Shown piece after piece: positions 1 to 64,000 of a stretch of 64,000 nt of DNA. Each line of letters opens with the position of its first letter. Within the stretch, counting starts at the first letter, position 1. The translations under genes and the position numbers were made by a program. Origin of the DNA: an uncultured Thalassolituus sp. GTDB taxonomy: Bacteria > Pseudomonadota > Gammaproteobacteria > Pseudomonadales > Oceanobacteraceae. The notes below the pieces were generated by a model that saw nothing but the letters and a program-made list of their open reading frames with translations, was not told the origin of the DNA and ran no database searches. The stretch covers positions 1-64,000 of the forward strand of contig NZ_CATMFB010000018.1 of assembly GCF_950066645.1 (NCBI RefSeq), read 5' to 3'.

Positions 1-608
1 GTGGTGGTCTGAGTGCCTGCTTTGCCAGAGAACTGGCGTTCGAGAATGTCGTTCAGTTCCTGCAGTGCCGCTGGCTGGACAGCTTCCAGCGAAGCAACAC
101 GCATGATGATATCCAGCACAACCTTTTCATCAAAATTCGACAACACTTCAGCCGACTGATCGGCATCCAGATACGACACAACAATGGCCTGAATCTGAGG
201 GTGCTCATGGCGGATAAGATCGGCCACCTGACGTGCTTCCATCCACTTAAGCGAATCCAGCCCGGTGGTATTTCCCCCGAGCAGAATACGGTCAATCAGC
301 GCGCCCGCTTTATCATTCCCAAGCGCCTGCGTCAGCATGTTACGGATATAGTCGTCAGCCCCCAGTCCCATGCCCGTCTGACCACTGACGGCATCCAGAA
401 ATTCAGACACCACGCCTTCAACCTGAGGCTGATTAACGTTCTTCAGGCTTGCCATGGCTGAGCCCACACGCTGAACCTCTTTCGGGCCCATATGCTTCAG
501 AATTTCTGCGGCATCTTTTTCACCCAGCGACATCAACAGAATCGCTGCCCGCTCGACCCGGCTGAGGTTGGCCAGGCCGTTAGCGTTTTCAGGAAGGTTC
601 TCAGGCAT
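1..608 (-). CDS. fliG: Flagellar motor switch protein FliG (3' end outside window)
   Basis: FliG forms the rotor ring that links the MS ring (FliF) to the C ring and transmits torque from the stator. The first about 202 residues are readable here, starting MPENLPENANGLANLSRVER; this N-terminal part is the FliF-binding domain. The conserved middle-domain motif EHPQIQAIVVSYLD follows. The charged C-terminal torque helix lies outside the window. The start ATG overlaps the fliF stop by 8 bases (ATGCCTGA), which is typical of translational coupling in the fliE-fliF-fliG operon. Reading frame and motif match leave little doubt; only completeness is unknown. Confidence 0.95.
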   Translation of the reverse strand, partial: MPENLPENANGLANLSRVERAAILLMSLGEKDAAEILKHMGPKEVQRVGSAMASLKNVNQPQVEGVVSEFLDAVSGQTGMGLGADDYIRNMLTQALGNDKAGALIDRILLGGNTTGLDSLKWMEARQVADLIRHEHPQIQAIVVSYLDADQSAEVLSNFDEKVVLDIIMRVASLEAVQPAALQELNDILERQFSGKAGTQTT

Positions 609-2334
609 CGTCGTTTACCCACTGTATAACTACTTGTGCAACCCGGGCAGGATCTTCCGCAATCAGCCCTTTAAGTGCATCCAGCTGACGTTCATAGCTC
701 TCAGATGCGCCCGGCAGAAGATACTCATCCATCCCTGCCAGAGTCACTTTGTCATCATCGAGACCTGCTTCAGCATCTTCCAGTTCATCCAGCAGGACTT
801 CATTATCTTCCCGCCCTTTATTGGCGATACTCTTGATGGTCGGCCGGATCACACCAAAGATAAGAATCAGTACAAACAGCCCCGCCAGTACCTGCTTGAT
901 CACGTCCCAGAACCAAGGCTGCGTCCAGAAGTCTGGCTCGCCCAGGGTCATGCTGTCTTTGCCCATGAACGGTGAATTAATCACGTTCACGCTGTCACCA
1001 CGGGCGGCGTTAAAGCCAACCGCGTCTTTAACCAGAATTTCGAGGCGCTGCAGTTCGGCATCGGACCAGGGTTCATACACAGAATCGCCCTCGTCGTTCA
1101 CCACCGCTTTGTCGTTAATCACCACCGCAACGGTCAGACGGCGGATGTCTCCAACCGGGTGGGAGCGGTAGCTCAAGGTCCGGTCGACTTCGTAATTGCG
1201 TGTGGCTTCCGAGCGACTTTTACCTGCTGCCCCAGCACCACCTGCGCCTGCACCCGCCCCAGTACCGATTGCTTGTTCGGGAGCCGTTGCTTCCGGTGGT
1301 GGCTGATTTGACAGTGCCCCAGGAATACCACCGTCACCTGCGCCCGAGCTGGACTCATTAATCAGTTGCTCACTGCGAAGTGCAATCAGATCGGGGTTAA
1401 ACAGCTCTTCGCTTTCTTCACGCACGGTGAAGTCGATATCGGCGGAGACTTCTGCTTTATAGTTCTCACTACCCAGCACCGGTTTAAGGATGTTGTTGAC
1501 CGCATTGGCGATCGACGCTTCAACCTTATCCGTATATTCAAGCTGACGGGTCGCCAGCATTTCATCTGTACTCTCTTCAATTTTAGACAGCAGATTACCG
1601 AACTGATCGACTACTGATACATCTGTCCGGTCCATATCGCTGACGCTGGACGCTACCAGGTTAACGATGGCCTCCACCTGATCTTTTGACAGATTGCTGC
1701 CCGGATACAATTCAACAAAAACTGACGCACGCGGCTTACGCTGATCACGTACAAACACAGACTGCTTCGGAATCGCCAGGTGTACCCGTGCGTTCCGTAC
1801 CGACTTCACGCTGGCAATTGTGCGCGCCAGTTCGCCTTCAAGGCCGCGGCGGTAACGGGCATTCTCAATAAACTGACTGGTGCCCAGAGCGCTGTCCTGT
1901 TCCAGTACTTCCAGACCGACTGTTTTATCGTCAATCAGACTGGCGGCCGCGAGCTTCATCCGGGCTTCATGGAGATCACCCGCCTCGACCATCAGAACCT
2001 GAGTTACGGGATCAATTTCAAAAGGGATACTTTCGCGCTGCAGAATTTCCACAATATCCTGAGCGTTGTGATCCTGCATACGGTGAATAAGAGGCTTGTA
2101 GGTCGGCTCCTGCGACCAGATCATGATGGCAATGCCGATGGCAATGACCAGAGCAACTCCACCGATCGCCATGACCTGACGGGTAACGGGAAGACTGTTA
2201 AAGCCAGCCAGAAGAGGATGACCAGCGATATTCTCTGCGGCCGACTCCTGAGGTGGAGCCATGGCAGTGGAAGCGCTGCTCTGCGAGTCGTCAGCACCAG
2301 CGCCAGCTGCTGCCTGTGCAGGTACGTTTTCCAT
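601..2334 (-). CDS. fliF: Flagellar MS-ring protein FliF
   Basis: FliF builds the MS ring in the inner membrane, the base of the flagellum and housing of the export gate. The 577-residue length is normal. Two membrane helices are visible, at about residues 53-73 (MAIGGVALVIAIGIAIMIW) and 476-496 (VLAGLFVLILIFGVI). The periplasmic ring-building domains lie between them, with a low-complexity Gly/Ala/Pro stretch at about 340-370. The acidic C-terminal tail (EDPARVAQVVIQWVNDD) is the FliG-binding segment. It lies 11 bases downstream of fliE and overlaps fliG, so it is co-transcribed from the sigma-54 promoter before fliE. Confidence 0.97.
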   Translation of the reverse strand: MENVPAQAAAGAGADDSQSSASTAMAPPQESAAENIAGHPLLAGFNSLPVTRQVMAIGGVALVIAIGIAIMIWSQEPTYKPLIHRMQDHNAQDIVEILQRESIPFEIDPVTQVLMVEAGDLHEARMKLAAASLIDDKTVGLEVLEQDSALGTSQFIENARYRRGLEGELARTIASVKSVRNARVHLAIPKQSVFVRDQRKPRASVFVELYPGSNLSKDQVEAIVNLVASSVSDMDRTDVSVVDQFGNLLSKIEESTDEMLATRQLEYTDKVEASIANAVNNILKPVLGSENYKAEVSADIDFTVREESEELFNPDLIALRSEQLINESSSGAGDGGIPGALSNQPPPEATAPEQAIGTGAGAGAGGAGAAGKSRSEATRNYEVDRTLSYRSHPVGDIRRLTVAVVINDKAVVNDEGDSVYEPWSDAELQRLEILVKDAVGFNAARGDSVNVINSPFMGKDSMTLGEPDFWTQPWFWDVIKQVLAGLFVLILIFGVIRPTIKSIANKGREDNEVLLDELEDAEAGLDDDKVTLAGMDEYLLPGASESYERQLDALKGLIAEDPARVAQVVIQWVNDDA

Positions 2335-2345
2335 AGTTCAGTCCA

Positions 2346-2762
2346 TCACACCGGCATGTTCATAATATCTTTATAAGCTTCAACGAGCTTATTGCGCACC
2401 TGTGTCATCGCCTGAAAAGAGACACTGGATTTCTGCAGGGCAATCATGACTTCGGGCAGGTCGATAGAAGCATCTCCCTGCTCAAAGCGGGTCGCCAAAT
2501 CGGCAGCGACCTTCTGGTTTTCATTCACGTTATCAATGGCATTTTTAAACATCGTCTGAAAATCAGGAACTGTGTTGTCTCCTGAGACTTCAGACGTTGC
2601 CATGCTGCTGATACGCTGGGCTTCCTGAGAGATTCGCGCAGTAGCGTCCATTTCCTGAGCGGGACGAACATTCTGGGTTGCCTGCTCATGCTGGCTGCGC
2701 AGCTGGGTTTTCACCTGGCGCATCTGCATAAGAACGGAACTCACATCGACTCGATCAACCAT
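2346..2762 (-). CDS. fliE: Flagellar hook-basal body protein FliE
   Basis: FliE joins the MS ring to the proximal rod. The C-terminal half ([20 protein letters not shown] followed by [10 protein letters not shown]) is the conserved FliE signature. At 138 residues it is somewhat longer than the usual 100-115; the extra length is a polar N-terminal stretch rich in Gln. The start ATG follows a GAGGG ribosome-binding site. It is the first gene of the fliE-fliF-fliG operon, with a strong sigma-54 promoter match about 90 bases upstream. That matches the FleR-dependent class III fliE promoter known from Pseudomonas. Confidence 0.95.
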
Positions 2763-2851
2763 ACCACTACCCTCTTACTCACCTGTGTGCCGAATTTCTT
2801 TATCGTTTTTTTGACGCTATTTTATTGAAATTCAGAGCTTTTATTTGACGT

Positions 2852-2867
2852 TGCAAAGGGCTTGCCA
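2852..2867 (-). promoter_or_regulatory. Sigma-54 promoter of fliE operon
   Basis: Read on the minus strand the site is TGGCAAGCCCTTTGCA. It has the GG and GC doublets at exact sigma-54 spacing (consensus TGGCACG-N4-TTGC). It lies in the 112-base gap between fleR and fliE, about 90 bases before the fliE start. FleR, encoded just upstream, is the expected activator. Confidence 0.8.
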
Positions 2868-2874
2868 GATTTCC

Positions 2875-4251
2875 TCAGGAAACGGCTAAAACCATAGACT
2901 CAACATCCACGCCTTCATCCCTCAGGCGTGCCACTTTGTAGCGGAGAGTGCGGGGGCTGATGCCAAGGCGCTCAGCAGCTTCTTTTCTGCTGGGTTCTTC
3001 CCGCAGCGCTTTAACAATCAATTCAACCTCACGGGTACGGAGATCCGAGCCCAACTCGCCTTCATCCAGTACAGGCGACATATTTATGACGGGATTCGAA
3101 GTATCGGACTGGCGGTTTTTCGGCACTGGAGTCAGCAGAAAATCATTAGCATTCAGTTGCGGGCCAGTCTGCAGGATCAGAGCGCGCTGCACTGTGTTGT
3201 CCAGTTCGCGTACGTTACCCGGCCAGCTGTGTGCCAGCAGCTTCTGCTCGGCATCCGACATAATTGCGGGCGCCGGGCGTTTCATTTTTGCTGCGTGGTG
3301 CGTCAGCAGGCGACGCGCAAGAGGTAAGATGTCATCACGGCGATCCCGCAGAGGTAACCACTGCAATGGGAATACCGTCAGGCGGTAATAGAGGTCTTCC
3401 CGGAATTTCCCCTCCGCCACATAATCTGCCAGCTCGCGGTTAGTTGTGGCGATAATTCGTACATCGAGATCGAGCACTTTTTTTCCGCCCAGACGTTCAA
3501 CCTGACGCTCCTGCAGAACACGAAGCAGTTTTGCCTGCAGACCAAGATCCATTTCAGTGATTTCATCGAGCAGAATCGTGCCCCCTTCTGCCTGTTCGAA
3601 CTTACCGGGCATCGCGTTGTAGGCCCCGGTGAATGCACCTTTCTCGTAACCAAAGAGCATGGCTTCCAGCATATTCTCCGGAATCGCAGCACAGTTGAGC
3701 GCGATAAAAGGCCCTTTTTTACGCTGGGAATTCTGATGAATATACCGCGCGAGCACTTCTTTACCCGTACCACTTTCACCACTGATCAGTACGGTAGAGT
3801 CTGTCTGAGCGACACGCTGAGCCATCTGAAAAAGTTGCTGCGAAACCTGAGCCTCACACACGGGCTGATCGCCGTCGCTATCACTCTCTGCACCCGTATG
3901 AGTGTAGGGTTTCAGTAACTCGTCGAGTTCACGCAGTTCGAAAGGCTTCATCAGATAATCGTTCGCACCGCGCTGCATGGCCTGTACCGCCTGACCAACA
4001 TCTCCATAGGCCGTCATCAACAGCACTGGCAGCCAGGGGTGTTCGGTCTTGATCTGATCGAGCAGCTCCAGACCATCCATGCCCGGCATATTAATATCGG
4101 ACAGAACAACATCAATATTGTGGCTACGCACCAGCGCCATCGCTTCAATACCGTTCGGCGCCTCAAGCACGTCATAGCCCTTCAGCATCAGTGTATCTAC
4201 CACGGCTTCGCGCAGTTTCGGATCGTCTTCCACTACCAGTAAACGCATCAT
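2875..4251 (-). CDS. fleR: Flagellar sigma-54 response regulator FleR/FlrC
   Basis: This NtrC-type activator, phosphorylated by FleS, turns on the hook-basal-body promoters with sigma-54. The 458 residues hold a receiver domain with phosphoacceptor D52 (SDINMP), T80 and K102. An AAA+ domain follows, with Walker A GESGTGKE at about 158-165, the sigma-54 contact loop GAFTGA at 205-210 and Walker B GGTILLDE near 223-230. The C-terminus has a Fis-type helix-turn-helix (EAAERLGISPRTLRYKVARL). GGAGG lies 8 bases before the first of two adjacent ATGs. It sits 15 bases after fleS, forming a two-component operon. Confidence 0.96.
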   Translation of the reverse strand: MMRLLVVEDDPKLREAVVDTLMLKGYDVLEAPNGIEAMALVRSHNIDVVLSDINMPGMDGLELLDQIKTEHPWLPVLLMTAYGDVGQAVQAMQRGANDYLMKPFELRELDELLKPYTHTGAESDSDGDQPVCEAQVSQQLFQMAQRVAQTDSTVLISGESGTGKEVLARYIHQNSQRKKGPFIALNCAAIPENMLEAMLFGYEKGAFTGAYNAMPGKFEQAEGGTILLDEITEMDLGLQAKLLRVLQERQVERLGGKKVLDLDVRIIATTNRELADYVAEGKFREDLYYRLTVFPLQWLPLRDRRDDILPLARRLLTHHAAKMKRPAPAIMSDAEQKLLAHSWPGNVRELDNTVQRALILQTGPQLNANDFLLTPVPKNRQSDTSNPVINMSPVLDEGELGSDLRTREVELIVKALREEPSRKEAAERLGISPRTLRYKVARLRDEGVDVESMVLAVS

Positions 4252-4266
4252 ACTTTCCTCCGGAAA

Positions 4267-5463
4267 TCAGCCGCGCGCGAGCGGCAGAATCAGTTCTGCT
4301 GACACACCACCGAGTGGGCTGTCAGCCAGGGTAAATTCACCGTGATGCGCACGCACCACCGCCTGAACGACGGCCAGGCCCAGGCCGGTACCGTTCGATT
4401 TTGTTGTGTAAAAAGGCTCCATCATCTGAGCTTTCTGTTCTTTTTTCAGGCCAGGGCCGTTATCCATGATGCGCAGCACCATGCGGCCTTCGCTCAGCGC
4501 CTCAGCAATGATCCGGATTTCAATCGGATGCTCACCGGACTCCAGCGCGTTGTTCACCAGATTCATCACTGCACTGATCAGGGCGTCTCGATTACACATC
4601 AGTGACGCGTCCTGCAGGTGATTTTCAAACTCGCAGTCGGCCCGATACTGTGCCAGGGGAACTTCCATCGCTGCAGCAATACCTTTGAGCAGATCAGACA
4701 CTGAAACATCGTCATTCAACGGCGCTTCGCCACGGGCGAAAATGAGCATGTCCCGCACCTGGCTCTCGAGATGATGGAGACGCTCCTGTAGTTTTCCGGC
4801 AAACCGGACGCGGTGATTTTCAGCGAGATCAGGTGATGCCAGATGGCCGGCATACAATGTCGCGGCAGCCAGAGGTGTACGGATCTGATGAGCCAGTGAG
4901 GCAACCATTTTCCCCATCGCCGACAGCCTTTCATGCTGCGCCAGCTGGGACTGCAGCGCCCGGGTTTCGGTCATGTCAGTCAACAGAATCAACTGGCCGC
5001 GCTCATTCATCATGGCGGCCGTACGCAGGCTCACCCGGCGACCATCAACGAGCGAAATTTCATGGCCATCATCGCGGCGCGGTTTAAAACACACGCGAAT
5101 CAGATCGCGCCAGCGGCTGCCTGTCAGGCTCTGCGCCCCCGATGCCTTAAGAAGAAGATCATCGGCCGCCGGATTGCTTTGTACGACCACCCCGAATTCA
5201 TCAATAAGAAGCACGCCAGCAGGAAGCATCTGCAGCAGACTTTCCAGCCGGTCAGCAAGACGTTCTTTCTCCGCCAGCTCGTGCATCCGCTGGGCGGACA
5301 CCGTCGCCAGCTCACCGCTCAGCTGCTCAACCTTATTTTCGAGAAACGCGTAAGAATCGGTCAGCTGCTGGGACATCTCATTGAACAGAGAGAACGCGCG
5401 TTTAAGCTCGACCGGGTCCAGAGACTGGCCCGGTAACTCCGGACTCAAAGCAGCAATCGCCAT
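4267..5463 (-). CDS. fleS: Flagellar sensor histidine kinase FleS/FlrB
   Basis: This is a cytoplasmic histidine kinase that phosphorylates FleR. No membrane segment is seen in its 398 residues. A coiled-coil stretch (about 38-75) leads into a PAS domain (about 75-170). The dimerisation helix carries phospho-acceptor H192 in SLAHQIRTPL. The ATPase domain has the N box NLVNNALES (301-309), G1 DNGPGL and G2 NGTGLGLAVV. It is the first gene of the fleSR operon and is preceded by a near-perfect sigma-54 promoter. That fits FleQ control of fleSR as known in Pseudomonas and Vibrio. Confidence 0.95.
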   Translation of the reverse strand: MAIAALSPELPGQSLDPVELKRAFSLFNEMSQQLTDSYAFLENKVEQLSGELATVSAQRMHELAEKERLADRLESLLQMLPAGVLLIDEFGVVVQSNPAADDLLLKASGAQSLTGSRWRDLIRVCFKPRRDDGHEISLVDGRRVSLRTAAMMNERGQLILLTDMTETRALQSQLAQHERLSAMGKMVASLAHQIRTPLAAATLYAGHLASPDLAENHRVRFAGKLQERLHHLESQVRDMLIFARGEAPLNDDVSVSDLLKGIAAAMEVPLAQYRADCEFENHLQDASLMCNRDALISAVMNLVNNALESGEHPIEIRIIAEALSEGRMVLRIMDNGPGLKKEQKAQMMEPFYTTKSNGTGLGLAVVQAVVRAHHGEFTLADSPLGGVSAELILPLARG

Positions 5464-5520
5464 AAATACCTCACCATTTCGCCATAAAAGTGGCGGAAAA
5501 ATGTCATTTATAGGTATTTG

Positions 5521-5535
5521 GCAATTAGCGTGCCA
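5521..5535 (-). promoter_or_regulatory. Sigma-54 promoter of fleSR
   Basis: On the minus strand the site reads TGGCACGCTAATTGC, an exact match to both sigma-54 elements (TGGCACG-N4-TTGC). It is about 60 bases upstream of the fleS start. FleQ, encoded by the preceding gene, is the expected activator. Confidence 0.88.
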
Positions 5536-5574
5536 GAGAGGAAAAAGACGTTATGCGAGGATAGAAAAGGAGGA

Positions 5575-5604
5575 AAAAAGGACAGGCTTACGCCATGTCC
5601 TTTT
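5575..5604 (-). terminator. Probable intrinsic terminator of fleQ
   Basis: On the minus strand AAAAGGACA pairs with TGTCCTTTT around an 11-base loop, and the descending arm runs into T residues. The ascending arm covers the last codons of fleQ, and the hairpin ends before the fleS promoter. It therefore separates fleQ from fleSR. Confidence 0.6.
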
Positions 5605-7045
5605 CTTTACGGGCAAGGTTGTACTTGCGCATTTTTTCGACCAGCGTCGTCCGCCGGATATTCAGTTTTTCAGCGGCGCGGGCGACGACACCGTTAGCGT
5701 CGTCCAGAGCCTGCTGAATCAGAGAGCACTCGAGATCCTGAAGGTACTCACGCAGATCCAGACCGTTCACAGGAAGCAGTGCAGGGCTATCCACTCCGGC
5801 CAGGCCGTCACTCTGAGTCACATCCGCAACCACCGGTGGTGTGTACTGTTCATCGCCCTCGTCAACATGACGGAATTTCTTAGGCAGTTCGTTGACGCCA
5901 ATCACTCCGTAAGGGTGAAGAATGGCAAGTCGCTCAACCAGGTTTGCCAGCTCGCGGACGTTGCCATGCCATTCGTGACGGCAGAGCGACATAATGGCCG
6001 CTGAATTAAACCGGATAGAACCACGCTTTTCGTTCTCGAGGCGGGAAATCAACTCATTGAGGAGTAATGGCAGATCTTCTACCCGCTCGCGCAGGGACGG
6101 CATATCGATGGGGAAGACATTAAGGCGATAGTAAAGATCTTCGCGGAACGTGCCCTCTTCGATCATTTTTTCGAGGTTTTTGTGAGTCGCGGCGATCACA
6201 CGAACGTTCGCATTCAGCGTTTTATTCGACCCAACCCGCTCGAACGTGTGCTCCTGCAGAACACGCAGAATCTTAACCTGCATGTTCAACGGCATATCAC
6301 CGATTTCATCCAGGAACAGAGTCCCTCCTTCCGCAAGCTCAAAGCGACCTGGGCGGCTGTTGATTGCCCCCGTAAAAGCGCCCTTCTCGTGACCGAACAA
6401 CTCACTCTCAAGCAGTTCAGCAGGAATAGCGCCACAGTTTACGGGAACAAAGGGTTTGTTACGGCGATGGGAATGATAATGAAGATTACGGGCAACCACT
6501 TCTTTGCCGGTGCCGCTTTCCCCCTGGATCATGACGCTGACGTCTTTGTCTGCCACCTGCATGATCAGTTCGCGGACATGTTGAATCTGGCGACTGGTTC
6601 CCACCAGGCTGCGGAACAGCTGCACTTCACGGCGCTCACCGCGGCTACGGTTGTGCGTGTACTGCTCGCGATAAATCTGACAACGGTGGAGGCTGTCCAG
6701 AAGCTTGTTGTAGCTCGGCGGCATGGCCAGAGATGCAAGAACACCGCGACGCAGATTCTCAGTCAGCTGCTCTGGCAGGTTGTCGCTTCCGGCGTAGAGA
6801 ACCGGCAGCCCTTTGTCCCACTCAAAAAGTCCTTCGAGCAGGCTATCAATCGGTTGACCTTCGCTGTCACCCAGAATGACCGCACTGACTTCAGTACTGT
6901 CTTCGACGCTGGCATCAGCCTTTTTACGCCAGTCGCCCGCTCCGGCGACAATAACTTCTTCCCCGAGGAAGTCGAGAATTACCTTGAGATCATGGCGGCG
7001 CTGCTCGTTGTCATCGATCAGCAGTATTTTAATCTCTCTCCACAT
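5588..7045 (-). CDS. fleQ: Master flagellar and biofilm regulator FleQ/FlrA
   Basis: FleQ is the sigma-54 activator at the top of the flagellar cascade; in Pseudomonas it also binds c-di-GMP and controls exopolysaccharide genes. The 485 residues comprise a divergent FleQ-type receiver (1-125), an AAA+ core with Walker A GESGTGKE at 175-182 and GAFTGA at 222-227, and a C-terminal Fis helix-turn-helix ([20 protein letters not shown]). The c-di-GMP residues known from P. aeruginosa appear conserved: LFRS at 143-146 and RN at 186-187 just after Walker A. The gene is monocistronic, between the fliS terminator and its own terminator. A purine-rich ribosome-binding site precedes the ATG. Confidence 0.95.
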
Positions 7046-7118
7046 GGCGTTTGCCTTTCCTTTCTGTACGACGGGGCCTTTTTCACCCGTCCGTCATTGA
7101 ATTGACTTCCCGTATTTC

Positions 7119-7147
7119 AGTTAAGTAGTAAATTCCGACAAAGTCAA
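7119..7147 (-). promoter_or_regulatory. Possible sigma-70 promoter of fleQ
   Basis: On the minus strand TTGACT and TTAACT are separated by 17 bases, about 75 bases before the fleQ start. The -35 is good and the -10 weak. No sigma-54 site is seen here, as expected for the top regulator. Confidence 0.35.
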
Positions 7148-7241
7148 ACTTCTGACGTTAAATCTTTTCAATCGGGCCGAATTAGAATAATCGCCCGGAA
7201 ACTGGCACATGAAATATCGATTTATGTCGTTAAAAACCAAT

Positions 7242-7266
7242 AAAAAAGCCCCTCACAGGGAGGGGC
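7242..7266 (-). terminator. Intrinsic terminator of fliS
   Basis: Read on the minus strand, GCCCCTC and GAGGGGC form a perfect 7-bp GC stem around CCTGT, followed directly by TTTTTT. It lies 36 bases after the fliS stop. Confidence 0.9.
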
Positions 7267-7301
7267 AAGAGAAAAGGAACAGCACAGAAACTTGATAATA
7301 A

Positions 7302-7760
7302 TCAGGCAGATACAGAGCCTGTCAGGCGTTGACCATCGCTTCCGGCGGAGTCCGGGCGCTGACCATGAATACTTTGCAGGTACTCCTGACGGATACCATC
7401 CCATCCGGTTTTAATTTCGAGCATTAACCCCATCACCTCATCGATCATGTCGGTATCGTTATGGCTGCTCGCTTCGATGATGCGCCGGATCATATAGTCG
7501 TATAGGCGATCCAGATTACCCGCCAGATCCCCTCCCTGATTATGATCAAGGCTGGACTGAAGAGTCTGAATAATTTCGTTCACTCGTCCGAGAAGACGGG
7601 CTTTTTCTTCCATATCTTTGCGCTGAATAGCGCCTTTCGCCTGAGCCATTCGGGTCAGGGCTGCTTCCATCAGCAGCTGAATCAAACGATGTGGATCTGC
7701 ATCCAGCACTTCAGAAGTCACGTTCACTTTCTGATATTGCGACGCTCCGGATTGATACAT
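7302..7760 (-). CDS. fliS: Flagellin export chaperone FliS
   Basis: FliS binds the flagellin C-terminus in the cytoplasm, stops premature polymerisation and guides export. The protein begins MYQSGASQYQKVNV, contains the family signatures DPHRLIQLLMEAAL and RLYDYMIRRIIEAS, and is all-helical. I chose the ATG preceded by CAGGAGACC, giving 152 residues; an in-frame GTG 48 bases upstream lacks a ribosome-binding site. The C-terminal tail (about 20 residues, Ser/Gly-rich) extends past the usual 125-135 residues. In Pseudomonas fliS follows fliD directly. Here about 6 kb of unrelated genes separate them and fliS has its own sigma-28 promoter. Confidence 0.94.
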   Translation of the reverse strand: MYQSGASQYQKVNVTSEVLDADPHRLIQLLMEAALTRMAQAKGAIQRKDMEEKARLLGRVNEIIQTLQSSLDHNQGGDLAGNLDRLYDYMIRRIIEASSHNDTDMIDEVMGLMLEIKTGWDGIRQEYLQSIHGQRPDSAGSDGQRLTGSVSA

Positions 7761-7816
7761 AGTCGGTCTCCTGACTGAATCGCTTACGCCGGAAAGAATC
7801 TCCGACACTACTCTCT

Positions 7817-7843
7817 TTGACGGCTCAGAACCGGAATTCTTTA
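7817..7843 (-). promoter_or_regulatory. Sigma-28 (FliA) promoter of fliS
   Basis: On the minus strand TAAA is followed after 15 bases by GCCGTCAA (consensus TAAA-N15-GCCGATAA). It lies about 55 bases upstream of the fliS ATG, which makes fliS a late-class flagellar gene. Confidence 0.75.
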
Positions 7844-7952
7844 GTAAATTTTTGTTTCAGGCGGCAAGAATTTGCCCGGCAACAGGAGGAGACAGGCCGC
7901 CGCCTGGGTTGCCGCCCAAGTATTTTCCTATAAAAATCATACAGTTAAAAAA

Positions 7953-7968
7953 TGGCACAATAACTGCT
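7953..7968 (+). promoter_or_regulatory. Sigma-54 promoter of TPR-methyltransferase gene
   Basis: The site reads TGGCACAATAACTGCT, with GG and GC doublets at exact sigma-54 spacing and one mismatch in each half. It ends 37 bases before the chosen start of the downstream gene. Confidence 0.75.
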
Positions 7969-8005
7969 GATACGACCCCACATGCATTCTGTTGAGGGGC
8001 CGGCC

Positions 8006-10027
8006 ATGGCTAACCCACTGTCACACCTGCAAACGCAACACGCGCACAGTGCTGATCACAAAGCACTGCTTGAAGCGGCCAGCCGCTGCTACACCGACGC
8101 CACGCGCTCCGACGACGTGCGTATGCTGGCGTCTGCTGCTGAGCTGGCGCTGCAAGCGTGGCAACTCAATAACAGCTACCTTCCCGGCATCAACCTGCTT
8201 GCCCGGATCGCTCTGCATCGCGGCCTGCTGGACGAAGCCAGAGACTGGGTAAATTCTGGTCTTGCTCTTAAAGCAGACAGCACGTCACTGCTCTACAGCG
8301 CGGGCCACATCGCTCTGGCAGCCAACGACCTCGACGAAGCAGAAAGCTGTTTCGAACACGCCTGCCGTATCTCACGCGTAAATACTAAGGCGGCTGTATT
8401 TCTGGCACACGTACGATTGCTGAAAGGCGATTATGTTGAAGCCTTTCAGCAATACCGCGAGCTGATCAAAACCCGGGCCGACGACCCTCAGGTCCGAAAC
8501 AAGTTATTTGAGGCCACCAGCTATATCACCGCCGATTTCTATTCTCAGGAACTGGAAGAGGAACTGCTGCGCTGGTTTGAATTTGAAGATGTCGACTACA
8601 GTCAGCTGCGGGGCCTGACCACCTCATTGTTGAAGCACAAACTCAGACTGTCAGAAGCTGGTTGTCCTCTTGAGATTGAAACACTCGCGGCCGACCCGTT
8701 ACTGATCAAAGCGCTCAGCCACTTCTGTTTCGCCGATCCTCTGTTCGAGCGCCTGTTGATGACACTGCGGCAGAGTATTCTGCTGTCGAGCAGCCGTCAG
8801 CTGGCCATCAGCAGTCATTTTCTTCCTCTGGTCGTGGCGATCGCGCATCAGTGCGAGCTGAATGATGCGGTCTGGTATATCAGCCCGCACGAGCAGAGCC
8901 TGACAGAACAGCTGACGGCGCTGGCCGGAAGAATTCTGACCATTGATAACCTGCATAGCGATGACGTCACCGGTCTGTTGCTGCTGATCATGATGTACCA
9001 GCCGCTAAGCACCACCCCACTGTTCAGCCGGATTGCCGGTGCAGAATGGGCATGGCCAGAGCATCTGACCGCACTGATGAACCGAGCGATCCGACAACCG
9101 CAGGTTCTGCTTCAGCTTGCCCGCGAAATTCCGGATCTTGGACTCAGCGCCAGCTCCACATCAGCCCGGGTGCGTGCTCAGTATGAAACTCATCCGTACC
9201 CGAGCTGGAACAGCCTGGGATACAACCAACCGGCAGACTATTATGCGTCGCTGCAGGCACTTTTCCCGTCTCAACTGAACGACCTGGCGTCGGGCAGTCA
9301 TGGGATCAACGTGCTTGTCGCCGGATGCGGAACAGGCCGCCATGCTCTGCGCCTTGCACGCTACTTCCACAAACTGAATGTCACCGCGATGGATCTCAGC
9401 TCAGCCTCGCTGGCGTACGCACAGATGAAAGCGGAAGAATATCGTCTTAACGTAGACTTCGTTCAGGGTGACATTCTCGTTTCAGAACGACTGGGACAGG
9501 ATTTTGACGTCATTGAGTGCTCTGGTGTGCTTCACCACATGAAGAGCCCGGAAGCTGGCCTGAAAGCCCTTGTAGCACGCCTGCGCAACGGAGGGCTGAT
9601 GAAGATTGCACTCTATAGTCGTCAGGCTCGAACATTGGTTACCGAGCTACGTAAAGAACTTGCCGGTGACATACCAGAATCCGAAAGTGACATCCGTCGG
9701 GTACGTGAAGCTCTGCTACAACAGAACAGCGACGACTGGGCCGGAATATTTCAGTCACCGGATTTCTATAATCTCAGTGCCTGCCGCGATCTCCTGTTTC
9801 ACGCACAGGAACATGTGTTTGATCTTCAGGAAATCCGGCGCATGATCGAGCATTGTGGACTCGATTGGGTGGGTATCGTCCCTCCGGCGGGTGCGCGTAC
9901 ACTCGCCAGAAACGAACTGAAACTCGCGCCGGAAAACCTCACACTGAATGACTGGCACACGCTGGAGCAACTGCACCCTGCGTTGTTCTCCGGCATGTAT
10001 CAGTTTTATGTGCGGAAACCGCAGTGA
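8006..10027 (+). CDS. TPR-repeat SAM-dependent methyltransferase, flagellar-regulon candidate
   Basis: This is a two-part protein of 673 residues. The N-terminal half (to about 190) has TPR-like helical pairs (LEAASRCYTDA, LALQAWQLNNSYLPGINLLA, AESCFEHACRIS). A central helical region follows. The C-terminal part is a class I SAM methyltransferase with motif I VLVAGCGTGRHAL at about 436-448, an acidic residue in MDLS for the ribose, and VIECSGVLHHM as motif IV. The linker motif QYETHPYPSW recurs in this family as far as I know. GAGGGG precedes the ATG at 8006; an earlier ATG at 7982 has none. The substrate is unknown. The sigma-54 promoter and neighbours suggest a flagellar protein, possibly flagellin. 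It ends one base from ung, tail to tail. Confidence 0.8.
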   Translation: MANPLSHLQTQHAHSADHKALLEAASRCYTDATRSDDVRMLASAAELALQAWQLNNSYLPGINLLARIALHRGLLDEARDWVNSGLALKADSTSLLYSAGHIALAANDLDEAESCFEHACRISRVNTKAAVFLAHVRLLKGDYVEAFQQYRELIKTRADDPQVRNKLFEATSYITADFYSQELEEELLRWFEFEDVDYSQLRGLTTSLLKHKLRLSEAGCPLEIETLAADPLLIKALSHFCFADPLFERLLMTLRQSILLSSSRQLAISSHFLPLVVAIAHQCELNDAVWYISPHEQSLTEQLTALAGRILTIDNLHSDDVTGLLLLIMMYQPLSTTPLFSRIAGAEWAWPEHLTALMNRAIRQPQVLLQLAREIPDLGLSASSTSARVRAQYETHPYPSWNSLGYNQPADYYASLQALFPSQLNDLASGSHGINVLVAGCGTGRHALRLARYFHKLNVTAMDLSSASLAYAQMKAEEYRLNVDFVQGDILVSERLGQDFDVIECSGVLHHMKSPEAGLKALVARLRNGGLMKIALYSRQARTLVTELRKELAGDIPESESDIRRVREALLQQNSDDWAGIFQSPDFYNLSACRDLLFHAQEHVFDLQEIRRMIEHCGLDWVGIVPPAGARTLARNELKLAPENLTLNDWHTLEQLHPALFSGMYQFYVRKPQ

Positions 10028-10028
10028 G

Positions 10029-10706
10029 TTAAATCTGCCAGTTAACTGGCGCCTCTCCGCGGCTGATTAAATAATCATTAATCGTAGAAAACTGGCGGTT
10101 ACCAAAAAACCCTCGATGTGCCGACAGTGGCGACGGGTGCACAGATTCCAGAACCAGATGCTTTGTGCGGTCAATGACCGCACCTTTTTTCTGCGCGTAG
10201 CTACCCCACAGAACAAACACCAGGCCTTCTCTCTGGACATTCAGTGCGGCAATGGCAGCGTCGGTAAATTGTTCCCACCCTTTCTTCTGATGAGATCCGG
10301 CCTTCGCCTGCTCAACCGTTAACGTCGCATTTAACAACAGCACACCCTGATCAGCCCACGGTGTTAAATCACCCGAACCGCTCATGGTTAATCCGAGATC
10401 CTGCTGAATTTCTTTAAAAATATTCACCAGCGACGGAGGCACTTTCACACTCTGAGGCACAGAGAAACTCAACCCCATTGCCTGACCCGGACCGTGGTAA
10501 GGGTCCTGCCCGATAATCACCACCCGCACCTGATCGAAAGGCGTATGATTAAAGGCATTAAAAATCAGAGGGCCTGGAGGGTATATCGTTTTACCGGCGG
10601 ATTTTTCGGCCTGCAGAAATTCTTTTAAATTCTGCATGTAAGGTTGGTCGAATTCAGAACCAATCATGGCCTGCCAGGAGGGATGGAGTTCACCGGGTTT
10701 GGTCAT
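10029..10706 (-). CDS. ung: Uracil-DNA glycosylase
   Basis: Ung removes uracil from DNA in base-excision repair. The 225 residues carry the family-1 signatures: the water-activating loop [18 protein letters not shown] (catalytic Asp), the uracil-binding LLNATLTV, and the DNA-binding loop [13 protein letters not shown] with the catalytic His. Length is normal. It converges on the TPR-methyltransferase gene with a one-base gap and has no functional link to the flagellar genes around it. Confidence 0.97.
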
Positions 10707-10735
10707 GAGCTGTCCTTGAAAATGTTGTTCAGCGC

Positions 10736-10764
10736 CTGGATCCCCGCCTTCGCGGGGATGACAG
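10736..10764 (+). repeat. Single copy of GC-rich hairpin repeat (type A)
   Basis: CTGGATCCCCGC, CTTC, then GCGGGGATGACAG form a perfect 8-bp stem. The same unit recurs four times in the array at 43123-43472, so it is a dispersed intergenic repeat. Confidence 0.85.
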
Positions 10765-10773
10765 ATAAGTAGC

Positions 10774-10797
10774 GCGATACAGGTAACTACTTACGCC
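10774..10797. repeat. 24-bp direct repeat, left copy
   Basis: It matches 10935-10958 at 22 of 24 positions. The right copy covers the end of lysS. The hairpin repeat element lies between the two copies. Confidence 0.8.
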
Positions 10798-10846
10798 CTG
10801 AGGCGTCAGCGAGCGTCGCCTGAAAACCTACCTGGGAGCGTCACCG

Positions 10847-10937
10847 AAGAAGGCAGAACAAGGCGCAGCTAGCTTCGGTAGCGGAGCGTACTTTAGTACG
10901 TGAGCATTCCGGAGCTAGCTGCAACACAGTTCTGGCG
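10847..10937. repeat. Dispersed hairpin repeat element, copy 1
   Basis: It shares an outer frame (GAAGGCAGAACAAGGCG to AACACAGTTCT) and core (GGAGCGTACTTTAGTACGTG then AGCATTCCG) with the element at 12561-12655. GCAGCTAGCT and AGCTAGCTGC form a perfect 10-bp stem. The stem sequence differs from copy 2 but still pairs. Confidence 0.75.
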
Positions 10938-10958
10938 ATGCAGGTAGCTACTTACGCC
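10935..10958. repeat. 24-bp direct repeat, right copy (end of lysS)
   Basis: Contains the last two codons and stop of lysS. It is nearly identical to 10774-10797. The pair may be a duplication that flanked insertion of the hairpin element. Confidence 0.75.
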
Positions 10959-12472
10959 AATGGTTTCATATGCGGGAAAAGAATCACATCTTTGATGGTA
11001 TGCGAATCGGTAAACAACATCACCAGACGGTCGATACCAATCCCCTCACCCGCTGTCGGTGGCAGGCCGTATTCCAGCGCACGAACGTAGTCTGCATCGT
11101 AGTGCATCGCTTCGTCATCACCGGCGTCTTTCTCTTCAACCTGTTTACGGAAACGTGCCGCCTGATCTTCAGCGTCGTTAAGTTCCGAGAAGCCGTTTGC
11201 CAGTTCACGGCCACCGACGAAGAATTCGAAACGGTCGGTCACGAATGGGTTGTCATCGTTACGACGCGCCAGTGGTGATACTTCCCATGGATATTCGGTA
11301 ATAAAGGTTGGCTGATCCAGTTTCTCTTCGGCAGTCGCTTCAAAGATTTCACAAATCAGCTTACCTGGCCCCCAACCGGCTTCTTTCGGGCCAAGGTGAA
11401 TGCCTACCTGTTGGGCGTATTTTTTCAGCGTTTCAATATTATTTTCTGCGTCGTTCAGTACCGCCAGATCCATATCCGGGTTGTACTGCTTAATCGCATC
11501 AACCATAGTGATACGCTGGAATGGCTGAGCAAAATCGTATTCCGACTCGCCGTATTTAATCGTCGTGTTACCGATGACGGTCTCAGCGATAAAACGCAGC
11601 ATGCCTTCTGTGAGATCCATCATGTCACGGTAATCAGCATACGCCTGATAGAACTCAATCATAGTGAATTCAGGGTTGTGACGCGTACTCAGACCTTCGT
11701 TACGGAAGTTACGGTTAATCTCGAACACACGTTCGAAGCCACCGACCACCAGACGCTTCAGATACAGCTCAGGCGCAATACGCAGGAACATATCGATATC
11801 CAGCGCGTTGTGGTGAGTCTCAAACGGCTTCGCACTTGCACCACCCGGGATGGTCTGAAGCATGGGCGTTTCTACTTCCATAAAGCCGCGCTGCGACAGG
11901 TAGAAACGGATGCCTTCGATAATTTTTGAACGCAGCAGAAAGGTTTTGCGCGTTTCTTCGTTGATGATCAGATCTACGTAACGCTGACGGTATTTCAGCT
12001 CCTGATCGGCCAGACCGTGGAATTTGTCTGGCAGCGGACGCAGAGACTTTGTCAGAATCTGGAAATCGCTCAGTTCCGCAACATCAACGTACAGTTCGCC
12101 TTTGCCTGAAAGGTGCAGAACACCCGTCGCACAGACGATGTCACCGACATCCAGCGCCTGCCAGGCTTCGCTTTCTTTCTGCAGTGGCTTAGCCATATAT
12201 ACCTGCAGCGAACCGGTCGCATCCTGAAGGCCGATAAACGGACCACCACGACGCATCACGCGACCCGCTACGGCAACGCGATTGCCTTCTTCGACCAGAG
12301 TCTCTTTGCTCTTCTCACCGTGCTGCTTTTTCAGGTCACCGGCCAGATTTTCGCGGCGGAAATCATTCGGGTGGCCATTGGATTTACTGCCTTCACGGAG
12401 TTTGTCGAGTTTTGCACGACGCTCAGCGATGAGTTTGTTTTCTTCCTGAGCGGTTTGGTTCTGGTCGGTCAT
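10952..12472 (-). CDS. lysS: Lysyl-tRNA synthetase, class II
   Basis: It charges tRNA-Lys with lysine in the cytoplasm. The 506 residues are typical for LysS. An N-terminal OB-fold tRNA-binding domain ([20 protein letters not shown]) precedes the class II catalytic domain. That domain has motif 2 [20 protein letters not shown] and motif 3 [17 protein letters not shown] chose the ATG giving [14 protein letters not shown], as in other LysS proteins; an upstream in-frame extension of 21 codons looks non-coding. It lies downstream of prfB, the conserved prfB-lysS order, separated by a hairpin repeat element. Confidence 0.97.
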
Positions 12473-12560
12473 TCTGCACCCATTCGTGTCTGGGAAAATT
12501 AAATTCTGTGTAGTCCGGTGAGCCTCGCCCACCACTTTGTGCGCTGAGGGCGAATTCTGC

Positions 12561-12655
12561 GAAGGCAGAGCAAGGCGGTGGTCGGTTGAGGGAGCGGAGT
12601 GTACAAGTAGTACATGAGCATCCCGAAACCGGCCACCAACACAGCTCTACCGAGC
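12561..12655. repeat. Dispersed hairpin repeat element, copy 2
   Basis: It has the same frame and core as copy 1 near 10.85 kb (GAAGGCAGAGCAAGGCG, GGAGCGGAGTGTAC, AGTACATGAGCATCCCG, AACACAGCTCT). GGTGGTCGGTT pairs with AACCGGCCACC at 10 of 11 positions. It lies in the prfB-lysS gap and would be transcribed. Confidence 0.75.
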
Positions 12656-12665
12656 AGAAACGGCC

Positions 12666-13761
12666 TCAGAGGCCTTTTTTCAGGCTCGCTTCGATGAATT
12701 GATCCAAATCCCCATCGAGAACGGCCTGCGTATTACGCGTTTCAACGCCGGTACGAAGGTCTTTAATACGCGCATCGTCAAGCACGTAAGAGCGGATCTG
12801 GCTGCCCCAGCCGATATCGGCTTTGCTGTCTTCCAGCGCCTGAGACTCGGCATTACGCTTCTGCAGTTCCAGCTCATAGAGCTTGGCCTTCATCTGCTTC
12901 ATCGCCTGGTCTTTGTTCTTGTGCTGGGAACGGTCGTTCTGGCACTGAGTCACGGTGTTCGTCGGCAAGTGGGTAATACGTACCGCAGATTCGGTCCGGT
13001 TTACGTGCTGACCACCAGCACCTGAGGCGCGGTAGACGTCGATACGCAGGTCAGCCGGGTTGATCTCGATTTCGATATTGTCATCGACTTCAGGAGATAC
13101 GAACACAGACGAGAACGAGGTGTGACGACGGTTGCCGGAGTCGAACGGGCTCTTACGCACCAGACGGTGTACGCCGGTTTCAGTCCGCAGCCAGCCATAG
13201 GCATATTCGCCCTGAACGTGAATCGTGGCACCTTTGATGCCGGCGACTTCACCTTCGGAGACTTCCATCAGCTCGCCTTTGAATCCATGGGCTTCGATCC
13301 AGCGCAGATACATACGCAGAAGCATGTTGGCCCAGTCCTGTGCTTCGGTACCACCGGAGCCCGCCTGAATTTCAACGTAGCAGTTGTTTTCATCCATTTC
13401 GCCAGAGAACATGCGACGGAACTCAAGGACTTCAAGCTCACTCTGAAGGTTGTTCAGTTCGCTTTTCACGTCTTCTACGGCGTCTTCGTCGTTTTCTTCA
13501 ACGGCCATATCCAGCAGGTCACGGGCATCTCCCAGACCGCCGTCAAGGTTGTTGATGGTCTTGACCACAATCTCAAGCGCTGAACGTTCGCGGCCCAGTT
13601 CCTGAGCGCGATCCGGGTTATCCCAGACATCGCCCTGTGCAAGTTCGTGCTCTACTTCTTCGAGACGCTCAACTTTGTTGGCGTAGTCAAAGATACCCCC
13701 TAAGCACGTCGGTGCGCGCCTGAAGGTCTTTAATCTGTTCGACGATTGGATTGATTTCCAA
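12666..13761 (-). CDS. prfB: Peptide chain release factor 2, with programmed +1 frameshift
   Basis: RF2 ends translation at UGA and UAA. The catalytic GGQ lies in [16 protein letters not shown] and the stop-codon-recognising SPF in [10 protein letters not shown]. The main frame is open only to about 13,690. The first 23 sense codons lie in another frame, starting TTG GAA ATC AAT CCA (reads MEINPI, as in pseudomonads). They run to an in-frame TGA at the classical shift site. Translation across the shift gives about 364 residues, the normal length. The TTG start has AGGGG 9 bases upstream, and no ATG is available. RF2 scarcity raises frameshifting, which provides autoregulation. Confidence 0.95.
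13687..13704 (-). promoter_or_regulatory. prfB: prfB programmed frameshift site
   Basis: On the minus strand it reads CTTAGGGGGTATCTTTGA. An internal Shine-Dalgarno AGGGGG sits three bases before the slippery CTT, followed by TGA. This is identical in layout to the E. coli prfB site. Confidence 0.97.
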
Positions 13762-13871
13762 GGTGGGTACCCCTGTCGCTGTCTTACGGATGAAAATGAC
13801 GCGGCATTTTACAGTAAAGACGCAGGGGTTTCATCCGTGACAACCCAGAGAGGAGGAGTCACACGCGGTGA

Positions 13872-16800
13872 TCAGTCTTTATTCGTGCCATTCAGGGCTT
13901 CAAACTGCGCTTTCACATAGTCCAGCGTCGTGTTGAGCGTCTGGATAAGCGCGTCGTTATACAGAAACTGAGATTTCAGGCGGGCTTCCTGGGCAGAGAT
14001 ACGGGCCTCAAGCTTGTCCCGGTCTTCGCCGACGGTATCCAGGTCGTCATCCAGCGCGGACAACTTGTTGGCGATGGTGCCCCCCGAGTTACTGAGGTAG
14101 TTGTCCAGCAGGGATTTCAGCTGGTCACCAAAGCCCGAAATATAGGTGACGCTTCCACGGTTACCAATCGTGCCGCCTGTGACTTTCAGTCGTAGACCAG
14201 AAGCGTCGTCAATCTCACCACTCTGGTCTTTACCGGTCTCACCGTCACCGGCGCCGGTGACAAAACCAAACAGCGTCGCGGCACCCGCCGACACATCTTT
14301 AATCTGCACAGAGGACTCTGCGCCGGTCGTGTTCGAAATAATACCGAACTTGTTATAGGCAAAAGAGCTGGTGTCTGAGGTGTATTCAACCTTCACCGTT
14401 TTGCCTTCCGCTTTAAGCTCTGCCGTATTGTTGATCGCTACCTGGAGTGCACTCGCAAGAGCACTGCCGCTGATGTAGGTTGCAGGAAAGTTCAGCGCAA
14501 CCTCTGCTTCAATGCCATCGACGGCAATTCTGAAAGTGCTGTTGCTCGCATCCAGAACGACCGGGCTGTCAAAGCCTGCCGATTCGGCTCCGATATAGTA
14601 GCCAGGGGTTGCTTTGACATTACCATCCACTGCTCGCAGGAACTGGCCGGAACCCGTGGCTTCAACGCCGTTGATCTTACCCGCAACGTCTTTACCCGTT
14701 GGGATTTCCTGTGAGTAATTACTCACATCCTGAAGCCCCAGGAAGGCAATAGCATCGGCATCCAGCTCGGTGAATCCGATCGACGTGCCTTCGCCACCAA
14801 TCTGCACACTGAAAGATCCCAGGTTCTTCTCTGCGTCGTACTCGTATGCCACCAGCGGATCCAGGTCATAACCAAAGGTACGCGCTGATGACATCCCAAA
14901 GCCATCGTATCCGTTAGTGACGGTTTCAGCCGACAGGCCCAGAGCAGAAGCTGCGGTACCGCCAAGATTACTGACCTGAACGGACGCGGATGAACCATAA
15001 GTGGCCGCGGTTTTAACACCGTTTTTCGCTACGGTCTCAAAGTAAAGCTGGCCGCTTCCATCCACTGCCGCTTTAACATCGCCCGCTGAGTATTCACCAC
15101 TGTCGACCAGCGCGGTATCCAGCGCGCGCTGAATCACAGTCAGGTTTGACTGCTCATCATTACTGCCGGTAGTACCATCGCCGTTCACATCAACATTAAT
15201 ATTGATACCGTCGACGGTAAGCGTGAAGGTTGCATTCTGGGAAGCGGCAGAAAAATCATACCCCGTCGTGATATCAGCAAAACTGCTGGTGTAAGCACCA
15301 CGTCCATCCTGTACGACTTCAATAAATTCGTTGTGCCCGGTGGCAACTGACGAGAGCTTCAGGCCAGTGCCATCCAGACTTGCCGTAACAACACCAGCAC
15401 CATATGCGGTATCCAGAGCGGCCTGAATATCGACGATGTTATCGCCCGAATCGGAATTGACGATAATTTCCTGCTCGTTGCCCGAGACATTCAGCGTGAA
15501 GCCACCATTGGTGGTCGTAAAATCGATATTTGTGCTGATATCCCGGCTGCCCGCACTGGTTTCAGCACCCCGGACCACACCGGTGAAATTAGGATCTGTG
15601 CTCAGTGTCGCAGCCAGCTGCGTCTGAATTTCCGTCGCCAGATCGGCGCCAGTCAGATACGTGCCCGCAGAGACGGAAACAAACCCGTCGGTCTCTACAC
15701 CATCGACCTGAACTTTAAAATTAACCGCCGACGGGAATGTCAGCCCCGGATCTTTGCCGTTCGTCTTCGCGCCCTGAGTCGCATCCAGCCCCAGCAGGGT
15801 ATCCGTCACAGAAGCTCCGGTTGAAGCAATCTCGATAGAGCGGGCTGCGCCGACGGCGGAGGTCTCAAACTGCAGATAACCATTATCGTTGAAACTGGCA
15901 ATGACAGAACCAGAGAGCGAGGTCGCGTCAATCGCGCTCTGGATGGCCTGCAGGGTATCGAGCCTGTCGCCAAAGGTACCATCGCCGTTCAGGTCCTGGC
16001 CCTGGGCATTCTGGGAAACAGTGACCAGTACAGGGCCCGCACCGTCAACGTCCAGCTCAAATGTCGCATTGTTTGCCTGAAAATTGATGCCTGTTTCTGC
16101 ATCCACAGGGCGACTGCCTACGTCCGTTTTTGCCCCCTTGCCACTGAACGCATCCGCGTTCAGTGTCGTCAGTGACACGCCTTCGTACGTGCCTGCCCCA
16201 AGAGGACTGAAACCAAGCGTGTTGGCCGTATTGCCGGCAACAGACTTGATATAAACCTGAGATTCCGCCCCATATTTATTGGAAGTAATACTGAAGTTAC
16301 GGTCGGCTGAACTGTAATCAACGGATACCGAGTGGCCGAACTGAACCAACGTATCATCACTGTTGATCTGCAGCGCCAGCTCTTTAGCCAGCGCGTCGCC
16401 CGTCGCGTAATCACCGTGAGTCAGACTCACGGTAGCGTCCTTGCCATTCACATTGATGGTAAAACTGTCGTTACTGGCATCAATCTGTACCGGCGAGGCG
16501 AAATCTAACAGGGCCAGCGAGGCGGACGTATATTTCGCCTGTGTGGCCATCTGGGTAATTTCAATGTCGTAGGTGCCCGCCTTCGTATTAATGGAATCAT
16601 TCACATAGGTAATCTGGCTATCAGTCGTCACACCTGACTTAGCCAGAATACCGACGATAGACGAACGTTCCTGCGCGACAGCCGAGGTAAAAACAGACGA
16701 ATCAAACTCCAACAGGAAATCGTTGTTACGGTCAGTGTTGACGCCCAGCTCAGTCAAAGAACGGAATTTTCCGCTCAGCCCCGCAATAGGCTGAGAAATC

Positions 16801-17825
16801 AGTGAACGGATCTGTCCCTGAATTGTGCGCATGGTTGAATCACCCAGCAGTAACCCCGCCTGCTGCTGATCTGCATCGTAACCGGACAGATCATCGACGA
16901 ACTGCTTGAGTTCATTGTAGGAATCAACAAACTTCTGAATGTTCTCAACCAGGGTGTCGGTGTCTGCACTGACATTCACAGTCACCTGAGTACCAACGTC
17001 CGCACTCTGAAGATTAATCGTGACCCCCTTAATCACCTCTGCCACTGCATTGGAGGTACGGGTAATCGTGAGACCATTGACCTGCAGCTGTGCATCTTCA
17101 CCTTTACTGGTCTGCTCAAGGTTGCCGGTACCGTTCTGGGATTCGTTGTAAGCCAGTGCAGAAAGACCTGTCGTCAACAGGTTGCCGCTATCATCTGTCG
17201 CCTCGATCCGCATGGCATTCTTAGCACCGGTATCACTGGAGGTCATCAGAAGACGGTAGCCGCTGCCATCATTAATAATGGTTGCAGTCACACCCATATC
17301 GGCGGTATTGATCGCATCGCGGATGCCGCTGAGGGTACGGTTGGAGTCGTCGATAGTAATCGTTTTGGTCTGACGTTCGGTATTAACATCCTGCCCTGAA
17401 ATATTTCCGGACCCGTCGTACGTGTTAGTCCCGAAGCTGAAGGTGAGCTTGCCTGTTCCAATGATCTCGTCAAAGCTCGCGAAGGTCCCTGTCGCCAGTG
17501 AGTGCGATTTCGCTGTATTCAGCACTTCAACGTTGTAGCTGCCCGGATCGGCTGTAGACGATGTCGTGACTGTCAGAATGTCTTCGTTCGAAGAGGTGGC
17601 CTTCGTTGCTCCTGCGGCGCTCGGGCTGGCCAGCGTGTTGACTGCCGACTGCATCGTCGACATCAGAGATTTGATTTCACCATAAGCGGTGATTTTGGCT
17701 TCAATCAGTTCCTGGCGGTTATCCAGACGTAGCTCACTCACCTCTTTCTCAGCGGTGATGATCTTATCGACCAGATCTGTAGTCAGAACCCCCGAACCCA
17801 GTCCGAGTGACTCAATCGACGCCAT
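13872..17825 (-). CDS. fliD: Giant flagellar filament cap protein FliD
   Basis: FliD caps the filament and assembles flagellin. At 1317 residues it is two to three times the usual 450-650. The ends are canonical: N-terminal IESLGLGSGVLTTDLVDKII with coiled coil, the usual FliD core to about 400, and a C-terminal helical D0/D1 segment at about 1235-1317. Residues about 420-1200 are an insertion built of repeated beta-rich units of roughly 80-110 residues, seen near 447-545, 578-682, 766-845, 856-966 and 1090-1190. Typical units read NATFELDVDG, then LQAIQSAID, then GYLQFETSAVG. The frame is uninterrupted, so it is not a fusion artefact. It matches the oversized flagellin nearby. Its gene is separate from fliS. 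Confidence 0.95.
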   Translation of the reverse strand: MASIESLGLGSGVLTTDLVDKIITAEKEVSELRLDNRQELIEAKITAYGEIKSLMSTMQSAVNTLASPSAAGATKATSSNEDILTVTTSSTADPGSYNVEVLNTAKSHSLATGTFASFDEIIGTGKLTFSFGTNTYDGSGNISGQDVNTERQTKTITIDDSNRTLSGIRDAINTADMGVTATIINDGSGYRLLMTSSDTGAKNAMRIEATDDSGNLLTTGLSALAYNESQNGTGNLEQTSKGEDAQLQVNGLTITRTSNAVAEVIKGVTINLQSADVGTQVTVNVSADTDTLVENIQKFVDSYNELKQFVDDLSGYDADQQQAGLLLGDSTMRTIQGQIRSLISQPIAGLSGKFRSLTELGVNTDRNNDFLLEFDSSVFTSAVAQERSSIVGILAKSGVTTDSQITYVNDSINTKAGTYDIEITQMATQAKYTSASLALLDFASPVQIDASNDSFTINVNGKDATVSLTHGDYATGDALAKELALQINSDDTLVQFGHSVSVDYSSADRNFSITSNKYGAESQVYIKSVAGNTANTLGFSPLGAGTYEGVSLTTLNADAFSGKGAKTDVGSRPVDAETGINFQANNATFELDVDGAGPVLVTVSQNAQGQDLNGDGTFGDRLDTLQAIQSAIDATSLSGSVIASFNDNGYLQFETSAVGAARSIEIASTGASVTDTLLGLDATQGAKTNGKDPGLTFPSAVNFKVQVDGVETDGFVSVSAGTYLTGADLATEIQTQLAATLSTDPNFTGVVRGAETSAGSRDISTNIDFTTTNGGFTLNVSGNEQEIIVNSDSGDNIVDIQAALDTAYGAGVVTASLDGTGLKLSSVATGHNEFIEVVQDGRGAYTSSFADITTGYDFSAASQNATFTLTVDGININVDVNGDGTTGSNDEQSNLTVIQRALDTALVDSGEYSAGDVKAAVDGSGQLYFETVAKNGVKTAATYGSSASVQVSNLGGTAASALGLSAETVTNGYDGFGMSSARTFGYDLDPLVAYEYDAEKNLGSFSVQIGGEGTSIGFTELDADAIAFLGLQDVSNYSQEIPTGKDVAGKINGVEATGSGQFLRAVDGNVKATPGYYIGAESAGFDSPVVLDASNSTFRIAVDGIEAEVALNFPATYISGSALASALQVAINNTAELKAEGKTVKVEYTSDTSSFAYNKFGIISNTTGAESSVQIKDVSAGAATLFGFVTGAGDGETGKDQSGEIDDASGLRLKVTGGTIGNRGSVTYISGFGDQLKSLLDNYLSNSGGTIANKLSALDDDLDTVGEDRDKLEARISAQEARLKSQFLYNDALIQTLNTTLDYVKAQFEALNGTNKD

Positions 17826-17854
17826 AACAACCTCTTGCTGTAACCTACAGCCAT

Positions 17855-17893
17855 AAAAAAACCCACATAGCCTTTATCGGCCAATGCGGGTTT
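17855..17893 (-). terminator. Intrinsic terminator of flaG
   Basis: On the minus strand a 14-bp stem (AACCCGCATTGGCC with GGCTATGTGGGTT, including G-T pairs) around a GATAAA loop is followed by seven T residues. The loop side contains a perfect sigma-28 -10 sequence. Confidence 0.88.
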
Positions 17894-17898
17894 CTTTA
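17874..17898 (-). promoter_or_regulatory. Possible sigma-28 promoter of fliD inside terminator
   Basis: GCCGATAA on the minus strand is a perfect sigma-28 -10 element, about 50 bases before fliD. The nearest TAAA lies 13 rather than 15 bases upstream, so the spacing is short. It overlaps the flaG terminator hairpin. Confidence 0.45.
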
Positions 17899-17918
17899 AA
17901 GGTTAGTTTACTTAACCG

Positions 17919-18293
17919 TTACACTTGCGCACTGAACAACAAAGATGGCTCTTCATCATTCAATTTCTGCGCCAGCTCCAGTGCCAGTTCACTAGGAATC
18001 TGACGGATAAGTTCCGCGGATGCCTTGTCGTACACACTGATCACCGTCTTTCCGCTGGCTTCATCCAGTTGAAAATCAAGAGTACGCTCGGTCTGCTGAA
18101 CATATTCGTTGATTCTGGATACCGCTTCGCGGACTTTTTCCGGATTAACTTCTGCCTGGGTTTCGGTCAACTGCGGCAATTCCTTGCCGCTGAAAGTACT
18201 GACATTGACCTGGGCAGACTGACCCCGGGTGACGCTGACAGACGAAGGCGCCGCTGTGGCTTTCTCCATCACGTTAGTTCTCAGCTCGTTCAT
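17919..18293 (-). CDS. flaG: FlaG family flagellar protein
   Basis: FlaG-family proteins are small and are linked to filament length control; their exact role is unsettled. The C-terminal half carries the family signature: LDFQLDEASGKTVISVYD then ELIRQIPSELALELA. The N-terminal half is polar and probably disordered. The 124 residues are normal for the family. It lies between the flagellin gene and fliD, the usual place, and ends in a strong terminator. Confidence 0.92.
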   Translation of the reverse strand: MNELRTNVMEKATAAPSSVSVTRGQSAQVNVSTFSGKELPQLTETQAEVNPEKVREAVSRINEYVQQTERTLDFQLDEASGKTVISVYDKASAELIRQIPSELALELAQKLNDEEPSLLFSAQV

Positions 18294-18324
18294 AATTCAC
18301 CTCTATGGTATCTGAGTCAGCAAT

Positions 18325-18345
18325 GGTGGGCCGTTAAGGCCCACC
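18325..18345 (-). terminator. Hairpin between flagellin gene and flaG, no T tract
   Basis: GGTGGGCC and GGCCCACC pair perfectly around a five-base loop, 13 bases after the flagellin stop. The lack of a following T run suggests mRNA 3'-end protection or partial termination, with some read-through to flaG. Confidence 0.5.
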
Positions 18346-18357
18346 TTACCCTTTATC

Positions 18358-21300
18358 TTATCCCAGCAGAGACAGTACCTGCTGACCTGCAGCGTTGGCC
18401 TGGGCCAGTACCGAGATACCTGCCTGCTGCAGTACCTGAGTACGTGACAGCTCTGCCGTTTCAGCCGCGAAGTCCGCATCCTGAATCCGTGAGTTCGCAG
18501 CATTCAGGTTCTCAGAGGTCACCTGCAGGTTGCTCACTGTAGATTCCAGACGGTTCTGAATCGCACCAAGGTCAGCTCGCTGGCTCGCCACCTGACCGAT
18601 CGCGTTATCGATCGCAGTGATAGCAGCCTGTGCACCTTCGAAGGTTGAGATGTCGATATCAGCCAGGAACTGACCATCTTCACCGCCACCGTAGGTACCT
18701 GTCGCCAGACCGATAGCATCCAGTTCAGAGTTACCGTTCGCACCACCTTCCAGAGTGAACTCTTTCGCAGAAGACAGTGAGATTGAACCGTAAGTAGTCT
18801 CGTAAGCCGCAGCTTCCGCTGACGTACCGCCACCAGCAACAGAACCTTCACCGAAGGTTGCTTCACCGATACCTTCGACTTCCGCATCCAGACCCAGGAC
18901 AGCACCGATAGAAGCGCTGGAGCCAGACTTGTCGTCGATTGCGATAGAGACGTTACGACCATCTGCTGCAGTCAGCGTCAGAGACACACCGTTATCTTCC
19001 GCAACGACACCAGTCTTACCTGAGTTCTGATTGATCAGATTCAGAGCATCAGCGCGTGCACGGTCAGCATCCAGGTTGCCGCCACCGTCGCTCTGCAGAG
19101 TGACTGTACCAACCTCTACACCGTTGATGTAGATACCAGCCTGATCACCCTCTTCAAACTGAGTCAGGTCAACGTTAGTACCGTCGCCACCGACAACCTC
19201 AGTTGCGTTAACAGAGGCAGACACACCAGTTTCATCAGCCACTTTGTTGATTGCCGCAGCAATCGCGATAGCAGACTGCGATTTCTCAGAAGACAGGATC
19301 TTAGAGCCATCGGAAGACACAGTGGCTGAAGCCGTATCTGCGTTCACATCAGCACCACCGATGGTTACGCCGTTAATCAGCAGGTCACCGTCTTCCAGAC
19401 CATTCACACCTGTGTAGTCTTCAGAAGCACTCTTACCAGCGAACAGTTCGCCACCGGTTGTAGGATCAGACAGAGTCACATTCACGTCTTTGCCATCGTC
19501 AGAGTAGAACTTGAGTTCACCCGACAGGTTCAGAGCGTTTTCACCGATCTCGGTAGTACCGCCTTCAGAGACAGTGATGGTCTGACCACTGGCGTTCTCA
19601 GTTTCCAAGCTTACAGTGTTTGCACTGTAGTTACGGATGGTCAGAGAGACTTCGCCGCTATCTGCATCGTAAGTCGCAGACACGTCCATATTGGCTGTCG
19701 AGAAATCAGTACCGTTGATGTCATCAGCCAGGCCCTGCAGGGTGAAGTTACCTGCACTGTCTGGGGTGACCGTCACGTCGATATCCGTGCCGCCTGCAGA
19801 GAAGCGCAGCTGTTCACCAGACTCAAGATTGGAGTCTGTAATTGTCAGGTTAATTTCTTCGTAAGCGCTGACACCACTCACACCGTCGATGGCGCTTGCC
19901 AGCTCAGCAACCGTAGAGCCTGCCTGCAGAGGTGCAGAAGGTGATACATCAACACCGCCAACACTCACAGAAAGGTTGGTTTCTGCAGTTGTCGTCAGAA
20001 CATCACCCGCAGAGGAGCTCGCTGTTACAGAGCCAGGAGCTGCCAGAAGTTCCGTGCCTGCGTCAGTCAGAGTGACATTAACCGCTTCACCTGTAGCGGA
20101 GGTTGAAGCGAAGCCCAGTTCACCCGTCAGGATGGTCGCATTCGCACCGGTAGAAATAGTGGTACCGTCGATAGTCACAGCACCCGCAGTCGTACGATCT
20201 GCAGTCAGCTGAGTGTTGGTCTCATTGCGGAAGGTAAAGGTTACATCACCACCGGTGCCATCCAACTCTGCATTCAGGAAGCCAGTTGCCCCCAGGTCTG
20301 CCGTGAAGTTACCGGCATTCAGCTGGTCGACAACGTTTTCAGCGCGGAGAATCGCAGTAGAACCAGAGACGTTGATGGTCACACCACCGATATCGAACGA
20401 GTCACCGGCATCCAGACCAGACAGGGTCATAGTGCCCTGCTCATAGAAATTAACATCGATACCCGCGGTTGTTGCGGCTGTTTCAGCAGCATCGGCGTAG
20501 GCAGCAATGTCCTGGTCACCCGCGTTGGAGTAGGTAACCGCAGTAGTACCCTGAACAATCGTCAGTGATGCACCACTATCGGTAATCTGTGCTGCAGTTG
20601 CAGTGGTTGTCACAGTGGTAGTCACAGAACCACCCGCTTGCGAGATAAAAGTACCACCTGAATCTGCACGCTCCAGTGTATTCGACAGCGAGCCGCCACC
20701 AACCGTTGACGCTTTCGTATCATCAGACACTTTAGAAGATACAGACACCGCTTTTGCACGATCGTAGGTGCCAGCAGTGAGACCGGCGTTGGCCAGATCA
20801 CCACGGCCAGTACCGTTACCGCCAGAAATCTCGATGGTTTTCTGATCGCCATCTGCAATCAGAGTGTAACCACCTTCGTAGGTGTTGCTGTAAGTCGTAC
20901 CTGACTGCAGAGTCGCACCACCTGCCAGGCCAGTCGCCGCAGCGAAGGTGTCCTGGTCAAGACCAGTCAGCTCAGTAGTGTCAAACGTCAGGGTGATGTT
21001 ACGGCCGTCTTCAGCAACCAGGTTAACGCCGGTAGAACCGTTTTCGGTATCGACTGCGCGTACGCCTGTCTGTTCAGAAACCGCATTGATCGCCTGAGTG
21101 ATCGCAGCACGGGACTGTGCGGTATCAGTGGTGGTTGAGAAAGAGATATCAACGCCGTTCAGGGTGAAGGTACCTGAACCTGCAGTACCGCTCATTTCGC
21201 TACCGCCAGCAACGTTCTCATTTACCTGCGCGGTTACGCCAGTTTCGTCGCTGTAACGGTTGATCGCTGCTGCTTTAGAAATCGCAGATGCAGCGTTGTT

Positions 21301-21930
21301 AGATACTGAAGAGGTGTCGTCTTCTGCACGGGATGCAGCGATTGCTGTACCGTTGATAACCAGGTCACCATTCTCCAGAGCGTTGTCAGTACCACGCGCT
21401 GAAAGACCAGATTGAGAAGAAGAACCCAGCTTGTCAGCGGTCAGTTCACCGATGGAGATATCTACTGTCTGACCAGCGTTCGCACCCACCTGGAACGTTG
21501 CCGAGAAAGAACCATCGAGCAGCTTACGACCGTTGAAGTCGGTTTCATCTGCAGTACGTGAGATCTCAGACACCAGCTGATCAACCTCCGCCTGGAGAGC
21601 TTCACGGTCGACATCAGAGTTCGTGGCGTTAGCAGACTGAACTGCCAGCTCACGGATACGCTGCAGTGATTCGTTAATAGAACCCAGTGCACCTTCAGCG
21701 GTCTGCGCCAGAGCGATACCGTCACCGGCGTTACGTACGGCAACGTTCAGACCTTTAATCTGAGAAGTGAAACGGGTAGAAATCGCCAGACCCGCAGCGT
21801 CGTCTTTCGCGCTGTTGATACGGAGACCAGAAGACAGGCGTTGCAGAGCCTGCTGGTTCGAGGACTGGGATTTGTCCAGGTTACGCTGAGCATTCAGCGA
21901 GGCAATGTTCGTATTAATAATTTGAGGCAT
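18358..21930 (-). CDS. fliC: Giant flagellin
   Basis: This is the filament subunit, exported through the flagellar core. At 1190 residues it is over twice the usual 280-550. Both ends are standard: MPQIINTNIASLNAQRNLDK and LSSGLRINSAKDDAAGLAIS at the N-terminus, and NRLESTVSNLQVTSENLNAA to QQVLSLLG at the C-terminus (D0/D1). The surface region (about 180-1085) has two mirrored halves of related sequence. LENGDLVINGTAI (about 185) pairs with LEDGDLLINGVTI (about 846), and INRYSDETGV (about 224) with INKVADETGV (about 894). Between them, two tandem units (about 500-630 and 694-832) both end in a GEL-x-F, VNVTL motif. AGGAGA precedes the ATG. It has its own sigma-28 promoter. Confidence 0.97.
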   Translation of the reverse strand: MPQIINTNIASLNAQRNLDKSQSSNQQALQRLSSGLRINSAKDDAAGLAISTRFTSQIKGLNVAVRNAGDGIALAQTAEGALGSINESLQRIRELAVQSANATNSDVDREALQAEVDQLVSEISRTADETDFNGRKLLDGSFSATFQVGANAGQTVDISIGELTADKLGSSSQSGLSARGTDNALENGDLVINGTAIAASRAEDDTSSVSNNAASAISKAAAINRYSDETGVTAQVNENVAGGSEMSGTAGSGTFTLNGVDISFSTTTDTAQSRAAITQAINAVSEQTGVRAVDTENGSTGVNLVAEDGRNITLTFDTTELTGLDQDTFAAATGLAGGATLQSGTTYSNTYEGGYTLIADGDQKTIEISGGNGTGRGDLANAGLTAGTYDRAKAVSVSSKVSDDTKASTVGGGSLSNTLERADSGGTFISQAGGSVTTTVTTTATAAQITDSGASLTIVQGTTAVTYSNAGDQDIAAYADAAETAATTAGIDVNFYEQGTMTLSGLDAGDSFDIGGVTINVSGSTAILRAENVVDQLNAGNFTADLGATGFLNAELDGTGGDVTFTFRNETNTQLTADRTTAGAVTIDGTTISTGANATILTGELGFASTSATGEAVNVTLTDAGTELLAAPGSVTASSSAGDVLTTTAETNLSVSVGGVDVSPSAPLQAGSTVAELASAIDGVSGVSAYEEINLTITDSNLESGEQLRFSAGGTDIDVTVTPDSAGNFTLQGLADDINGTDFSTANMDVSATYDADSGEVSLTIRNYSANTVSLETENASGQTITVSEGGTTEIGENALNLSGELKFYSDDGKDVNVTLSDPTTGGELFAGKSASEDYTGVNGLEDGDLLINGVTIGGADVNADTASATVSSDGSKILSSEKSQSAIAIAAAINKVADETGVSASVNATEVVGGDGTNVDLTQFEEGDQAGIYINGVEVGTVTLQSDGGGNLDADRARADALNLINQNSGKTGVVAEDNGVSLTLTAADGRNVSIAIDDKSGSSASIGAVLGLDAEVEGIGEATFGEGSVAGGGTSAEAAAYETTYGSISLSSAKEFTLEGGANGNSELDAIGLATGTYGGGEDGQFLADIDISTFEGAQAAITAIDNAIGQVASQRADLGAIQNRLESTVSNLQVTSENLNAANSRIQDADFAAETAELSRTQVLQQAGISVLAQANAAGQQVLSLLG

Positions 21931-22011
21931 GGTGTTTCTCCTGTACCTACTTCTATTGGAACCGGCATCGCCTTGGACGCTTTTCGGCTCCGCCTGACTT
22001 TGTCATAGCCT

Positions 22012-22038
22012 TTAACGGCCCCTTTCCAGAGTTCTTTA
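22012..22038 (-). promoter_or_regulatory. Sigma-28 (FliA) promoter of flagellin gene
   Basis: On the minus strand TAAA is followed after exactly 15 bases by GCCGTTAA, one mismatch from GCCGATAA. It lies about 80 bases before the flagellin ATG. Confidence 0.85.
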
Positions 22039-22219
22039 GAAGTTTTTTCCACCGAAACAGCACCCACCTGCGACACTACTTTGACGCTTTATCGTTAGCC
22101 CATCTAACTCACTGAAATACATAGAAATTTAATTTTGACGCCCGATACTTCTGGCCTCAGAAAAGTTTGTTACAAATTGTTTTCTGCCGGTTCGCCAGGG
22201 CCTTCGTACCGGACTCAGA

Positions 22220-22235
22220 TGGCATGATCTCTGCT
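22220..22235 (+). promoter_or_regulatory. Sigma-54 promoter of the maf gene
   Basis: TGGCATGATCTCTGCT has both sigma-54 doublets at exact spacing. It ends 30 bases before the maf ATG, which leaves a short leader holding AAGGAGA. Confidence 0.75.
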
Positions 22236-22264
22236 ACTTTCTCTGTTCAATAAGGAGAAATGGC

Positions 22265-24316
22265 ATGACACACCCGCGAGCCGCCGGAGCAATGGCGCTG
22301 AAAGACAAAAATCTGGCGTTTTTTAAAAATAAGCACCCGGCGCTTTATCAGACAGCACTCCAGGAAAACTTCAGCCGCCTGACGCTTAACATCGATGGCG
22401 AGAGTGGAAAGGTCGACCTGTGGCTGAACAGGCAAAGTCTGTACAAGGGAGATGCACACGCATTTGCTGAAAAAGAGGTCGCCGCCTACAAACGCAATTT
22501 CGGGCCGGGTGAGTCAATTGCTACTATTCTGCCCCCCAGGCCGGGAGCAATAGGGTTCCACCGCTTCTTCTCCAAACGTATGCACGCCCTGACAGATCAG
22601 ATCCCGGAGGACGCGGATCTGACACAGTATTACTCCATTCCCGATTTCTATCCGATGATTGCGTTTTTCGGTTGCGGGCTTGGCATCCACATCGAGAAGA
22701 TGATTCAGGAACACCGAATACTCAATGTCATTATCTTCGAACCCGACCCAGAGTATTTCTTTGCCAGCCTGTACGTCACAGACTGGGAAAACCTGTTTAA
22801 AGAGTTCGAGCGTAAGGGCAATAAAATAGACATCCTGGTAGCCAGCGGCGGTGTTGCTCCTCCCGAGGTATCATCTCCAGCATTGTGGAATCTGCTGATC
22901 AACTACGGACCAAGCTTTCCACTGTGTGCGCTCTTCTATAACCACATCAGTAGCGAGCCTTACAGCCCTATCATCAAACGTATTCAGGGCGATATGCACT
23001 TCTTCCTGAACCAGTGGGGATACTACGATGATGAAATTAATCAGCTGAACAACGCACTGCATAACATAGGCGCCGGTGTTCCTCCGATGTCTTATGACCA
23101 GATTGATACCAGCCTTCCAGCGGTCATCGTGGGTGGCGGGCCATCATTCGATATGCGGGTGGAAGAAATTAAGCGTCACAGAAGCAAAATGCTGCTGATC
23201 TCCTGTGGGACCGCGGTGCACAGCATCATTGCTGCCGGATTAATGCCCGATATTCATGTTGAGATTGAGTCACACATGCTGACTTACGATCATCTGTCGA
23301 AGATTGAGGCTGAAGAATTTTTCGAGAACACCCTGCTCGTCGGCGCACTACAACTCCCGCCTCAGGTATTTGGCCTGTTCCGGCATGGATATTATTTCCT
23401 GAAAGATTCAACCGCGCTGGGCAATATGTTCGGTAAACCCGAAGAGATCGTTCATCGCGCCACTCCAACCTGTACCAACACAGGTGTCGCTATCGCAACA
23501 CACCTGAAGCTCGACAGCGTATTTCTGTACGGGATGGACTTCGGGTTCCCCGAAAAGAATCAGCATCACTCGAAGAACAGTATCTACTTCAGCGACAAGA
23601 TGAGTGACTCGATCAAAGAGGGCGTTAAACGCAACCTCGAAAAGCTGGTTGAGACTGAGTCCGTGCATGGAGATCTGATGTACACATTCCCGATGTACAA
23701 CACATCACGGATGAGCATAGAGCAGTTGATCAAACACAGGACCATTCATCAGGGTACGAAAAGTTATGCCTGCTCAGAGGGCGCAAAGATCGCTAATACC
23801 AACTATCTGACACCAGAAGACGTCGACAGTTTTTTCAGTAAGCGTGACGAGATTACATCCACCGAGTTTCTGAAATCACTGAAAGGGACTGCCTATACGC
23901 AAAAGCAGATGCGCGAAAAAATAAAAGAACTGGCAACGTTCCTGACAGAAATCAGCCGCTCACTGACCATCTGTCTGAATTCGTTAAAGTCGACCGAGCC
24001 CGAGGATGTCTTCCGGGTCTGCCACACCATTAACATGAATCTGATACAACAGATTTTTCCGAAATACGGGCTGACCGCGTACTTTATCCGTGGCTCAATC
24101 TGGCATTACCTGAACGTCGCGTGCGCTCATTCACTGTCGATTGAGAATCAAATAAGCCGTGATCACTTTATAAACGCGTGGAAAGAAAACTTCGGAAGCT
24201 TCCTGAAAGATCTGCCAGCACACTTTGACAGCATTACGTCTAAGACATACCCAGATTCTGACGACCCCTGGATTCGCAACGATATCGTCTCGAACGAACA
24301 TCTATACGCAGAATGA
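22265..24316 (+). CDS. maf: Motility-associated factor (Maf) glycosyltransferase, DUF115/MptE-like
   Basis: Maf proteins transfer nonulosonic acids such as pseudaminic acid to Ser/Thr of flagellin before export. The 683 residues contain the family core at about 280-450: VIVGGGPSFDM, ISCGTAVHSIIAAGLMPDIH and VFLYGMDFGF, the Rossmann-like MptE fold. The N-terminal part carries the repeated aromatic motif also found in Maf proteins (IPDFYPMIAFFGCGLGIH). The start has AAGGAGA 8 bases upstream. It is divergent from the flagellin gene and faces the pseudaminic acid operon, ending with a 15-base convergent overlap. The sigma-54 promoter ties it to the flagellar cascade. Confidence 0.92.
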   Translation: MTHPRAAGAMALKDKNLAFFKNKHPALYQTALQENFSRLTLNIDGESGKVDLWLNRQSLYKGDAHAFAEKEVAAYKRNFGPGESIATILPPRPGAIGFHRFFSKRMHALTDQIPEDADLTQYYSIPDFYPMIAFFGCGLGIHIEKMIQEHRILNVIIFEPDPEYFFASLYVTDWENLFKEFERKGNKIDILVASGGVAPPEVSSPALWNLLINYGPSFPLCALFYNHISSEPYSPIIKRIQGDMHFFLNQWGYYDDEINQLNNALHNIGAGVPPMSYDQIDTSLPAVIVGGGPSFDMRVEEIKRHRSKMLLISCGTAVHSIIAAGLMPDIHVEIESHMLTYDHLSKIEAEEFFENTLLVGALQLPPQVFGLFRHGYYFLKDSTALGNMFGKPEEIVHRATPTCTNTGVAIATHLKLDSVFLYGMDFGFPEKNQHHSKNSIYFSDKMSDSIKEGVKRNLEKLVETESVHGDLMYTFPMYNTSRMSIEQLIKHRTIHQGTKSYACSEGAKIANTNYLTPEDVDSFFSKRDEITSTEFLKSLKGTAYTQKQMREKIKELATFLTEISRSLTICLNSLKSTEPEDVFRVCHTINMNLIQQIFPKYGLTAYFIRGSIWHYLNVACAHSLSIENQISRDHFINAWKENFGSFLKDLPAHFDSITSKTYPDSDDPWIRNDIVSNEHLYAE

Positions 24317-25249
24317 TACAGACCTGAGGTCCATGATACCTGCATGTGGCAGAACACATGCAGGTGCCTGTGGCGGCAATGCACAATACACCTTTCTTCC
24401 CGCTGCCAGCGCGACCACCATCGCATAGCTGTTCAACCCTACAACGCAATCAGCCTCAGACAGTGCTGACGATAAAGAGCGGGTGCTATCAACGGTAATC
24501 TTATAAATTTGATGGTCAGTTAATAAGGTGTACTTATTCTCCGGATCTGACGGGTGAGGACGGATAGTGATATCCCCTACCGCCGCTGAAGAATCTTCAA
24601 GACATTGAAGAAAAAATCGGAACGCGGCAAATTCGCCTGCCTCGCCAACACCGACCATCCCCCAGGCATCCCGCACGGGTTCCATAAGAAACAGAATACG
24701 TCCGCGATGTGGCGCTGACTTTACTTCTGCTATCTGGCGCTCAAGATATCTGCCTGGCATTCTGCGGATTTCCGCTCCGGGAATTTCTTCTTCGGCGATC
24801 CTGGCAGCCTCTGAATCAACAACCCATAGCTCGTCGATCTCCACCGAACCCTCATCACAGAAGTGAAAGCGAGGACGATAATTCACCCAATGGTCCAGCA
24901 CGGCTACGCATTTTTTACCACAGCGACGAGCAGCAGACATGGCGGATTTCTCGTGGTCGGTTTGCCAGCCTGTTCCGGTCAGCACCCAGCCTGATTCAGA
25001 TACCGCGTGTTCAACTGAGTAGTTTGTGCCGTCAAAACCAAACTGATGCGCAAGAGTCAGTGCGGGGCCAGCAAGTGCAAAAATAGCCTGATCTGGATCG
25101 AGATCCCCGGAACTTAACCAGGAAAAGATCTGATTTGCTGCGCCGGCGTCGTGGGCAACAACCGCAAAACGCCCAGCTGGAATATCTGATGGGCGGGAGT
25201 CTGTATCAGCGGAAGGCGGCAAAGTAGTGCATGTCATAGGCTTCCCCAT
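24302..25249 (-). CDS. Unknown protein, last gene of nonulosonate operon
   Basis: I do not recognise a named family. The 315 residues begin with FAVVAHDAGAANQIFSWL and have a two-lobed look. The N-terminal Rossmann-like half includes KCVAVLDHWVNYRPRFHF and DELWVVDSEAA. The C-terminal half includes ILFLMEPVRDAWG, ITIRPHPSD and SALSEADCVVGLNSYAMVVA. Patterns such as RPHPSD and a late SYAMVVALAAG resemble GT-B-type or UDP-GlcNAc epimerase-like sugar proteins, so a sugar-nucleotide hydrolase or transferase is plausible. AGGAG lies 7 bases before this ATG, which overlaps the acetyltransferase gene by 44 bases, so coupling is likely. It ends convergent with maf. Confidence 0.75.
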   Translation of the reverse strand: MGKPMTCTTLPPSADTDSRPSDIPAGRFAVVAHDAGAANQIFSWLSSGDLDPDQAIFALAGPALTLAHQFGFDGTNYSVEHAVSESGWVLTGTGWQTDHEKSAMSAARRCGKKCVAVLDHWVNYRPRFHFCDEGSVEIDELWVVDSEAARIAEEEIPGAEIRRMPGRYLERQIAEVKSAPHRGRILFLMEPVRDAWGMVGVGEAGEFAAFRFFLQCLEDSSAAVGDITIRPHPSDPENKYTLLTDHQIYKITVDSTRSLSSALSEADCVVGLNSYAMVVALAAGRKVYCALPPQAPACVLPHAGIMDLRSVSFCV

Positions 25250-25742
25250 CGACTAACTCCTGCGCAATACGAATACCGTCCGGGACCATTCCGGTCGCCT
25301 CCGCCACGCCAAGCATTGCCCTGTTACAGCTAAGAGTGCCCGCTGTCACCTTACGCATTTCAGGAAGAGATAACGCCAGATCAAGCGCAAGCTGCCAGGC
25401 ACGACGTCCGACACCTGACCCCTTAACGTCGGGGGCACCGACAAGAATCCCCATATCAGCGGTACCATGCCGGTCATTGAAGTGAACTGTCATAGTGCCG
25501 ACGTGACCGAAAGCTTTGTGTTCAATAGCGAGAAACACCGAAGGGGACGCTTTTACAGAATGGTAAAAAGCCTGACAGCTTTCGTCATCGTGCTGAATAA
25601 AGCGCTGATTACTGAAGCGCATCGTCCCGGGATGATTCAGCCACCCTATATACGCCTCAGAAATATCTTCCGCTCTGAACAAACGGACCGTAACATCCTC
25701 TGCAGAAACAGGTAGCGCCGCAATAAACTGATCTTTCATCAT
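25206..25742 (-). CDS. GNAT acetyltransferase
   Basis: This 178-residue protein has a RimJ/PseH-like GNAT fold: VRLFRAEDISEAYIGWLNHP at the start and the acetyl-CoA loop VKGSGVGRRAWQLAL near 108-122, followed by NRAMLGVAEATGM. It probably acylates an amino sugar in the nonulosonate pathway. A separate PseH-like domain is already present in the PseG fusion, so this is a second acyltransferase. The start overlaps the aminotransferase stop by four bases (ATGA type). Confidence 0.88.
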   Translation of the reverse strand: MMKDQFIAALPVSAEDVTVRLFRAEDISEAYIGWLNHPGTMRFSNQRFIQHDDESCQAFYHSVKASPSVFLAIEHKAFGHVGTMTVHFNDRHGTADMGILVGAPDVKGSGVGRRAWQLALDLALSLPEMRKVTAGTLSCNRAMLGVAEATGMVPDGIRIAQELVDGEAYDMHYFAAFR

Positions 25743-27034
25743 ACCGCTGCAACCTTGTGTGCCCAGACCTTACGAAATGCCTGAATAATCAAGTCAATAT
25801 CAGCTTCATTAAGATCATACACACACATCCCGAATCCGAGGTATGTTGAATCATTCATGACCTCTGCGACCGGACATATCCCCTTGTCGTAGCTGACCGA
25901 TTGACGACTGAATTCTGCACTCCAGGGGAAGCCCGTAGAGCCATATGCCATTTTTTTCTGGTACATAGGCAACAGGTGCAAATTCTGATAACGGGTCGCC
26001 AGTTCAACACCTTCTGCCTTTAACGCAGCAGCCAGCTCTTCTTTGGAGCACCCGGTAATCAGTGGATCAACGAGCAGCGGAAATACGTAGTACACATGGG
26101 TATTGCCTTCACCCACCACAGGAACCTGCAGGCCTGGCAAGTCACGGATCCCCTCTGCAAGACGTTCGGCCAGGTGTTGTCGTGACGCCACCAGCGCAGG
26201 AAGCTTTTTAAGCTGCTCAATGCCAATAGCGCACTCAATTTCACCGAGGCGGAAGTTATATCCCAGCATATTATTCAGAGGCATTTCTTCGCGATCATTC
26301 AGCACTGCCTCAGCATGATTGCGTATCAGGCGTACACGCTCAGCGAGTGCATCATCATTGGTGACAACCACCCCACCCTCACCCGTATGGACATGCTTAT
26401 GGTAATTGAGGCTGTAACCACCAATGTCTCCGAGCGTACCGGCGAACTTACCCTTATACAGAGCCGCTGGCGCCTGAGCGGTATCTGAAATAATCCGCAG
26501 ATTAAATTCATCCGCAATCTGACGTAGCGCATCCATGTCCGCTGACTGTCCGAAAATATCGACCGCCATTATGGCTCGCGTTTTTTCGGTGATATTTGCC
26601 CGTACAGATTCAGGATCCAGATTGAAGGTATGCGGATCAATATCTGCAAATACCGGGATCGCATTCCACTGCAGTATGGCTGTCGCACTCGCGCACATGG
26701 TCCACGGGCTCACGATAATTTCATCCCCGGGTTCAATGTCCAATGCCCCTACGGCTGCAATCAGACCGGAGGTCCAGGAATTCACAGTGATAGCATGCTT
26801 AACGCCGAAGTATTCCTGACACTGAGTTTCAAACTCCCGAACCTTACTACCACCGTAAAAATCTTCATGCCAGCACCCAAGAAACTGGGACAGTACACCG
26901 GTTTCCATGACTTTCTGAACAGCCTCGGCTTCTTCCGTTCCGAGACTGTTATACCGAGGAAAAACACGATCAATTACCGGAGTTCCACCAGCTTCCGCCA
27001 AAGGGACTTGCCGTAACTCGTCAGCAGTTTTCAT
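25739..27034 (-). CDS. DegT/DnrJ/EryC1 sugar aminotransferase (second in island)
   Basis: A PLP-dependent aminotransferase of 431 residues that converts a keto sugar to an amino sugar. Signatures include VNSWTSGLIAAVGALDIEPG, DEIIVSPWTMCASATAI and the PLP region SLNYHKHVHTGEGGVVV with the Schiff-base Lys. I chose the ATG giving MKTADELRQVPLAE, preceded by AAAAGG; a longer in-frame extension lies within the upstream oxidoreductase gene. It is not PseC, which is encoded separately below. Its likely substrate is the keto product of the neighbouring Gfo/Idh oxidoreductase. Confidence 0.9.
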   Translation of the reverse strand: MKTADELRQVPLAEAGGTPVIDRVFPRYNSLGTEEAEAVQKVMETGVLSQFLGCWHEDFYGGSKVREFETQCQEYFGVKHAITVNSWTSGLIAAVGALDIEPGDEIIVSPWTMCASATAILQWNAIPVFADIDPHTFNLDPESVRANITEKTRAIMAVDIFGQSADMDALRQIADEFNLRIISDTAQAPAALYKGKFAGTLGDIGGYSLNYHKHVHTGEGGVVVTNDDALAERVRLIRNHAEAVLNDREEMPLNNMLGYNFRLGEIECAIGIEQLKKLPALVASRQHLAERLAEGIRDLPGLQVPVVGEGNTHVYYVFPLLVDPLITGCSKEELAAALKAEGVELATRYQNLHLLPMYQKKMAYGSTGFPWSAEFSRQSVSYDKGICPVAEVMNDSTYLGFGMCVYDLNEADIDLIIQAFRKVWAHKVAAV

Positions 27035-28025
27035 AAGCCAACCTTTTAATCTGATCACACAAAGACTCTGTTCGGACTGCCGCATCCGCAGACGAATGCA
27101 CCCGGATACCTGCACGAGTGAGTTCTGTCAGTTCGTTAAATGCATTCTGCATAACAGGAGGGTACCCGCCATCCTCATGATGCTCACGGGCAAGGCGGCG
27201 ATAACCGGGAAAGTCCGGACTTTCATCCGCCGAGCGGATACTCCAGCGAAAGCCGCTATCCAGAATACGAAACTCGCCATGTTCGGTCAGGATCTGCAAT
27301 TCAAACTGAGAAAAATCCGCGGCCTGAGTACTGACCAGATGGCACAAAACACCGTCACCAGACCGTAAAACAGCATCCACGTCCGGATCACACTCATCAG
27401 TCACCTGCGCCGGGGAAGAAAAGGCGGCCCATAAAGGCGTCAGATCACCACAGAGCGTCAACAGGAGATCCAGCATATGGGAGCCGTTATTCAGTATGCC
27501 CTTGTTATACACGACGACAACGCTGCGTAATTTGCCATGCACACCATCACGGATATCCCTGAGCAACTCCTGAAGTTTATCGTCCCAACGTCTGCTGTAA
27601 TTTACCAATAACAACACACCTGCTTCACGGCAGGCATGCACAACGGCCTCAGTTTCTGCGGGGCTTTGACTCACCGGCTTTTCTAAGAAGATTGCTTTCG
27701 GTCTGAGAGCAAGTGCCTGGTCGACCATCTGCGAGTGAAAAGCCGTCGGAGCTGCAATAGTGATAATGTCGAAACCCGCCTCAGGAACGCTGACATCCTG
27801 CAACGCGCGATACCCGCTGGTGATCCCCCATTCTTCCTGAAAGAGAGCACGCGCTCGGTCATCAGGGTCGACACACGCTGAAACACTCACGCCCTCACAC
27901 CGCGCCAGCGCTCCCGCATGAGAAAGCGGCCAGCCCGCGCCGGAAAGCACTTCGGATTTCCGGTCAGAATCAAAGCCCCCGGAGATCCGGCCACAACCGA
28001 TAATGAGTGCACTCAGTGTCATCAT
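27021..28025 (-). CDS. Gfo/Idh/MocA oxidoreductase
   Basis: An NAD(P)-dependent sugar oxidoreductase of 334 residues. The Rossmann motif is LIIGCGRISGGFD at the N-terminus, the catalytic EKP motif is in FLEKPVSQSPAETE, and the C-terminal part holds NNGSHMLDLLLTLCGDL. The start ATG overlaps the stop of the upstream PIG-L gene. Such enzymes often supply the ketone used by a DegT aminotransferase, which is the next gene here. The exact hydroxyl oxidised cannot be told from sequence. Confidence 0.88.
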   Translation of the reverse strand: MMTLSALIIGCGRISGGFDSDRKSEVLSGAGWPLSHAGALARCEGVSVSACVDPDDRARALFQEEWGITSGYRALQDVSVPEAGFDIITIAAPTAFHSQMVDQALALRPKAIFLEKPVSQSPAETEAVVHACREAGVLLLVNYSRRWDDKLQELLRDIRDGVHGKLRSVVVVYNKGILNNGSHMLDLLLTLCGDLTPLWAAFSSPAQVTDECDPDVDAVLRSGDGVLCHLVSTQAADFSQFELQILTEHGEFRILDSGFRWSIRSADESPDFPGYRRLAREHHEDGGYPPVMQNAFNELTELTRAGIRVHSSADAAVRTESLCDQIKRLAYENC

Positions 28026-28708
28026 TTATCTACCTGACGCATCAGCATAAATGCTTCGGCATAGTCGACACCCACCGCAGCCCCACGGACTCCGGCCAAC
28101 TGTCGGCAGTTCTGATAAGAGCGGGGATGTGGATATTCCCGCATTTCCGCATCATACGAACGTAAAGCGCTTTCTTTGGCTTCGATATAATCTGAAATAT
28201 CAATCCAGTAATTTGGCTGAAATGCGTCGCCGATACCCCACTCAGTACTTGAGAGCACTTCAGCGGCAAGTATCTTGCGGATACGACTACCCGGCAGAGC
28301 CCGGCACGCCGTCATCACTGTCTTAGCGGTAAGCTGATGATCTACATTCAGATCGCCATAAAAATGCGTGTATACAACCGTTGGCTGAATTTCGTCAATC
28401 AGGGGCTCAATGCTCTGAACCAGATCCAGAAGCGGAACCGCATCAAGGCGGTTGTCCGGCCAGTTCAGACGTGTAATCTGCTCAATACCCAGCTTATCCG
28501 CCGCATGGTCGGTGGCCTGATTGCGTGCAGCAAAAGACTCGTCGTCTGCACTGGCTCTTGCGCCTTCTCCGTCTGCCATAAAAATGGCATAAACACGATC
28601 GCCTCGGGCAGAATGCCGGGCCAGAGCGCCTCCGCAACCCAGAGCTTCATCATCCGGATGTGCAAAGATTGCCAGCACAATGTCCTGTTCAGAATTTGGC
28701 ATATTCAA
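28022..28708 (-). CDS. PIG-L/LmbE family deacetylase
   Basis: A zinc-dependent de-N-acetylase of 228 residues. The metal motif is LAIFAHPDDEALGCGGALA (His, Asp, Asp) with a later metal His in NVDHQLTAKT. Family members remove acetyl groups from GlcNAc-type sugars. In this operon it could deacetylate a sugar intermediate or finished nonulosonate so that another acyl group (formyl or acyl) can be put on. It overlaps the genes on both sides by four bases. Confidence 0.9.
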   Translation of the reverse strand: MNMPNSEQDIVLAIFAHPDDEALGCGGALARHSARGDRVYAIFMADGEGARASADDESFAARNQATDHAADKLGIEQITRLNWPDNRLDAVPLLDLVQSIEPLIDEIQPTVVYTHFYGDLNVDHQLTAKTVMTACRALPGSRIRKILAAEVLSSTEWGIGDAFQPNYWIDISDYIEAKESALRSYDAEMREYPHPRSYQNCRQLAGVRGAAVGVDYAEAFMLMRQVDK

Positions 28709-29775
28709 CCTACCTGTTCATCCGCAGCAGGGCCAGTCAGTACGTCCCAGCTGACCGGCGTTCCAAAGTCGACGGCGGTTGTCAGCGTCCGCCCCACCAC
28801 ATCGTCAAAGTACTTAGGAGGCAACCCAAAACCGGGACGAATCCGGCGAACATCATCAGGAGTAATCTGGTGGCCCGCAGGTAAGTCCTTCACAAAATAA
28901 ATCGAACGACGGAAGCGCTTGTTCGCCTCTTCCGCAGGCTGACGTTTATATTCCGCAACCCCAAGTGCCTCCCAGGCGGATCCGGAGTCAGTCACCAACT
29001 GCTGCAGCTCTGCGGGCTCGATAGAAAACTCACTGTCAGGCCCTTTATCTGCACGACTCAGGGTAAAATGCTTTTCAATGACGCAGGCTCCCAGCGACAC
29101 TGCCGCAACCGAAGCCACCGTACCCAGAGTATGATCTGACAAGCCAACGGTAACGCCGAATTCCTGCTGCAGACACGCCATCTGACGCAGATTCGCCTGA
29201 TTCATAGGCGCTGGGTAACTACTGATACAATGCAGTAGCACCAGATCACGGCAGCCCGCTGCTCTTGCAGCCTCAACCGCTTCAGCAACCTCGCTCAGCG
29301 TGGCCATCCCGGTGGACATAATCATTGGCTTCCCCGTCGCTGCAATACAACGGATCAAAGGCAGATCAGTCAATTCAAACGATGCCACCTTGTAAGCAGG
29401 CGCATTCAGTGACTCTAAGAGCTCGACAGCCGTCTCATCAAAAGGCGTTGAAAAGATTGTGATACCACGCCGTGCAGCATGTTCAAAGATGGCCTGATGC
29501 CAGTCATAGGGCGTCTCTGCCCATTTATACAGGTCATAAAGACGGTAGCCATCCCACAAACCGCCCTCTATGCAGAAATCCGGTTTGTCACAATCAATCG
29601 TCATAGTGTCAGCGGTATAGGTCTGAATTTTAATCGCGCTGGCACCGGCATCCGCCGCCGCATCAATCGTCTGCAGCGCCTTCGACAGATCGCCGTTATG
29701 ATTGGCTGACAGCTCAGCAATAATATAAGGCGGATATTCTGGTCCGATTTTTCTGTTATTGATCGAAAAAGTCAT
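28705..29775 (-). CDS. pseI: Pseudaminic acid synthase PseI (NeuB family)
   Basis: It condenses 2,4-diacetamido-2,4,6-trideoxy-altropyranose with phosphoenolpyruvate to give pseudaminic acid. The 356 residues include the NeuB barrel (IIAELSANHNGDLSKAL, FDETAVELLESLNAPAYKVA, LLHCISSYPAP, GLSDHTLGTVASVAA, IEKHFTLSRADKGPDSEFSI) and a C-terminal antifreeze-like SAF domain (RRSIYFVKDLPAGHQITPDD). The barrel motif order fits PseI; LegI or NeuB specificity is less likely given PseB, PseC and PseF in the same operon. It overlaps both neighbours by four bases. Confidence 0.92.
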   Translation of the reverse strand: MTFSINNRKIGPEYPPYIIAELSANHNGDLSKALQTIDAAADAGASAIKIQTYTADTMTIDCDKPDFCIEGGLWDGYRLYDLYKWAETPYDWHQAIFEHAARRGITIFSTPFDETAVELLESLNAPAYKVASFELTDLPLIRCIAATGKPMIMSTGMATLSEVAEAVEAARAAGCRDLVLLHCISSYPAPMNQANLRQMACLQQEFGVTVGLSDHTLGTVASVAAVSLGACVIEKHFTLSRADKGPDSEFSIEPAELQQLVTDSGSAWEALGVAEYKRQPAEEANKRFRRSIYFVKDLPAGHQITPDDVRRIRPGFGLPPKYFDDVVGRTLTTAVDFGTPVSWDVLTGPAADEQVG

Positions 29776-30491
29776 ACAGACTCCTCTGCATTATCTGACG
29801 ACTCAATGGGCAGAAAGGTCGCTCGTGCAACGACCCTGCCATCCACCATTTCCGCATCCCGGAATTCCACCCGCATACCACTCTGCTCTATGTATGCATG
29901 TGGATAGCCGTCGGCATCAAGCATACGGATAAAATCGTATCGTTGTTGCTCGTTCAGCCCCTCTGGTATCTGGCTCTGCTCTGGTGTTCTGCGCTTAAAC
30001 AGCAGCGGGGGTCCCTGCTGCTCTACGGGCACTGGCTCCGACTCAGTAATAAGCCGAATCATTTCAAAACTCAGTTGACCGGCACGCAGATAAATATCCT
30101 GTGCACGCCCTTCAAGCGGGAGTACGCGTTTCATATATACCGGGCCGGCATCCATTGCTTCCACCATTCGGAAGGCCGACAATTTTGTTTCTGTATGCCC
30201 GCGAAGAATCAGGTTCTGTAACGGGCTTCCTCCCCGGCCAAACGGGAGATCGGTCATATGGAAGCAGACACATTCGTAGTTGCTCCATATCGACTGAGGC
30301 ACCCGTTCACTCCAATGCAGAAAGAAAATAAACCGCACATCAGCAGATTCAAGCGCCTGCTCCAACCCGGCTGTGTTTTCTACCCACATCCAGTGACCAG
30401 GGCAGCTATCCCGTAGCTGACAGAAACTGTCAAAATGCCAACGCTTGTTACTGGCAATAATATAAGTTTGCACTGCTCTATCTGAACACAT
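29772..30491 (-). CDS. Formyltransferase-like protein
   Basis: A 239-residue protein with the core of methionyl-tRNA/sugar N-formyltransferases: VRFIFFLHWSERVP, then FHMTDLPFGRGGSPLQNLIL in the position of the family's N-x-H...LP-x-x-R-G signature. DAGPVYMKRVLPL follows. The usual catalytic Asn seems to be replaced (CVCFHMTDLP reads Cys before the His), so activity is uncertain. I chose the internal ATG (MCSDRAVQ); the longer GTG start lies within the PseG gene. It may place an N-formyl group on an amino sugar, as VioF and QdtF do, or simply act as another acyl transferase. Confidence 0.78.
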   Translation of the reverse strand: MCSDRAVQTYIIASNKRWHFDSFCQLRDSCPGHWMWVENTAGLEQALESADVRFIFFLHWSERVPQSIWSNYECVCFHMTDLPFGRGGSPLQNLILRGHTETKLSAFRMVEAMDAGPVYMKRVLPLEGRAQDIYLRAGQLSFEMIRLITESEPVPVEQQGPPLLFKRRTPEQSQIPEGLNEQQRYDFIRMLDADGYPHAYIEQSGMRVEFRDAEMVDGRVVARATFLPIESSDNAEESV

Positions 30492-31980
30492 AGCAACGCT
30501 GCCCCACACGTTGAAAACCGGCGTTTCTGAAAGCACGACGAGAGGCGATATTGCCTGTATCTATATCGGCGACCACAGAAATATCCGGGTGCCTTAAGCA
30601 ACAGGCCCGCAGCGCACGCCGTGCGAGATTATTTCCCCGGTAACGACGATCAATCAGCACCGATACCTCAGCGGTTTTGCGGCGGCCTCTGTTTCCAGCG
30701 AAATCAAGTCGAACATACCCTGCCGGATAGCCATCCCACTCCACAATGTAAATCCGCGAGGAGGTTTGCTTCAGATGGCGCTCAAACCAACGCCGGTGCT
30801 CGCTCCAGCGAGGCACCTGAGGGTGACGGAAAAATCGCCTGGCTCCCGGTTGTTTCTGCCATTGATACAGACGCGCGCAATCACCAGCATCCACCGACCG
30901 GAGAACAAAACCGTACGCAACAGTAGACGAAAGAGCACGAACAACACGTTCAGGCCCCGCCCCATCAAGAAGGTGACGTCCACGGCTCCGCATCTGCTTT
31001 CTCACGTCGGCATCCACTATCATTTCTGAGATAAGCCCGCGATCTATTTCTGCGACTGCCTGACGAAAATCACCCACGATACACACACAACCCCTGGCTG
31101 CGGCTTCCTGCGCCTGGGGCACCTGATTGTCTGCGACAATAACTAACCCCGTTGGCAGGCCAGCAGCGACCCGCTCCCACAGCGAACCACCGGCGGCACC
31201 AATGCAGAGTTTATGACGGCCATACAAGGTGGACATGTCTTCACAATACGCAATGAGTTGCACATTAAATGGCCAGCTCCCGCCAGCTCCCTTAATTTCA
31301 TCCCAGGAGTGTGAATTGCGATTAACCAGAACCGTGATATTCAAGCCCTCGGCTTGCGGAATTCCGGTCATCTGCCGTAACAGCTCGGCAGTCAGTCCAT
31401 CCCGGTCGGCGCCGCCCAGATTCACGAGAACATCAGATTTTTCGTTCACCGGAATATCTTCTACGTTAAAAAACTCCGGACGCACGAGCGTATAATCTGC
31501 ACCCGCCAGCATTCTTGCGCAGGCCGTAATCTCTTTATAATCTTCTGACGCGGCTCCCGGGCGTGGGTCTAACAATAAATCGGCGTGAATTTTACGATGG
31601 GGCCAGTCTTCCAACATCATCAGAGGAAAGCCCGCTGCCTTAATCTGTTTCTGCCAATGCGCACCCAGACCATAGTGGTCTGACACGACCCAGTCAGCCT
31701 GAAAATTCATCATTTCCGACAGAAAGTGACGAGCATCAGCCTCTTGCTCGCAGACGCTCCACTCACCTTCCGTTGCATACTGTTCAGATCGGGCGGTGCC
31801 AGATAGCCGATAACCAATGTCTTTTTTACTCAGAAGTCCAAGCAGTACTTCAGAAGCTTCTGTCATAAAGAAAGCGCATTTATGTCCCCCCGCTTTCAGG
31901 CTCTCTGCCAATGTCAGACATCGCATCACATGGCCTGTCCCCAGACTGGGAGATGCATCACATCTGAAGGCTACCCTCAT
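30478..31980 (-). CDS. pseG: PseG-PseH fusion: UDP-sugar hydrolase plus N-acetyltransferase
   Basis: Residues 1-340 match PseG, which hydrolyses UDP from UDP-2,4-diacetamido-2,4,6-trideoxy-altrose: FRCDASPSLGTGHVMRCLTL at the start, VSDHYGLGAHWQ, VNLGGADRDGLTAELL, and the GT-B nucleotide site GAAGGSLWERVAAGLP. Residues about 355-500 form a GNAT domain (FVLRSVDAGDCARLYQWQKQ, then AEVSVLIDRRYRGNNLARRA) that fits PseH, which acetylates the 4-amino group one step earlier. The fusion therefore couples two consecutive steps. The start giving MRVAFRCDAS has GTGAGC upstream and lies 4 bases after pseF; earlier ATGs overlap pseF. Confidence 0.9.
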   Translation of the reverse strand: MRVAFRCDASPSLGTGHVMRCLTLAESLKAGGHKCAFFMTEASEVLLGLLSKKDIGYRLSGTARSEQYATEGEWSVCEQEADARHFLSEMMNFQADWVVSDHYGLGAHWQKQIKAAGFPLMMLEDWPHRKIHADLLLDPRPGAASEDYKEITACARMLAGADYTLVRPEFFNVEDIPVNEKSDVLVNLGGADRDGLTAELLRQMTGIPQAEGLNITVLVNRNSHSWDEIKGAGGSWPFNVQLIAYCEDMSTLYGRHKLCIGAAGGSLWERVAAGLPTGLVIVADNQVPQAQEAAARGCVCIVGDFRQAVAEIDRGLISEMIVDADVRKQMRSRGRHLLDGAGPERVVRALSSTVAYGFVLRSVDAGDCARLYQWQKQPGARRFFRHPQVPRWSEHRRWFERHLKQTSSRIYIVEWDGYPAGYVRLDFAGNRGRRKTAEVSVLIDRRYRGNNLARRALRACCLRHPDISVVADIDTGNIASRRAFRNAGFQRVGQRCYVFR

Positions 31981-31984
31981 CTGC

Positions 31985-32695
31985 TCACGACTCATAAGCA
32001 GATGAAGTACCAATAATTTCTGGGGCCATCAGCTCAGCTCGCGCCCAGTCATCGACCGTATCAATATCCTGAACCCGCCAGCGTGGTATCTCATATGCCC
32101 GGGATGCCGATGAAAATATCACGTCACCATTCAGCCAGGCCTCACTGACACCCCAGTAAAACTGCCCTGCATCATGGAATGCACGAGGCAGATCCTGTGA
32201 ACGCTTATTAAAATTCTCTGGCCAGAACATCTCAACCGAAGCATCGTCATGCAGCTGAAAAGAGCGGAAAATCGGCGCCGGAAATTCAGTCACAGTGAAA
32301 CTGTAACGACTGCCCGATGCAGCCAACAGTTTGTGAGCACCTTTCAGATCATCAATACTGATAAAAGGAGCGGTCGCGTAAATACAACACACCTCCTGGG
32401 GCTGATCTCCCTGATCGGTAAGTGTCTGGATCGCATGGGCAATGACTGGAATGGTGGGGGTGTGGTCATCCGATAAATCTGCAGGCCGCATGAAAGGGGT
32501 TTCCGCGCCATACGATCTCGCCACACTGGCAATCTCTTCGTCATCGGTAGAAACAATAACACGATCGAACATGCCCGAGTTTATGGCCGCTTCGATAGAC
32601 CACGCGATCATAGGTTTGCCGTAAAACATCTTAATATTCTTACGGGGAATCCGTTTACTTCCGCCCCGCGCGGGAATGACAGCAACTCTACTCAT
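31985..32695 (-). CDS. pseF: CMP-pseudaminic acid cytidylyltransferase PseF
   Basis: It activates pseudaminic acid with CTP. The 236 residues hold the NeuA-family nucleotide motif VAVIPARGGSKRIPRKNIK, then VIVSTDDEEIASVA and YATAPFISIDDLKGA. DAGQFYWG and DIDTVDDWARAE complete the family pattern. Spacing and motif choice fit PseF rather than sialic acid NeuA. It overlaps pseC by four bases and precedes the PseG-PseH fusion by four. Confidence 0.93.
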   Translation of the reverse strand: MSRVAVIPARGGSKRIPRKNIKMFYGKPMIAWSIEAAINSGMFDRVIVSTDDEEIASVARSYGAETPFMRPADLSDDHTPTIPVIAHAIQTLTDQGDQPQEVCCIYATAPFISIDDLKGAHKLLAASGSRYSFTVTEFPAPIFRSFQLHDDASVEMFWPENFNKRSQDLPRAFHDAGQFYWGVSEAWLNGDVIFSSASRAYEIPRWRVQDIDTVDDWARAELMAPEIIGTSSAYES

Positions 32696-33846
32696 ATCAA
32701 TAACTCCCTGAGACTGGCAACGACGATGTCCTGTTCCGCATCGGACATGCCGTGAAACAGAGGAATACTGAGTGCGTCCTGATAATACGATTCGGCTACC
32801 GGATAATCACCCGACTGAAACCCAAGCGCCTGATAATACGGCTGCAGATGTACCGGAATATAGTGCAGATTCACCCCAATTCCGCGCTCTCTGAGCGCAT
32901 CAAATAACTGATCACGCGCTATTTTTCCCTCAGGTTTCACACGGACAATATACAGATGCCAGGAAGAGTCGCTTTCTGATATCTGATGGGGAAGTATCAG
33001 AGGCAGCTCAGAAAGCTTTTCAGAATACTGCATGGCGAGCTGTCGCCGGCGATCAACAAAACTCCTTAACCGATTCATCTGACTGATACCAAGCGCCGCC
33101 TGAATATCCGTCATCCGATAGTTAAACCCGAGTTCCAGTTGCTGATAATACCAGGGGCCATCCGACGCTTTGGTCATTAATGCAGTATCGCGGGTAATGC
33201 CGTGAGAGCGTAGCCTCTGCATTCGCTCAGCCAGAGCGGCATCTTTCGTCGTGGCAACGCCACCTTCACCAGTAGTCACGATTTTCACCGGATGAAAACT
33301 GAATACAGTAATATCCGAATACTGACAATTGCCTACCGGGCTATCTTTATAGCTGCCGCCAATGCCATGTGAAGCATCTTCAATCACCCGAAAGCCAAAC
33401 TCCTTAGCTAACCCAGCGATCGCTTTCATATCGCATGACTGACCAGCAAGATGCACAGGAATAACAACCTTGGGTAAACGGTTCTCTGCCTGAGCAACCT
33501 CAAGTTTCGTGCGCAGTGCTGAGACAGACAGGTTATATGTAGACTCATCAATGTCTACAAAATCGACGTCCGCGCCGCAATAGCGGGCGCAATTGGCTGA
33601 AGCAACAAAAGTGACCGGGGACGTCCAGACAATATCCCCAGGGCCAACATCCAGAGCAAGGCAAGCAATATGAAGCGCCGAGGTAGCGCTGTTTACCGCA
33701 ACCGCAAATGGCGCACTCACAGCGTCGGCAACACTGGTTTCAAATCGTTCTACGGCGGGCCCCTGGGTGAGAAAATCCGATCTCAGCACCTCGGTGACAC
33801 TGAGAATATCCTCTTCTGTTATATCCTGACGCCCATACGGAATCAT
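32692..33846 (-). CDS. pseC: UDP-4-amino-4,6-dideoxy-AltNAc transaminase PseC
   Basis: A DegT-family PLP enzyme of 384 residues that aminates C4 of the PseB product. Signatures are IPYGRQDITEEDILSV at the N-terminus, AVNSATSALHIACLALDVGP, and the Schiff-base Lys in VFSFHPVKIVTTGEGGVA, followed by ELGFNYRMTDIQAALGISQM. It follows pseB by one base and precedes pseF, the conserved B-C-F order. Confidence 0.94.
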   Translation of the reverse strand: MIPYGRQDITEEDILSVTEVLRSDFLTQGPAVERFETSVADAVSAPFAVAVNSATSALHIACLALDVGPGDIVWTSPVTFVASANCARYCGADVDFVDIDESTYNLSVSALRTKLEVAQAENRLPKVVIPVHLAGQSCDMKAIAGLAKEFGFRVIEDASHGIGGSYKDSPVGNCQYSDITVFSFHPVKIVTTGEGGVATTKDAALAERMQRLRSHGITRDTALMTKASDGPWYYQQLELGFNYRMTDIQAALGISQMNRLRSFVDRRRQLAMQYSEKLSELPLILPHQISESDSSWHLYIVRVKPEGKIARDQLFDALRERGIGVNLHYIPVHLQPYYQALGFQSGDYPVAESYYQDALSIPLFHGMSDAEQDIVVASLRELLI

Positions 33847-33847
33847 T

Positions 33848-34846
33848 TCAGATACGACCTATCTTTTCCTGATTTTCTGCAATCCAGTCCTGGAGTTCTT
33901 CATCGGTCATCCACTCTGTGTTGTTATCACTGGCATACACAAAGCCATCAGACACAGGCCGGCCATCTTTGATGCGTGATGGGCAACGATCCCAACCGTG
34001 AATCGCAGGGAGAATTTTAAAATGCTCATCGTACTCAAACGTATGAATGGCATCCTCACTACCGATCATCTGCTCATGAAGCTTCTCGCCCGGGCGAATG
34101 CCAACCACTTCCTGCTCGGCGTCAGGGGCGATAACACGGGCAAGATCAGTCACCTTCATCGAAGGAATTTTTTTCACGTAAATCTCGCCTCCTTCCATGT
34201 CTTCGAAAGCGTGCCAGACCAGCTTAACCGCATCTTCCAGAGAAATCATAAAGCGCGTCATCCGCGCATCTGTGATCGGTAAGGTGCCCTTATCCTTGAT
34301 GGACATAAAAAATGGAATCACCGACCCCCGTGATCCCATCACATTGCCATAACGGACAACAGAAAAGCGGGTGCCGTGATCTCCGGAATACGAATTACCG
34401 GCAACAAATAGCTTATCAGAGGCAAGTTTTGTCGCACCATACAGGTTGACCGGCGAACTCGCCTTGTCAGTAGACAGCGCCACACACCCTTTCACACCGT
34501 GATCAATGCAGGCATCAATCACATTCATGGCACCGTTGATATTGGTCTTCACACACTCAAAGGGATTGTATTCTGCAATCGGAACGATTTTGGTTGCAGC
34601 CGCGTGAACAACGTAGTCCACACCGTCGAGGGCGCGGTAAAGGCGGTCTTTATCTCTGACATCGCCAATGAAGAAGCGTACACGAGGATCCCCCTCAAAT
34701 AACTTCGCCATCTCCCACTGCTTCATCTCATCACGGGAGAAAATGATCACTCGTCGAGGGTTGTACTTTTCCAGCGTCATAGGCACAAAGGCATGGCCAA
34801 ACGAGCCGGTACCGCCCGTCACCAGAATGCTCTTACCATCAAACAT
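33848..34846 (-). CDS. pseB: UDP-GlcNAc 4,6-dehydratase (inverting) PseB
   Basis: First step of CMP-pseudaminic acid synthesis: dehydration of UDP-GlcNAc with C5 inversion. The 332 residues show the NAD motif ILVTGGTGSFGHAFV, the substrate loop HAAATKIVPIAEYNPFECVK, LSTDKASSPVNLYGATKL (catalytic Lys and the YxxxK variant) and VRYGNVMGSRGSVIPFF. CAGGAG lies 8 bases before the ATG. As first gene of a ten-gene minus-strand operon it probably sets its expression. Confidence 0.95.
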   Translation of the reverse strand: MFDGKSILVTGGTGSFGHAFVPMTLEKYNPRRVIIFSRDEMKQWEMAKLFEGDPRVRFFIGDVRDKDRLYRALDGVDYVVHAAATKIVPIAEYNPFECVKTNINGAMNVIDACIDHGVKGCVALSTDKASSPVNLYGATKLASDKLFVAGNSYSGDHGTRFSVVRYGNVMGSRGSVIPFFMSIKDKGTLPITDARMTRFMISLEDAVKLVWHAFEDMEGGEIYVKKIPSMKVTDLARVIAPDAEQEVVGIRPGEKLHEQMIGSEDAIHTFEYDEHFKILPAIHGWDRCPSRIKDGRPVSDGFVYASDNNTEWMTDEELQDWIAENQEKIGRI

Positions 34847-34889
34847 CGTCGATCTCCTGACGCTTTTAGTTGTTTAACAGGTAAGTAGC

Positions 34890-34917
34890 AATATGTATGC
34901 CGTAATCCTGACGTCAA
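34890..34917 (-). promoter_or_regulatory. Possible sigma-70 promoter of the pse operon
   Basis: On the minus strand TTGACG and CATATT are separated by 16 bases, about 45 bases before pseB. The -35 has five of six and the -10 four of six matches. Confidence 0.4.
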
Positions 34918-34962
34918 AAACGCCAGGATCGGGTGGCAGAAATCAAACCAGGAGAAAGATGT

Positions 34963-35613
34963 TCAGCCCTGCGTACTGCAGTATGGCTGAACAATAGGCC
35001 AGGGCAGCTCACCGCACAACTCAGGGTGGCGTGGCACTTCCTGCTCCACGACGTCGAGCAGAGGAGTGAGAATGTAGGACTTCGAGCGCTTAAGATTCGC
35101 AGCGATACGCTGCTTCTGGTCAGCCCGGAGCTTAGGCCATGAGCGAAGAGCAACTTCTATCATATAGCTGTCCAGACCACGCTCATTAGGGGCTATCGAT
35201 AGCAGAGCATCATAACGAGCCTGAATCACCTCAGCCGGACTACCAATAATATATTCCGCATCCAACAAAGCCAGATGGTAATACGGCCACCTCGGACGCC
35301 ATTTCGTCGCCGGCTCCAGCAACGCAATCACTTCCGTCATAGGTGCAATGCGCTCTTCTGGCTCAAGGGTCATCGCATACTCACGCAACCATGAGGCTTT
35401 CGCCTCCCTCGCCTTCAGATTGAAGGGGGCAAGCGCAAGAATCGTATCCAGGACAATATTGTCGGGGCTGTCGGCCGGCAACGCCCTGCCAATACCAACA
35501 AAAAGAAAAGAGAAACTGAGGTAGAGGCCAGCGATTGCCAGCCCCATCGGTAACCACCAGCTGCGGCGTTTAATCCAGTTGCGCGCAGCCAGTAAATCCC
35601 TGTCAGACATCAA
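34963..35613 (-). CDS. VpsP-like exopolysaccharide protein
   Basis: A 216-residue protein with one N-terminal membrane helix (LPMGLAIAGLYLSFSFLFVG) and an otherwise helical periplasmic part (LDTILALAPFNLKAREAKAS, RWPYYHLALLDAEYIIGSP). No enzymatic motif is seen. It lies directly after the tyrosine-kinase gene, where Vibrio vps-II has vpsP. VpsP proteins are short membrane-anchored helical proteins of unknown function, so I call it VpsP-like on position and architecture rather than on motifs. Confidence 0.7.
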   Translation of the reverse strand: MMSDRDLLAARNWIKRRSWWLPMGLAIAGLYLSFSFLFVGIGRALPADSPDNIVLDTILALAPFNLKAREAKASWLREYAMTLEPEERIAPMTEVIALLEPATKWRPRWPYYHLALLDAEYIIGSPAEVIQARYDALLSIAPNERGLDSYMIEVALRSWPKLRADQKQRIAANLKRSKSYILTPLLDVVEQEVPRHPELCGELPWPIVQPYCSTQG

Positions 35614-35621
35614 AGCCTTCC

Positions 35622-37832
35622 TTAACTTTGCGTGCTGTATCCGTAGTTATCGTAGTAGCCAGCATACGAGCCGCCGTACTTCGCTTCACGCTCTACGTCT
35701 ACCTGATTCAGTACCACGCCAAGGATACGGGCGTTACTGCCACGCAGACGCTCAATACCACCGGCGGCAAGCTTGTCACGGGTGTCGTCCGCTTTGACGA
35801 TATAAACCACACCGTCCGTTACCGTCGACAGGTACAAAGCATCACTCACGGCATGAACCGGCGCCGAGTCGATGATAATACGCTGGTACTGACCGCGAAG
35901 GCTTTCCAGAATCTCACGGAACTTCTTAGAAGCCAGCAACTCGAGTGGATTCGGAGGAATCGGCCCAGCGGACATAACATCAATATTCAGACCTTCAACA
36001 GTCTGAATCGAATCCTGAATCGTATCCGGGTAGGCTACTGCGTTAGAAAGACCCGGCTTACCAGGCTCAAGACCCAGCTTTTTGGCCATGGTCGGACGAC
36101 GCATATCAGCGTCAATCAACAACACTTTCTCCATCTGACCAAACGCTTCCGCGATGTTACAGGCCGTTGTGGTCTTACCCTCGCCCGGCACAGAGGAAGT
36201 GACAAGAATGACCTGAGCAGGATTTTCCAGACCAGTCAGAGTAATACTGGTACGCAGCGTCCGCACAGACTCCGCAAAACCTGTCTGGGTTTCATCCGTA
36301 AATGCGGTTGCAGCGGCTTTTTCTGCCTCCTCCTCAGATTGCTTAGTTGCAACTCTTACGAGAGGAAGTATTCCAAGCATAGGGGCTTTAAGTTTTCTAT
36401 CCACATCATCAGTATTTTTCACAGTAGCGTCCAGATAATCGCGCAAGACCACTACGCCAACACCCAGTCCAAGGCTTGCAGCAAAGGCAAACAAGATAAT
36501 CATTTTTCTGTTTGGCCAAGATGGTGCGACCGGTAACACCGCAGGGTCAACGACACGAGCATTAGCGCTCTGCATATCACCAGTTGCTTTAGTTTCACTC
36601 ATTCGCTCGTAAAACGTGTCGTAAAGCGTACGATTCGTGTTTACCTCTCGCTCAAGTTCTCTGAGGGTAAATTCAACTCGGTTAATATCCCGGGCACTAT
36701 CTTTTGCTGAGGCGAGTGATTGCTCTAAAGCCTGCTCTTTAGAACGAGCTGCGAGGTATTCTGACTCAATCGTCTGCGTTACGCGCCGCATCTGAGTGAG
36801 CATTGACTGTCGCACAGCATCAAGATCTGACTGCGCAGCAATCATTTTAGGGTGCATTGGTCCATAGCGTTTTCCCAGCTCTGATACAGACAACTCAGCT
36901 TGCGTCTCTTGACCTTTAAGAGATGCTACGACGTGGTTGTTCAAAATACTCGGGATTGTCGACAGGTTATCGTAAGAGTAACTTGGAAGCGCCTTTATCT
37001 GTCTGTAAGTACTCTCAAGATCAACTCGCTTCGCTCTGGCTTGCCCAAGTAGTGAGGTAGTATTGTCTATCTCCCTCGATACCATAGTTCCAACACCCGA
37101 AACATCTACGAGATTATTCGATTCTCGAAAAGCCTGTAAGCGAGCTTCAGAGTCATCAAGATTATCTTTTAACTCCGATAACCTCTCTGTTAGCCAACCG
37201 GCTGCTTGCTGTGTCAAACCAATTTTCGCTTCAAGCTGACTCTCGATATAGCCTTCAGCCATTCGGTTCGCTGCTCTACGAGCCAGGCTTGGAGATTCAG
37301 ATGTCACCACAATGTGCACAAGCTGCGTGCCCATCACTGGGCGGATCGCCACAGAAGACCAGAATGTGCCTACTGTCGCATCCATCACATCATTTTCGTC
37401 AAACTCTACGGGACCCGAGAACGCCTCTCTGATAACACGTTTCAAGGAAAACGATTCAAGGTTCTTTGGATGAAGTGGGTTAAACTCTGGTTCATCGATC
37501 AGATTGAGATTCTGAACAACACGCCTCGCGAGCTCTCTTGATTTCAAAACTTCAAACTGCGTAGAGAGATAGTTTCTCGAGCCCATTGGAATACCGTAAA
37601 CTTCCTGAATAGGAATTACATTACTCTCCTGCTCCTCAATCAGGAGTGTCGCAACCGCCTGATACTTTGGCGTGATTGCCATTGCAGCGAAAAAGGCAAG
37701 TGTCGTAACCAATATGGAAAACCCCAAAATTGGCCACATATACCTACGAATTAGATGGACATACCTCGTTAGATCCAGACCTTGAGGAGCACCGCTATCA
37801 AGTCCAAGTCCGTTCTGATTTTGTGGATACAT
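35622..37832 (-). CDS. Wzc/VpsO-type polysaccharide co-polymerase and tyrosine kinase
   Basis: It controls chain length and export of the exopolysaccharide. The 736 residues contain a Wzz domain with TM1 (about 33-53), a long periplasmic coiled coil (about 190-400), TM2 near 445-465 and a cytoplasmic BY-kinase domain. The kinase has Walker A SSVPGEGKTTTACNIAEAF (about 541-559), Walker A' LLIDADMRRPT and Walker B IIIDSAP. A tyrosine cluster (YGGSYAGYYDNYGYS) ends the protein as the autophosphorylation site. It follows the Wza-like gene by 21 bases, in the order of vps-II. Confidence 0.93.
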   Translation of the reverse strand: MYPQNQNGLGLDSGAPQGLDLTRYVHLIRRYMWPILGFSILVTTLAFFAAMAITPKYQAVATLLIEEQESNVIPIQEVYGIPMGSRNYLSTQFEVLKSRELARRVVQNLNLIDEPEFNPLHPKNLESFSLKRVIREAFSGPVEFDENDVMDATVGTFWSSVAIRPVMGTQLVHIVVTSESPSLARRAANRMAEGYIESQLEAKIGLTQQAAGWLTERLSELKDNLDDSEARLQAFRESNNLVDVSGVGTMVSREIDNTTSLLGQARAKRVDLESTYRQIKALPSYSYDNLSTIPSILNNHVVASLKGQETQAELSVSELGKRYGPMHPKMIAAQSDLDAVRQSMLTQMRRVTQTIESEYLAARSKEQALEQSLASAKDSARDINRVEFTLRELEREVNTNRTLYDTFYERMSETKATGDMQSANARVVDPAVLPVAPSWPNRKMIILFAFAASLGLGVGVVVLRDYLDATVKNTDDVDRKLKAPMLGILPLVRVATKQSEEEAEKAAATAFTDETQTGFAESVRTLRTSITLTGLENPAQVILVTSSVPGEGKTTTACNIAEAFGQMEKVLLIDADMRRPTMAKKLGLEPGKPGLSNAVAYPDTIQDSIQTVEGLNIDVMSAGPIPPNPLELLASKKFREILESLRGQYQRIIIDSAPVHAVSDALYLSTVTDGVVYIVKADDTRDKLAAGGIERLRGSNARILGVVLNQVDVEREAKYGGSYAGYYDNYGYSTQS

Positions 37833-37853
37833 GATTTATGACTACCCTTCCCT

Positions 37854-38381
37854 TTAAAAGAAACTCTGTTCAACGGTGACAACATCACCGGGCATGATGT
37901 TATCCTGCAGCTTCACACTTATCCGTGTTGTTTTCCCTTCACTAGGCTGGCTGCGTTCAACAAATATCTTATTTCTGGATGCCCGATCGGTATAACCGCC
38001 CGCAATGGAAATCGCCCGATCGACCGTCAAGCCGGGTTGAAATGAATAACTACCAGGGCGTTTAACTTCTCCATTAACATAAAAAGGTCGATATTCGATC
38101 ATCCCAACAGTCACACTAGGATCAATCAGATACGGACCTTTCAGGCCTGCTACAATTTTCTCTTCAAATTGTTTGACGGTAAGCCCACTAACTGTGAGAT
38201 CCCCAAGGAAAGGATAAGAGATCGAGCCAGATGATCCTATCCGGACGTCGATGCTCAAGTCTGGCTCACCGTACACTGAGATAGATATGAAGTCACCCGC
38301 ACCCAGTTTATAGTTGTCCGCCTCATTGCCCGACACCCCAACACTAAATAACGTTATCAATAACAAAAAAATCGCTTTCAT
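37854..38381 (-). CDS. Short Wza/VpsN-type polysaccharide export protein
   Basis: A 175-residue periplasmic protein with a signal peptide (MKAIFLLLITLFSVGVSG), a Poly_export domain (NYKLGAGDFISISVYGEPDL, ISYPFLGDLTVSGLTVKQFE) and one SLBB domain (FYVNGEVKRPGSYSFQPGLT). It lacks the C-terminal amphipathic helix that builds the Wza pore. It must therefore work with another outer-membrane protein, presumably the beta-barrel encoded just upstream. No lipobox Cys is seen. Confidence 0.9.
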   Translation of the reverse strand: MKAIFLLLITLFSVGVSGNEADNYKLGAGDFISISVYGEPDLSIDVRIGSSGSISYPFLGDLTVSGLTVKQFEEKIVAGLKGPYLIDPSVTVGMIEYRPFYVNGEVKRPGSYSFQPGLTVDRAISIAGGYTDRASRNKIFVERSQPSEGKTTRISVKLQDNIMPGDVVTVEQSFF

Positions 38382-38435
38382 CGTAGATTATCCATCACCA
38401 GTTAAGTTCTTATGGTTAAGCTTTATACACTCTGA

Positions 38436-39638
38436 TCAGATCCCCAAAGCCAGATCCAGAGAATAAATCATGCGATCAAACTCCAAATCATCGTTCGTTG
38501 ATTGCTTTGTGAGATAACTCACCCCAACAGAAATATCCATAGCTCGCGAAGGTGAGTATATTAGCGAGGGACTCAAAGTATATGAGTTATCGGTACGGAC
38601 GACCTTATCGTTAAGATAAAACAGCTGCCTTGAATAGATTGCCTGAATAGAGCTCGCGAAGAATATTGAGTAGGCATGATCCCATGATATGACGGTTGAT
38701 GATGCATTTGAGAATGATCCGGGCCCGGACGTTTCAGCAAAAGCCCGCGAAGTGGTCAAAGCAAAAGTTGAATGTGCCTTGGGGCTCCATTCTGCTTCAA
38801 CCTCCCAACTAAGGGATGTCTGAGCGCTCTGATTAGTGTCGTCAGGCACCCTCTGGGTTGCACCCACAACCGCCCGCCCTGTACTCTTTCCGGAAAAACT
38901 CCAGGAAAACCCGCCGAGAAGTGAGTGCCCACTCGCTTCCTTAGACTGCGCATCGCCAGAGCTACTGATGTAGTCAACTCTTGTCGCACGCCCCTCAACA
39001 ACAATGTCAGCATCCGGGCTCAGATATATCGATGTGCCAACCCCTGCAAGCCAAGAGAAATACTCCCTGTCCGCGGTACCTCTGTCAAAATTATTTATGT
39101 AATTCTTATCTGTAAACCGCCCAAAGGTTGAAAAGCCAAGAAGCGAATTCTCAGCCCCCAACTCAATACTCCCACCAATAGAAGCCGTCCGATGTTTATC
39201 TGGATAAAATACATCCTCAACAGCGACCACACCTTCATCTACACCAGCCCCCCTCGCATCATGTCCCAGCACGTAGGAACCTTCTACTGTCGCCGTCGAC
39301 CTCCGACTCAAGGATACTACTCCCCCTGCAGTTAAAGTCTGGTCAGTGTAATTATCGTTCGCGTTTGTACTGTAGGCCCCTTGTTCCAACACATACATCA
39401 GTTCGTACTCACCCTGCCCCGTATCAAGGGTCATAACGACTTCAGGACTTATACTAGTCACCGTGGCAGATTCCTTTGTGGAATCCGGCTGACTGTATGC
39501 GTTGCTGTCATCCTTGATCCCATAAGTAACCGCGGGAAACACTACGAAACCGCTACCGACTGCGATACCAGCCTGCTCCAAAGCTCCAACATGATTAACG
39601 ACAACCAGAGGGAAGAACAATAAAAAGTGACGCAACAT
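38436..39638 (-). CDS. Outer-membrane beta-barrel protein (VpsM-like)
   Basis: A 400-residue protein with a signal peptide (MLRHFLLFFPLVVVNHVGA) followed by alternating polar and apolar strands typical of a barrel (for example GEYELMYVLEQGAYS, GHSLLGGFSWSFSGKS, SYTLSPSLIYSPSRAMDISVG). It ends SLDLALGI. It most likely provides the outer-membrane exit for the polysaccharide, as proposed for VpsM. I used the ATG before the signal peptide; an upstream GTG overlaps the VanZ gene. Confidence 0.82.
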   Translation of the reverse strand: MLRHFLLFFPLVVVNHVGALEQAGIAVGSGFVVFPAVTYGIKDDSNAYSQPDSTKESATVTSISPEVVMTLDTGQGEYELMYVLEQGAYSTNANDNYTDQTLTAGGVVSLSRRSTATVEGSYVLGHDARGAGVDEGVVAVEDVFYPDKHRTASIGGSIELGAENSLLGFSTFGRFTDKNYINNFDRGTADREYFSWLAGVGTSIYLSPDADIVVEGRATRVDYISSSGDAQSKEASGHSLLGGFSWSFSGKSTGRAVVGATQRVPDDTNQSAQTSLSWEVEAEWSPKAHSTFALTTSRAFAETSGPGSFSNASSTVISWDHAYSIFFASSIQAIYSRQLFYLNDKVVRTDNSYTLSPSLIYSPSRAMDISVGVSYLTKQSTNDDLEFDRMIYSLDLALGI

Positions 39639-39657
39639 ACCAAATACCGAACTGGTC

Positions 39658-40092
39658 TTAATCAAAATCTGTACCACTTAGAAACCGCACTCTTATATTC
39701 CCAATGTTGGTCAAAGTATAGAGGCCAGTGCCTGACAATACACCCGACATACCATAGAAAACATCACGAATGTCGACGGCTCGATTATCTGAGAATAGCT
39801 GCAGGAACTCCTCTACACTGAGAATGACAAGAAGAAGGACTACAATAACGGATATTCTGAGGACCTCATTGCAGTTAACGAAACAGGATTGACTGGCCTT
39901 AAGCGTCAAAACGCTCAGCCCAGCGGAAAAGAAGAAATGCATCCATTTATCGCCCCCCATCAACCGCGCAAGATCTTTCAACTCTGGCTCATAGACGCCC
40001 AGTGACTTACACAAGCTCATCCCTGACAAGAGAGTGCCATAGAACATGAAGGCAAACACCCATACTTTCGGGTGTCTATCAGATGACAACAT
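39658..40092 (-). CDS. VanZ-like membrane protein
   Basis: A 144-residue protein with four predicted membrane helices and the VanZ-type pattern DKWMHFFFSAGLSVLTL then VEEFLQLFSDNRAVDIRDVF. VanZ-like proteins often occur in exopolysaccharide loci; their role there is not known to me. GGAGA lies 6 bases before the ATG. It sits between the priming transferase and the barrel gene, an addition to the plain vpsL-vpsM order. Confidence 0.82.
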   Translation of the reverse strand: MLSSDRHPKVWVFAFMFYGTLLSGMSLCKSLGVYEPELKDLARLMGGDKWMHFFFSAGLSVLTLKASQSCFVNCNEVLRISVIVVLLLVILSVEEFLQLFSDNRAVDIRDVFYGMSGVLSGTGLYTLTNIGNIRVRFLSGTDFD

Positions 40093-40103
40093 TGATTCTC
40101 CAC

Positions 40104-41507
40104 TCAATGTACGTGACTACCCGTGAATCCCTTGAAGAAGGTCAAAAAGACAATCTTGATGTCCATCCAGAGCGACCAGTTGCGAATATAATCCAGATCA
40201 TACTCAACCCGCCCTTCCATTTTGTCGAGTGTATCAGTTTCACCGCGGTAGCCATTGATCTGTGCCCACCCAGTGATGCCAGGCTTCACCTTGTGGCGCA
40301 GCATGTAGTATGGAATCAGCTTCCGATATTCCTCGTTGTGAGCAACAGCATGGGGGCGCGGACCCACCACTGACATACTTCCCTGCAGGACGTTAATAAA
40401 CTGCGGCAGCTCATCGAGTGACGTTTTACGGATAAAGGCACCCAATGGAGTGATACGGGCATCGCCCTTCGTTGCCTGTACCACTTTATCCCCGTTGTCC
40501 ATGGTGGTCATGCTGCGGAATTTCCAGACTTCGATACGGCGACCATCCAGCCCATAGCGGACCTGCTTGAAAATCACTGGTCCGGGAGATGTGATCTTCA
40601 CCAGAGCTGCAATCACTGCCATCGGCAGAGCGATCACCGACAGTACACTTAATGAAAAAACGATGTCGAACATGCGTTTCAGTACGTCATTGATACCAAA
40701 GATCGGCGAATCATAAACACTGAGTGTCTGCATGCTTCCCACTTCACTGAGACGAGCATGCAGCAGGTTGAAGGTAAAGAAGTCAGGGATAAGATGTACC
40801 GACGCAGTAGTGTCACCGCATTTTTCAAGGATCTGCGCAATCCGCTTCTGTGCTTTCAAAGGTAACGCAATGAAAATCACCTGAACTTTGCCTGCCTGCG
40901 TCAGTTCAATCAGTTGATCAATCGTTCCTTCAAGGGTGGCATCAGGAAACTCAGACTTCAGGCGTTCATGACAACGATCATCGTAAAAGCCCTTGAACTG
41001 GTATCCCAGTTCCGGGTTCATCGCGATCTGCTTTTTCATGGCAATAGCAGCATCGTTGATACCAACGATGGCAACCCGCCGGGTGTTATAGCCGCGAACC
41101 CGCACTTCTCTCAGAAACTGACGGAATATGAAGCGCCAGCCAGTGAGAGCAAATAAGGTACCCAACATCCATACCCCCATCACCAGGCGGGAGTAGTCTT
41201 CAGACACTTTGGCAAAGAAAGCCATGACTGTGAGGCAGGCCGAAACGATCACCCATGCGAATGTCGAGGTGGAGAGCATCCTGATAGAGGATGTCGCCCG
41301 CCAGGAGCGGTAGACCTCAAGAGACTCTGCAAACAAAAGAAATAGTACAGAACCGGAGAGGCCCGCAATCAGATAACGAGGGTCTGGCTGAATCCCGAAC
41401 GCTGACAGCGATGCCATCAGAGCGAGAAGAATGACAGCCATATCAATGACGCGATAGACCAGTCCGAAGGTACCTTCGTTTGACCGGATAACTCCCTGTT
41501 TCGTCAT
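40104..41507 (-). CDS. Undecaprenyl-phosphate glucose phosphotransferase (VpsL/WcaJ type)
   Basis: It starts the repeat unit by moving a hexose-1-phosphate to undecaprenyl phosphate in the inner membrane. The 467 residues have four or five N-terminal membrane helices, a CoA-binding-like domain (RRVAIVGINDAAIAMKKQIA) and the bacterial sugar transferase core. That core has the amphipathic helix VLKRMFDIVFSLSVLSVIAL and motifs SPGPVIFKQVRYGLDGR, KTSLDELPQFINVLQGSM and VKPGITGWAQINGYRGETDT. Glucose specificity is the family usual, not shown. It is the first gene of the export operon. Confidence 0.93.
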   Translation of the reverse strand: MTKQGVIRSNEGTFGLVYRVIDMAVILLALMASLSAFGIQPDPRYLIAGLSGSVLFLLFAESLEVYRSWRATSSIRMLSTSTFAWVIVSACLTVMAFFAKVSEDYSRLVMGVWMLGTLFALTGWRFIFRQFLREVRVRGYNTRRVAIVGINDAAIAMKKQIAMNPELGYQFKGFYDDRCHERLKSEFPDATLEGTIDQLIELTQAGKVQVIFIALPLKAQKRIAQILEKCGDTTASVHLIPDFFTFNLLHARLSEVGSMQTLSVYDSPIFGINDVLKRMFDIVFSLSVLSVIALPMAVIAALVKITSPGPVIFKQVRYGLDGRRIEVWKFRSMTTMDNGDKVVQATKGDARITPLGAFIRKTSLDELPQFINVLQGSMSVVGPRPHAVAHNEEYRKLIPYYMLRHKVKPGITGWAQINGYRGETDTLDKMEGRVEYDLDYIRNWSLWMDIKIVFLTFFKGFTGSHVH

Positions 41508-41696
41508 GCAAATCTCCTTTCACAGCGTTGTGCTGTCGATGTGGTGATTATCGTCGGGTGTGCGCAATATGTCCATGCCGGATATGACAGGAAAGCCGGT
41601 AAGTCACTCCTGATTTCATACCAAAGAACCAGATTGTCATCATTGAAAACGCAAGAGTGTTCTCAGAATGTCTAAAGCCGAAAGCAGAATTATGGC

Positions 41697-43094
41697 TCAA
41701 TCTGGTACATAGACACGTGTATCAGGGAACTTATCCTGGAATTTGTGCTTCAAGGCAAGCTTAGCAGTAGAGTCGCCGTGGACAATGCGGATAATGTCCG
41801 GTGGCCGTTTCATTCTCGTGACAAAGCGCACCAGATCTCCCTGATCCGCGTGAGCACTATAGCCCGACAAGGTATGTATGTTCGCCCTGATATCGATCTT
41901 CTGCCGATCAATCAAGACATACCCGCCAGAAGGACCATACTTCTGAATGTCCCGGCCTGGCGTTCCCGCGGCCTGATAGCCGACGAACACGACGTCCGTG
42001 CGGCTATCGGGAAGCAAAGCCTTCAGGTAGTTCATAACTCGGCCACCCGCACACATGCCACTCGCGGCGATTACAATCGCCGGGTGACCGGAGTCCGCAA
42101 GATATCGAACACTTTGCAAGTGCTCGCGATGACTTTCGATGGTTGTGAGTTGCTCGAATGACAGCGGATGCCGGCCACTTCGTGTCTTTCGCCTCGCTTC
42201 CGCATCCCACAATCGCTTAAGAGAGCGATAGTGGCTTGTGAACTGCGCAGCGAGAGGTGAATCAACAATGATGTCCAGCGCCTCCCACCGTAGCGCCTGC
42301 CCCCGATTCACTCTACGATTCTTCATCCGATGGATAATGTCTTCAATCTCATACAGTAGCTCCTGGGTCCGCCCTATTGAGAACGCAGGAATCAGAATGG
42401 TACCGCCGTTTTTCAGACTTCTCTCAATTGCGAGCTGCAGCGCCTTGCGCCTGTGTTTTCTCCCCTCGTGAAGCCTGTCTCCATAGGTACTTTCAATCAC
42501 CAGATCATCACATTGGTACGGCGACTTTGGTGCAGGGAGCAATGGCGAGTAAGGCGCACCTAAATCTCCCGAGAAGATCACCCTTTTTGACTGCCTCAGT
42601 GAAGCGCCCACGGCAAACTCGACATAAGCAGAGCCAAGAATGTGGCCCGCAGGATGAAACTTCGCTTTCACTCCTGCAAGATCACTCAGTTGAAACCACT
42701 GTTTGTAAGGGACGGGGCGCAGACGTTGAGAGAGTAGCTTCAGAAAGGTTTTGATCAGGGCCTCATCGCGGGTCACCCCTACTTTAAGAGCGTCTTCCAG
42801 AACCAGCGGCAACAACTGTGCAGTTGCTTCGGTCGCAAAGATTGGCCCTTTGAACCCGGCAGCGAGCAGATAAGGAATGCGACCAACGTGATCAATATGG
42901 CAGTGCGTCACGACCAGTGCTTCGACATCTTCAATATCAAAATCGATGGGAGACTGTCCCGGCTCGGTCGGAGACGACTCTGCCCCCTGAAACATGCCAC
43001 AATCGACAAGGATGGAGCCGCCTGACTCGAGTGTCAGGCGGTGACAGGAGCCGGTCACGCCGGTGACGGCACCGTGGTGCGATATCTGGTACAT
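41697..43094 (-). CDS. Metallo-beta-lactamase/beta-CASP RNA exonuclease-like protein
   Basis: A 465-residue nuclease of the CPSF73/YSH1 type. The metal site is THCHIDHVGRIPYL (about 60-73), HPAGHILGSAYVEF and FSGDLG. The beta-CASP domain shows IPAFSIGRTQELLYEI (motif A), SGMCAGGRVMNYL and the final metal ligand in SGYSAHADQGDL, then RIVHGD. Such proteins process or degrade RNA. Its presence between export and sugar genes has no obvious pathway reason; it may be an unrelated neighbour. It has its own upstream region holding the 88-bp repeat array. Confidence 0.9.
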   Translation of the reverse strand: MYQISHHGAVTGVTGSCHRLTLESGGSILVDCGMFQGAESSPTEPGQSPIDFDIEDVEALVVTHCHIDHVGRIPYLLAAGFKGPIFATEATAQLLPLVLEDALKVGVTRDEALIKTFLKLLSQRLRPVPYKQWFQLSDLAGVKAKFHPAGHILGSAYVEFAVGASLRQSKRVIFSGDLGAPYSPLLPAPKSPYQCDDLVIESTYGDRLHEGRKHRRKALQLAIERSLKNGGTILIPAFSIGRTQELLYEIEDIIHRMKNRRVNRGQALRWEALDIIVDSPLAAQFTSHYRSLKRLWDAEARRKTRSGRHPLSFEQLTTIESHREHLQSVRYLADSGHPAIVIAASGMCAGGRVMNYLKALLPDSRTDVVFVGYQAAGTPGRDIQKYGPSGGYVLIDRQKIDIRANIHTLSGYSAHADQGDLVRFVTRMKRPPDIIRIVHGDSTAKLALKHKFQDKFPDTRVYVPD

Positions 43095-43122
43095 AAAAAC
43101 CTTCCCTGGTTTTCTTGTTACT

Positions 43123-43472
43123 CTGGATCCCCGCCTTCGCGGGGATGACAGGATATTTCAAGCAGCCTCAGCCGTTTCAAATAGCCTCTGTCATTTCAAG
43201 AAACCTCTGTCATTCCCACGAAAGTGGGAATACATATGCATTCTTACGCTGGATCCCCGCGTTCGCGAGGATGACAGGGCATCGCAAGCAGCCTCTGTCA
43301 TTCCCACGAAAGTGGGAATCTATAAGCATTCTTACGCTGGATCCCCGCGTTCGCAGGGATGACAGGGTATTTCAAGCAGCCTCTGTCATTCCCACGAAAG
43401 TGGGAATCCATATGCATTCTTACGCTGGATCCCCGCCCTCGCGAGGATGACAGGATATTTAAAGCAGCCTCT
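43123..43472. repeat. 88-bp tandem hairpin repeat array
   Basis: Two hairpins alternate. Type A (CTGGATCCCCGC, TTC loop, GCGGGGATGACAG) begins at 43123, 43249, 43337 and 43425. Type B (CTGTCATTCCCAC, GAAA, GTGGGAATC) begins at 43207, 43295 and 43383, exactly 88 bases apart. The stems are 8 bp, with a GAAA loop in B. The first unit is longer and degenerate. It fills the 400-base gap between ugd and the beta-CASP gene, and I see no gene in it. Confidence 0.93.
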
Positions 43473-43494
43473 ACAATCTGATGACGGGGCCGAA

Positions 43495-44661
43495 TCAATC
43501 AGAGCCAAACAGGTCCCGGGTATACACCTTGTCAGCCACGTCGCGGATATCATCCGACAAGCGGTTGGCCACAATGACGTCAGCCTCGGCTTTGAAAGCC
43601 TCAAGGTCATTAATAACGCGGGAATTAAAGAAGTTGTCTTCTTCCAGCACGGGTTCGTAAACCACAACCTCAATACCCTTGGCCTTGATTCGCTTCATAA
43701 TGCCCTGAATAGCAGACGCCCGGAAATTGTCAGAACCTGACTTCATCACCAGACGGTAAATACCTACTACCTTCGGGTTCTTGCGGATCACAGAATCAGC
43801 AACAAAGTCTTTGCGCGTACTGTTGGCATCAACAATCGCCCGGATGATATTACTGGGCACGTCCTCGAAGTTGGCGAGCAACTGTTTGGTATCTTTTGGC
43901 AAACAATACCCTCCGTAACCGAACGACGGGTTGTTGTAGTGATTACCAATTCGGGGGTCGAGACCAACGCCTTCAATAATCTGACGACTGTTCAGTCCGT
44001 GTGTTTCAGCGTATGAGTCCAGCTCGTTAAAGTAAGCCACCCGCATTGCCAGGTAGGTATTCGAAAACAGCTTAACAGCTTCAGCTTCAGTTGAATCCGT
44101 AAACAGTACCGGAACGTCCTCTTTCACTGCGCCTTCAAGCAAGAGATTCGCGAATTCCTGTGCCCGTTCAGACTGCTCTCCGACAATAATCCGGGAAGGA
44201 TAAAGATTGTCATAGAGCGCTTTCCCTTCACGCAGAAATTCTGGCGAAAAGATAACATTGTCGGTGCCCAGCTCTTCTTTTAACCGTGCAGTGTAGCCAA
44301 CCGGAATCGTAGATTTGATGATCATGACCGCATCGGGATTAATCGCTACGACATCCTTCACGACACTTTCGACAGAGCGGGTGTTGAAGTAGTTGGTAAC
44401 AGGGTCATAGTCAGTCGGTGTGGCGATAATGACAAACTTCGCCCCTGCGTATGCTTCTGCTTTGTCCAGTGTCGCCCTGAAATTAATCTCACGGTTAGCG
44501 AGGAAGTCTTCGATTTCAGCATCCACGATCGGAGACTGCTTGTCATTCAGCAAAGCCACTTTCTCTGGGACGATATCTACCGCAATAACTTCGTGGTTCT
44601 GCGCGAGCAGCATAGCGTTAGACAAGCCTACATACCCTGTACCGGCAATCGCAATTTTCAT
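43495..44661 (-). CDS. ugd: UDP-glucose 6-dehydrogenase
   Basis: It oxidises UDP-glucose to UDP-glucuronate. The 388 residues are typical: NAD motif [53 protein letters not shown] and the catalytic Cys near 252 in [17 protein letters not shown] used the ATG that places this motif at the N-terminus. The product feeds glucuronosyl transfer, most likely by the PssD/PssE pair encoded nearby. Confidence 0.95.
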
Positions 44662-44772
44662 ATCAGTGTTGTTCCCTGAACAATGTGAAAAACAAGTGGA
44701 TGTTACCACTCGAAGGAGTTACCCGCGAGACAGAATAGCCGCTCTGTCTTATCAGCAACATCGCGTTCCTGA

Positions 44773-46215
44773 TCAGGAACGATGATAAGGATCATCCAGA
44801 CGGACAATATCATCTTCACTCAGGCGACTCCCGGTCTGGACTTCAATCACTACCAGGTCTTCAGCGCCCTGATTGATCAGCGCGTGTGGAACTCCACAAG
44901 GTACAAACACTGACTCATTGGCCCCAAACTCATGGGTGTCGCCGCCGATCTGAGTGGTCGCAACTCCAGAGACTACGATCCAGTGCTCTGCCCGGTGCTC
45001 ATGCTTCTGCAGAGACAAACGCTCGCCGGGGTGCACACACAAGCGTTTCACCTTAAACCCGACAGCATCATCCAGGGTTTCATAGAACCCCCAGGGGCGA
45101 TGAACCCGCACATGCTCACGTGTTACGCCAACATTATGCTGACGTAACCTCTGAACCACCGTTTTTATCTCCTGCTCGCAGGACCGCTCCGCCACAAGGA
45201 GCGCATCACCTGTATCAGCAATAAGAAGGTTATTTACACCAAGCGTGGCGATTAATCTCCCCGAGGAATGAATCACGGAGTCTCGCGTCTGCTCGCACAC
45301 CACCTCACCGTGACCCAGCAAGACATTACTATCGCCTGTAGGTGGCTGCGTTGCCGCCAGTGCACTCCAACTACCCGCATCGCTCCAGCCGTTGTCAATT
45401 CTGGCCATCAGAATTCCAACGCCATCCGCGGCGGCAGAGAGAGGTTCCATCACGGCATAGTCGAAGGAATCTGAACGACATTGTGTGAAGCCAGACTGAT
45501 CAAGTCGGAGAAAATCGAGATCCCGGGAGGCCCCTTCCAATGCGCCCACGCACGCCTGCAGGATGTCTGGGCAATACCTGGAGAACAACTGCAAAAAAGT
45601 ATCGCCGGTGGCGACAAACATACCGCTATTCCAGGCATAGCCGGGATCTTTGATCAACTCGCTGGCCAGCTCAACAGGAGGTTTCTCGATAAACCGTTCA
45701 ACACTCCACAACTCACAATGGCGAGACTCAAACGCTTCGCCGCACTGAATGTACCCATAACCCGTCGCAGGATGATCAGGCTGCACACCCAACACCCCGA
45801 TTGATTCACCAACTACTTCTGAGGCCAATGCATTAACGGCCACCTGCAGGGGGTTAACATCCTCCATAACGTGATCCGATGCCATCACAACCATGACGGC
45901 ATTCGGAGCATTCAAGCTCTCAGACAGGTAGGCAGACGCCACCGCAATAGAAGGTGCAGTATTCCGTCCACATGGCTCCAGAATGATATGCGCCTCGACA
46001 CCCAGCTCGCGAAGTTGCTCAGCAACAAGAAAACGATGATCCTCGGATGCCATAACAATGGGCTTTTCTTCAGAAAGAGATCCAGCCCTCAGAATGGACT
46101 GCTGAAAAAAGCTTATATCAGAGCCAAAACGCAGGAACTGTTTGGGGTGAAGCTCCCGGGATACAGGCCAAAGGCGGGTGCCGCTGCCACCAGCCAGAAT
46201 AACAGGAACAAGCAT
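44773..46215 (-). CDS. manC: Mannose-1-phosphate guanylyltransferase/mannose-6-phosphate isomerase
   Basis: A bifunctional AlgA/ManC-type enzyme of 480 residues that makes GDP-mannose. The nucleotidyltransferase half begins [20 protein letters not shown] with LHPKQFL, and has RFIEKPPVELASEL near 170. The C-terminal cupin holds RPWGFYETLDD, LCVHPGERLSLQKHEHRAEH and the zinc-site residues. It starts 4 bases after pssE. No GDP-mannose-modifying enzyme is seen in the window, so mannose itself is the probable sugar used. Confidence 0.94.
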   Translation of the reverse strand: MLVPVILAGGSGTRLWPVSRELHPKQFLRFGSDISFFQQSILRAGSLSEEKPIVMASEDHRFLVAEQLRELGVEAHIILEPCGRNTAPSIAVASAYLSESLNAPNAVMVVMASDHVMEDVNPLQVAVNALASEVVGESIGVLGVQPDHPATGYGYIQCGEAFESRHCELWSVERFIEKPPVELASELIKDPGYAWNSGMFVATGDTFLQLFSRYCPDILQACVGALEGASRDLDFLRLDQSGFTQCRSDSFDYAVMEPLSAAADGVGILMARIDNGWSDAGSWSALAATQPPTGDSNVLLGHGEVVCEQTRDSVIHSSGRLIATLGVNNLLIADTGDALLVAERSCEQEIKTVVQRLRQHNVGVTREHVRVHRPWGFYETLDDAVGFKVKRLCVHPGERLSLQKHEHRAEHWIVVSGVATTQIGGDTHEFGANESVFVPCGVPHALINQGAEDLVVIEVQTGSRLSEDDIVRLDDPYHRS

Positions 46216-46219
46216 AGAG

Positions 46220-46702
46220 TCAGTCTGAAAGTAGTTCTTTCAGAGCGTCAGTAAATTCTTTCGGAGCGAACTGCGATGCCTGTTGGTAAGAGGTGTCGGA
46301 AGCACTATCCAGAAAGCGACCAATTGCCACATTCAAGGCTTCATCAGACTCGACGACCTCGATATTGGGAAAATCGCAGAAGCGCTTAGCCGTCGCCACC
46401 TGGTGATCGTTTCTATGTTCGCCGAAGCGAAACTGCCGAGGCATCACAATCAGAGGCTTACCATACTGCGAGGCGGTAATGATGGTCCCCATGCCCGCAT
46501 GTGCGATCACCAGATCAGCCTTCTGAATTAACGTGTCAGCCTCTGCAGGCGAGACAAAAGCCTCTGTCCGGATCGCCGGATAGTCGCCGTCATCGGGACC
46601 AATCTGAGCAAACACATCATAGCCCTTCTCTGCGGCACAATCGTTTATCGCCTTGATGAGACGAGGAAAAGGCAACTGAGTCCCTACTGTGACGTAGATC
46701 AT
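46220..46702 (-). CDS. pssE: PssE/Alg13-like glycosyltransferase subunit
   Basis: A 160-residue GT28 C-terminal domain protein that starts MIYVTVGTQLPFPRLIKAIN and carries the nucleotide-sugar loop VIAHAGMGTIITASQYGKPL and MPRQFRFGEHRNDHQ. This is the catalytic-domain partner of a two-piece glycosyltransferase; the membrane-bound PssD/Alg14-like part is encoded 2 kb upstream. In rhizobia PssDE adds glucuronic acid to the lipid-linked glucose, which fits the Ugd gene here. Partners are normally adjacent. Confidence 0.9.
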   Translation of the reverse strand: MIYVTVGTQLPFPRLIKAINDCAAEKGYDVFAQIGPDDGDYPAIRTEAFVSPAEADTLIQKADLVIAHAGMGTIITASQYGKPLIVMPRQFRFGEHRNDHQVATAKRFCDFPNIEVVESDEALNVAIGRFLDSASDTSYQQASQFAPKEFTDALKELLSD

Positions 46703-47032
46703 ATAACTAACTCCGAATTTTTAAGCCTCAACCAAGTAATTAGCTGTACTCCAGAGAGGCCTCGAGGGCATCGGAAGTACTATGGAGCGGCAAGTTAGTA
46801 ACCGCAAGACATACAGTTTTCATTCCCGTACTTGAAGGTCACTCTTTAACTATCACATTAAAAGGGGTTCTGATTTTTAAGTGATTCCCGGGATAGTTGC
46901 TTTTTGCTCACGATAATCAAATAGTACTAACTGACTGTTTTTTCCCGTCTAACCGCAAAGCTTAATAAAGCACTAAACCTCCGTACTCTGTGTTACAAGT
47001 CTACGTCTCATTCTTGAATTATGGAACCGTTC

Positions 47033-47050
47033 GATATAATTAATTATATC
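47033..47050. repeat. 18-bp perfect AT palindrome
   Basis: GATATAATT joined to AATTATATC is a perfect inverted repeat with no spacer. It could be a regulator site or cruciform, or chance in AT-rich DNA. Confidence 0.6.
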
Positions 47051-47409
47051 CAATTCTACTCAACCCTGAGCTCGGTAGTTTCTTCAGGTTAACCATTCCC
47101 ATTTTGTTACTCCAAAACAGTTTCCGCATGCGCCCTCCCAGCACAAGACCCACTGCACTCTTACTGCTCACCAAGGAAGTTTTTTAACAGGCGCCGAAGT
47201 TGCCAGCGGTAATGGTCTAGACAAGCATCTCAAACTACAGGGGCCGAATCCTAATCACATAGCGATATCTAAATGCAATCAGCCAGTAGCGATTCATTGA
47301 TTGACAGCGTAAATCTGATTAATCAGGATCAGCGTTTACTTATAACATCGAACCCTAATACTAACACCCACTCTAAACTCAATGACGGCAACCCAAATAA
47401 AACGGTGAA

Positions 47410-47419
47410 GGGGGGGGGG
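47410..47419. repeat. G10 homopolymer tract
   Basis: Ten consecutive G residues lie 11-20 bases after the stop of the low-GC acyltransferase gene. It is outside the frame but hypermutable in principle. Confidence 0.85.
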
Positions 47420-47429
47420 AATCAAAAAT

Positions 47430-48617
47430 CTATTTTCCATTAAACCTAAACACACTAAAACTGGAGATGAAATTTGATAGCAAATATCTTTTACCGTAGA
47501 GTATCGCTGGTTTCTCTATAAACCAAAAAGTAAAAATAGATAGCAAAACAACAACAATGCCAACCAAGGGCATGTACATATAATATTCGGACCTAGACAG
47601 CTCAGTCACAACATCGTTGAAAAACACACTAAACAGCACATACAGAACCATTCCATGCAGCAGATAAATACTATAACTAACTTCCCCTAAAATTATAGAC
47701 CCCCTCAGTTTCAGCAAACCAAAGATATCGACACCAAAAACAATTAGAACAAAAAATAAAGATATCAATATAAAATGTAAAAAATCAAAAGTATCCGGAT
47801 AAAACACCGCACATAAAATTAAGACAATTGATAGGGACGACCAGTAACCATTAGAGAAGAACTCGGAATAGCTTCCCTTCAATTCATCAACAACCCATGC
47901 AACAAGAGACCCGAAAGCAAAAAAATAGATATATTTTGTCGACAAACCAATCGCATAAGAAGGATAGTAGTATAAGTATATAGACAGCACCAGGAATAAT
48001 AGTATAGAGAAAAAACCAAGTCTTACAAAAAGGGCTGAAACGAGCGGAAGAGAAAGATAAAAAATCCATTCATACTTCAACGTCCAATGAACACCTGAAA
48101 TAATTAACTTAGTATCCTCATACGTATTAACTTCCCCACCCCAAAAAAACACCCACTTAAAAACCTGCAATAGTATCGTAGAAAAATCTACTAGAAGCTT
48201 AAAATCCGTTGCCCAAAAAGCAAAGAAAACTATCATAACAACTGTTGAAATATACAACGGCATTATTCGAAAAAAACGTGACTCATATAAACCTAGCCAG
48301 TTAGTCCTACCCTTATCAGAGATTATTTTCGAAAAAAACAGAAACCCCGTAATCATAAAAAATATGGCAACACCTACCTTACCCATATTTTGAAAGTAAA
48401 TTTCGTCAGCACTGAAAAACTCACCAATCGTTTTCCACTTATATGTAATAACAAAATGATGTAAAAACACAGCCAAAGCTAGGTAACCGCGCAAACCATC
48501 TAGAGTCTCAAACCTTGACTTTCTATCACCCACATAACTAAAGCCATCAAATAGAGAAAATATTTTTGCAACGAAAAAACATGCGACCACTGTACATAAG
48601 ATTAATATCAACTCCAT
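47430..48617 (-). CDS. Acyltransferase 3 (OafA-like) membrane protein, low GC
   Basis: A 395-residue protein with about ten membrane helices. The N-terminal family signature is RFETLDGLRGYLALAVFLHH, with VGVAIFFMITGFLFFSKII and VHWTLKYEWIFYLSLPLV. It ends with VSYSIYLLHGMVLYVLF. It probably O-acylates the polysaccharide, with the catalytic His in the first helix. Base composition is much more AT-rich than ugd or manC, and it sits between the pssD and pssE halves of one glycosyltransferase. Both suggest a later insertion. Confidence 0.9.
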   Translation of the reverse strand: MELILILCTVVACFFVAKIFSLFDGFSYVGDRKSRFETLDGLRGYLALAVFLHHFVITYKWKTIGEFFSADEIYFQNMGKVGVAIFFMITGFLFFSKIISDKGRTNWLGLYESRFFRIMPLYISTVVMIVFFAFWATDFKLLVDFSTILLQVFKWVFFWGGEVNTYEDTKLIISGVHWTLKYEWIFYLSLPLVSALFVRLGFFSILLFLVLSIYLYYYPSYAIGLSTKYIYFFAFGSLVAWVVDELKGSYSEFFSNGYWSSLSIVLILCAVFYPDTFDFLHFILISLFFVLIVFGVDIFGLLKLRGSIILGEVSYSIYLLHGMVLYVLFSVFFNDVVTELSRSEYYMYMPLVGIVVVLLSIFTFWFIEKPAILYGKRYLLSNFISSFSVFRFNGK

Positions 48618-48687
48618 TAGTGCAGCCTTAAATTCTCATTATTTAGTATTCTTATGACGCTTAGCTCTCTTAAGGATAGTCGCTTCT

Positions 48688-49146
48688 TCATATCACCCGC
48701 CCCCTATACTCGAGGCCTGGATACTTTTCTGTCAGGTGCTCCCACTGGGTCAACCAATGATCAGCCACCTTGCCAGCTTTGCTACCGGCTCCTGATAACT
48801 CATCTGCATTAGCGATACTGTCTATCCAGATGGTTTTTACTCCGAGCAGCTTCCCACACAGAAGCACCGCAAACCCAGGTGCTGCCCCGGTAGTAATAAT
48901 GTGCGTCGGACGTTCTTTCAGTACCAGGAAAAACGCTTTCAGTAACACCCACATCAACTTGAGTTTTTTATCCAGGTTGGCGTCCGGAAGACAGCGGAAA
49001 TCATCCAGGTTGAATGCAGACGCCAGCCCCGGATTAGTGGACACATATACTACCGATGCCCCCTCAAACGCCGGTCGCAGGCGCATTAACTGAATCCAGT
49101 GGCCACCTTCGGAGGCGACCGCCATTATCTTCCGCTTTCGATCCAT
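48688..49146 (-). CDS. pssD: PssD/Alg14-like glycosyltransferase subunit
   Basis: A 152-residue membrane-associated partner with RKIMAVASEGGHWIQLMRLR at the start, VYVSTNPGLA, a hydrophobic helix (KLMWVLLKAFFLVLK) and IITTGAAPGFAVLLCGKLLG then KTIWIDSIANADELSGAG. These are Alg14/PssD features. It probably anchors PssE and contributes the acceptor site for glucuronosyl transfer. It is immediately downstream of rmlD and separated from pssE by the acyltransferase islet. Confidence 0.9.
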   Translation of the reverse strand: MDRKRKIMAVASEGGHWIQLMRLRPAFEGASVVYVSTNPGLASAFNLDDFRCLPDANLDKKLKLMWVLLKAFFLVLKERPTHIITTGAAPGFAVLLCGKLLGVKTIWIDSIANADELSGAGSKAGKVADHWLTQWEHLTEKYPGLEYRGRVI

Positions 49147-49153
49147 GACTTCC

Positions 49154-50032
49154 TCACTCAGAGACAGTATTTAAGACGTGATTCAGGCCTGACCGCCAAT
49201 CTGAGGGCGCAATTCCCAACGCGTTTAACTTAGAACAGTCGAGTACAGAAAACGCAGGGCGTTTTGCCGGTGTCGGATACGCAGAGCCCGGGATCGCCTC
49301 GAGTACTGGTGCTTCAGACATCAAGCCCTTTGACACCGCCATGGCATGAATTTCACGAGTGAAGCTCCACCAGTTCACTGCCAGGTCACCTGCAAAATGA
49401 TAAATACCGGCTTCGGCTTTACCATCACGAGCCATCGACACCAGGCGGATCAGGCAGTCTGCAATATCGCCCGCATAAGTCGGACAGCCAAACTGGTCAG
49501 CAACGACCGACAGCTTGTCGCGCTCACGGCCGAGGCGCAGCATAGTTTTAACAAAGTTATTGCCGTATTCACTGAACACCCAGGCTGTCCGGACAATAAG
49601 GTGGCGGCTGGTGCCAGCAGTCACCAGCTTCTCACCGTCAAGCTTAGTTGCGCCATACACAGAACACGGAGACACCGGATCTTCTTCGCGATAGGCAATA
49701 CTTGCAGAACCATCAAACACATAATCTGTAGAAACATGCGCAAGCCAGATCCCTGCCTTTTCACATGCGGCGGCCAGAATACCTGACGCATCTGCATTGA
49801 CACGAGCAGCAACAGCCTCATCTGACTCGGCCTTATCAACCGCTGTATAAGCCGCTGCATTGATCAGAACGTCTGGTTGATATGAGGCGAGTTCAGCGGC
49901 GACGGCTGCCTCGTCAGTGATATCCAGGATATCGGCATCCACTGCTCTGAATTCATCACCAGGCCGAAGCTGAAGGCGATCCTGAAGACAGCGACCAAGC
50001 TGACCGTTTCCACCAGTGATCAGCCACTTCAT
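49154..50032 (-). CDS. rmlD: dTDP-4-dehydrorhamnose reductase RmlD
   Basis: Last step of dTDP-L-rhamnose synthesis. The 292 residues start MKWLITGGNGQLGRCLQDRL and contain DVLINAAAYTAVDKAESDE, HVSTDYVFDG and the catalytic YGATKLDGEKLV. I chose the ATG that overlaps the rmlC stop (ATGA); a longer frame runs into rmlC. It belongs to an rmlA-rmlC-rmlD run. Confidence 0.95.
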   Translation of the reverse strand: MKWLITGGNGQLGRCLQDRLQLRPGDEFRAVDADILDITDEAAVAAELASYQPDVLINAAAYTAVDKAESDEAVAARVNADASGILAAACEKAGIWLAHVSTDYVFDGSASIAYREEDPVSPCSVYGATKLDGEKLVTAGTSRHLIVRTAWVFSEYGNNFVKTMLRLGRERDKLSVVADQFGCPTYAGDIADCLIRLVSMARDGKAEAGIYHFAGDLAVNWWSFTREIHAMAVSKGLMSEAPVLEAIPGSAYPTPAKRPAFSVLDCSKLNALGIAPSDWRSGLNHVLNTVSE

Positions 50033-50583
50033 TCTGCCACCCTCAGAGAAGCCAGAGACCCCGCCTCGCTGTCTTTTGCCGACAGCTGTGGCGCCCCATC
50101 CAGTTTGTCCAGTGGCCACTGGACCGCAACTTCAGGATCATCCCAGGCAAGACTGCCCTCATCAGAGGGGTCGTAATAGTCAGTACACTTGTACTCAAAA
50201 TCAGCAACATCAGACAGAACTACAAAGCCATGAGCAAATCCTGGTGGTACCCAGAACTGGCGTTTGTTTTCTTCGCTCAGAATGACGCCTTCCCACTGGC
50301 CAAAGGTCGGAGAACCTTGACGAATATCCACCGCTACATCGAATACTTCCCCACGAACAACCCGAACCAGCTTGCCTTGGGGCTTAGTTTTCTGGAAGTG
50401 CAATCCACGAAGAACACCTTTGGCTGAACGAGAGTGATTATCCTGTACAAACGGCAGATCTATTCCGGCCTGTTCTCTGTATCTGTCGGCCTGAAAGGTC
50501 TCAAGGAAAAACCCGCGCTCATCACCGAAAACTTTTGGCTCGATGATGACAACACCTTCCAGAGAGGTTTTGATGACTTCCAC
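50029..50583 (-). CDS. rmlC: dTDP-4-dehydrorhamnose 3,5-epimerase RmlC
   Basis: A cupin-fold epimerase of 184 residues. It contains RGFFLETFQADRYREQAGID, FVQDNHSRSAKGVLRGLHFQ with the catalytic His, and YKCTDYYDP. Normal length and an ATGA overlap with rmlD. Confidence 0.95.
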   Translation of the reverse strand: MEVIKTSLEGVVIIEPKVFGDERGFFLETFQADRYREQAGIDLPFVQDNHSRSAKGVLRGLHFQKTKPQGKLVRVVRGEVFDVAVDIRQGSPTFGQWEGVILSEENKRQFWVPPGFAHGFVVLSDVADFEYKCTDYYDPSDEGSLAWDDPEVAVQWPLDKLDGAPQLSAKDSEAGSLASLRVAE

Positions 50584-50585
50584 AA

Positions 50586-51464
50586 TCAGCCCTCCGCCGC
50601 AAGCTTAAGCAGGTACTGGCCGTAGCCTGTTTTCTTCAGACCTTCTCCACGTTGAACCAGCTCATCAACGGTGATCCAGCCCTGATCAAAGGCGATCTCT
50701 TCAAGACAGGCAACCTTCAGTCCCTGACGGTGCTCAATGGTCTGAACGAACGTCCCGGCATCGATCAATGAATCGTGCGTGCCAGTATCCAGCCACGCAA
50801 ACCCCCGCCCGAGCACCTCGACATTCAGCTTACCCATTTCGAGATATGCGTTATTGACGTCGGTGATTTCGAGCTCTCCACGAGGAGACGGTTTAACCGC
50901 TTTGGCGATATCGACAATCTGATTGTCATAGAAATACAAGCCCGTAACCGCGTAGTTTGACTTCGGCTTCGCTGGCTTCTCTTCGATAGAAAGCGCCTTA
51001 CCCTCGCTGTCAAATTCAACGACGCCAAAGCGCTCCGGATCACTGACGTGATATCCGAAAACAGTCCCACCCTCAGCGCGGGCAACGGCCGCTTTCAGCT
51101 TGTTGCTGAAATGCTGGCCGTAGAAGATATTATCCCCAAGTACCAGAGAGGCCGGGCTGTTACCCAGAAACTCCTCGCCGATCAGGAAAGCCTGCGCCAG
51201 ACCATCGGGGGACGGTTGAACAGCATAAGAGATCGCGATACCAAACTGACTGCCATCGCCCAGCAACCTCTGAAACGAAGGCATATCTTCAGGGGTAGAA
51301 ATGATCAATACGTCACGGATACCCGACAGCATAAGCACTGACAATGGGTAGTAGATCATTGGCTTATCGTAAATTGGCAGCAGTTGCTTAGAGACACCCA
51401 TGGTGATCGGGTGCAGACGAGTGCCAGAGCCACCTGCCAGAATTATTCCTTTGTATTGATTCAT
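50586..51464 (-). CDS. rmlA: Glucose-1-phosphate thymidylyltransferase RmlA
   Basis: First step of dTDP-rhamnose synthesis. The 292 residues open with [20 protein letters not shown] and [18 protein letters not shown], followed by [14 protein letters not shown] and [14 protein letters not shown]. It starts the rmlA-C-D run, two bases before rmlC. Confidence 0.96.
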
Positions 51465-51496
51465 CGGGAATCCTTAATTTCAGTCATTTCAGTACA

Positions 51497-52321
51497 TTAG
51501 CGGGAGGAGTGATCGACTTCCCACTCGTAATTATCCAGGTTCTGAAACTGCTTTCGCGCACGCAGACGGAAAACAGTCACGAAACCCATATACACAACGG
51601 CTGACAGCCAATGCCGGCTAAACAACAACGAAGGGAGAATGGACCCATAATCCGGTGCAGGCTTGTCATAGCCCAACTTACGCGCCTTTAACTCGATGTT
51701 ACCCAGGCGAGCGCGGGTTTTGATCTTAATAAGGGACTGCACCGTACGAGGCGCTGCGACATAGACAGTCGCGCCCGGCACATTGCCCAGCTCGTGATCG
51801 TAAAAGTGTGAGCGGACATAACCGTCATCAGCAATTACGTCAGGGAACTCGCCAAAGCGCTTACGCCCTTCCTCACTGATCACAAAAGTGCAGGTCGCAA
51901 TCACGCCTTCACGGATGTACGGCAATCGTAACCAGGCATCATAGAAACGACGCACTAACCATGGTGACTGGCTGGTATCAATCTGTGGTTCTGGTGCAGC
52001 CAGTAACAGGTTCTGTTCTTTCATACCTTCGCAGATCTGCTTAACCGCACCATCGGAGATAGCGATATCGGCATCAATGTAAAACACAGGCCAGGAGGTT
52101 ATATGCTTCTCAGCTTCGTTCAGGGCATTAACCTTGGATGGTTTTGCGATATCAAGACAAACAACGGTGGGGTATTCACGTCGAACGATGTCGACGGTAT
52201 CGTCACTACAGCCATTACAGGCAACGATGATGGTGTCGAGACCTTCCTGACTAATCAGACTATCCAGACAACGGCGGATCACTGACGATTCATTGTGGGC
52301 GGGAACAATGGCAGTCGCCAT
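51497..52321 (-). CDS. GT2 family glycosyltransferase
   Basis: A 274-residue cytoplasmic or membrane-associated glycosyltransferase. ATAIVPAHNESSVIRRCLDS is the N-terminal GT-A motif, FYIDADIAISDG the DXD metal site and VIADDGYVRSHF a likely catalytic Asp region. A hydrophobic segment near the C-terminus (WLSAVVYMGFVTVFRLRAR) could be a membrane contact. Sugar specificity cannot be told. It precedes rmlA in the minus-strand run. Confidence 0.85.
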   Translation of the reverse strand: MATAIVPAHNESSVIRRCLDSLISQEGLDTIIVACNGCSDDTVDIVRREYPTVVCLDIAKPSKVNALNEAEKHITSWPVFYIDADIAISDGAVKQICEGMKEQNLLLAAPEPQIDTSQSPWLVRRFYDAWLRLPYIREGVIATCTFVISEEGRKRFGEFPDVIADDGYVRSHFYDHELGNVPGATVYVAAPRTVQSLIKIKTRARLGNIELKARKLGYDKPAPDYGSILPSLLFSRHWLSAVVYMGFVTVFRLRARKQFQNLDNYEWEVDHSSR

Positions 52322-52530
52322 CTACACTTCTCCATTGCATCTGATCAGGCGACGGCCTGATCGTCCTATCGGGTAATGCTGCGCATGGTATCACGAGGCA
52401 TACGAAAGAGCACCGTTCGCTCTCTGACTAACTGCGACACTCGCACAATAGTGACATTTCCCAAAGAAGGTTGGTCTCGGTATTGTTTACCGGTAGAATC
52501 ACACCAACATGGAAGGGTCAGAATAGATCA

Positions 52531-53847
52531 ATGTCTTCATATCGAGTGCAATTCAGCGTCCTGAAAAACGTAATGACAGTAGTCACTGCTCTTTGCCTGA
52601 TTTCCTGCTCCATGCCCAGCACAAACATACACATCACCACCAGTCTCGCAAGCCCACTGACGACAAAAGAAGCAAGAACGGCCCCTTCTTTCAACAAAGC
52701 TCTGAACGATCTGAAGGGCTATCTGAAGTCAAGCAGTGCGGCCGACCCATTTAACCTTGAGGGTGAGACGTTCAGCTTCGACTGGTGCACTGACCGCCCC
52801 CGACGGAACAAGTCATTAAAAGACCTGGTAACCCGGCTGGAAGAAGACTCCCAGAAAGCCCGAAACTTCGCTCAACTTTACGTTATAACCGGCTCTTATG
52901 AAGCTTTTTCCGCATCACTGGACATCATCCTGGCATGGGCGAAAGACTCTACACTACTCAACACTTACCACTGGGGAGTCGATCACAGCAGTAGCTCCTT
53001 CCCTGGAATGGAAGAGGGGTTCTGTAACCGCTCATGGAATATGATGCTAGACAGTATCTGGCAAACATATGGACTTATAAATTTTAGCGAAGCGTACAGC
53101 ATGCTGGCGAATTCGGGATATGCAGCAGTTCGACATACTGATATACAAACAGTAAGGTCATGGATAGCGAACGAACTGGTGCCGGCCGTTAACTCTGGAT
53201 TTCATGTCTGGACCAAATTCGCGGATACACACCCCCTTTCTGCTGCTTACGAGCGTTATCGATCTGACAATCACTTATCCTGGTGCCTCGCAGGCTTAGC
53301 AACGGCAGGGCTGGCGCTGAACGACAAAGCCCTACTTGACTATGTTTATTACGGTACAGCCTACGACGACGGCGTATCAGGACCTTACGAAAACCCTTCA
53401 TCACTGATCAAGCTGATCCCGTTTGCTGTAAAGTCTACCGGTGAGATATATGATGAGTCTGTGCGAGCCTCGCAACACAAAGGATTCTTCTACGGAAACT
53501 TCAGCCTGTGGGCTCTTGTGATTACGGCAATCAACACTGAGAAAGCCGGATATCCGCCAATATGGGAAAAAGAATTCACTGAAAACTCTGGATCAATCGC
53601 GTCTGCACTGGATCGCTACGCCCCATATGTAGCCAACGAGCTGACCATTAAAGACATTGAAGAAAAGACCAAGCCTGAGTTTTTCAGCTTTGTTTACCGG
53701 TTGATACTACCAATGGATTGGGTTAGAGAAGATAGAAAAGAACTCTACCGAAGTGCAGCTATGACGGGCAAATCACAGAATATAAGACAGGGCTTGGGAA
53801 GTATTGATCTGATTACAGAGCTCCCCCCAAAAACAGTAAAGAATTAA
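52531..53847 (+). CDS. Alginate lyase family lipoprotein
   Basis: A 438-residue protein with a lipoprotein signal ([16 protein letters not shown], lipobox LISC) and an all-helical alginate-lyase-type domain. That domain includes [20 protein letters not shown] and the family motif region [38 protein letters not shown] lies between them. PL5-type lyases of this superfamily cleave uronate-containing polymers by beta-elimination and often sit in the periplasm beside the polymer they trim. With Ugd in the locus, glucuronate bonds of this exopolysaccharide are the most likely target. I chose the ATG that leaves a basic n-region before the hydrophobic core. Confidence 0.8.
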
Positions 53848-53873
53848 GTTTAAAGATACAGGATAGAAAATTA

Positions 53874-54929
53874 ATGAAAATTTTAGTCACCGGCGGTGCA
53901 GGTTTTATCGGAAGTGCCGTTGTAAGACATATAATCGAGAATACAAACGATGAAGTCGTCAATGTGGACTGCCTGACCTACGCGGGCAATCTCGAGTCAC
54001 TCCCAGGTGCTACAGAATGTTCGCGCTACGTTTTTGAGAAAGTCGATATCTGCAACAAAGACGAAGTTATGCGCGTATTTGAACAACATAAACCCGACGC
54101 GGTTATGCACCTCGCCGCAGAAAGCCATGTCGACCGCTCTATTGAAGGCCCTGGTGCCTTTATCCAGACAAACGTCATAGGCACATTTAACATGCTGGAT
54201 GCCGCTCGCGGGTATTGGAGCGCACTACCGCAAGAGCAGAAAGCAAACTTCCGTTTTCACCATATTTCTACCGATGAAGTGTATGGTGACCTTGAAGGTA
54301 CGGATGATCTGTTCACAGAGACTACGCCTTACGCCCCAAGCTCTCCCTACTCTGCCAGCAAAGCCAGCTCAGACCACCTGGTGCGGGCCTGGGGCCGCAC
54401 CTATGGACTTCCTGTCATTGTTACGAACTGCTCTAACAACTACGGCCCCTATCACTTCCCCGAGAAGCTGATCCCTCATATGATTCTTAACGCTTTGCAC
54501 GGCAAAGCGCTACCAGTATACGGCGACGGCATGCAGATTCGTGACTGGTTGTTTGTAGAAGACCACGCTCGCGCTCTTTATAAGGTAGTTACCGAGGGCG
54601 AGATCGGTGAAACATACAATATCGGTGGCCACAACGAACAGAGCAACATACACGTAGTGAAGACTGTTTGCTCTCTGCTTGAAGAACTCGCCCCTCAAAA
54701 ACCTGAAGGCGTAGAAAAGTACGAGGACCTTATCACCTTCGTTAAAGACCGCCCTGGGCACGATGTACGCTACGCAATTGATGCTTCAAAAATTGATAAA
54801 GAACTCGGGTGGAAACCCGAGGAGACGTTTGAGAGTGGGCTGAGAAAGACAGTACAATGGTACCTCACCAATGCAAAATGGTGGCAAAATGTATTGACTG
54901 GAAGCTATAAACTAAACCGCATAGGTTAA
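53874..54929 (+). CDS. rmlB: dTDP-glucose 4,6-dehydratase RmlB
   Basis: Second step of dTDP-rhamnose synthesis. The 351 residues show [50 protein letters not shown] and [20 protein letters not shown]. It lies on the opposite strand from rmlA, rmlC and rmlD and about 2.4 kb away, so the four rml genes are not one operon. Confidence 0.95.
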
Positions 54930-54951
54930 TAAGTACTTTGGTATCAAGCTC

Positions 54952-56133
54952 ATGAACAAGAATGCAAAGAACCTTAAATTTGTTGTGTCGACAATAGGTG
55001 ATCCAACGTCAGCATCGACGTATTCTGGCGTTCCATATCAGCTATTCAAAGCAATGGATAAAGCTTCCTTGATAAAGCAGCGAATAAATGGGTACGATAT
55101 CAAGAAGCTGGATTATTTCTCAGGTTTTTTCGATATAAAAAAATCATTCACAAAGAAAAAACCATATCGAAATGCACTCTGGCGATTTCGCCAAGCAACA
55201 ACTAAAAAGCTATCAACAAGAATAGACAAGAAATTAGCCAACCAAGAGTTCGACGTATTCTTTCAGATTGGTTGCGGAGGGCTGCCATCGAGAAACTGCC
55301 TGAAAGTTGCGCACATAGAAATTCCAATCTGCCTGGCGATGAGTGACGAAGTCTACGCTAAATCATATGGCTTCTATGATTTACCCAAAAGCATTATAGA
55401 AGATGCACTTTCCGGGGAGAGTGAATTCATTGACCAGTGTGACTTGATATGGACTAATACACAATGGACGGCTGATAACCTCAGAAAAATCGGGCTACCA
55501 GAAGAAAAATTGCTAGTATTTCCCCCATGCATTAACACCACCTCGAATAAAGCCTACCGTAAACCTGTGCTTTCTGAGCCTCGACTACTATTTATCGGAA
55601 AAGACTGGGAGCGCAAAGGTGGCCCAGAACTTATATCGGCTTTCGAGTTACTGTTAAAAAAATACCCTAAAGCTACGCTAGATATCGTCGGTTGCGAGCC
55701 AGCTATCAATAACAACTCAGCCAATGTTCATGGCTTTATCGACAAAGGAACGAAGTCTGGAAGAGAAAAACTTGATCAGATTATACGATCCAGTAATATT
55801 TTTTGCATGCCATCACAGTGGGAAAGTACTGGTATAGTATACTTCGAAGCTATGGAAAATTCCTTACCTGTAATTATGGTTAAAGGCCAGGGAAGAGAAG
55901 ATCTATTCGGTGAAATATCGTTAATATTAGAAGACTCAAAACCAGAAACTATCGTATGCGCTATTGACTCCCTCATCAGCAACCAAGGCTCTACTACACG
56001 CATGACAGAGAAAGCATACGAAGCAGTGAAGAAAACATATAATTATGATAATTTTGTTCGCGTACTAACAGATCGCATCCATGCAATCCGGGAATTAAAC
56101 CCCGCTGCTGTACCCAGCGATAAAAATAATTAA
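54952..56133 (+). CDS. GT4 family glycosyltransferase
   Basis: A 393-residue GT-B enzyme. The C-terminal nucleotide domain holds RLLFIGKDWERKGGPELISA and the EX7E region WESTGIVYFEAMENSLPVIM. The N-terminal acceptor domain is unusual in length and Lys-rich (KKSFTKKKPYRNALWRFRQA). It probably adds one sugar of the repeat unit. The DNA is markedly AT-richer than rmlB, which it follows by 22 bases. Confidence 0.85.
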   Translation: MNKNAKNLKFVVSTIGDPTSASTYSGVPYQLFKAMDKASLIKQRINGYDIKKLDYFSGFFDIKKSFTKKKPYRNALWRFRQATTKKLSTRIDKKLANQEFDVFFQIGCGGLPSRNCLKVAHIEIPICLAMSDEVYAKSYGFYDLPKSIIEDALSGESEFIDQCDLIWTNTQWTADNLRKIGLPEEKLLVFPPCINTTSNKAYRKPVLSEPRLLFIGKDWERKGGPELISAFELLLKKYPKATLDIVGCEPAINNNSANVHGFIDKGTKSGREKLDQIIRSSNIFCMPSQWESTGIVYFEAMENSLPVIMVKGQGREDLFGEISLILEDSKPETIVCAIDSLISNQGSTTRMTEKAYEAVKKTYNYDNFVRVLTDRIHAIRELNPAAVPSDKNN

Positions 56134-56332
56134 ATAGTAAGTCCACTAAAATACAAAAAATTAAAGATGGTGCTTTTCCCAAGCACTACTTAATTTTAGA
56201 AAAGCAAGCTTTGTCGAAAGCACAACATCTAAAACAACCCACTCTATACGACATTGTTATGGCGAACAATCACTTGCATATTCCTTTGTAATAATCACGA
56301 ATGGCACTCATAGAAGAACCCCTCAATAGATT

Positions 56333-56782
56333 CTAATGATTTCGTAACTTACTTATTATTCCTAGCTTGCCCGTTGAAACACTTTTTATCACTCTGGCAG
56401 GATTGCCTGCAACCAAACAGTTGGAAGGAACGTCCCGACTTACAACAGATCCTGCAGCAACGACGACTTCATCTCCAATTGAAACCCCTGGGAGTATGAT
56501 TGAACGAGCACCAATAAAACATCGCTGACCGATATAGACGTCCTTGTGCACGAGTCGCGACATATCATGAGCCAAAATAGCTGCATCAAATGCAATATAA
56601 GTGTCATCCCCAATGTGAACGCCACGCGGATTCGTTTTATCCAGCTTAGCATTCAAAGATATCTTGACACCGCGACCTATATCCATCCCATAAAACTTAC
56701 GATAGAAATTTATTCGTATATCTAAAATAAAATTTCTGAGCTGAACATTAATGAACCACCAAACCTTACCTTTACCGGCCAT
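56333..56782 (-). CDS. Left-handed beta-helix acetyltransferase
   Basis: A 149-residue hexapeptide-repeat O-acetyltransferase (NodL/WcaF/LacA-like). Repeats include GVHIGDDTYIAFDAAILA, VYIGQRCFIGARSIIL and VSIGDEVVVAAGSVVSRDVP, ending VAGNPARVIKS. AAAGGA lies 7 bases before the ATG giving MAGKGKVWWF; upstream ATGs in frame lack a site. It probably acetylates the polysaccharide or a sugar precursor. It is divergent from the next acyltransferase. Confidence 0.88.
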   Translation of the reverse strand: MAGKGKVWWFINVQLRNFILDIRINFYRKFYGMDIGRGVKISLNAKLDKTNPRGVHIGDDTYIAFDAAILAHDMSRLVHKDVYIGQRCFIGARSIILPGVSIGDEVVVAAGSVVSRDVPSNCLVAGNPARVIKSVSTGKLGIISKLRNH

Positions 56783-56908
56783 AAAAAAGTCCTTTAATTC
56801 GTAAAACATGATAATATCACTCGGACAGGCATGCACGCCATGCTTCACTTACTTAAAGTAACGTATTACTTGCGAAAAGTGCCAATAGATAGGTGTCCGG
56901 GACTGACC

Positions 56909-57958
56909 ATGATGTTATCTAGCTACACAGCAGGAAGAGAAAACAACTTCAATTTAATACGATTCATTGCGGCCTTCGCTGTTTTAGTGAGCCACAGTTA
57001 CGCGATACACTTTGGGTCACCTGAACTAGAGCCATTACACCACTTGCTAGACCGCAGCCTGGGCTCGTTTGCTGTAGATATCTTTTTTGTCACCAGCGGC
57101 TTCCTTATATATTCAAGCTTGGATAGAAGACCTTCACTCAGAGACTACGCCTTATCGCGGTTCCTAAGAATCTATCCCGGCCTATTTATTATGATTCTTA
57201 TTACTGTGTTTGTACTAGGCCCTATCGTCACAAACCTTTCAATGACAGACTACTTTTTATCTACCCAAACCCTGGTATACACACTCAAGAATTCAATACT
57301 GATATTTCGAGCAAACTACGAACTGCCCGGTGTATTCAGTGAGAATCCCCTCGGAACTGCAGTGAACGGGTCTTTATGGTCACTTCCCTTCGAATTATAT
57401 ATGTACATAACACTCCCAATCATCATAATCAGCGGAAATTATGTATCCAGAAAACTAAAAGAAAACCCTGAGTATTCAATTTTACTATTCTTAGTATTAA
57501 TAAGTGCCTTTCGCCACCTAGTGGAATTCAATAGTCTTTTCATTCATAAATTCCTTGTCCTAAGTGAGCTATTCTTTTCAGGGGCACTTATATATTCAAT
57601 AAGAAAATCCATACCTATCAACTACTTATACTTCACCGCATCTCTGACTCTCGCACTTATCTGCATTGCAATCAATGAGACGAGCAACGTTATTTTCTCT
57701 CTCACACTCTCGTACATGATAGTATGGATATCCTACAAACCCGCCGGAGTAATACGAAGATTCAACAACATTGAGGATTATTCCTATGGACTCTATATCT
57801 ATGCTTTCCCAATACAGCAGACAATTACACACTTCGATATAACGAGGAATGTTTCCACACATATACTACTAAGCTTCATATTCACCTTAGGGTTTGCCAT
57901 GCTCTCTTGGAAAATTGTAGAGAAAAGAGCATTGACATTTAAGAAAAATCTAAATTGA
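56909..57958 (+). CDS. Acyltransferase 3 (OafA-like) membrane protein
   Basis: A 349-residue protein with ten or so membrane helices. The family signature FNLIRFIAAFAVLVSHSYAI holds the catalytic His, and DIFFVTSGFLIYSSLDRRPS and VNGSLWSLPFELYMYI follow. It probably O-acylates the polysaccharide at the inner membrane. I used the ATG that starts MMLSSYTAG, as in related proteins; the longer frame overlaps the divergent acetyltransferase gene. Low GC, like its neighbours. Confidence 0.88.
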   Translation: MMLSSYTAGRENNFNLIRFIAAFAVLVSHSYAIHFGSPELEPLHHLLDRSLGSFAVDIFFVTSGFLIYSSLDRRPSLRDYALSRFLRIYPGLFIMILITVFVLGPIVTNLSMTDYFLSTQTLVYTLKNSILIFRANYELPGVFSENPLGTAVNGSLWSLPFELYMYITLPIIIISGNYVSRKLKENPEYSILLFLVLISAFRHLVEFNSLFIHKFLVLSELFFSGALIYSIRKSIPINYLYFTASLTLALICIAINETSNVIFSLTLSYMIVWISYKPAGVIRRFNNIEDYSYGLYIYAFPIQQTITHFDITRNVSTHILLSFIFTLGFAMLSWKIVEKRALTFKKNLN

Positions 57959-57969
57959 AAGATCATATA

Positions 57970-58785
57970 CTAGTAGATATTTAGAAAAGAACGCACTTGA
58001 AAAAAAGCCAATTCAGATAGACAACGAATTGAAGTTCTATCGTAGTCCATACAAGTTCGGTAACTGAAATTTTCATCCCTCATTTCGCCATTGATCCTTA
58101 CCCTACTGGCATTAATAAAAATTGGCCTAACCTGGACTTTTTCGCATTCTAATCTGAACTTCAGCAGGCTCTCGGCATGAAGTGAATGATGGGACTGCGC
58201 ATAGTCAAATACGCTTTCTATTCGTTTACCATAGGCAGTAACCGCACGTTTACTGCATATTGAAAATCGGTCATTCAAGCCACCAAACCACTGCCACGCC
58301 GGCACCCAAGCAACTGCATCTCCGCATGTCGTGGCTTTTGTCAACAAACTGACAGGAAACCCCTGATGATAGAATAGGTCAGGCCTCAGGAACAACACCG
58401 CATCGTACGCAAAGCCAGAACTCGTTACGAGCTCAGTAACCTTATGAAGGGAGTTGAGCTGATGTATGAGATTATTAAGCGACTGAAAATTATCACCCCA
58501 GGAATCACCAAAAGCTTTTATCTTCTCAAAATTCCACTCATCCAGACAGAAATCGGGCTTCTCAATACTCCCCTGAAAATCAGCAAAGTAATCGTACCAA
58601 GCAGAAGGAAAATCCCCCTTCTCTCCTGAGCGAGGATTAATCACCTCAGTCTTATGATAAAAGTGATAAAAGCACTTCAACTCAAATGACTCAGAAATCG
58701 GCTTCAGAATTTTGGATGCTAACTGCGGAAAACAGATGTTCGCAGACCTTGGAATGCCATAAAAGGCAACAGCTATACGCTTCAT
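57970..58785 (-). CDS. Putative glycosyltransferase of unknown family
   Basis: A 271-residue protein without a clear named family. It opens with RIAVAFYGIPRSANICFPQL, resembling the start of some polysaccharide-locus transferases. AYDAVLFLRPDLFYHQGF looks like a nucleotide/metal region (RPD in place of DXD), followed by GGLNDRFSICSKRAVTAY. No membrane helix. The setting between acyltransferase and flippase genes supports a role in repeat-unit assembly, which is inference. Confidence 0.68.
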   Translation of the reverse strand: MKRIAVAFYGIPRSANICFPQLASKILKPISESFELKCFYHFYHKTEVINPRSGEKGDFPSAWYDYFADFQGSIEKPDFCLDEWNFEKIKAFGDSWGDNFQSLNNLIHQLNSLHKVTELVTSSGFAYDAVLFLRPDLFYHQGFPVSLLTKATTCGDAVAWVPAWQWFGGLNDRFSICSKRAVTAYGKRIESVFDYAQSHHSLHAESLLKFRLECEKVQVRPIFINASRVRINGEMRDENFSYRTCMDYDRTSIRCLSELAFFQVRSFLNIY

Positions 58786-58789
58786 TAAA

Positions 58790-60268
58790 TTACCTCTTCT
58801 GTAAAAACACTGAGAACTGACGGCGTATTTCGGAGAAGCAAAGAAGAATAGGAGCCAAACTAAACATAATCGATAACAAAAAACTCAGCACCAGATCTGC
58901 GTAGCTGTTTATCGAATAATAGGAATTTGCATACGAAACAGTGTAAACAACCACGAAGCACCACGATACTACCATGGCGAGGTCAAGAACTATCCTGAAC
59001 ACAGGTATCTCAACATTCTTATCGAGAATAATAAAAGTAAAGTATAGAAAAATCATTATTAGGAAGTTTATGAGTACCACCCAGGCTAAAACTACAGCAC
59101 CAGACATAGCACCGTATGCAGAGCTAACTGTCAAAACAAACACAGAGACTAGTGCAAGAGTAGACAGGATCTTCGAGTTCCCTATCGAGGTGTAGGTCCA
59201 CCCCACCACCGATAGAATAGTCATTGCGATACTCGCTAACGCGAGCACACTGAACACAGGAGCGGACATCAACCATTTTTCGCCCAGGACACTCCCCAGC
59301 AAGAGTTCCGAGTATGCACTCGCCCAAAGCATGGCCGGGCATATCAGAGATACTAGTAGCACCATTACAGTTCGCACTACCGATCCAAAACGGTCGTTTT
59401 CGTGATGGTAAACCTTACTGAAGTGAGGAATTATCGCCCCACCAATGGGGGACAAGAGCTGCATGGAAGGAAGCATCATAATCGATACTGCCATCGCGTA
59501 GTAACCAAGAACTTCTGGATTCTGATGATAGCCGAGCATCCATTTATCGATACTCTTGTTTAACACATTGACTATCTGAAAAACAATTATATAAGCTGAA
59601 AAACCCATAATGGTCTTAGCCATAGTTGTATCGACAAAAGGAACTCCCGGCACCCAACCGGTTGCAACAACTACAACGGTGGTATGAACCAATTGCCTTA
59701 TAACAGGAATTGCCACTAGCGCCCAATACTCTCCGCCCAGGTATGCAATATATACAGACCCAAGAAGGCTGGAGACAGCGGCAATAATTTCAGCTATACC
59801 GTATATATCCTGGCGGTGAAACTTCTTAGTTAATGCGTTGTGCTGACTCCCAATTGATGAGAAAAGAATAGAGAGCGCCAGTACGGAAAGTATGAGTATC
59901 AGCCTATCATCTTTAAACACCCAGGCAGCCAAAGGCGAAGCAAAAATCACAACACATGCAACACTCAACCCCGTTATCAAGGCGAGCCAGAAGCTAAGTG
60001 TTAAATTACGTTGCGTCACCTGCTTCGATTGCAGTGTATATGTTGATACGCCTCCGTCAGCGAAAGCACCAACGAGAAGAATAATAGGCGTCGCAATCGC
60101 TACAAGGCCAAAGTCTTCCGGGCTAAGAAACCTTGCCAGTAATAACGCCCCAAAGAAACTAGCCATAAGACGCGCCAGCCCAGAGCCTATCGCTATCCCA
60201 GCACTTTTCACCGCAGTATTGGCATTCGTCCGATCATTATGGGCCCAGATCGGTAAACTACTTTTCAT
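58790..60268 (-). CDS. wzx: Wzx-type polysaccharide flippase (MATE/MOP superfamily)
   Basis: A 492-residue protein with about 12-14 membrane helices. The N-terminal part reads VKSAGIAIGSGLARLMASFF and FLSPEDFGLVAIATPIILL, typical of polysaccharide transporters. It moves the lipid-linked repeat unit across the inner membrane. I chose MKSSLPIWAH as start, since the longer frame runs into the upstream glycosyltransferase gene; a single base separates the two. The wzx symbol is functional, not sequence-proven. Confidence 0.88.
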   Translation of the reverse strand: MKSSLPIWAHNDRTNANTAVKSAGIAIGSGLARLMASFFGALLLARFLSPEDFGLVAIATPIILLVGAFADGGVSTYTLQSKQVTQRNLTLSFWLALITGLSVACVVIFASPLAAWVFKDDRLILILSVLALSILFSSIGSQHNALTKKFHRQDIYGIAEIIAAVSSLLGSVYIAYLGGEYWALVAIPVIRQLVHTTVVVVATGWVPGVPFVDTTMAKTIMGFSAYIIVFQIVNVLNKSIDKWMLGYHQNPEVLGYYAMAVSIMMLPSMQLLSPIGGAIIPHFSKVYHHENDRFGSVVRTVMVLLVSLICPAMLWASAYSELLLGSVLGEKWLMSAPVFSVLALASIAMTILSVVGWTYTSIGNSKILSTLALVSVFVLTVSSAYGAMSGAVVLAWVVLINFLIMIFLYFTFIILDKNVEIPVFRIVLDLAMVVSWCFVVVYTVSYANSYYSINSYADLVLSFLLSIMFSLAPILLCFSEIRRQFSVFLQKR

Positions 60269-60269
60269 A

Positions 60270-61232
60270 CTACCGCCTGTTTTGTCCAAAGCAAGCTCTA
60301 CCCATACGCCCGAGCCACAAAGGAGTAACGGCATAGAGCAGTGGCTTACCAAAACGTAAACCGTCACCAAGGAAGCGTAATGAATAACATGCAACCACTA
60401 TTGCCTGCCACCGCCTACCAGATTCAATCAGTGTATATACACTTTCAGTAAAATGACCTGACAAGTTATTATCTGCAGCTTTCCTGCCAGTCCCCTGCTG
60501 CGCAAGTATTGTATCGTAAGTCACTGGCTCTTCTCCGCGGCGCTTTCTCGCTAGATTCATTACCTCTGTTAAGTACTCGATCTTTTTCTGCCGATTTACT
60601 TTAGTTATCGATTTCGGGTTATATCTGTAGTAGTAGAGAGCCTCACCTACGACCCTCATCGGATGTTTTTCAGCTATCCGGTATATGAAATCTATACCTT
60701 GTCCAATTCTAAGTTTCTCATTAAATAGATAGAGCTTTGCAACGTCAGCTCTAACCATTGTAGTGGGGTCGAGTTCTGGCAAACGATAGTTTCGAATTTC
60801 CTCTGCGCACTTCTCAGAATTCAGTTCTCTTGCCTTAGGACAAACCACTTTACCGTTGATAATCAAAGAATATCCAGACTGAACCAATACAATTTCTGGA
60901 TACTTCTTGAATTCTGCAATGAGTCTCGAGACCCTATCTATTGCACTAACATCGTCAGAGTCATTAATTAGAATATATTCGCCTTGCGCGTCACTTATCA
61001 ATTCATTCATCGACGCGGCTTTACCTCTATTTTCCCGATATTTAACGTAAACTCTTGGATCGGTATACTTTTTAAGAACTTCTAGAGTCTCATCCGTCGA
61101 GCCGTCTACAAGTATACGAAGTTCTATATTTCTGTATGACTGTCGCAATATCCCATCTACAGCATCCGATATGTAATTGGCATCATTGTATGTACTCATC
61201 ACAACTGTCACTAGTGGGTCTTTAAGTAGCAT
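60270..61232 (-). CDS. GT2 family glycosyltransferase
   Basis: A 320-residue GT-A enzyme. PLVTVVMSTYNDANYISDAV is the nucleotide motif, ILVDGSTDETLEVLKKYTD and NRGKAASMNELISDAQGEY follow, and ILINDSDDVS is the metal-binding DXD site. Start choice is uncertain between two in-frame ATGs; both overlap the upstream ligase gene, and I took the one that keeps the standard N-terminus. It likely adds a sugar to the repeat unit. Low GC. Confidence 0.85.
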   Translation of the reverse strand: MLLKDPLVTVVMSTYNDANYISDAVDGILRQSYRNIELRILVDGSTDETLEVLKKYTDPRVYVKYRENRGKAASMNELISDAQGEYILINDSDDVSAIDRVSRLIAEFKKYPEIVLVQSGYSLIINGKVVCPKARELNSEKCAEEIRNYRLPELDPTTMVRADVAKLYLFNEKLRIGQGIDFIYRIAEKHPMRVVGEALYYYRYNPKSITKVNRQKKIEYLTEVMNLARKRRGEEPVTYDTILAQQGTGRKAADNNLSGHFTESVYTLIESGRRWQAIVVACYSLRFLGDGLRFGKPLLYAVTPLWLGRMGRACFGQNRR

Positions 61233-62487
61233 AACGGTTACCAGTAGCCTCATGTAAATCTTCAACTGGGGAAGGAACAATATTGCGAGACAATACTTTT
61301 TGTCGTATTGCGTATCCGGACATCAAACCTATGAATAAATATATAAGCGGCTGAGCTCTATCAAAAAATGCGACTGTAACTCCCGCAAAGATCAAAGCGC
61401 AGAGAGCGCAGAATATTAAGTAGACATATTTATCTTTTGTGGTTTTATAAACAGTAAACACAAAGTTAGTCATAGTAATCCAGAACACCGCCACTAAAAA
61501 CAATCCAACGAGCCCATTTTGGAGCGCCATTGTTAGCCAATAGCTGTCTATGCTACCTGACATCCACCAGGGCCGGCTCCATTCACCAAACCCGATCCCA
61601 AATACTTTACTACCCATCACGTCATCCCAAGCAAATTGCCATTGCATATAACGAGCTTGCGCTGTATCAGGGTTGAGAGCAACAAAATTCATCAGAAATC
61701 TAATAGCTCCTCCAGGAACTACAACTTGAATAATCATTAAGGCTAGTATCGAAAAGCGCAATGCATACCTGTGTATATCAGGCCACCGGCCAGTCAATTT
61801 TTCCAGATATATTAGAGCAACCTGTATGCCAATCATCGCAAAACCCGCAGACGTCATTGCAGTATATCCCGCTACCACATACCCAAGCGTTAGAAAATAT
61901 CTCCAAAATCCGGTGTAAAAGTACCACGTGAGCACAGCAACACTCATCGCAGTAATAGAGAAAAGGATTGGATGAGAAAAGACGACGCTAGAACGATGAA
62001 CACCATGCCGAAAATAACTTTCACCCAAGAAAGACTCCGCATATGTTCCCGCGAGCTCGGCGGCCCAGACATGCGTGAGCCTGATGCCATCGATACTTTC
62101 TTTTAACGCGAAAGGGGCCATACATAAAAATGCTAATGCTACTAGTGTTAATGCCCACTTAAAAGATATCCGCCCCCCGAACAGACAGAGCTCCCGTCCT
62201 ATCAAGTAGACGACCCCAACTTCCAAAAAACGCATCAAACCCGACTGCACTCCCGCAACCCCATGAACGACAACGAATGACACCAAACTCCACAGACAAA
62301 AGATAAATATCCATTTTTCAAAAGGTTCATATCTAATATTAAGAAATTTTTGAAAATTTATGACTGCATATGACAACAAAAAAATTCTGTAAGACTCAAG
62401 TCGAATTCCAGATATCTCGAAATATGCCTCATTTGGAACAAGACACAGTACAAACAAGATCAAATAAGCAAGACTTCCTTTATACAT
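61222..62487 (-). CDS. O-antigen ligase/polymerase-like membrane protein (Wzy_C)
   Basis: A 421-residue polytopic protein with about 10-12 helices and a large periplasmic loop. The Wzy_C-type loop holds SKVFGIGFGEWSRPWWM, and PILFSITAMSVAVLTWYFY and WLTMALQNGLVGLFLVAVFW flank it. Wzy polymerases and O-antigen ligases cannot be told apart by sequence alone. In a locus with a flippase, Wzc and Wza but no other polymerase, a Wzy role is the best guess. Confidence 0.82.
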   Translation of the reverse strand: MYKGSLAYLILFVLCLVPNEAYFEISGIRLESYRIFLLSYAVINFQKFLNIRYEPFEKWIFIFCLWSLVSFVVVHGVAGVQSGLMRFLEVGVVYLIGRELCLFGGRISFKWALTLVALAFLCMAPFALKESIDGIRLTHVWAAELAGTYAESFLGESYFRHGVHRSSVVFSHPILFSITAMSVAVLTWYFYTGFWRYFLTLGYVVAGYTAMTSAGFAMIGIQVALIYLEKLTGRWPDIHRYALRFSILALMIIQVVVPGGAIRFLMNFVALNPDTAQARYMQWQFAWDDVMGSKVFGIGFGEWSRPWWMSGSIDSYWLTMALQNGLVGLFLVAVFWITMTNFVFTVYKTTKDKYVYLIFCALCALIFAGVTVAFFDRAQPLIYLFIGLMSGYAIRQKVLSRNIVPSPVEDLHEATGNRYAT

Positions 62488-62529
62488 AACTAACCTGCTG
62501 AAAAGACAAGTGAAATAGCATGAATAGCA

Positions 62530-63453
62530 CTAATACCCTTTTATCCACACTGAACGTTCATCAAAAACCTTTTTCCACTCAGCCGCTTCGACAGAACCAC
62601 GCTTTAACAATGTACTTTCGATAACCTTGTTAAATGAATAGAGCCAGATAAGTGAAATATACAGCGACTTCAACAGGCCTTTATCATGGCGTTTTATCAG
62701 CTCGACTTTCCCCCGCAACAACTTGATTTCTTTTGCAGCAAGGTTAGCGTGACTGATACCGCCATGATGAATCAGGCGTGCATCGGGTGTCACCGTAGGC
62801 TGATAGCCCAACTTCTTTGCTTTGAGGCAGTAATCCGCTTCTTCTGCATACATAAAGAAACTGGTATCCAACCCACCGAGTTTATTCCAAAGTGCGCGGG
62901 TGGTGAGGAAGAAACAGCCAGAAAGGATGTCAACTTCCTTCACCGTATCGCGGTTCCAGCAGCCGTAATTTGCTTTATTAAACAGGCAGCTTTTGCTGAA
63001 AATTTTGCTAAGCCCTAGCGCACTCGATAACAGCGTACCGAGATCATGACGCGCCCAGGCATGCTGAGTATTCAATGAGAGATCATTGTTGAGCGTCACC
63101 CCGCCCCAGATACCTGCATCAGGTCGCTCGCGTGAGAATTGCACGAGCTTATCAATAGCGCCGTCGAGCACCAGAGTATCGGGATTCAGCAGAAGTATCA
63201 GATCGCCTTTCGAGCGATCAACACCGAAATGTACGCCGCCCGCAAAACCCAGGTTACCGCCACTAGCGTACGACTGAACCTGAGGAAAAGCTTCCTGAAC
63301 GGCCTCCAGAGAGCCATCCTTTGAATCATTGTCGACCAGAATCACTTCGAAATTGGTGTCTTCGGTCTGTTCGTACACTGAGCTTAGTGCTTTGAGCGTA
63401 TGCTCTTTAGTGTTGTAAGAAACCAGAATAATACTGAGTTCCGGATTACTCAT
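62530..63453 (-). CDS. GT2 glycosyltransferase, rhamnosyltransferase-like (WbbL)
   Basis: A 307-residue enzyme with LSIILVSYNTKEHTLKALSS, VILVDNDSKDGSLEAVQEAF and LLLNPDTLVLDGAIDKLVQF (DXD variant NPD), and DILSGCFFLTTRALWNKLGG with MYAEEADYCLKAKKLGYQPT. This is the pattern of WbbL-like rhamnosyltransferases, which fits the rml genes. It overlaps the upstream phosphodiesterase gene by 8 bases. Confidence 0.87.
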   Translation of the reverse strand: MSNPELSIILVSYNTKEHTLKALSSVYEQTEDTNFEVILVDNDSKDGSLEAVQEAFPQVQSYASGGNLGFAGGVHFGVDRSKGDLILLLNPDTLVLDGAIDKLVQFSRERPDAGIWGGVTLNNDLSLNTQHAWARHDLGTLLSSALGLSKIFSKSCLFNKANYGCWNRDTVKEVDILSGCFFLTTRALWNKLGGLDTSFFMYAEEADYCLKAKKLGYQPTVTPDARLIHHGGISHANLAAKEIKLLRGKVELIKRHDKGLLKSLYISLIWLYSFNKVIESTLLKRGSVEAAEWKKVFDERSVWIKGY

Positions 63454-64000
63454 CGGGATTCTCCATTAAGGGTAGGGAAAATCTGGCATGCACAGGGAAG
63501 TGATCCGATCCGTAGCTGTCATCCACAACATCACTGCTTAGCAGATTCATGCCTCGGTAAAAGATATGATCTATCCCCACCAAGGCCCCCAGAAATGCAT
63601 ACCATCGCTTCTCCGCCGGAAACGTTGCAGACGAGTTGAGCATTCCTCCTGGATCGGCAAGCACAAAGTGACGGCGTAGTCGATATAGGGATTCGTTGTA
63701 CTGTGTGCTGTTGAAATCTCCCGCAAGGATTGCAATCGGAGCACCGGCTAATTCTTCGATGGCTAAGTCAATCTGGCGTTGCTGCTCACGGAATCCAGAT
63801 TGAGTAATACTGCGACTGAAGCGACTCGTGAGCAATTCAACATTCTGACCTCCGACCTGAATAGAGGCACGAACACCAGCATCAGTAACCCTCGCATTAG
63901 TAATCTCGTATGCAGATACTATCCCTACCGACTTAAAGCTGTACTTGCTTTGAGGAAAAGAAACAAAGCAACCCGCAAGTTGATCAGAGTAAAGAGCTTC
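63446..64000 (-). CDS. Endonuclease/exonuclease/phosphatase family protein (5' end outside window)
   Basis: The C-terminal about 184 residues of an EEP-fold protein are present and open to the window edge. They include ILAGDFNSTQYNES (catalytic Asp/Asn), GIDHIFYRG and the terminal SDHFPVHARFSL (catalytic Asp-His). Enzymes of this fold cleave phosphodiester or phosphate ester bonds, and members near sugar loci are often of unknown substrate. The start is missing. It overlaps the rhamnosyltransferase start (ATGAGTAA). Confidence 0.85.
   Translation of the reverse strand, partial: EALYSDQLAGCFVSFPQSKYSFKSVGIVSAYEITNARVTDAGVRASIQVGGQNVELLTSRFSRSITQSGFREQQRQIDLAIEELAGAPIAILAGDFNSTQYNESLYRLRRHFVLADPGGMLNSSATFPAEKRWYAFLGALVGIDHIFYRGMNLLSSDVVDDSYGSDHFPVHARFSLPLMENPDE

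Follow-up and report, generated by a model that had tools for sequence, protein, structure and literature searches.

An operon of 11 genes from an Oceanobacter-related marine bacterium, all co-directional and nearly gapless (34846-24302, minus strand), may direct the synthesis of a triamino nonulosonic acid that is CMP-activated and destined for flagellin, a reading that is held with evenly balanced confidence on the basis of gene families and their context. The window analysed is the whole stretch of 64,000 nucleotides in which the operon lies. Judged by family assignment, PseB, PseC, the GNAT domain fused to PseG, PseG and PseI would produce Pse5Ac7Ac. The C5 N-acetyl would be removed by the PIG-L-type deacetylase and that nitrogen formylated by FT1 (the pairing of the two genes is observed). 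The Gfo/Idh oxidoreductase would oxidise one of the free hydroxyls on the nonulosonic acid, most probably that at C8, after which the ketone would be transaminated by the second DegT enzyme and the new amine acylated by the GNAT protein (the linkage of these genes to nonulosonate clusters is observed). PseF would activate the sugar and the Maf-type enzyme transfer it to flagellin. Four acylations less one deacetylation leave three amines, and the predicted product is 5-formamido-7,8-diacetamido nonulosonic acid, with a residue of 343.138 Da (one formyl, two acetyls) against 316.127. Such an exact residue mass makes the triamino-sugar reading accessible to ordinary glycopeptide measurement.

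More generally, and with confidence somewhat short of even, a route to 5,7,8-triamino nonulosonic acids is proposed that would be built from two exchangeable cassettes (one to deacetylate and formylate N5, the other to oxidise, aminate and acylate C8) and that Oceanobacter-type bacteria would apply to their flagellin; the second cassette would also be carried by phages, in some cases beside Maf-type transferases. If true, a type of nonulosonic acid found here only in structural work would gain assigned genes, and a Gfo/Idh and DegT pair near a NeuB-family gene would serve as a genome marker for triamino sugars. Likewise, PIG-L and a short formyltransferase would share an N5 role in many Pse clusters, and an unannotated GT-B-fold family would be named as part of a triamino-sugar system.

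Operon architecture and the pseudaminic acid core

The limits proposed by the sequence-only reading (24302-34846) proved exact, with all 11 genes on the minus strand. The operon and its neighbours comprise:

33848..34846, minus strand: pseB, UDP-GlcNAc 4,6-dehydratase, inverting (TIGR03589)
32692..33846, minus strand: pseC, aminotransferase for the amine becoming N7 (TIGR03588)
31985..32695, minus strand: pseF, CMP-pseudaminic acid synthetase (TIGR03584)
30478..31995, minus strand: pseG with a C-terminal GNAT domain, one fused ORF (TIGR03590; PF13302)
29772..30491, minus strand: FT1, sugar N-formyltransferase-like, second type (PF21553; PDB 1zgh)
28705..29775, minus strand: pseI, pseudaminic acid synthase (TIGR03586)
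28022..28708, minus strand: PIG-L/LmbE-type N-deacetylase (PF02585)
27021..28025, minus strand: Gfo/Idh/MocA oxidoreductase (PF01408)
25739..27034, minus strand: second DegT aminotransferase (PF01041)
25206..25742, minus strand: GNAT N-acyltransferase (PF13302)
24302..25249, minus strand: GT-B-fold protein linked to Gfo/DegT (AlphaFold model; co-occurrence)
22265..24316, plus strand: Maf-type flagellin glycosyltransferase, convergent neighbour (PF20157, 6.5e-31; PF01973, 6.7e-28)
18358..21930, minus strand: flagellin of 1190 aa, presumed acceptor (Flagellin_N and Flagellin_C)

The pseG ORF opens at 32013 (TTG), the ATG at 31995 being used for coordinates, while FT1 has an ATG at 30491 within an ORF that opens at 30536 (GTG), from which its residues are numbered. 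The junctions had been described as mostly four-base overlaps, which holds for five of the ten (pseC/pseF, formyltransferase/pseI, pseI/PIG-L with a TTG start, PIG-L/Gfo and DegT/GNAT); a further four share 11-44 bases (figures that depend on the chosen starts), and pseB and pseC lie 1 base apart. Upstream of pseB, a promoter-like site (34917-34890) occurs at chance level (1 in the region against 1.0 expected). The extra domains named beforehand were all recovered (Gfo/Idh PF01408, a second DegT PF01041, GNAT PF13302, PIG-L PF02585 and formyltransferase PF21553), as was one protein with no Pfam match.

The claim that all Pse enzymes are present stands for the five that exceed their NCBIfam equivalog cut-offs, namely PseB (TIGR03589, 539.4 bits against 407.75), PseC (TIGR03588, 566.2 against 423.5), PseF (TIGR03584, 334.8 against 205.7), PseG (TIGR03590, 227.7 against 153.55) and PseI (TIGR03586, 508.5 against 340.25), but not for PseH: nothing in the organism's own genome passes TIGR03585 (best 22.1 bits against 93.1, on another contig). 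The GNAT domain (PF13302) at residues 370-501 of the 511-aa pseG ORF is a probable substitute for PseH. The locus is like the CMP-pseudaminic acid pathway with Maf transfer in these five enzymes and in the adjacent Maf and flagellin genes, and differs from it in the GNAT domain carried by PseG instead of PseH and in six extra genes between and after the core.

A search for the same gene set elsewhere, suggested by the sequence-only reading, found the gene order in four other genomes of the genus, and the operon is therefore not a product of chance. In one of the four (L031), PseG lacks the GNAT domain and a formyltransferase gene occupies its place. The trait is nevertheless patchy within the genus, since four of its nine genomes give no DegT match at E 1e-90.

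The Gfo/Idh and DegT genes and their associates

The residues E115-K116-P117 and H183 of the Gfo/Idh protein are invariant in 12/12 sequences, and K213 of DegT, taken as the PLP lysine, in 13/13. The separate GNAT protein (PF13302, 8.7e-13) matches aminoglycoside N6'-acetyltransferases in the PDB (7.6e-6 and 5.6e-5). Neither it nor the GT-B-fold protein matches an NCBIfam model.

The Kdo8N pathway of Shewanella consists of KdnA and KdnB, the latter a metal-dependent alcohol dehydrogenase; the literature search found no paper on KdnA or another aminotransferase of Kdo8N formation. KdnA can be aligned to the DegT protein along almost its full length (5k8b, 253.5 bits, profile positions 26-427), and the proposed likeness is that a completed 3-deoxy-ulosonic acid would be oxidised and then transaminated by a DegT-type enzyme. 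However, KdnA is not the closest DegT relative (rank 5 of 15 in the profile search against the PDB, with 8gyh and perosamine synthetases higher, and 10 of 55 in the single-sequence search); the oxidoreductase here is of Gfo/Idh type (PF01408), a KdnB-type alcohol dehydrogenase being absent from the operon, and the substrate would have nine carbons. The UDP-2,3-diacetamido-uronate pathway is that of WbpB, WbpE and WbpD; no UDP-GlcNAc 6-dehydrogenase of that pathway is found among the 11 operon proteins.

Distribution was examined in a sample of 398 genomes of the phylum, with E 1e-90 as the threshold for a DegT match. Outside the genus, Gfo adjoins DegT in six of nine DegT loci (five of eight without L040, which was itself found through Gfo), and in four of the nine a CTP_transf_3-type enzyme is encoded immediately upstream of Gfo. 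NeuB-family synthases occur in six of the nine DegT stretches; the stretches read around L043, L044 and L046 hold no NeuB, while G453 has NeuB-family genes farther along its contig, and NeuB is present somewhere in every one of the sample's seven DegT genomes. The copy in G137 is sporadic, DegT being present in 1 of 74 genomes of its family. In other classes and on phage contigs, too, the Gfo/DegT pair is repeatedly found close to CMP-sugar synthetases and synthases of the NeuB family. Among seven further IMG/VR loci of phage type, Gfo is present in six (not in L084) and a NeuB-family protein in five (none was found in L081 and L084), and the GT-B protein in none. In L081, the gene after DegT encodes a sigma factor. 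That Gfo and DegT recur beside synthases of the NeuB family, in other bacteria as well as on phage contigs, lends support to the earlier suggestion that oxidation, transamination and acylation have been added to the Pse pathway.

The GT-B-fold protein has no Pfam match, and its profile finds no sequence relative among solved structures (best E 0.55, a neurofibromin chain). Its AlphaFold model (pLDDT 80.5, pTM 0.77) gives VIA Z scores of 15.0 for UDP-GlcNAc 2-epimerase and 14.7 for polysialyltransferase, fold matches of Z 14-15 being common to epimerases and transferases. GT-B glycosyltransferases using CMP-ulosonates have an HP motif, and H232-P233 is invariant in 10/10 sequences. All five carriers among the 398 genomes also have DegT, three of them being independent of the profile (that is, without the two genomes that built it). 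The protein may perhaps handle a CMP-activated sugar, as a transferase.

Gfo resembles inositol dehydrogenases, and DegT resembles glutamine:scyllo-inosose aminotransferases (in NCBIfam and PDB searches). Together with the GT-B fold of the eleventh protein, this would also suit a different, though unlikely, arrangement in which a separate amino sugar or amino-cyclitol is built and N-acylated by Gfo/Idh, DegT and GNAT, and then attached by the GT-B protein to pseudaminic acid or flagellin. Against this, the operon lacks a further nucleotidyltransferase or sugar dehydratase that could serve another sugar, and the frequent position of Gfo/DegT beside CTP_transf_3 and NeuB-family enzymes elsewhere fits a 3-deoxy-ulosonate.

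Proposed position of the third amine

In the established pathway, the hexose carbons C1 to C6 end up as C4 to C9 of Pse, with the result that condensation leaves free hydroxyls at C4 and C8 alone. C6 and C8 of the nonulosonate, both oxygen-bearing, correspond to hexose C3 and C5. A change made to the UDP-hexose ahead of the PseI step was considered and ruled out, as an amine at C3 would block the pyranose and the C5 oxygen is in the ring. Flexibacter maritimus is now Tenacibaculum maritimum. An 8-amino-3,5,7,8,9-pentadeoxynonulosonic acid of manno ring configuration is described from this organism (PMC3210612), and it is like the proposed product in being a nonulosonic acid of that configuration with its third nitrogen at C8. 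It differs in being part of an O-antigen and in bearing one hydroxybutyryl group, and its C8 configuration is left open in that paper.

Replacement of the C4 hydroxyl, giving a 4,5,7-triamino nonulosonic acid made in otherwise the same manner, is quite improbable: apart from C8, only C4 of Pse has a free hydroxyl, and synthases of both the PseI and the NeuB/NnaB type accompany the Gfo/DegT module, but the one triamino nonulosonic acid in the literature searched has its third amine at C8, and the amine of Kdo8N, which that paper mentions, likewise sits at C8 (PMC3210612). The product had been suggested to be undescribed; with an 8-amino nonulosonic acid already described (PMC3210612), the term can apply only to the precise acylation pattern, the use on flagellin and the biosynthesis. 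A term search of the T. maritimum genome paper (PMC5561996) returned no O-antigen, nonulosonic, pseudaminic, aminotransferase, 8-amino or neuB.

The formyltransferase and deacetylase pair

FT1 is clearly homologous to its family (PDB 1zgh, 2.3e-51). Folate-dependent sugar N-formyltransferases have an Asn-His-Asp triad, which is incomplete in FT1: His93 and Asp129 are invariant in 10/10 sequences, and the position of the usual Asn holds Cys in nine and Val in one, leaving an NxH motif without its Asn. The HxDDE and second-histidine metal motif of PIG-L N-deacetylases is present in the operon's PIG-L (PF02585, 1e-27), with H17, D19, D20, E21 and H124 invariant in 10/10.

FT1 occurs in 8 of the 398 genomes, and in all eight PIG-L adjoins it or is parted from it only by pseI. 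Six of these eight have no DegT match at E 1e-90, which rules out a single oxidation-amination-formylation module and corrects the earlier view of the extra genes as one unit. These co-occurrence patterns indicate that the extra genes are two modules, one of FT1 and PIG-L and the other of Gfo/Idh, DegT, GNAT and the GT-B-fold protein. The same six genomes would suit a very doubtful alternative, in which PIG-L and the formyltransferase alone act on Pse (giving, for example, Pse5Fo7Ac, 302.111 Da) while Gfo/DegT are not expressed or have some other role, but the Gfo, DegT, GNAT and GT-B genes have open frames that overlap one another and the preceding genes, and are kept in 5/5 genus genomes with the operon.

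With regard to the 5-formamido group of the preferred triamino product, the PseH slot of two clusters (L073 and L075) is filled by a formyltransferase other than FT1, both clusters also having FT1 and PIG-L but no GNAT or unassigned gene between pseB and the last Pse gene; a third (L074) has a true PseH in the same slot (153.8 bits against the cut-off of 93.1). Because the PseH slot holds a formyltransferase and there is no GNAT, the C5 N-acetyl is the only target in L073 and L075; the pair therefore most likely exchanges 5-N-acetyl for 5-N-formyl, the position following from this reasoning and the pairing from observation.

The literature search found no paper on PIG-L or another deacetylase in pseudaminic pathways, alone or with a formyltransferase, and Pse5Ac7Fo was not among the matches listed. 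A 5-N-formyl-legionaminic acid is reported in Halorubrum sp. PV6, where, as here, a formyltransferase gene lies in the nonulosonate cluster; the main text of that paper names no deacetylase partner and contains 'deacetyl' 0 times (PMC6137143). A 5-acetamido-7-formamido acid from Pseudoalteromonas distincta appears in a reference title in PMC3210612, and formyl at N5 or N7 is known chemistry (PMC6137143, PMC3210612).

Gene content of the operon and the slot after PseG

The operon comprises eleven genes, all on the minus strand (34846 down to 24302), in the order pseB, pseC, pseF, a pseG-GNAT fusion, a sugar N-formyltransferase-like gene (FT1) and pseI, followed by PIG-L, Gfo/Idh, a second DegT aminotransferase (DegT hereafter, as distinct from PseC), GNAT and a gene without a Pfam or NCBIfam match. 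Four-base overlaps occur at 5 of the 10 junctions, and five of the Pse enzymes pass their curated equivalog cut-offs. The PseH model has no match above its cut-off anywhere in the genome (3.7 Mb in 30 contigs), and the GNAT domain on PseG is probably a stand-in for PseH. Downstream lie a convergent Maf-type glycosyltransferase gene and then a flagellin gene. This gene set, if expressed, might yield a triamino nonulosonic acid (5-formamido-7,8-diacetamido) that would be CMP-activated and placed on flagellin by Maf, a reading which we consider evenly balanced. The flagellin (18358-21930) is unusually long at 1190 residues, while an open reading frame two genes further downstream (13872-17825; 1317 residues) resembles, by eye, a filament cap protein.

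Within the genus, DegT was detected at E up to 1e-90 in five of nine genomes in the family search, the other four being without it (the thresholds 1e-90, 1e-20 and 1e-6 used here are the analyst's choice). The same genes in the same order, adjoining Maf and flagellin, are found in genomes G104, G518, G521 and G522. The G522 locus (L031) is a variant in which PseG lacks the GNAT domain and is followed by a separate gene of a second formyltransferase type (FT2), whose action is presumably like that of the PseJ formyltransferase. FT2-type genes also follow PseG in three other loci (L040, L073 and L075), and in another (L074) the position is taken by a true PseH (153.8 bits vs a cut-off of 93.1). 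Since the content of this slot varies between GNAT, FT2 and PseH, the N7 group is probably chosen there: acetyl via PseH or the fused GNAT, formyl via FT2. Within the Pse cluster of L040, a YhcG-type PDDEXK nuclease gene (L040:2908-4035), possibly a mobile insertion, lies between FT2 and pseI.

Pairing of PIG-L with the formyltransferase FT1

Among 398 genomes of the phylum, FT1 was found at E up to 1e-20 in eight, the window's own counted, and its surroundings (about 20 kb) were read in the seven others. PIG-L adjoins FT1, or is separated from it by pseI alone, in all eight clusters, each of which contains pseI; PIG-L identities across these clusters are 42-50% (BLAST). DegT (E up to 1e-90) is present in only two of the eight genomes, the window's and G453. 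The metal motif of PIG-L, as well as His93 and Asp129 of FT1, is kept in 10/10 sequences, and where the NxH motif normally has Asn, FT1 has Cys in nine and Val in one. The nearest solved relative of FT1, 1zgh, was deposited as a methionyl-tRNA formyltransferase and shares an identical 22-residue stretch around the histidine, save for Val at the Cys position.

The clusters of L073 and L075 are informative regarding the position of formylation. Both carry FT2, FT1 and PIG-L; all reading frames from pseB through to the final Pse gene could be accounted for, and none of them is a GNAT. As FT2 would give the formyl group at N7 in a cluster without GNAT, the sole N-acetyl left would be that at C5, derived from GlcNAc. 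The most economical reading of these gene sets is that PIG-L would strip the C5 N-acetyl and FT1 would formylate the freed amine. The open-access literature (most subscription journals lying outside its scope) yielded no paper linking pseudaminic acid to a PIG-L deacetylase, or to a deacetylase together with a formyltransferase. Flagellin glycosylation islands with formyltransferase genes are already known (PMC5109656, PMC4875605).

Gfo/Idh, DegT and the eleventh protein: distribution and proposed chemistry

Of the 398 phylum genomes, seven carry DegT (E up to 1e-90). Nine loci outside the genus were read, namely L042-L047 from the phylum search, L048 (a plasmid of Azospirillum argentinense), L062 from the family search, and L040 (genome G033), which was found through Gfo. 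Gfo is the next gene to DegT in six of the nine (5/8 without L040); a gene related to the eleventh gene intervenes in L043, the two lie 5.6 kb apart in L048, and no Gfo was found on the stretch read in L044. A NeuB-family synthase is present on the stretch read in six loci and was not found there in L043, L044 and L046, the last having NeuB-family genes further along the same contig. In L042, L045, L046 and L047, the gene immediately upstream of Gfo encodes a CTP_transf_3-type enzyme. NeuB-family genes accompany DegT in 7/7 genomes and FT1 in 8/8, compared with 150/398 overall (hypergeometric 0.001 and 0.0004, respectively, rising to 0.003 and 0.001 when the window's own genome is left out, the genomes being treated as unrelated). 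The synthases of L040, L042 and L062 pass the PseI cut-off, whereas those of L045 and L047 are nearer to NeuB/NnaB, whose cut-off they do not reach; thus, the Gfo/DegT module is not tied to a single sugar backbone. The Pse cluster of L042 (860-4605; genome G137) additionally has an aldo/keto reductase, a methyltransferase, a class III aminotransferase and two KdsB-like cytidylyltransferases, and L077 shows a similar gene row, judged by eye. The DegT of the Azospirillum plasmid (L048:14992-17331; 780 residues) is a fusion with a methyltransferase domain.

The eleventh protein belongs to the same association. Its relatives near Gfo/DegT in L040 and L042 share about 32% identity, and a five-member profile also finds relatives in L043, L045, L046 and L048, with an unclear match in L047 (E 0.045). 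By profile, it occurs in 5/398 genomes, all among the seven with DegT; as the window's genome and G137 were used to build the profile and were both picked beside DegT, these two were also omitted from the count, whereupon all three remaining carriers are among the five DegT genomes left in a sample of 396 (hypergeometric 1e-6). The two genes lie on separate contigs in G160. The AlphaFold model (pLDDT 80.5, pTM 0.77) has a predicted GT-B fold, with UDP-GlcNAc 2-epimerase as the best Foldseek match (3.7e-6). The VIA comparisons with 7vz6 (Z 15.0, 4.1 Å over 264 residues) and the polysialyltransferase 5wc6 (Z 14.7, 4.5 Å over 271) are tied, and hence an epimerase, a hydrolase and a transferase cannot be told apart by fold. 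The protein has an invariant His232-Pro233, and an HP motif is a feature of CMP- and CDP-using GT-B transferases; a transferase for a CMP-activated sugar is weakly suggested.

Carbons C4-C9 of pseudaminic acid correspond to C1-C6 of the hexose, in which C2 and C4 already bear nitrogen, while C3 and C5 become C6 and C8 of the nonulosonate, C6 carrying the ring oxygen. Only the C4 and C8 hydroxyls are free after the PseI step, and therefore the oxidation-transamination pair of Gfo/Idh and DegT would act after PseI, most likely at C8. The Kdo8N pathway of Shewanella would be the mechanistic analogue of this step. C8 is favoured because a natural 8-amino nonulosonic acid is known: PMC3210612, in which the Kdo8N sugar also appears, describes an 8-amino-3,5,7,8,9-pentadeoxynonulosonic acid with a manno-configured ring in the Flexibacter maritimus O-antigen, and gives two differing placements for the acetyl and hydroxybutyryl groups of this acid. 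Acetyl groups from GlcNAc and the fused GNAT, formyl from FT1 and an acyl from GNAT, less the acetyl removed by PIG-L, would leave three acylated amines, in agreement with the nitrogen count. Assuming that GNAT transfers acetyl, the operon of the window is predicted to give a residue of mass 343.138 and the NORP38-type operon (L031) one of 329.122, compared with a computed 316.127 for ordinary pseudaminic acid (Pse5Ac7Ac). Against the triamino product stand the generic nature of the DegT and Gfo families, which have relatives in aminocyclitol biosynthesis, the fact that KdnA is not the best match of DegT, the missing formyltransferase Asn in FT1, and a NeuB gene out of view in some DegT loci.

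Related modules on phage-type contigs

Searching IMG/VR with the DegT profile gave 387 relatives; 80 loci were kept, and eight of them, mostly those whose matches were longest, were inspected. One of these (L080), filed as viral, has the Oceanobacter operon together with the Maf and flagellin genes; it looks like misfiled bacterial DNA and does not count as independent. Among the other seven, Gfo is present in six and was not found in L084; a NeuB-family protein is present in five (L082, L083, L085 and L089 by Pfam, L087 by BLAST) and was not found in L081 and L084. The profile of the eleventh protein had no match in these seven at E 1e-5. At 214-285 residues, the short NeuB-family proteins may represent divergent synthases. 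In both loci tested (L082 and L083), Gfo is preceded by a CTP_transf_3 enzyme, the gene after DegT in L081 encodes a sigma factor, and both large proteins tested (L081, L083) contain the MptE-like domain of Maf proteins. L083 also encodes a UvsX-like recombinase, and a tail fibre is matched there weakly. Phages with Gfo/Idh and DegT may either produce or modify the nonulosonic acids of their hosts. Six phage-type contigs (L081, L082, L083, L085, L087 and L089) combine Gfo/Idh and DegT with PseB-like dehydratases, and carry short or divergent NeuB-family proteins in five cases and Maf-like proteins in some.
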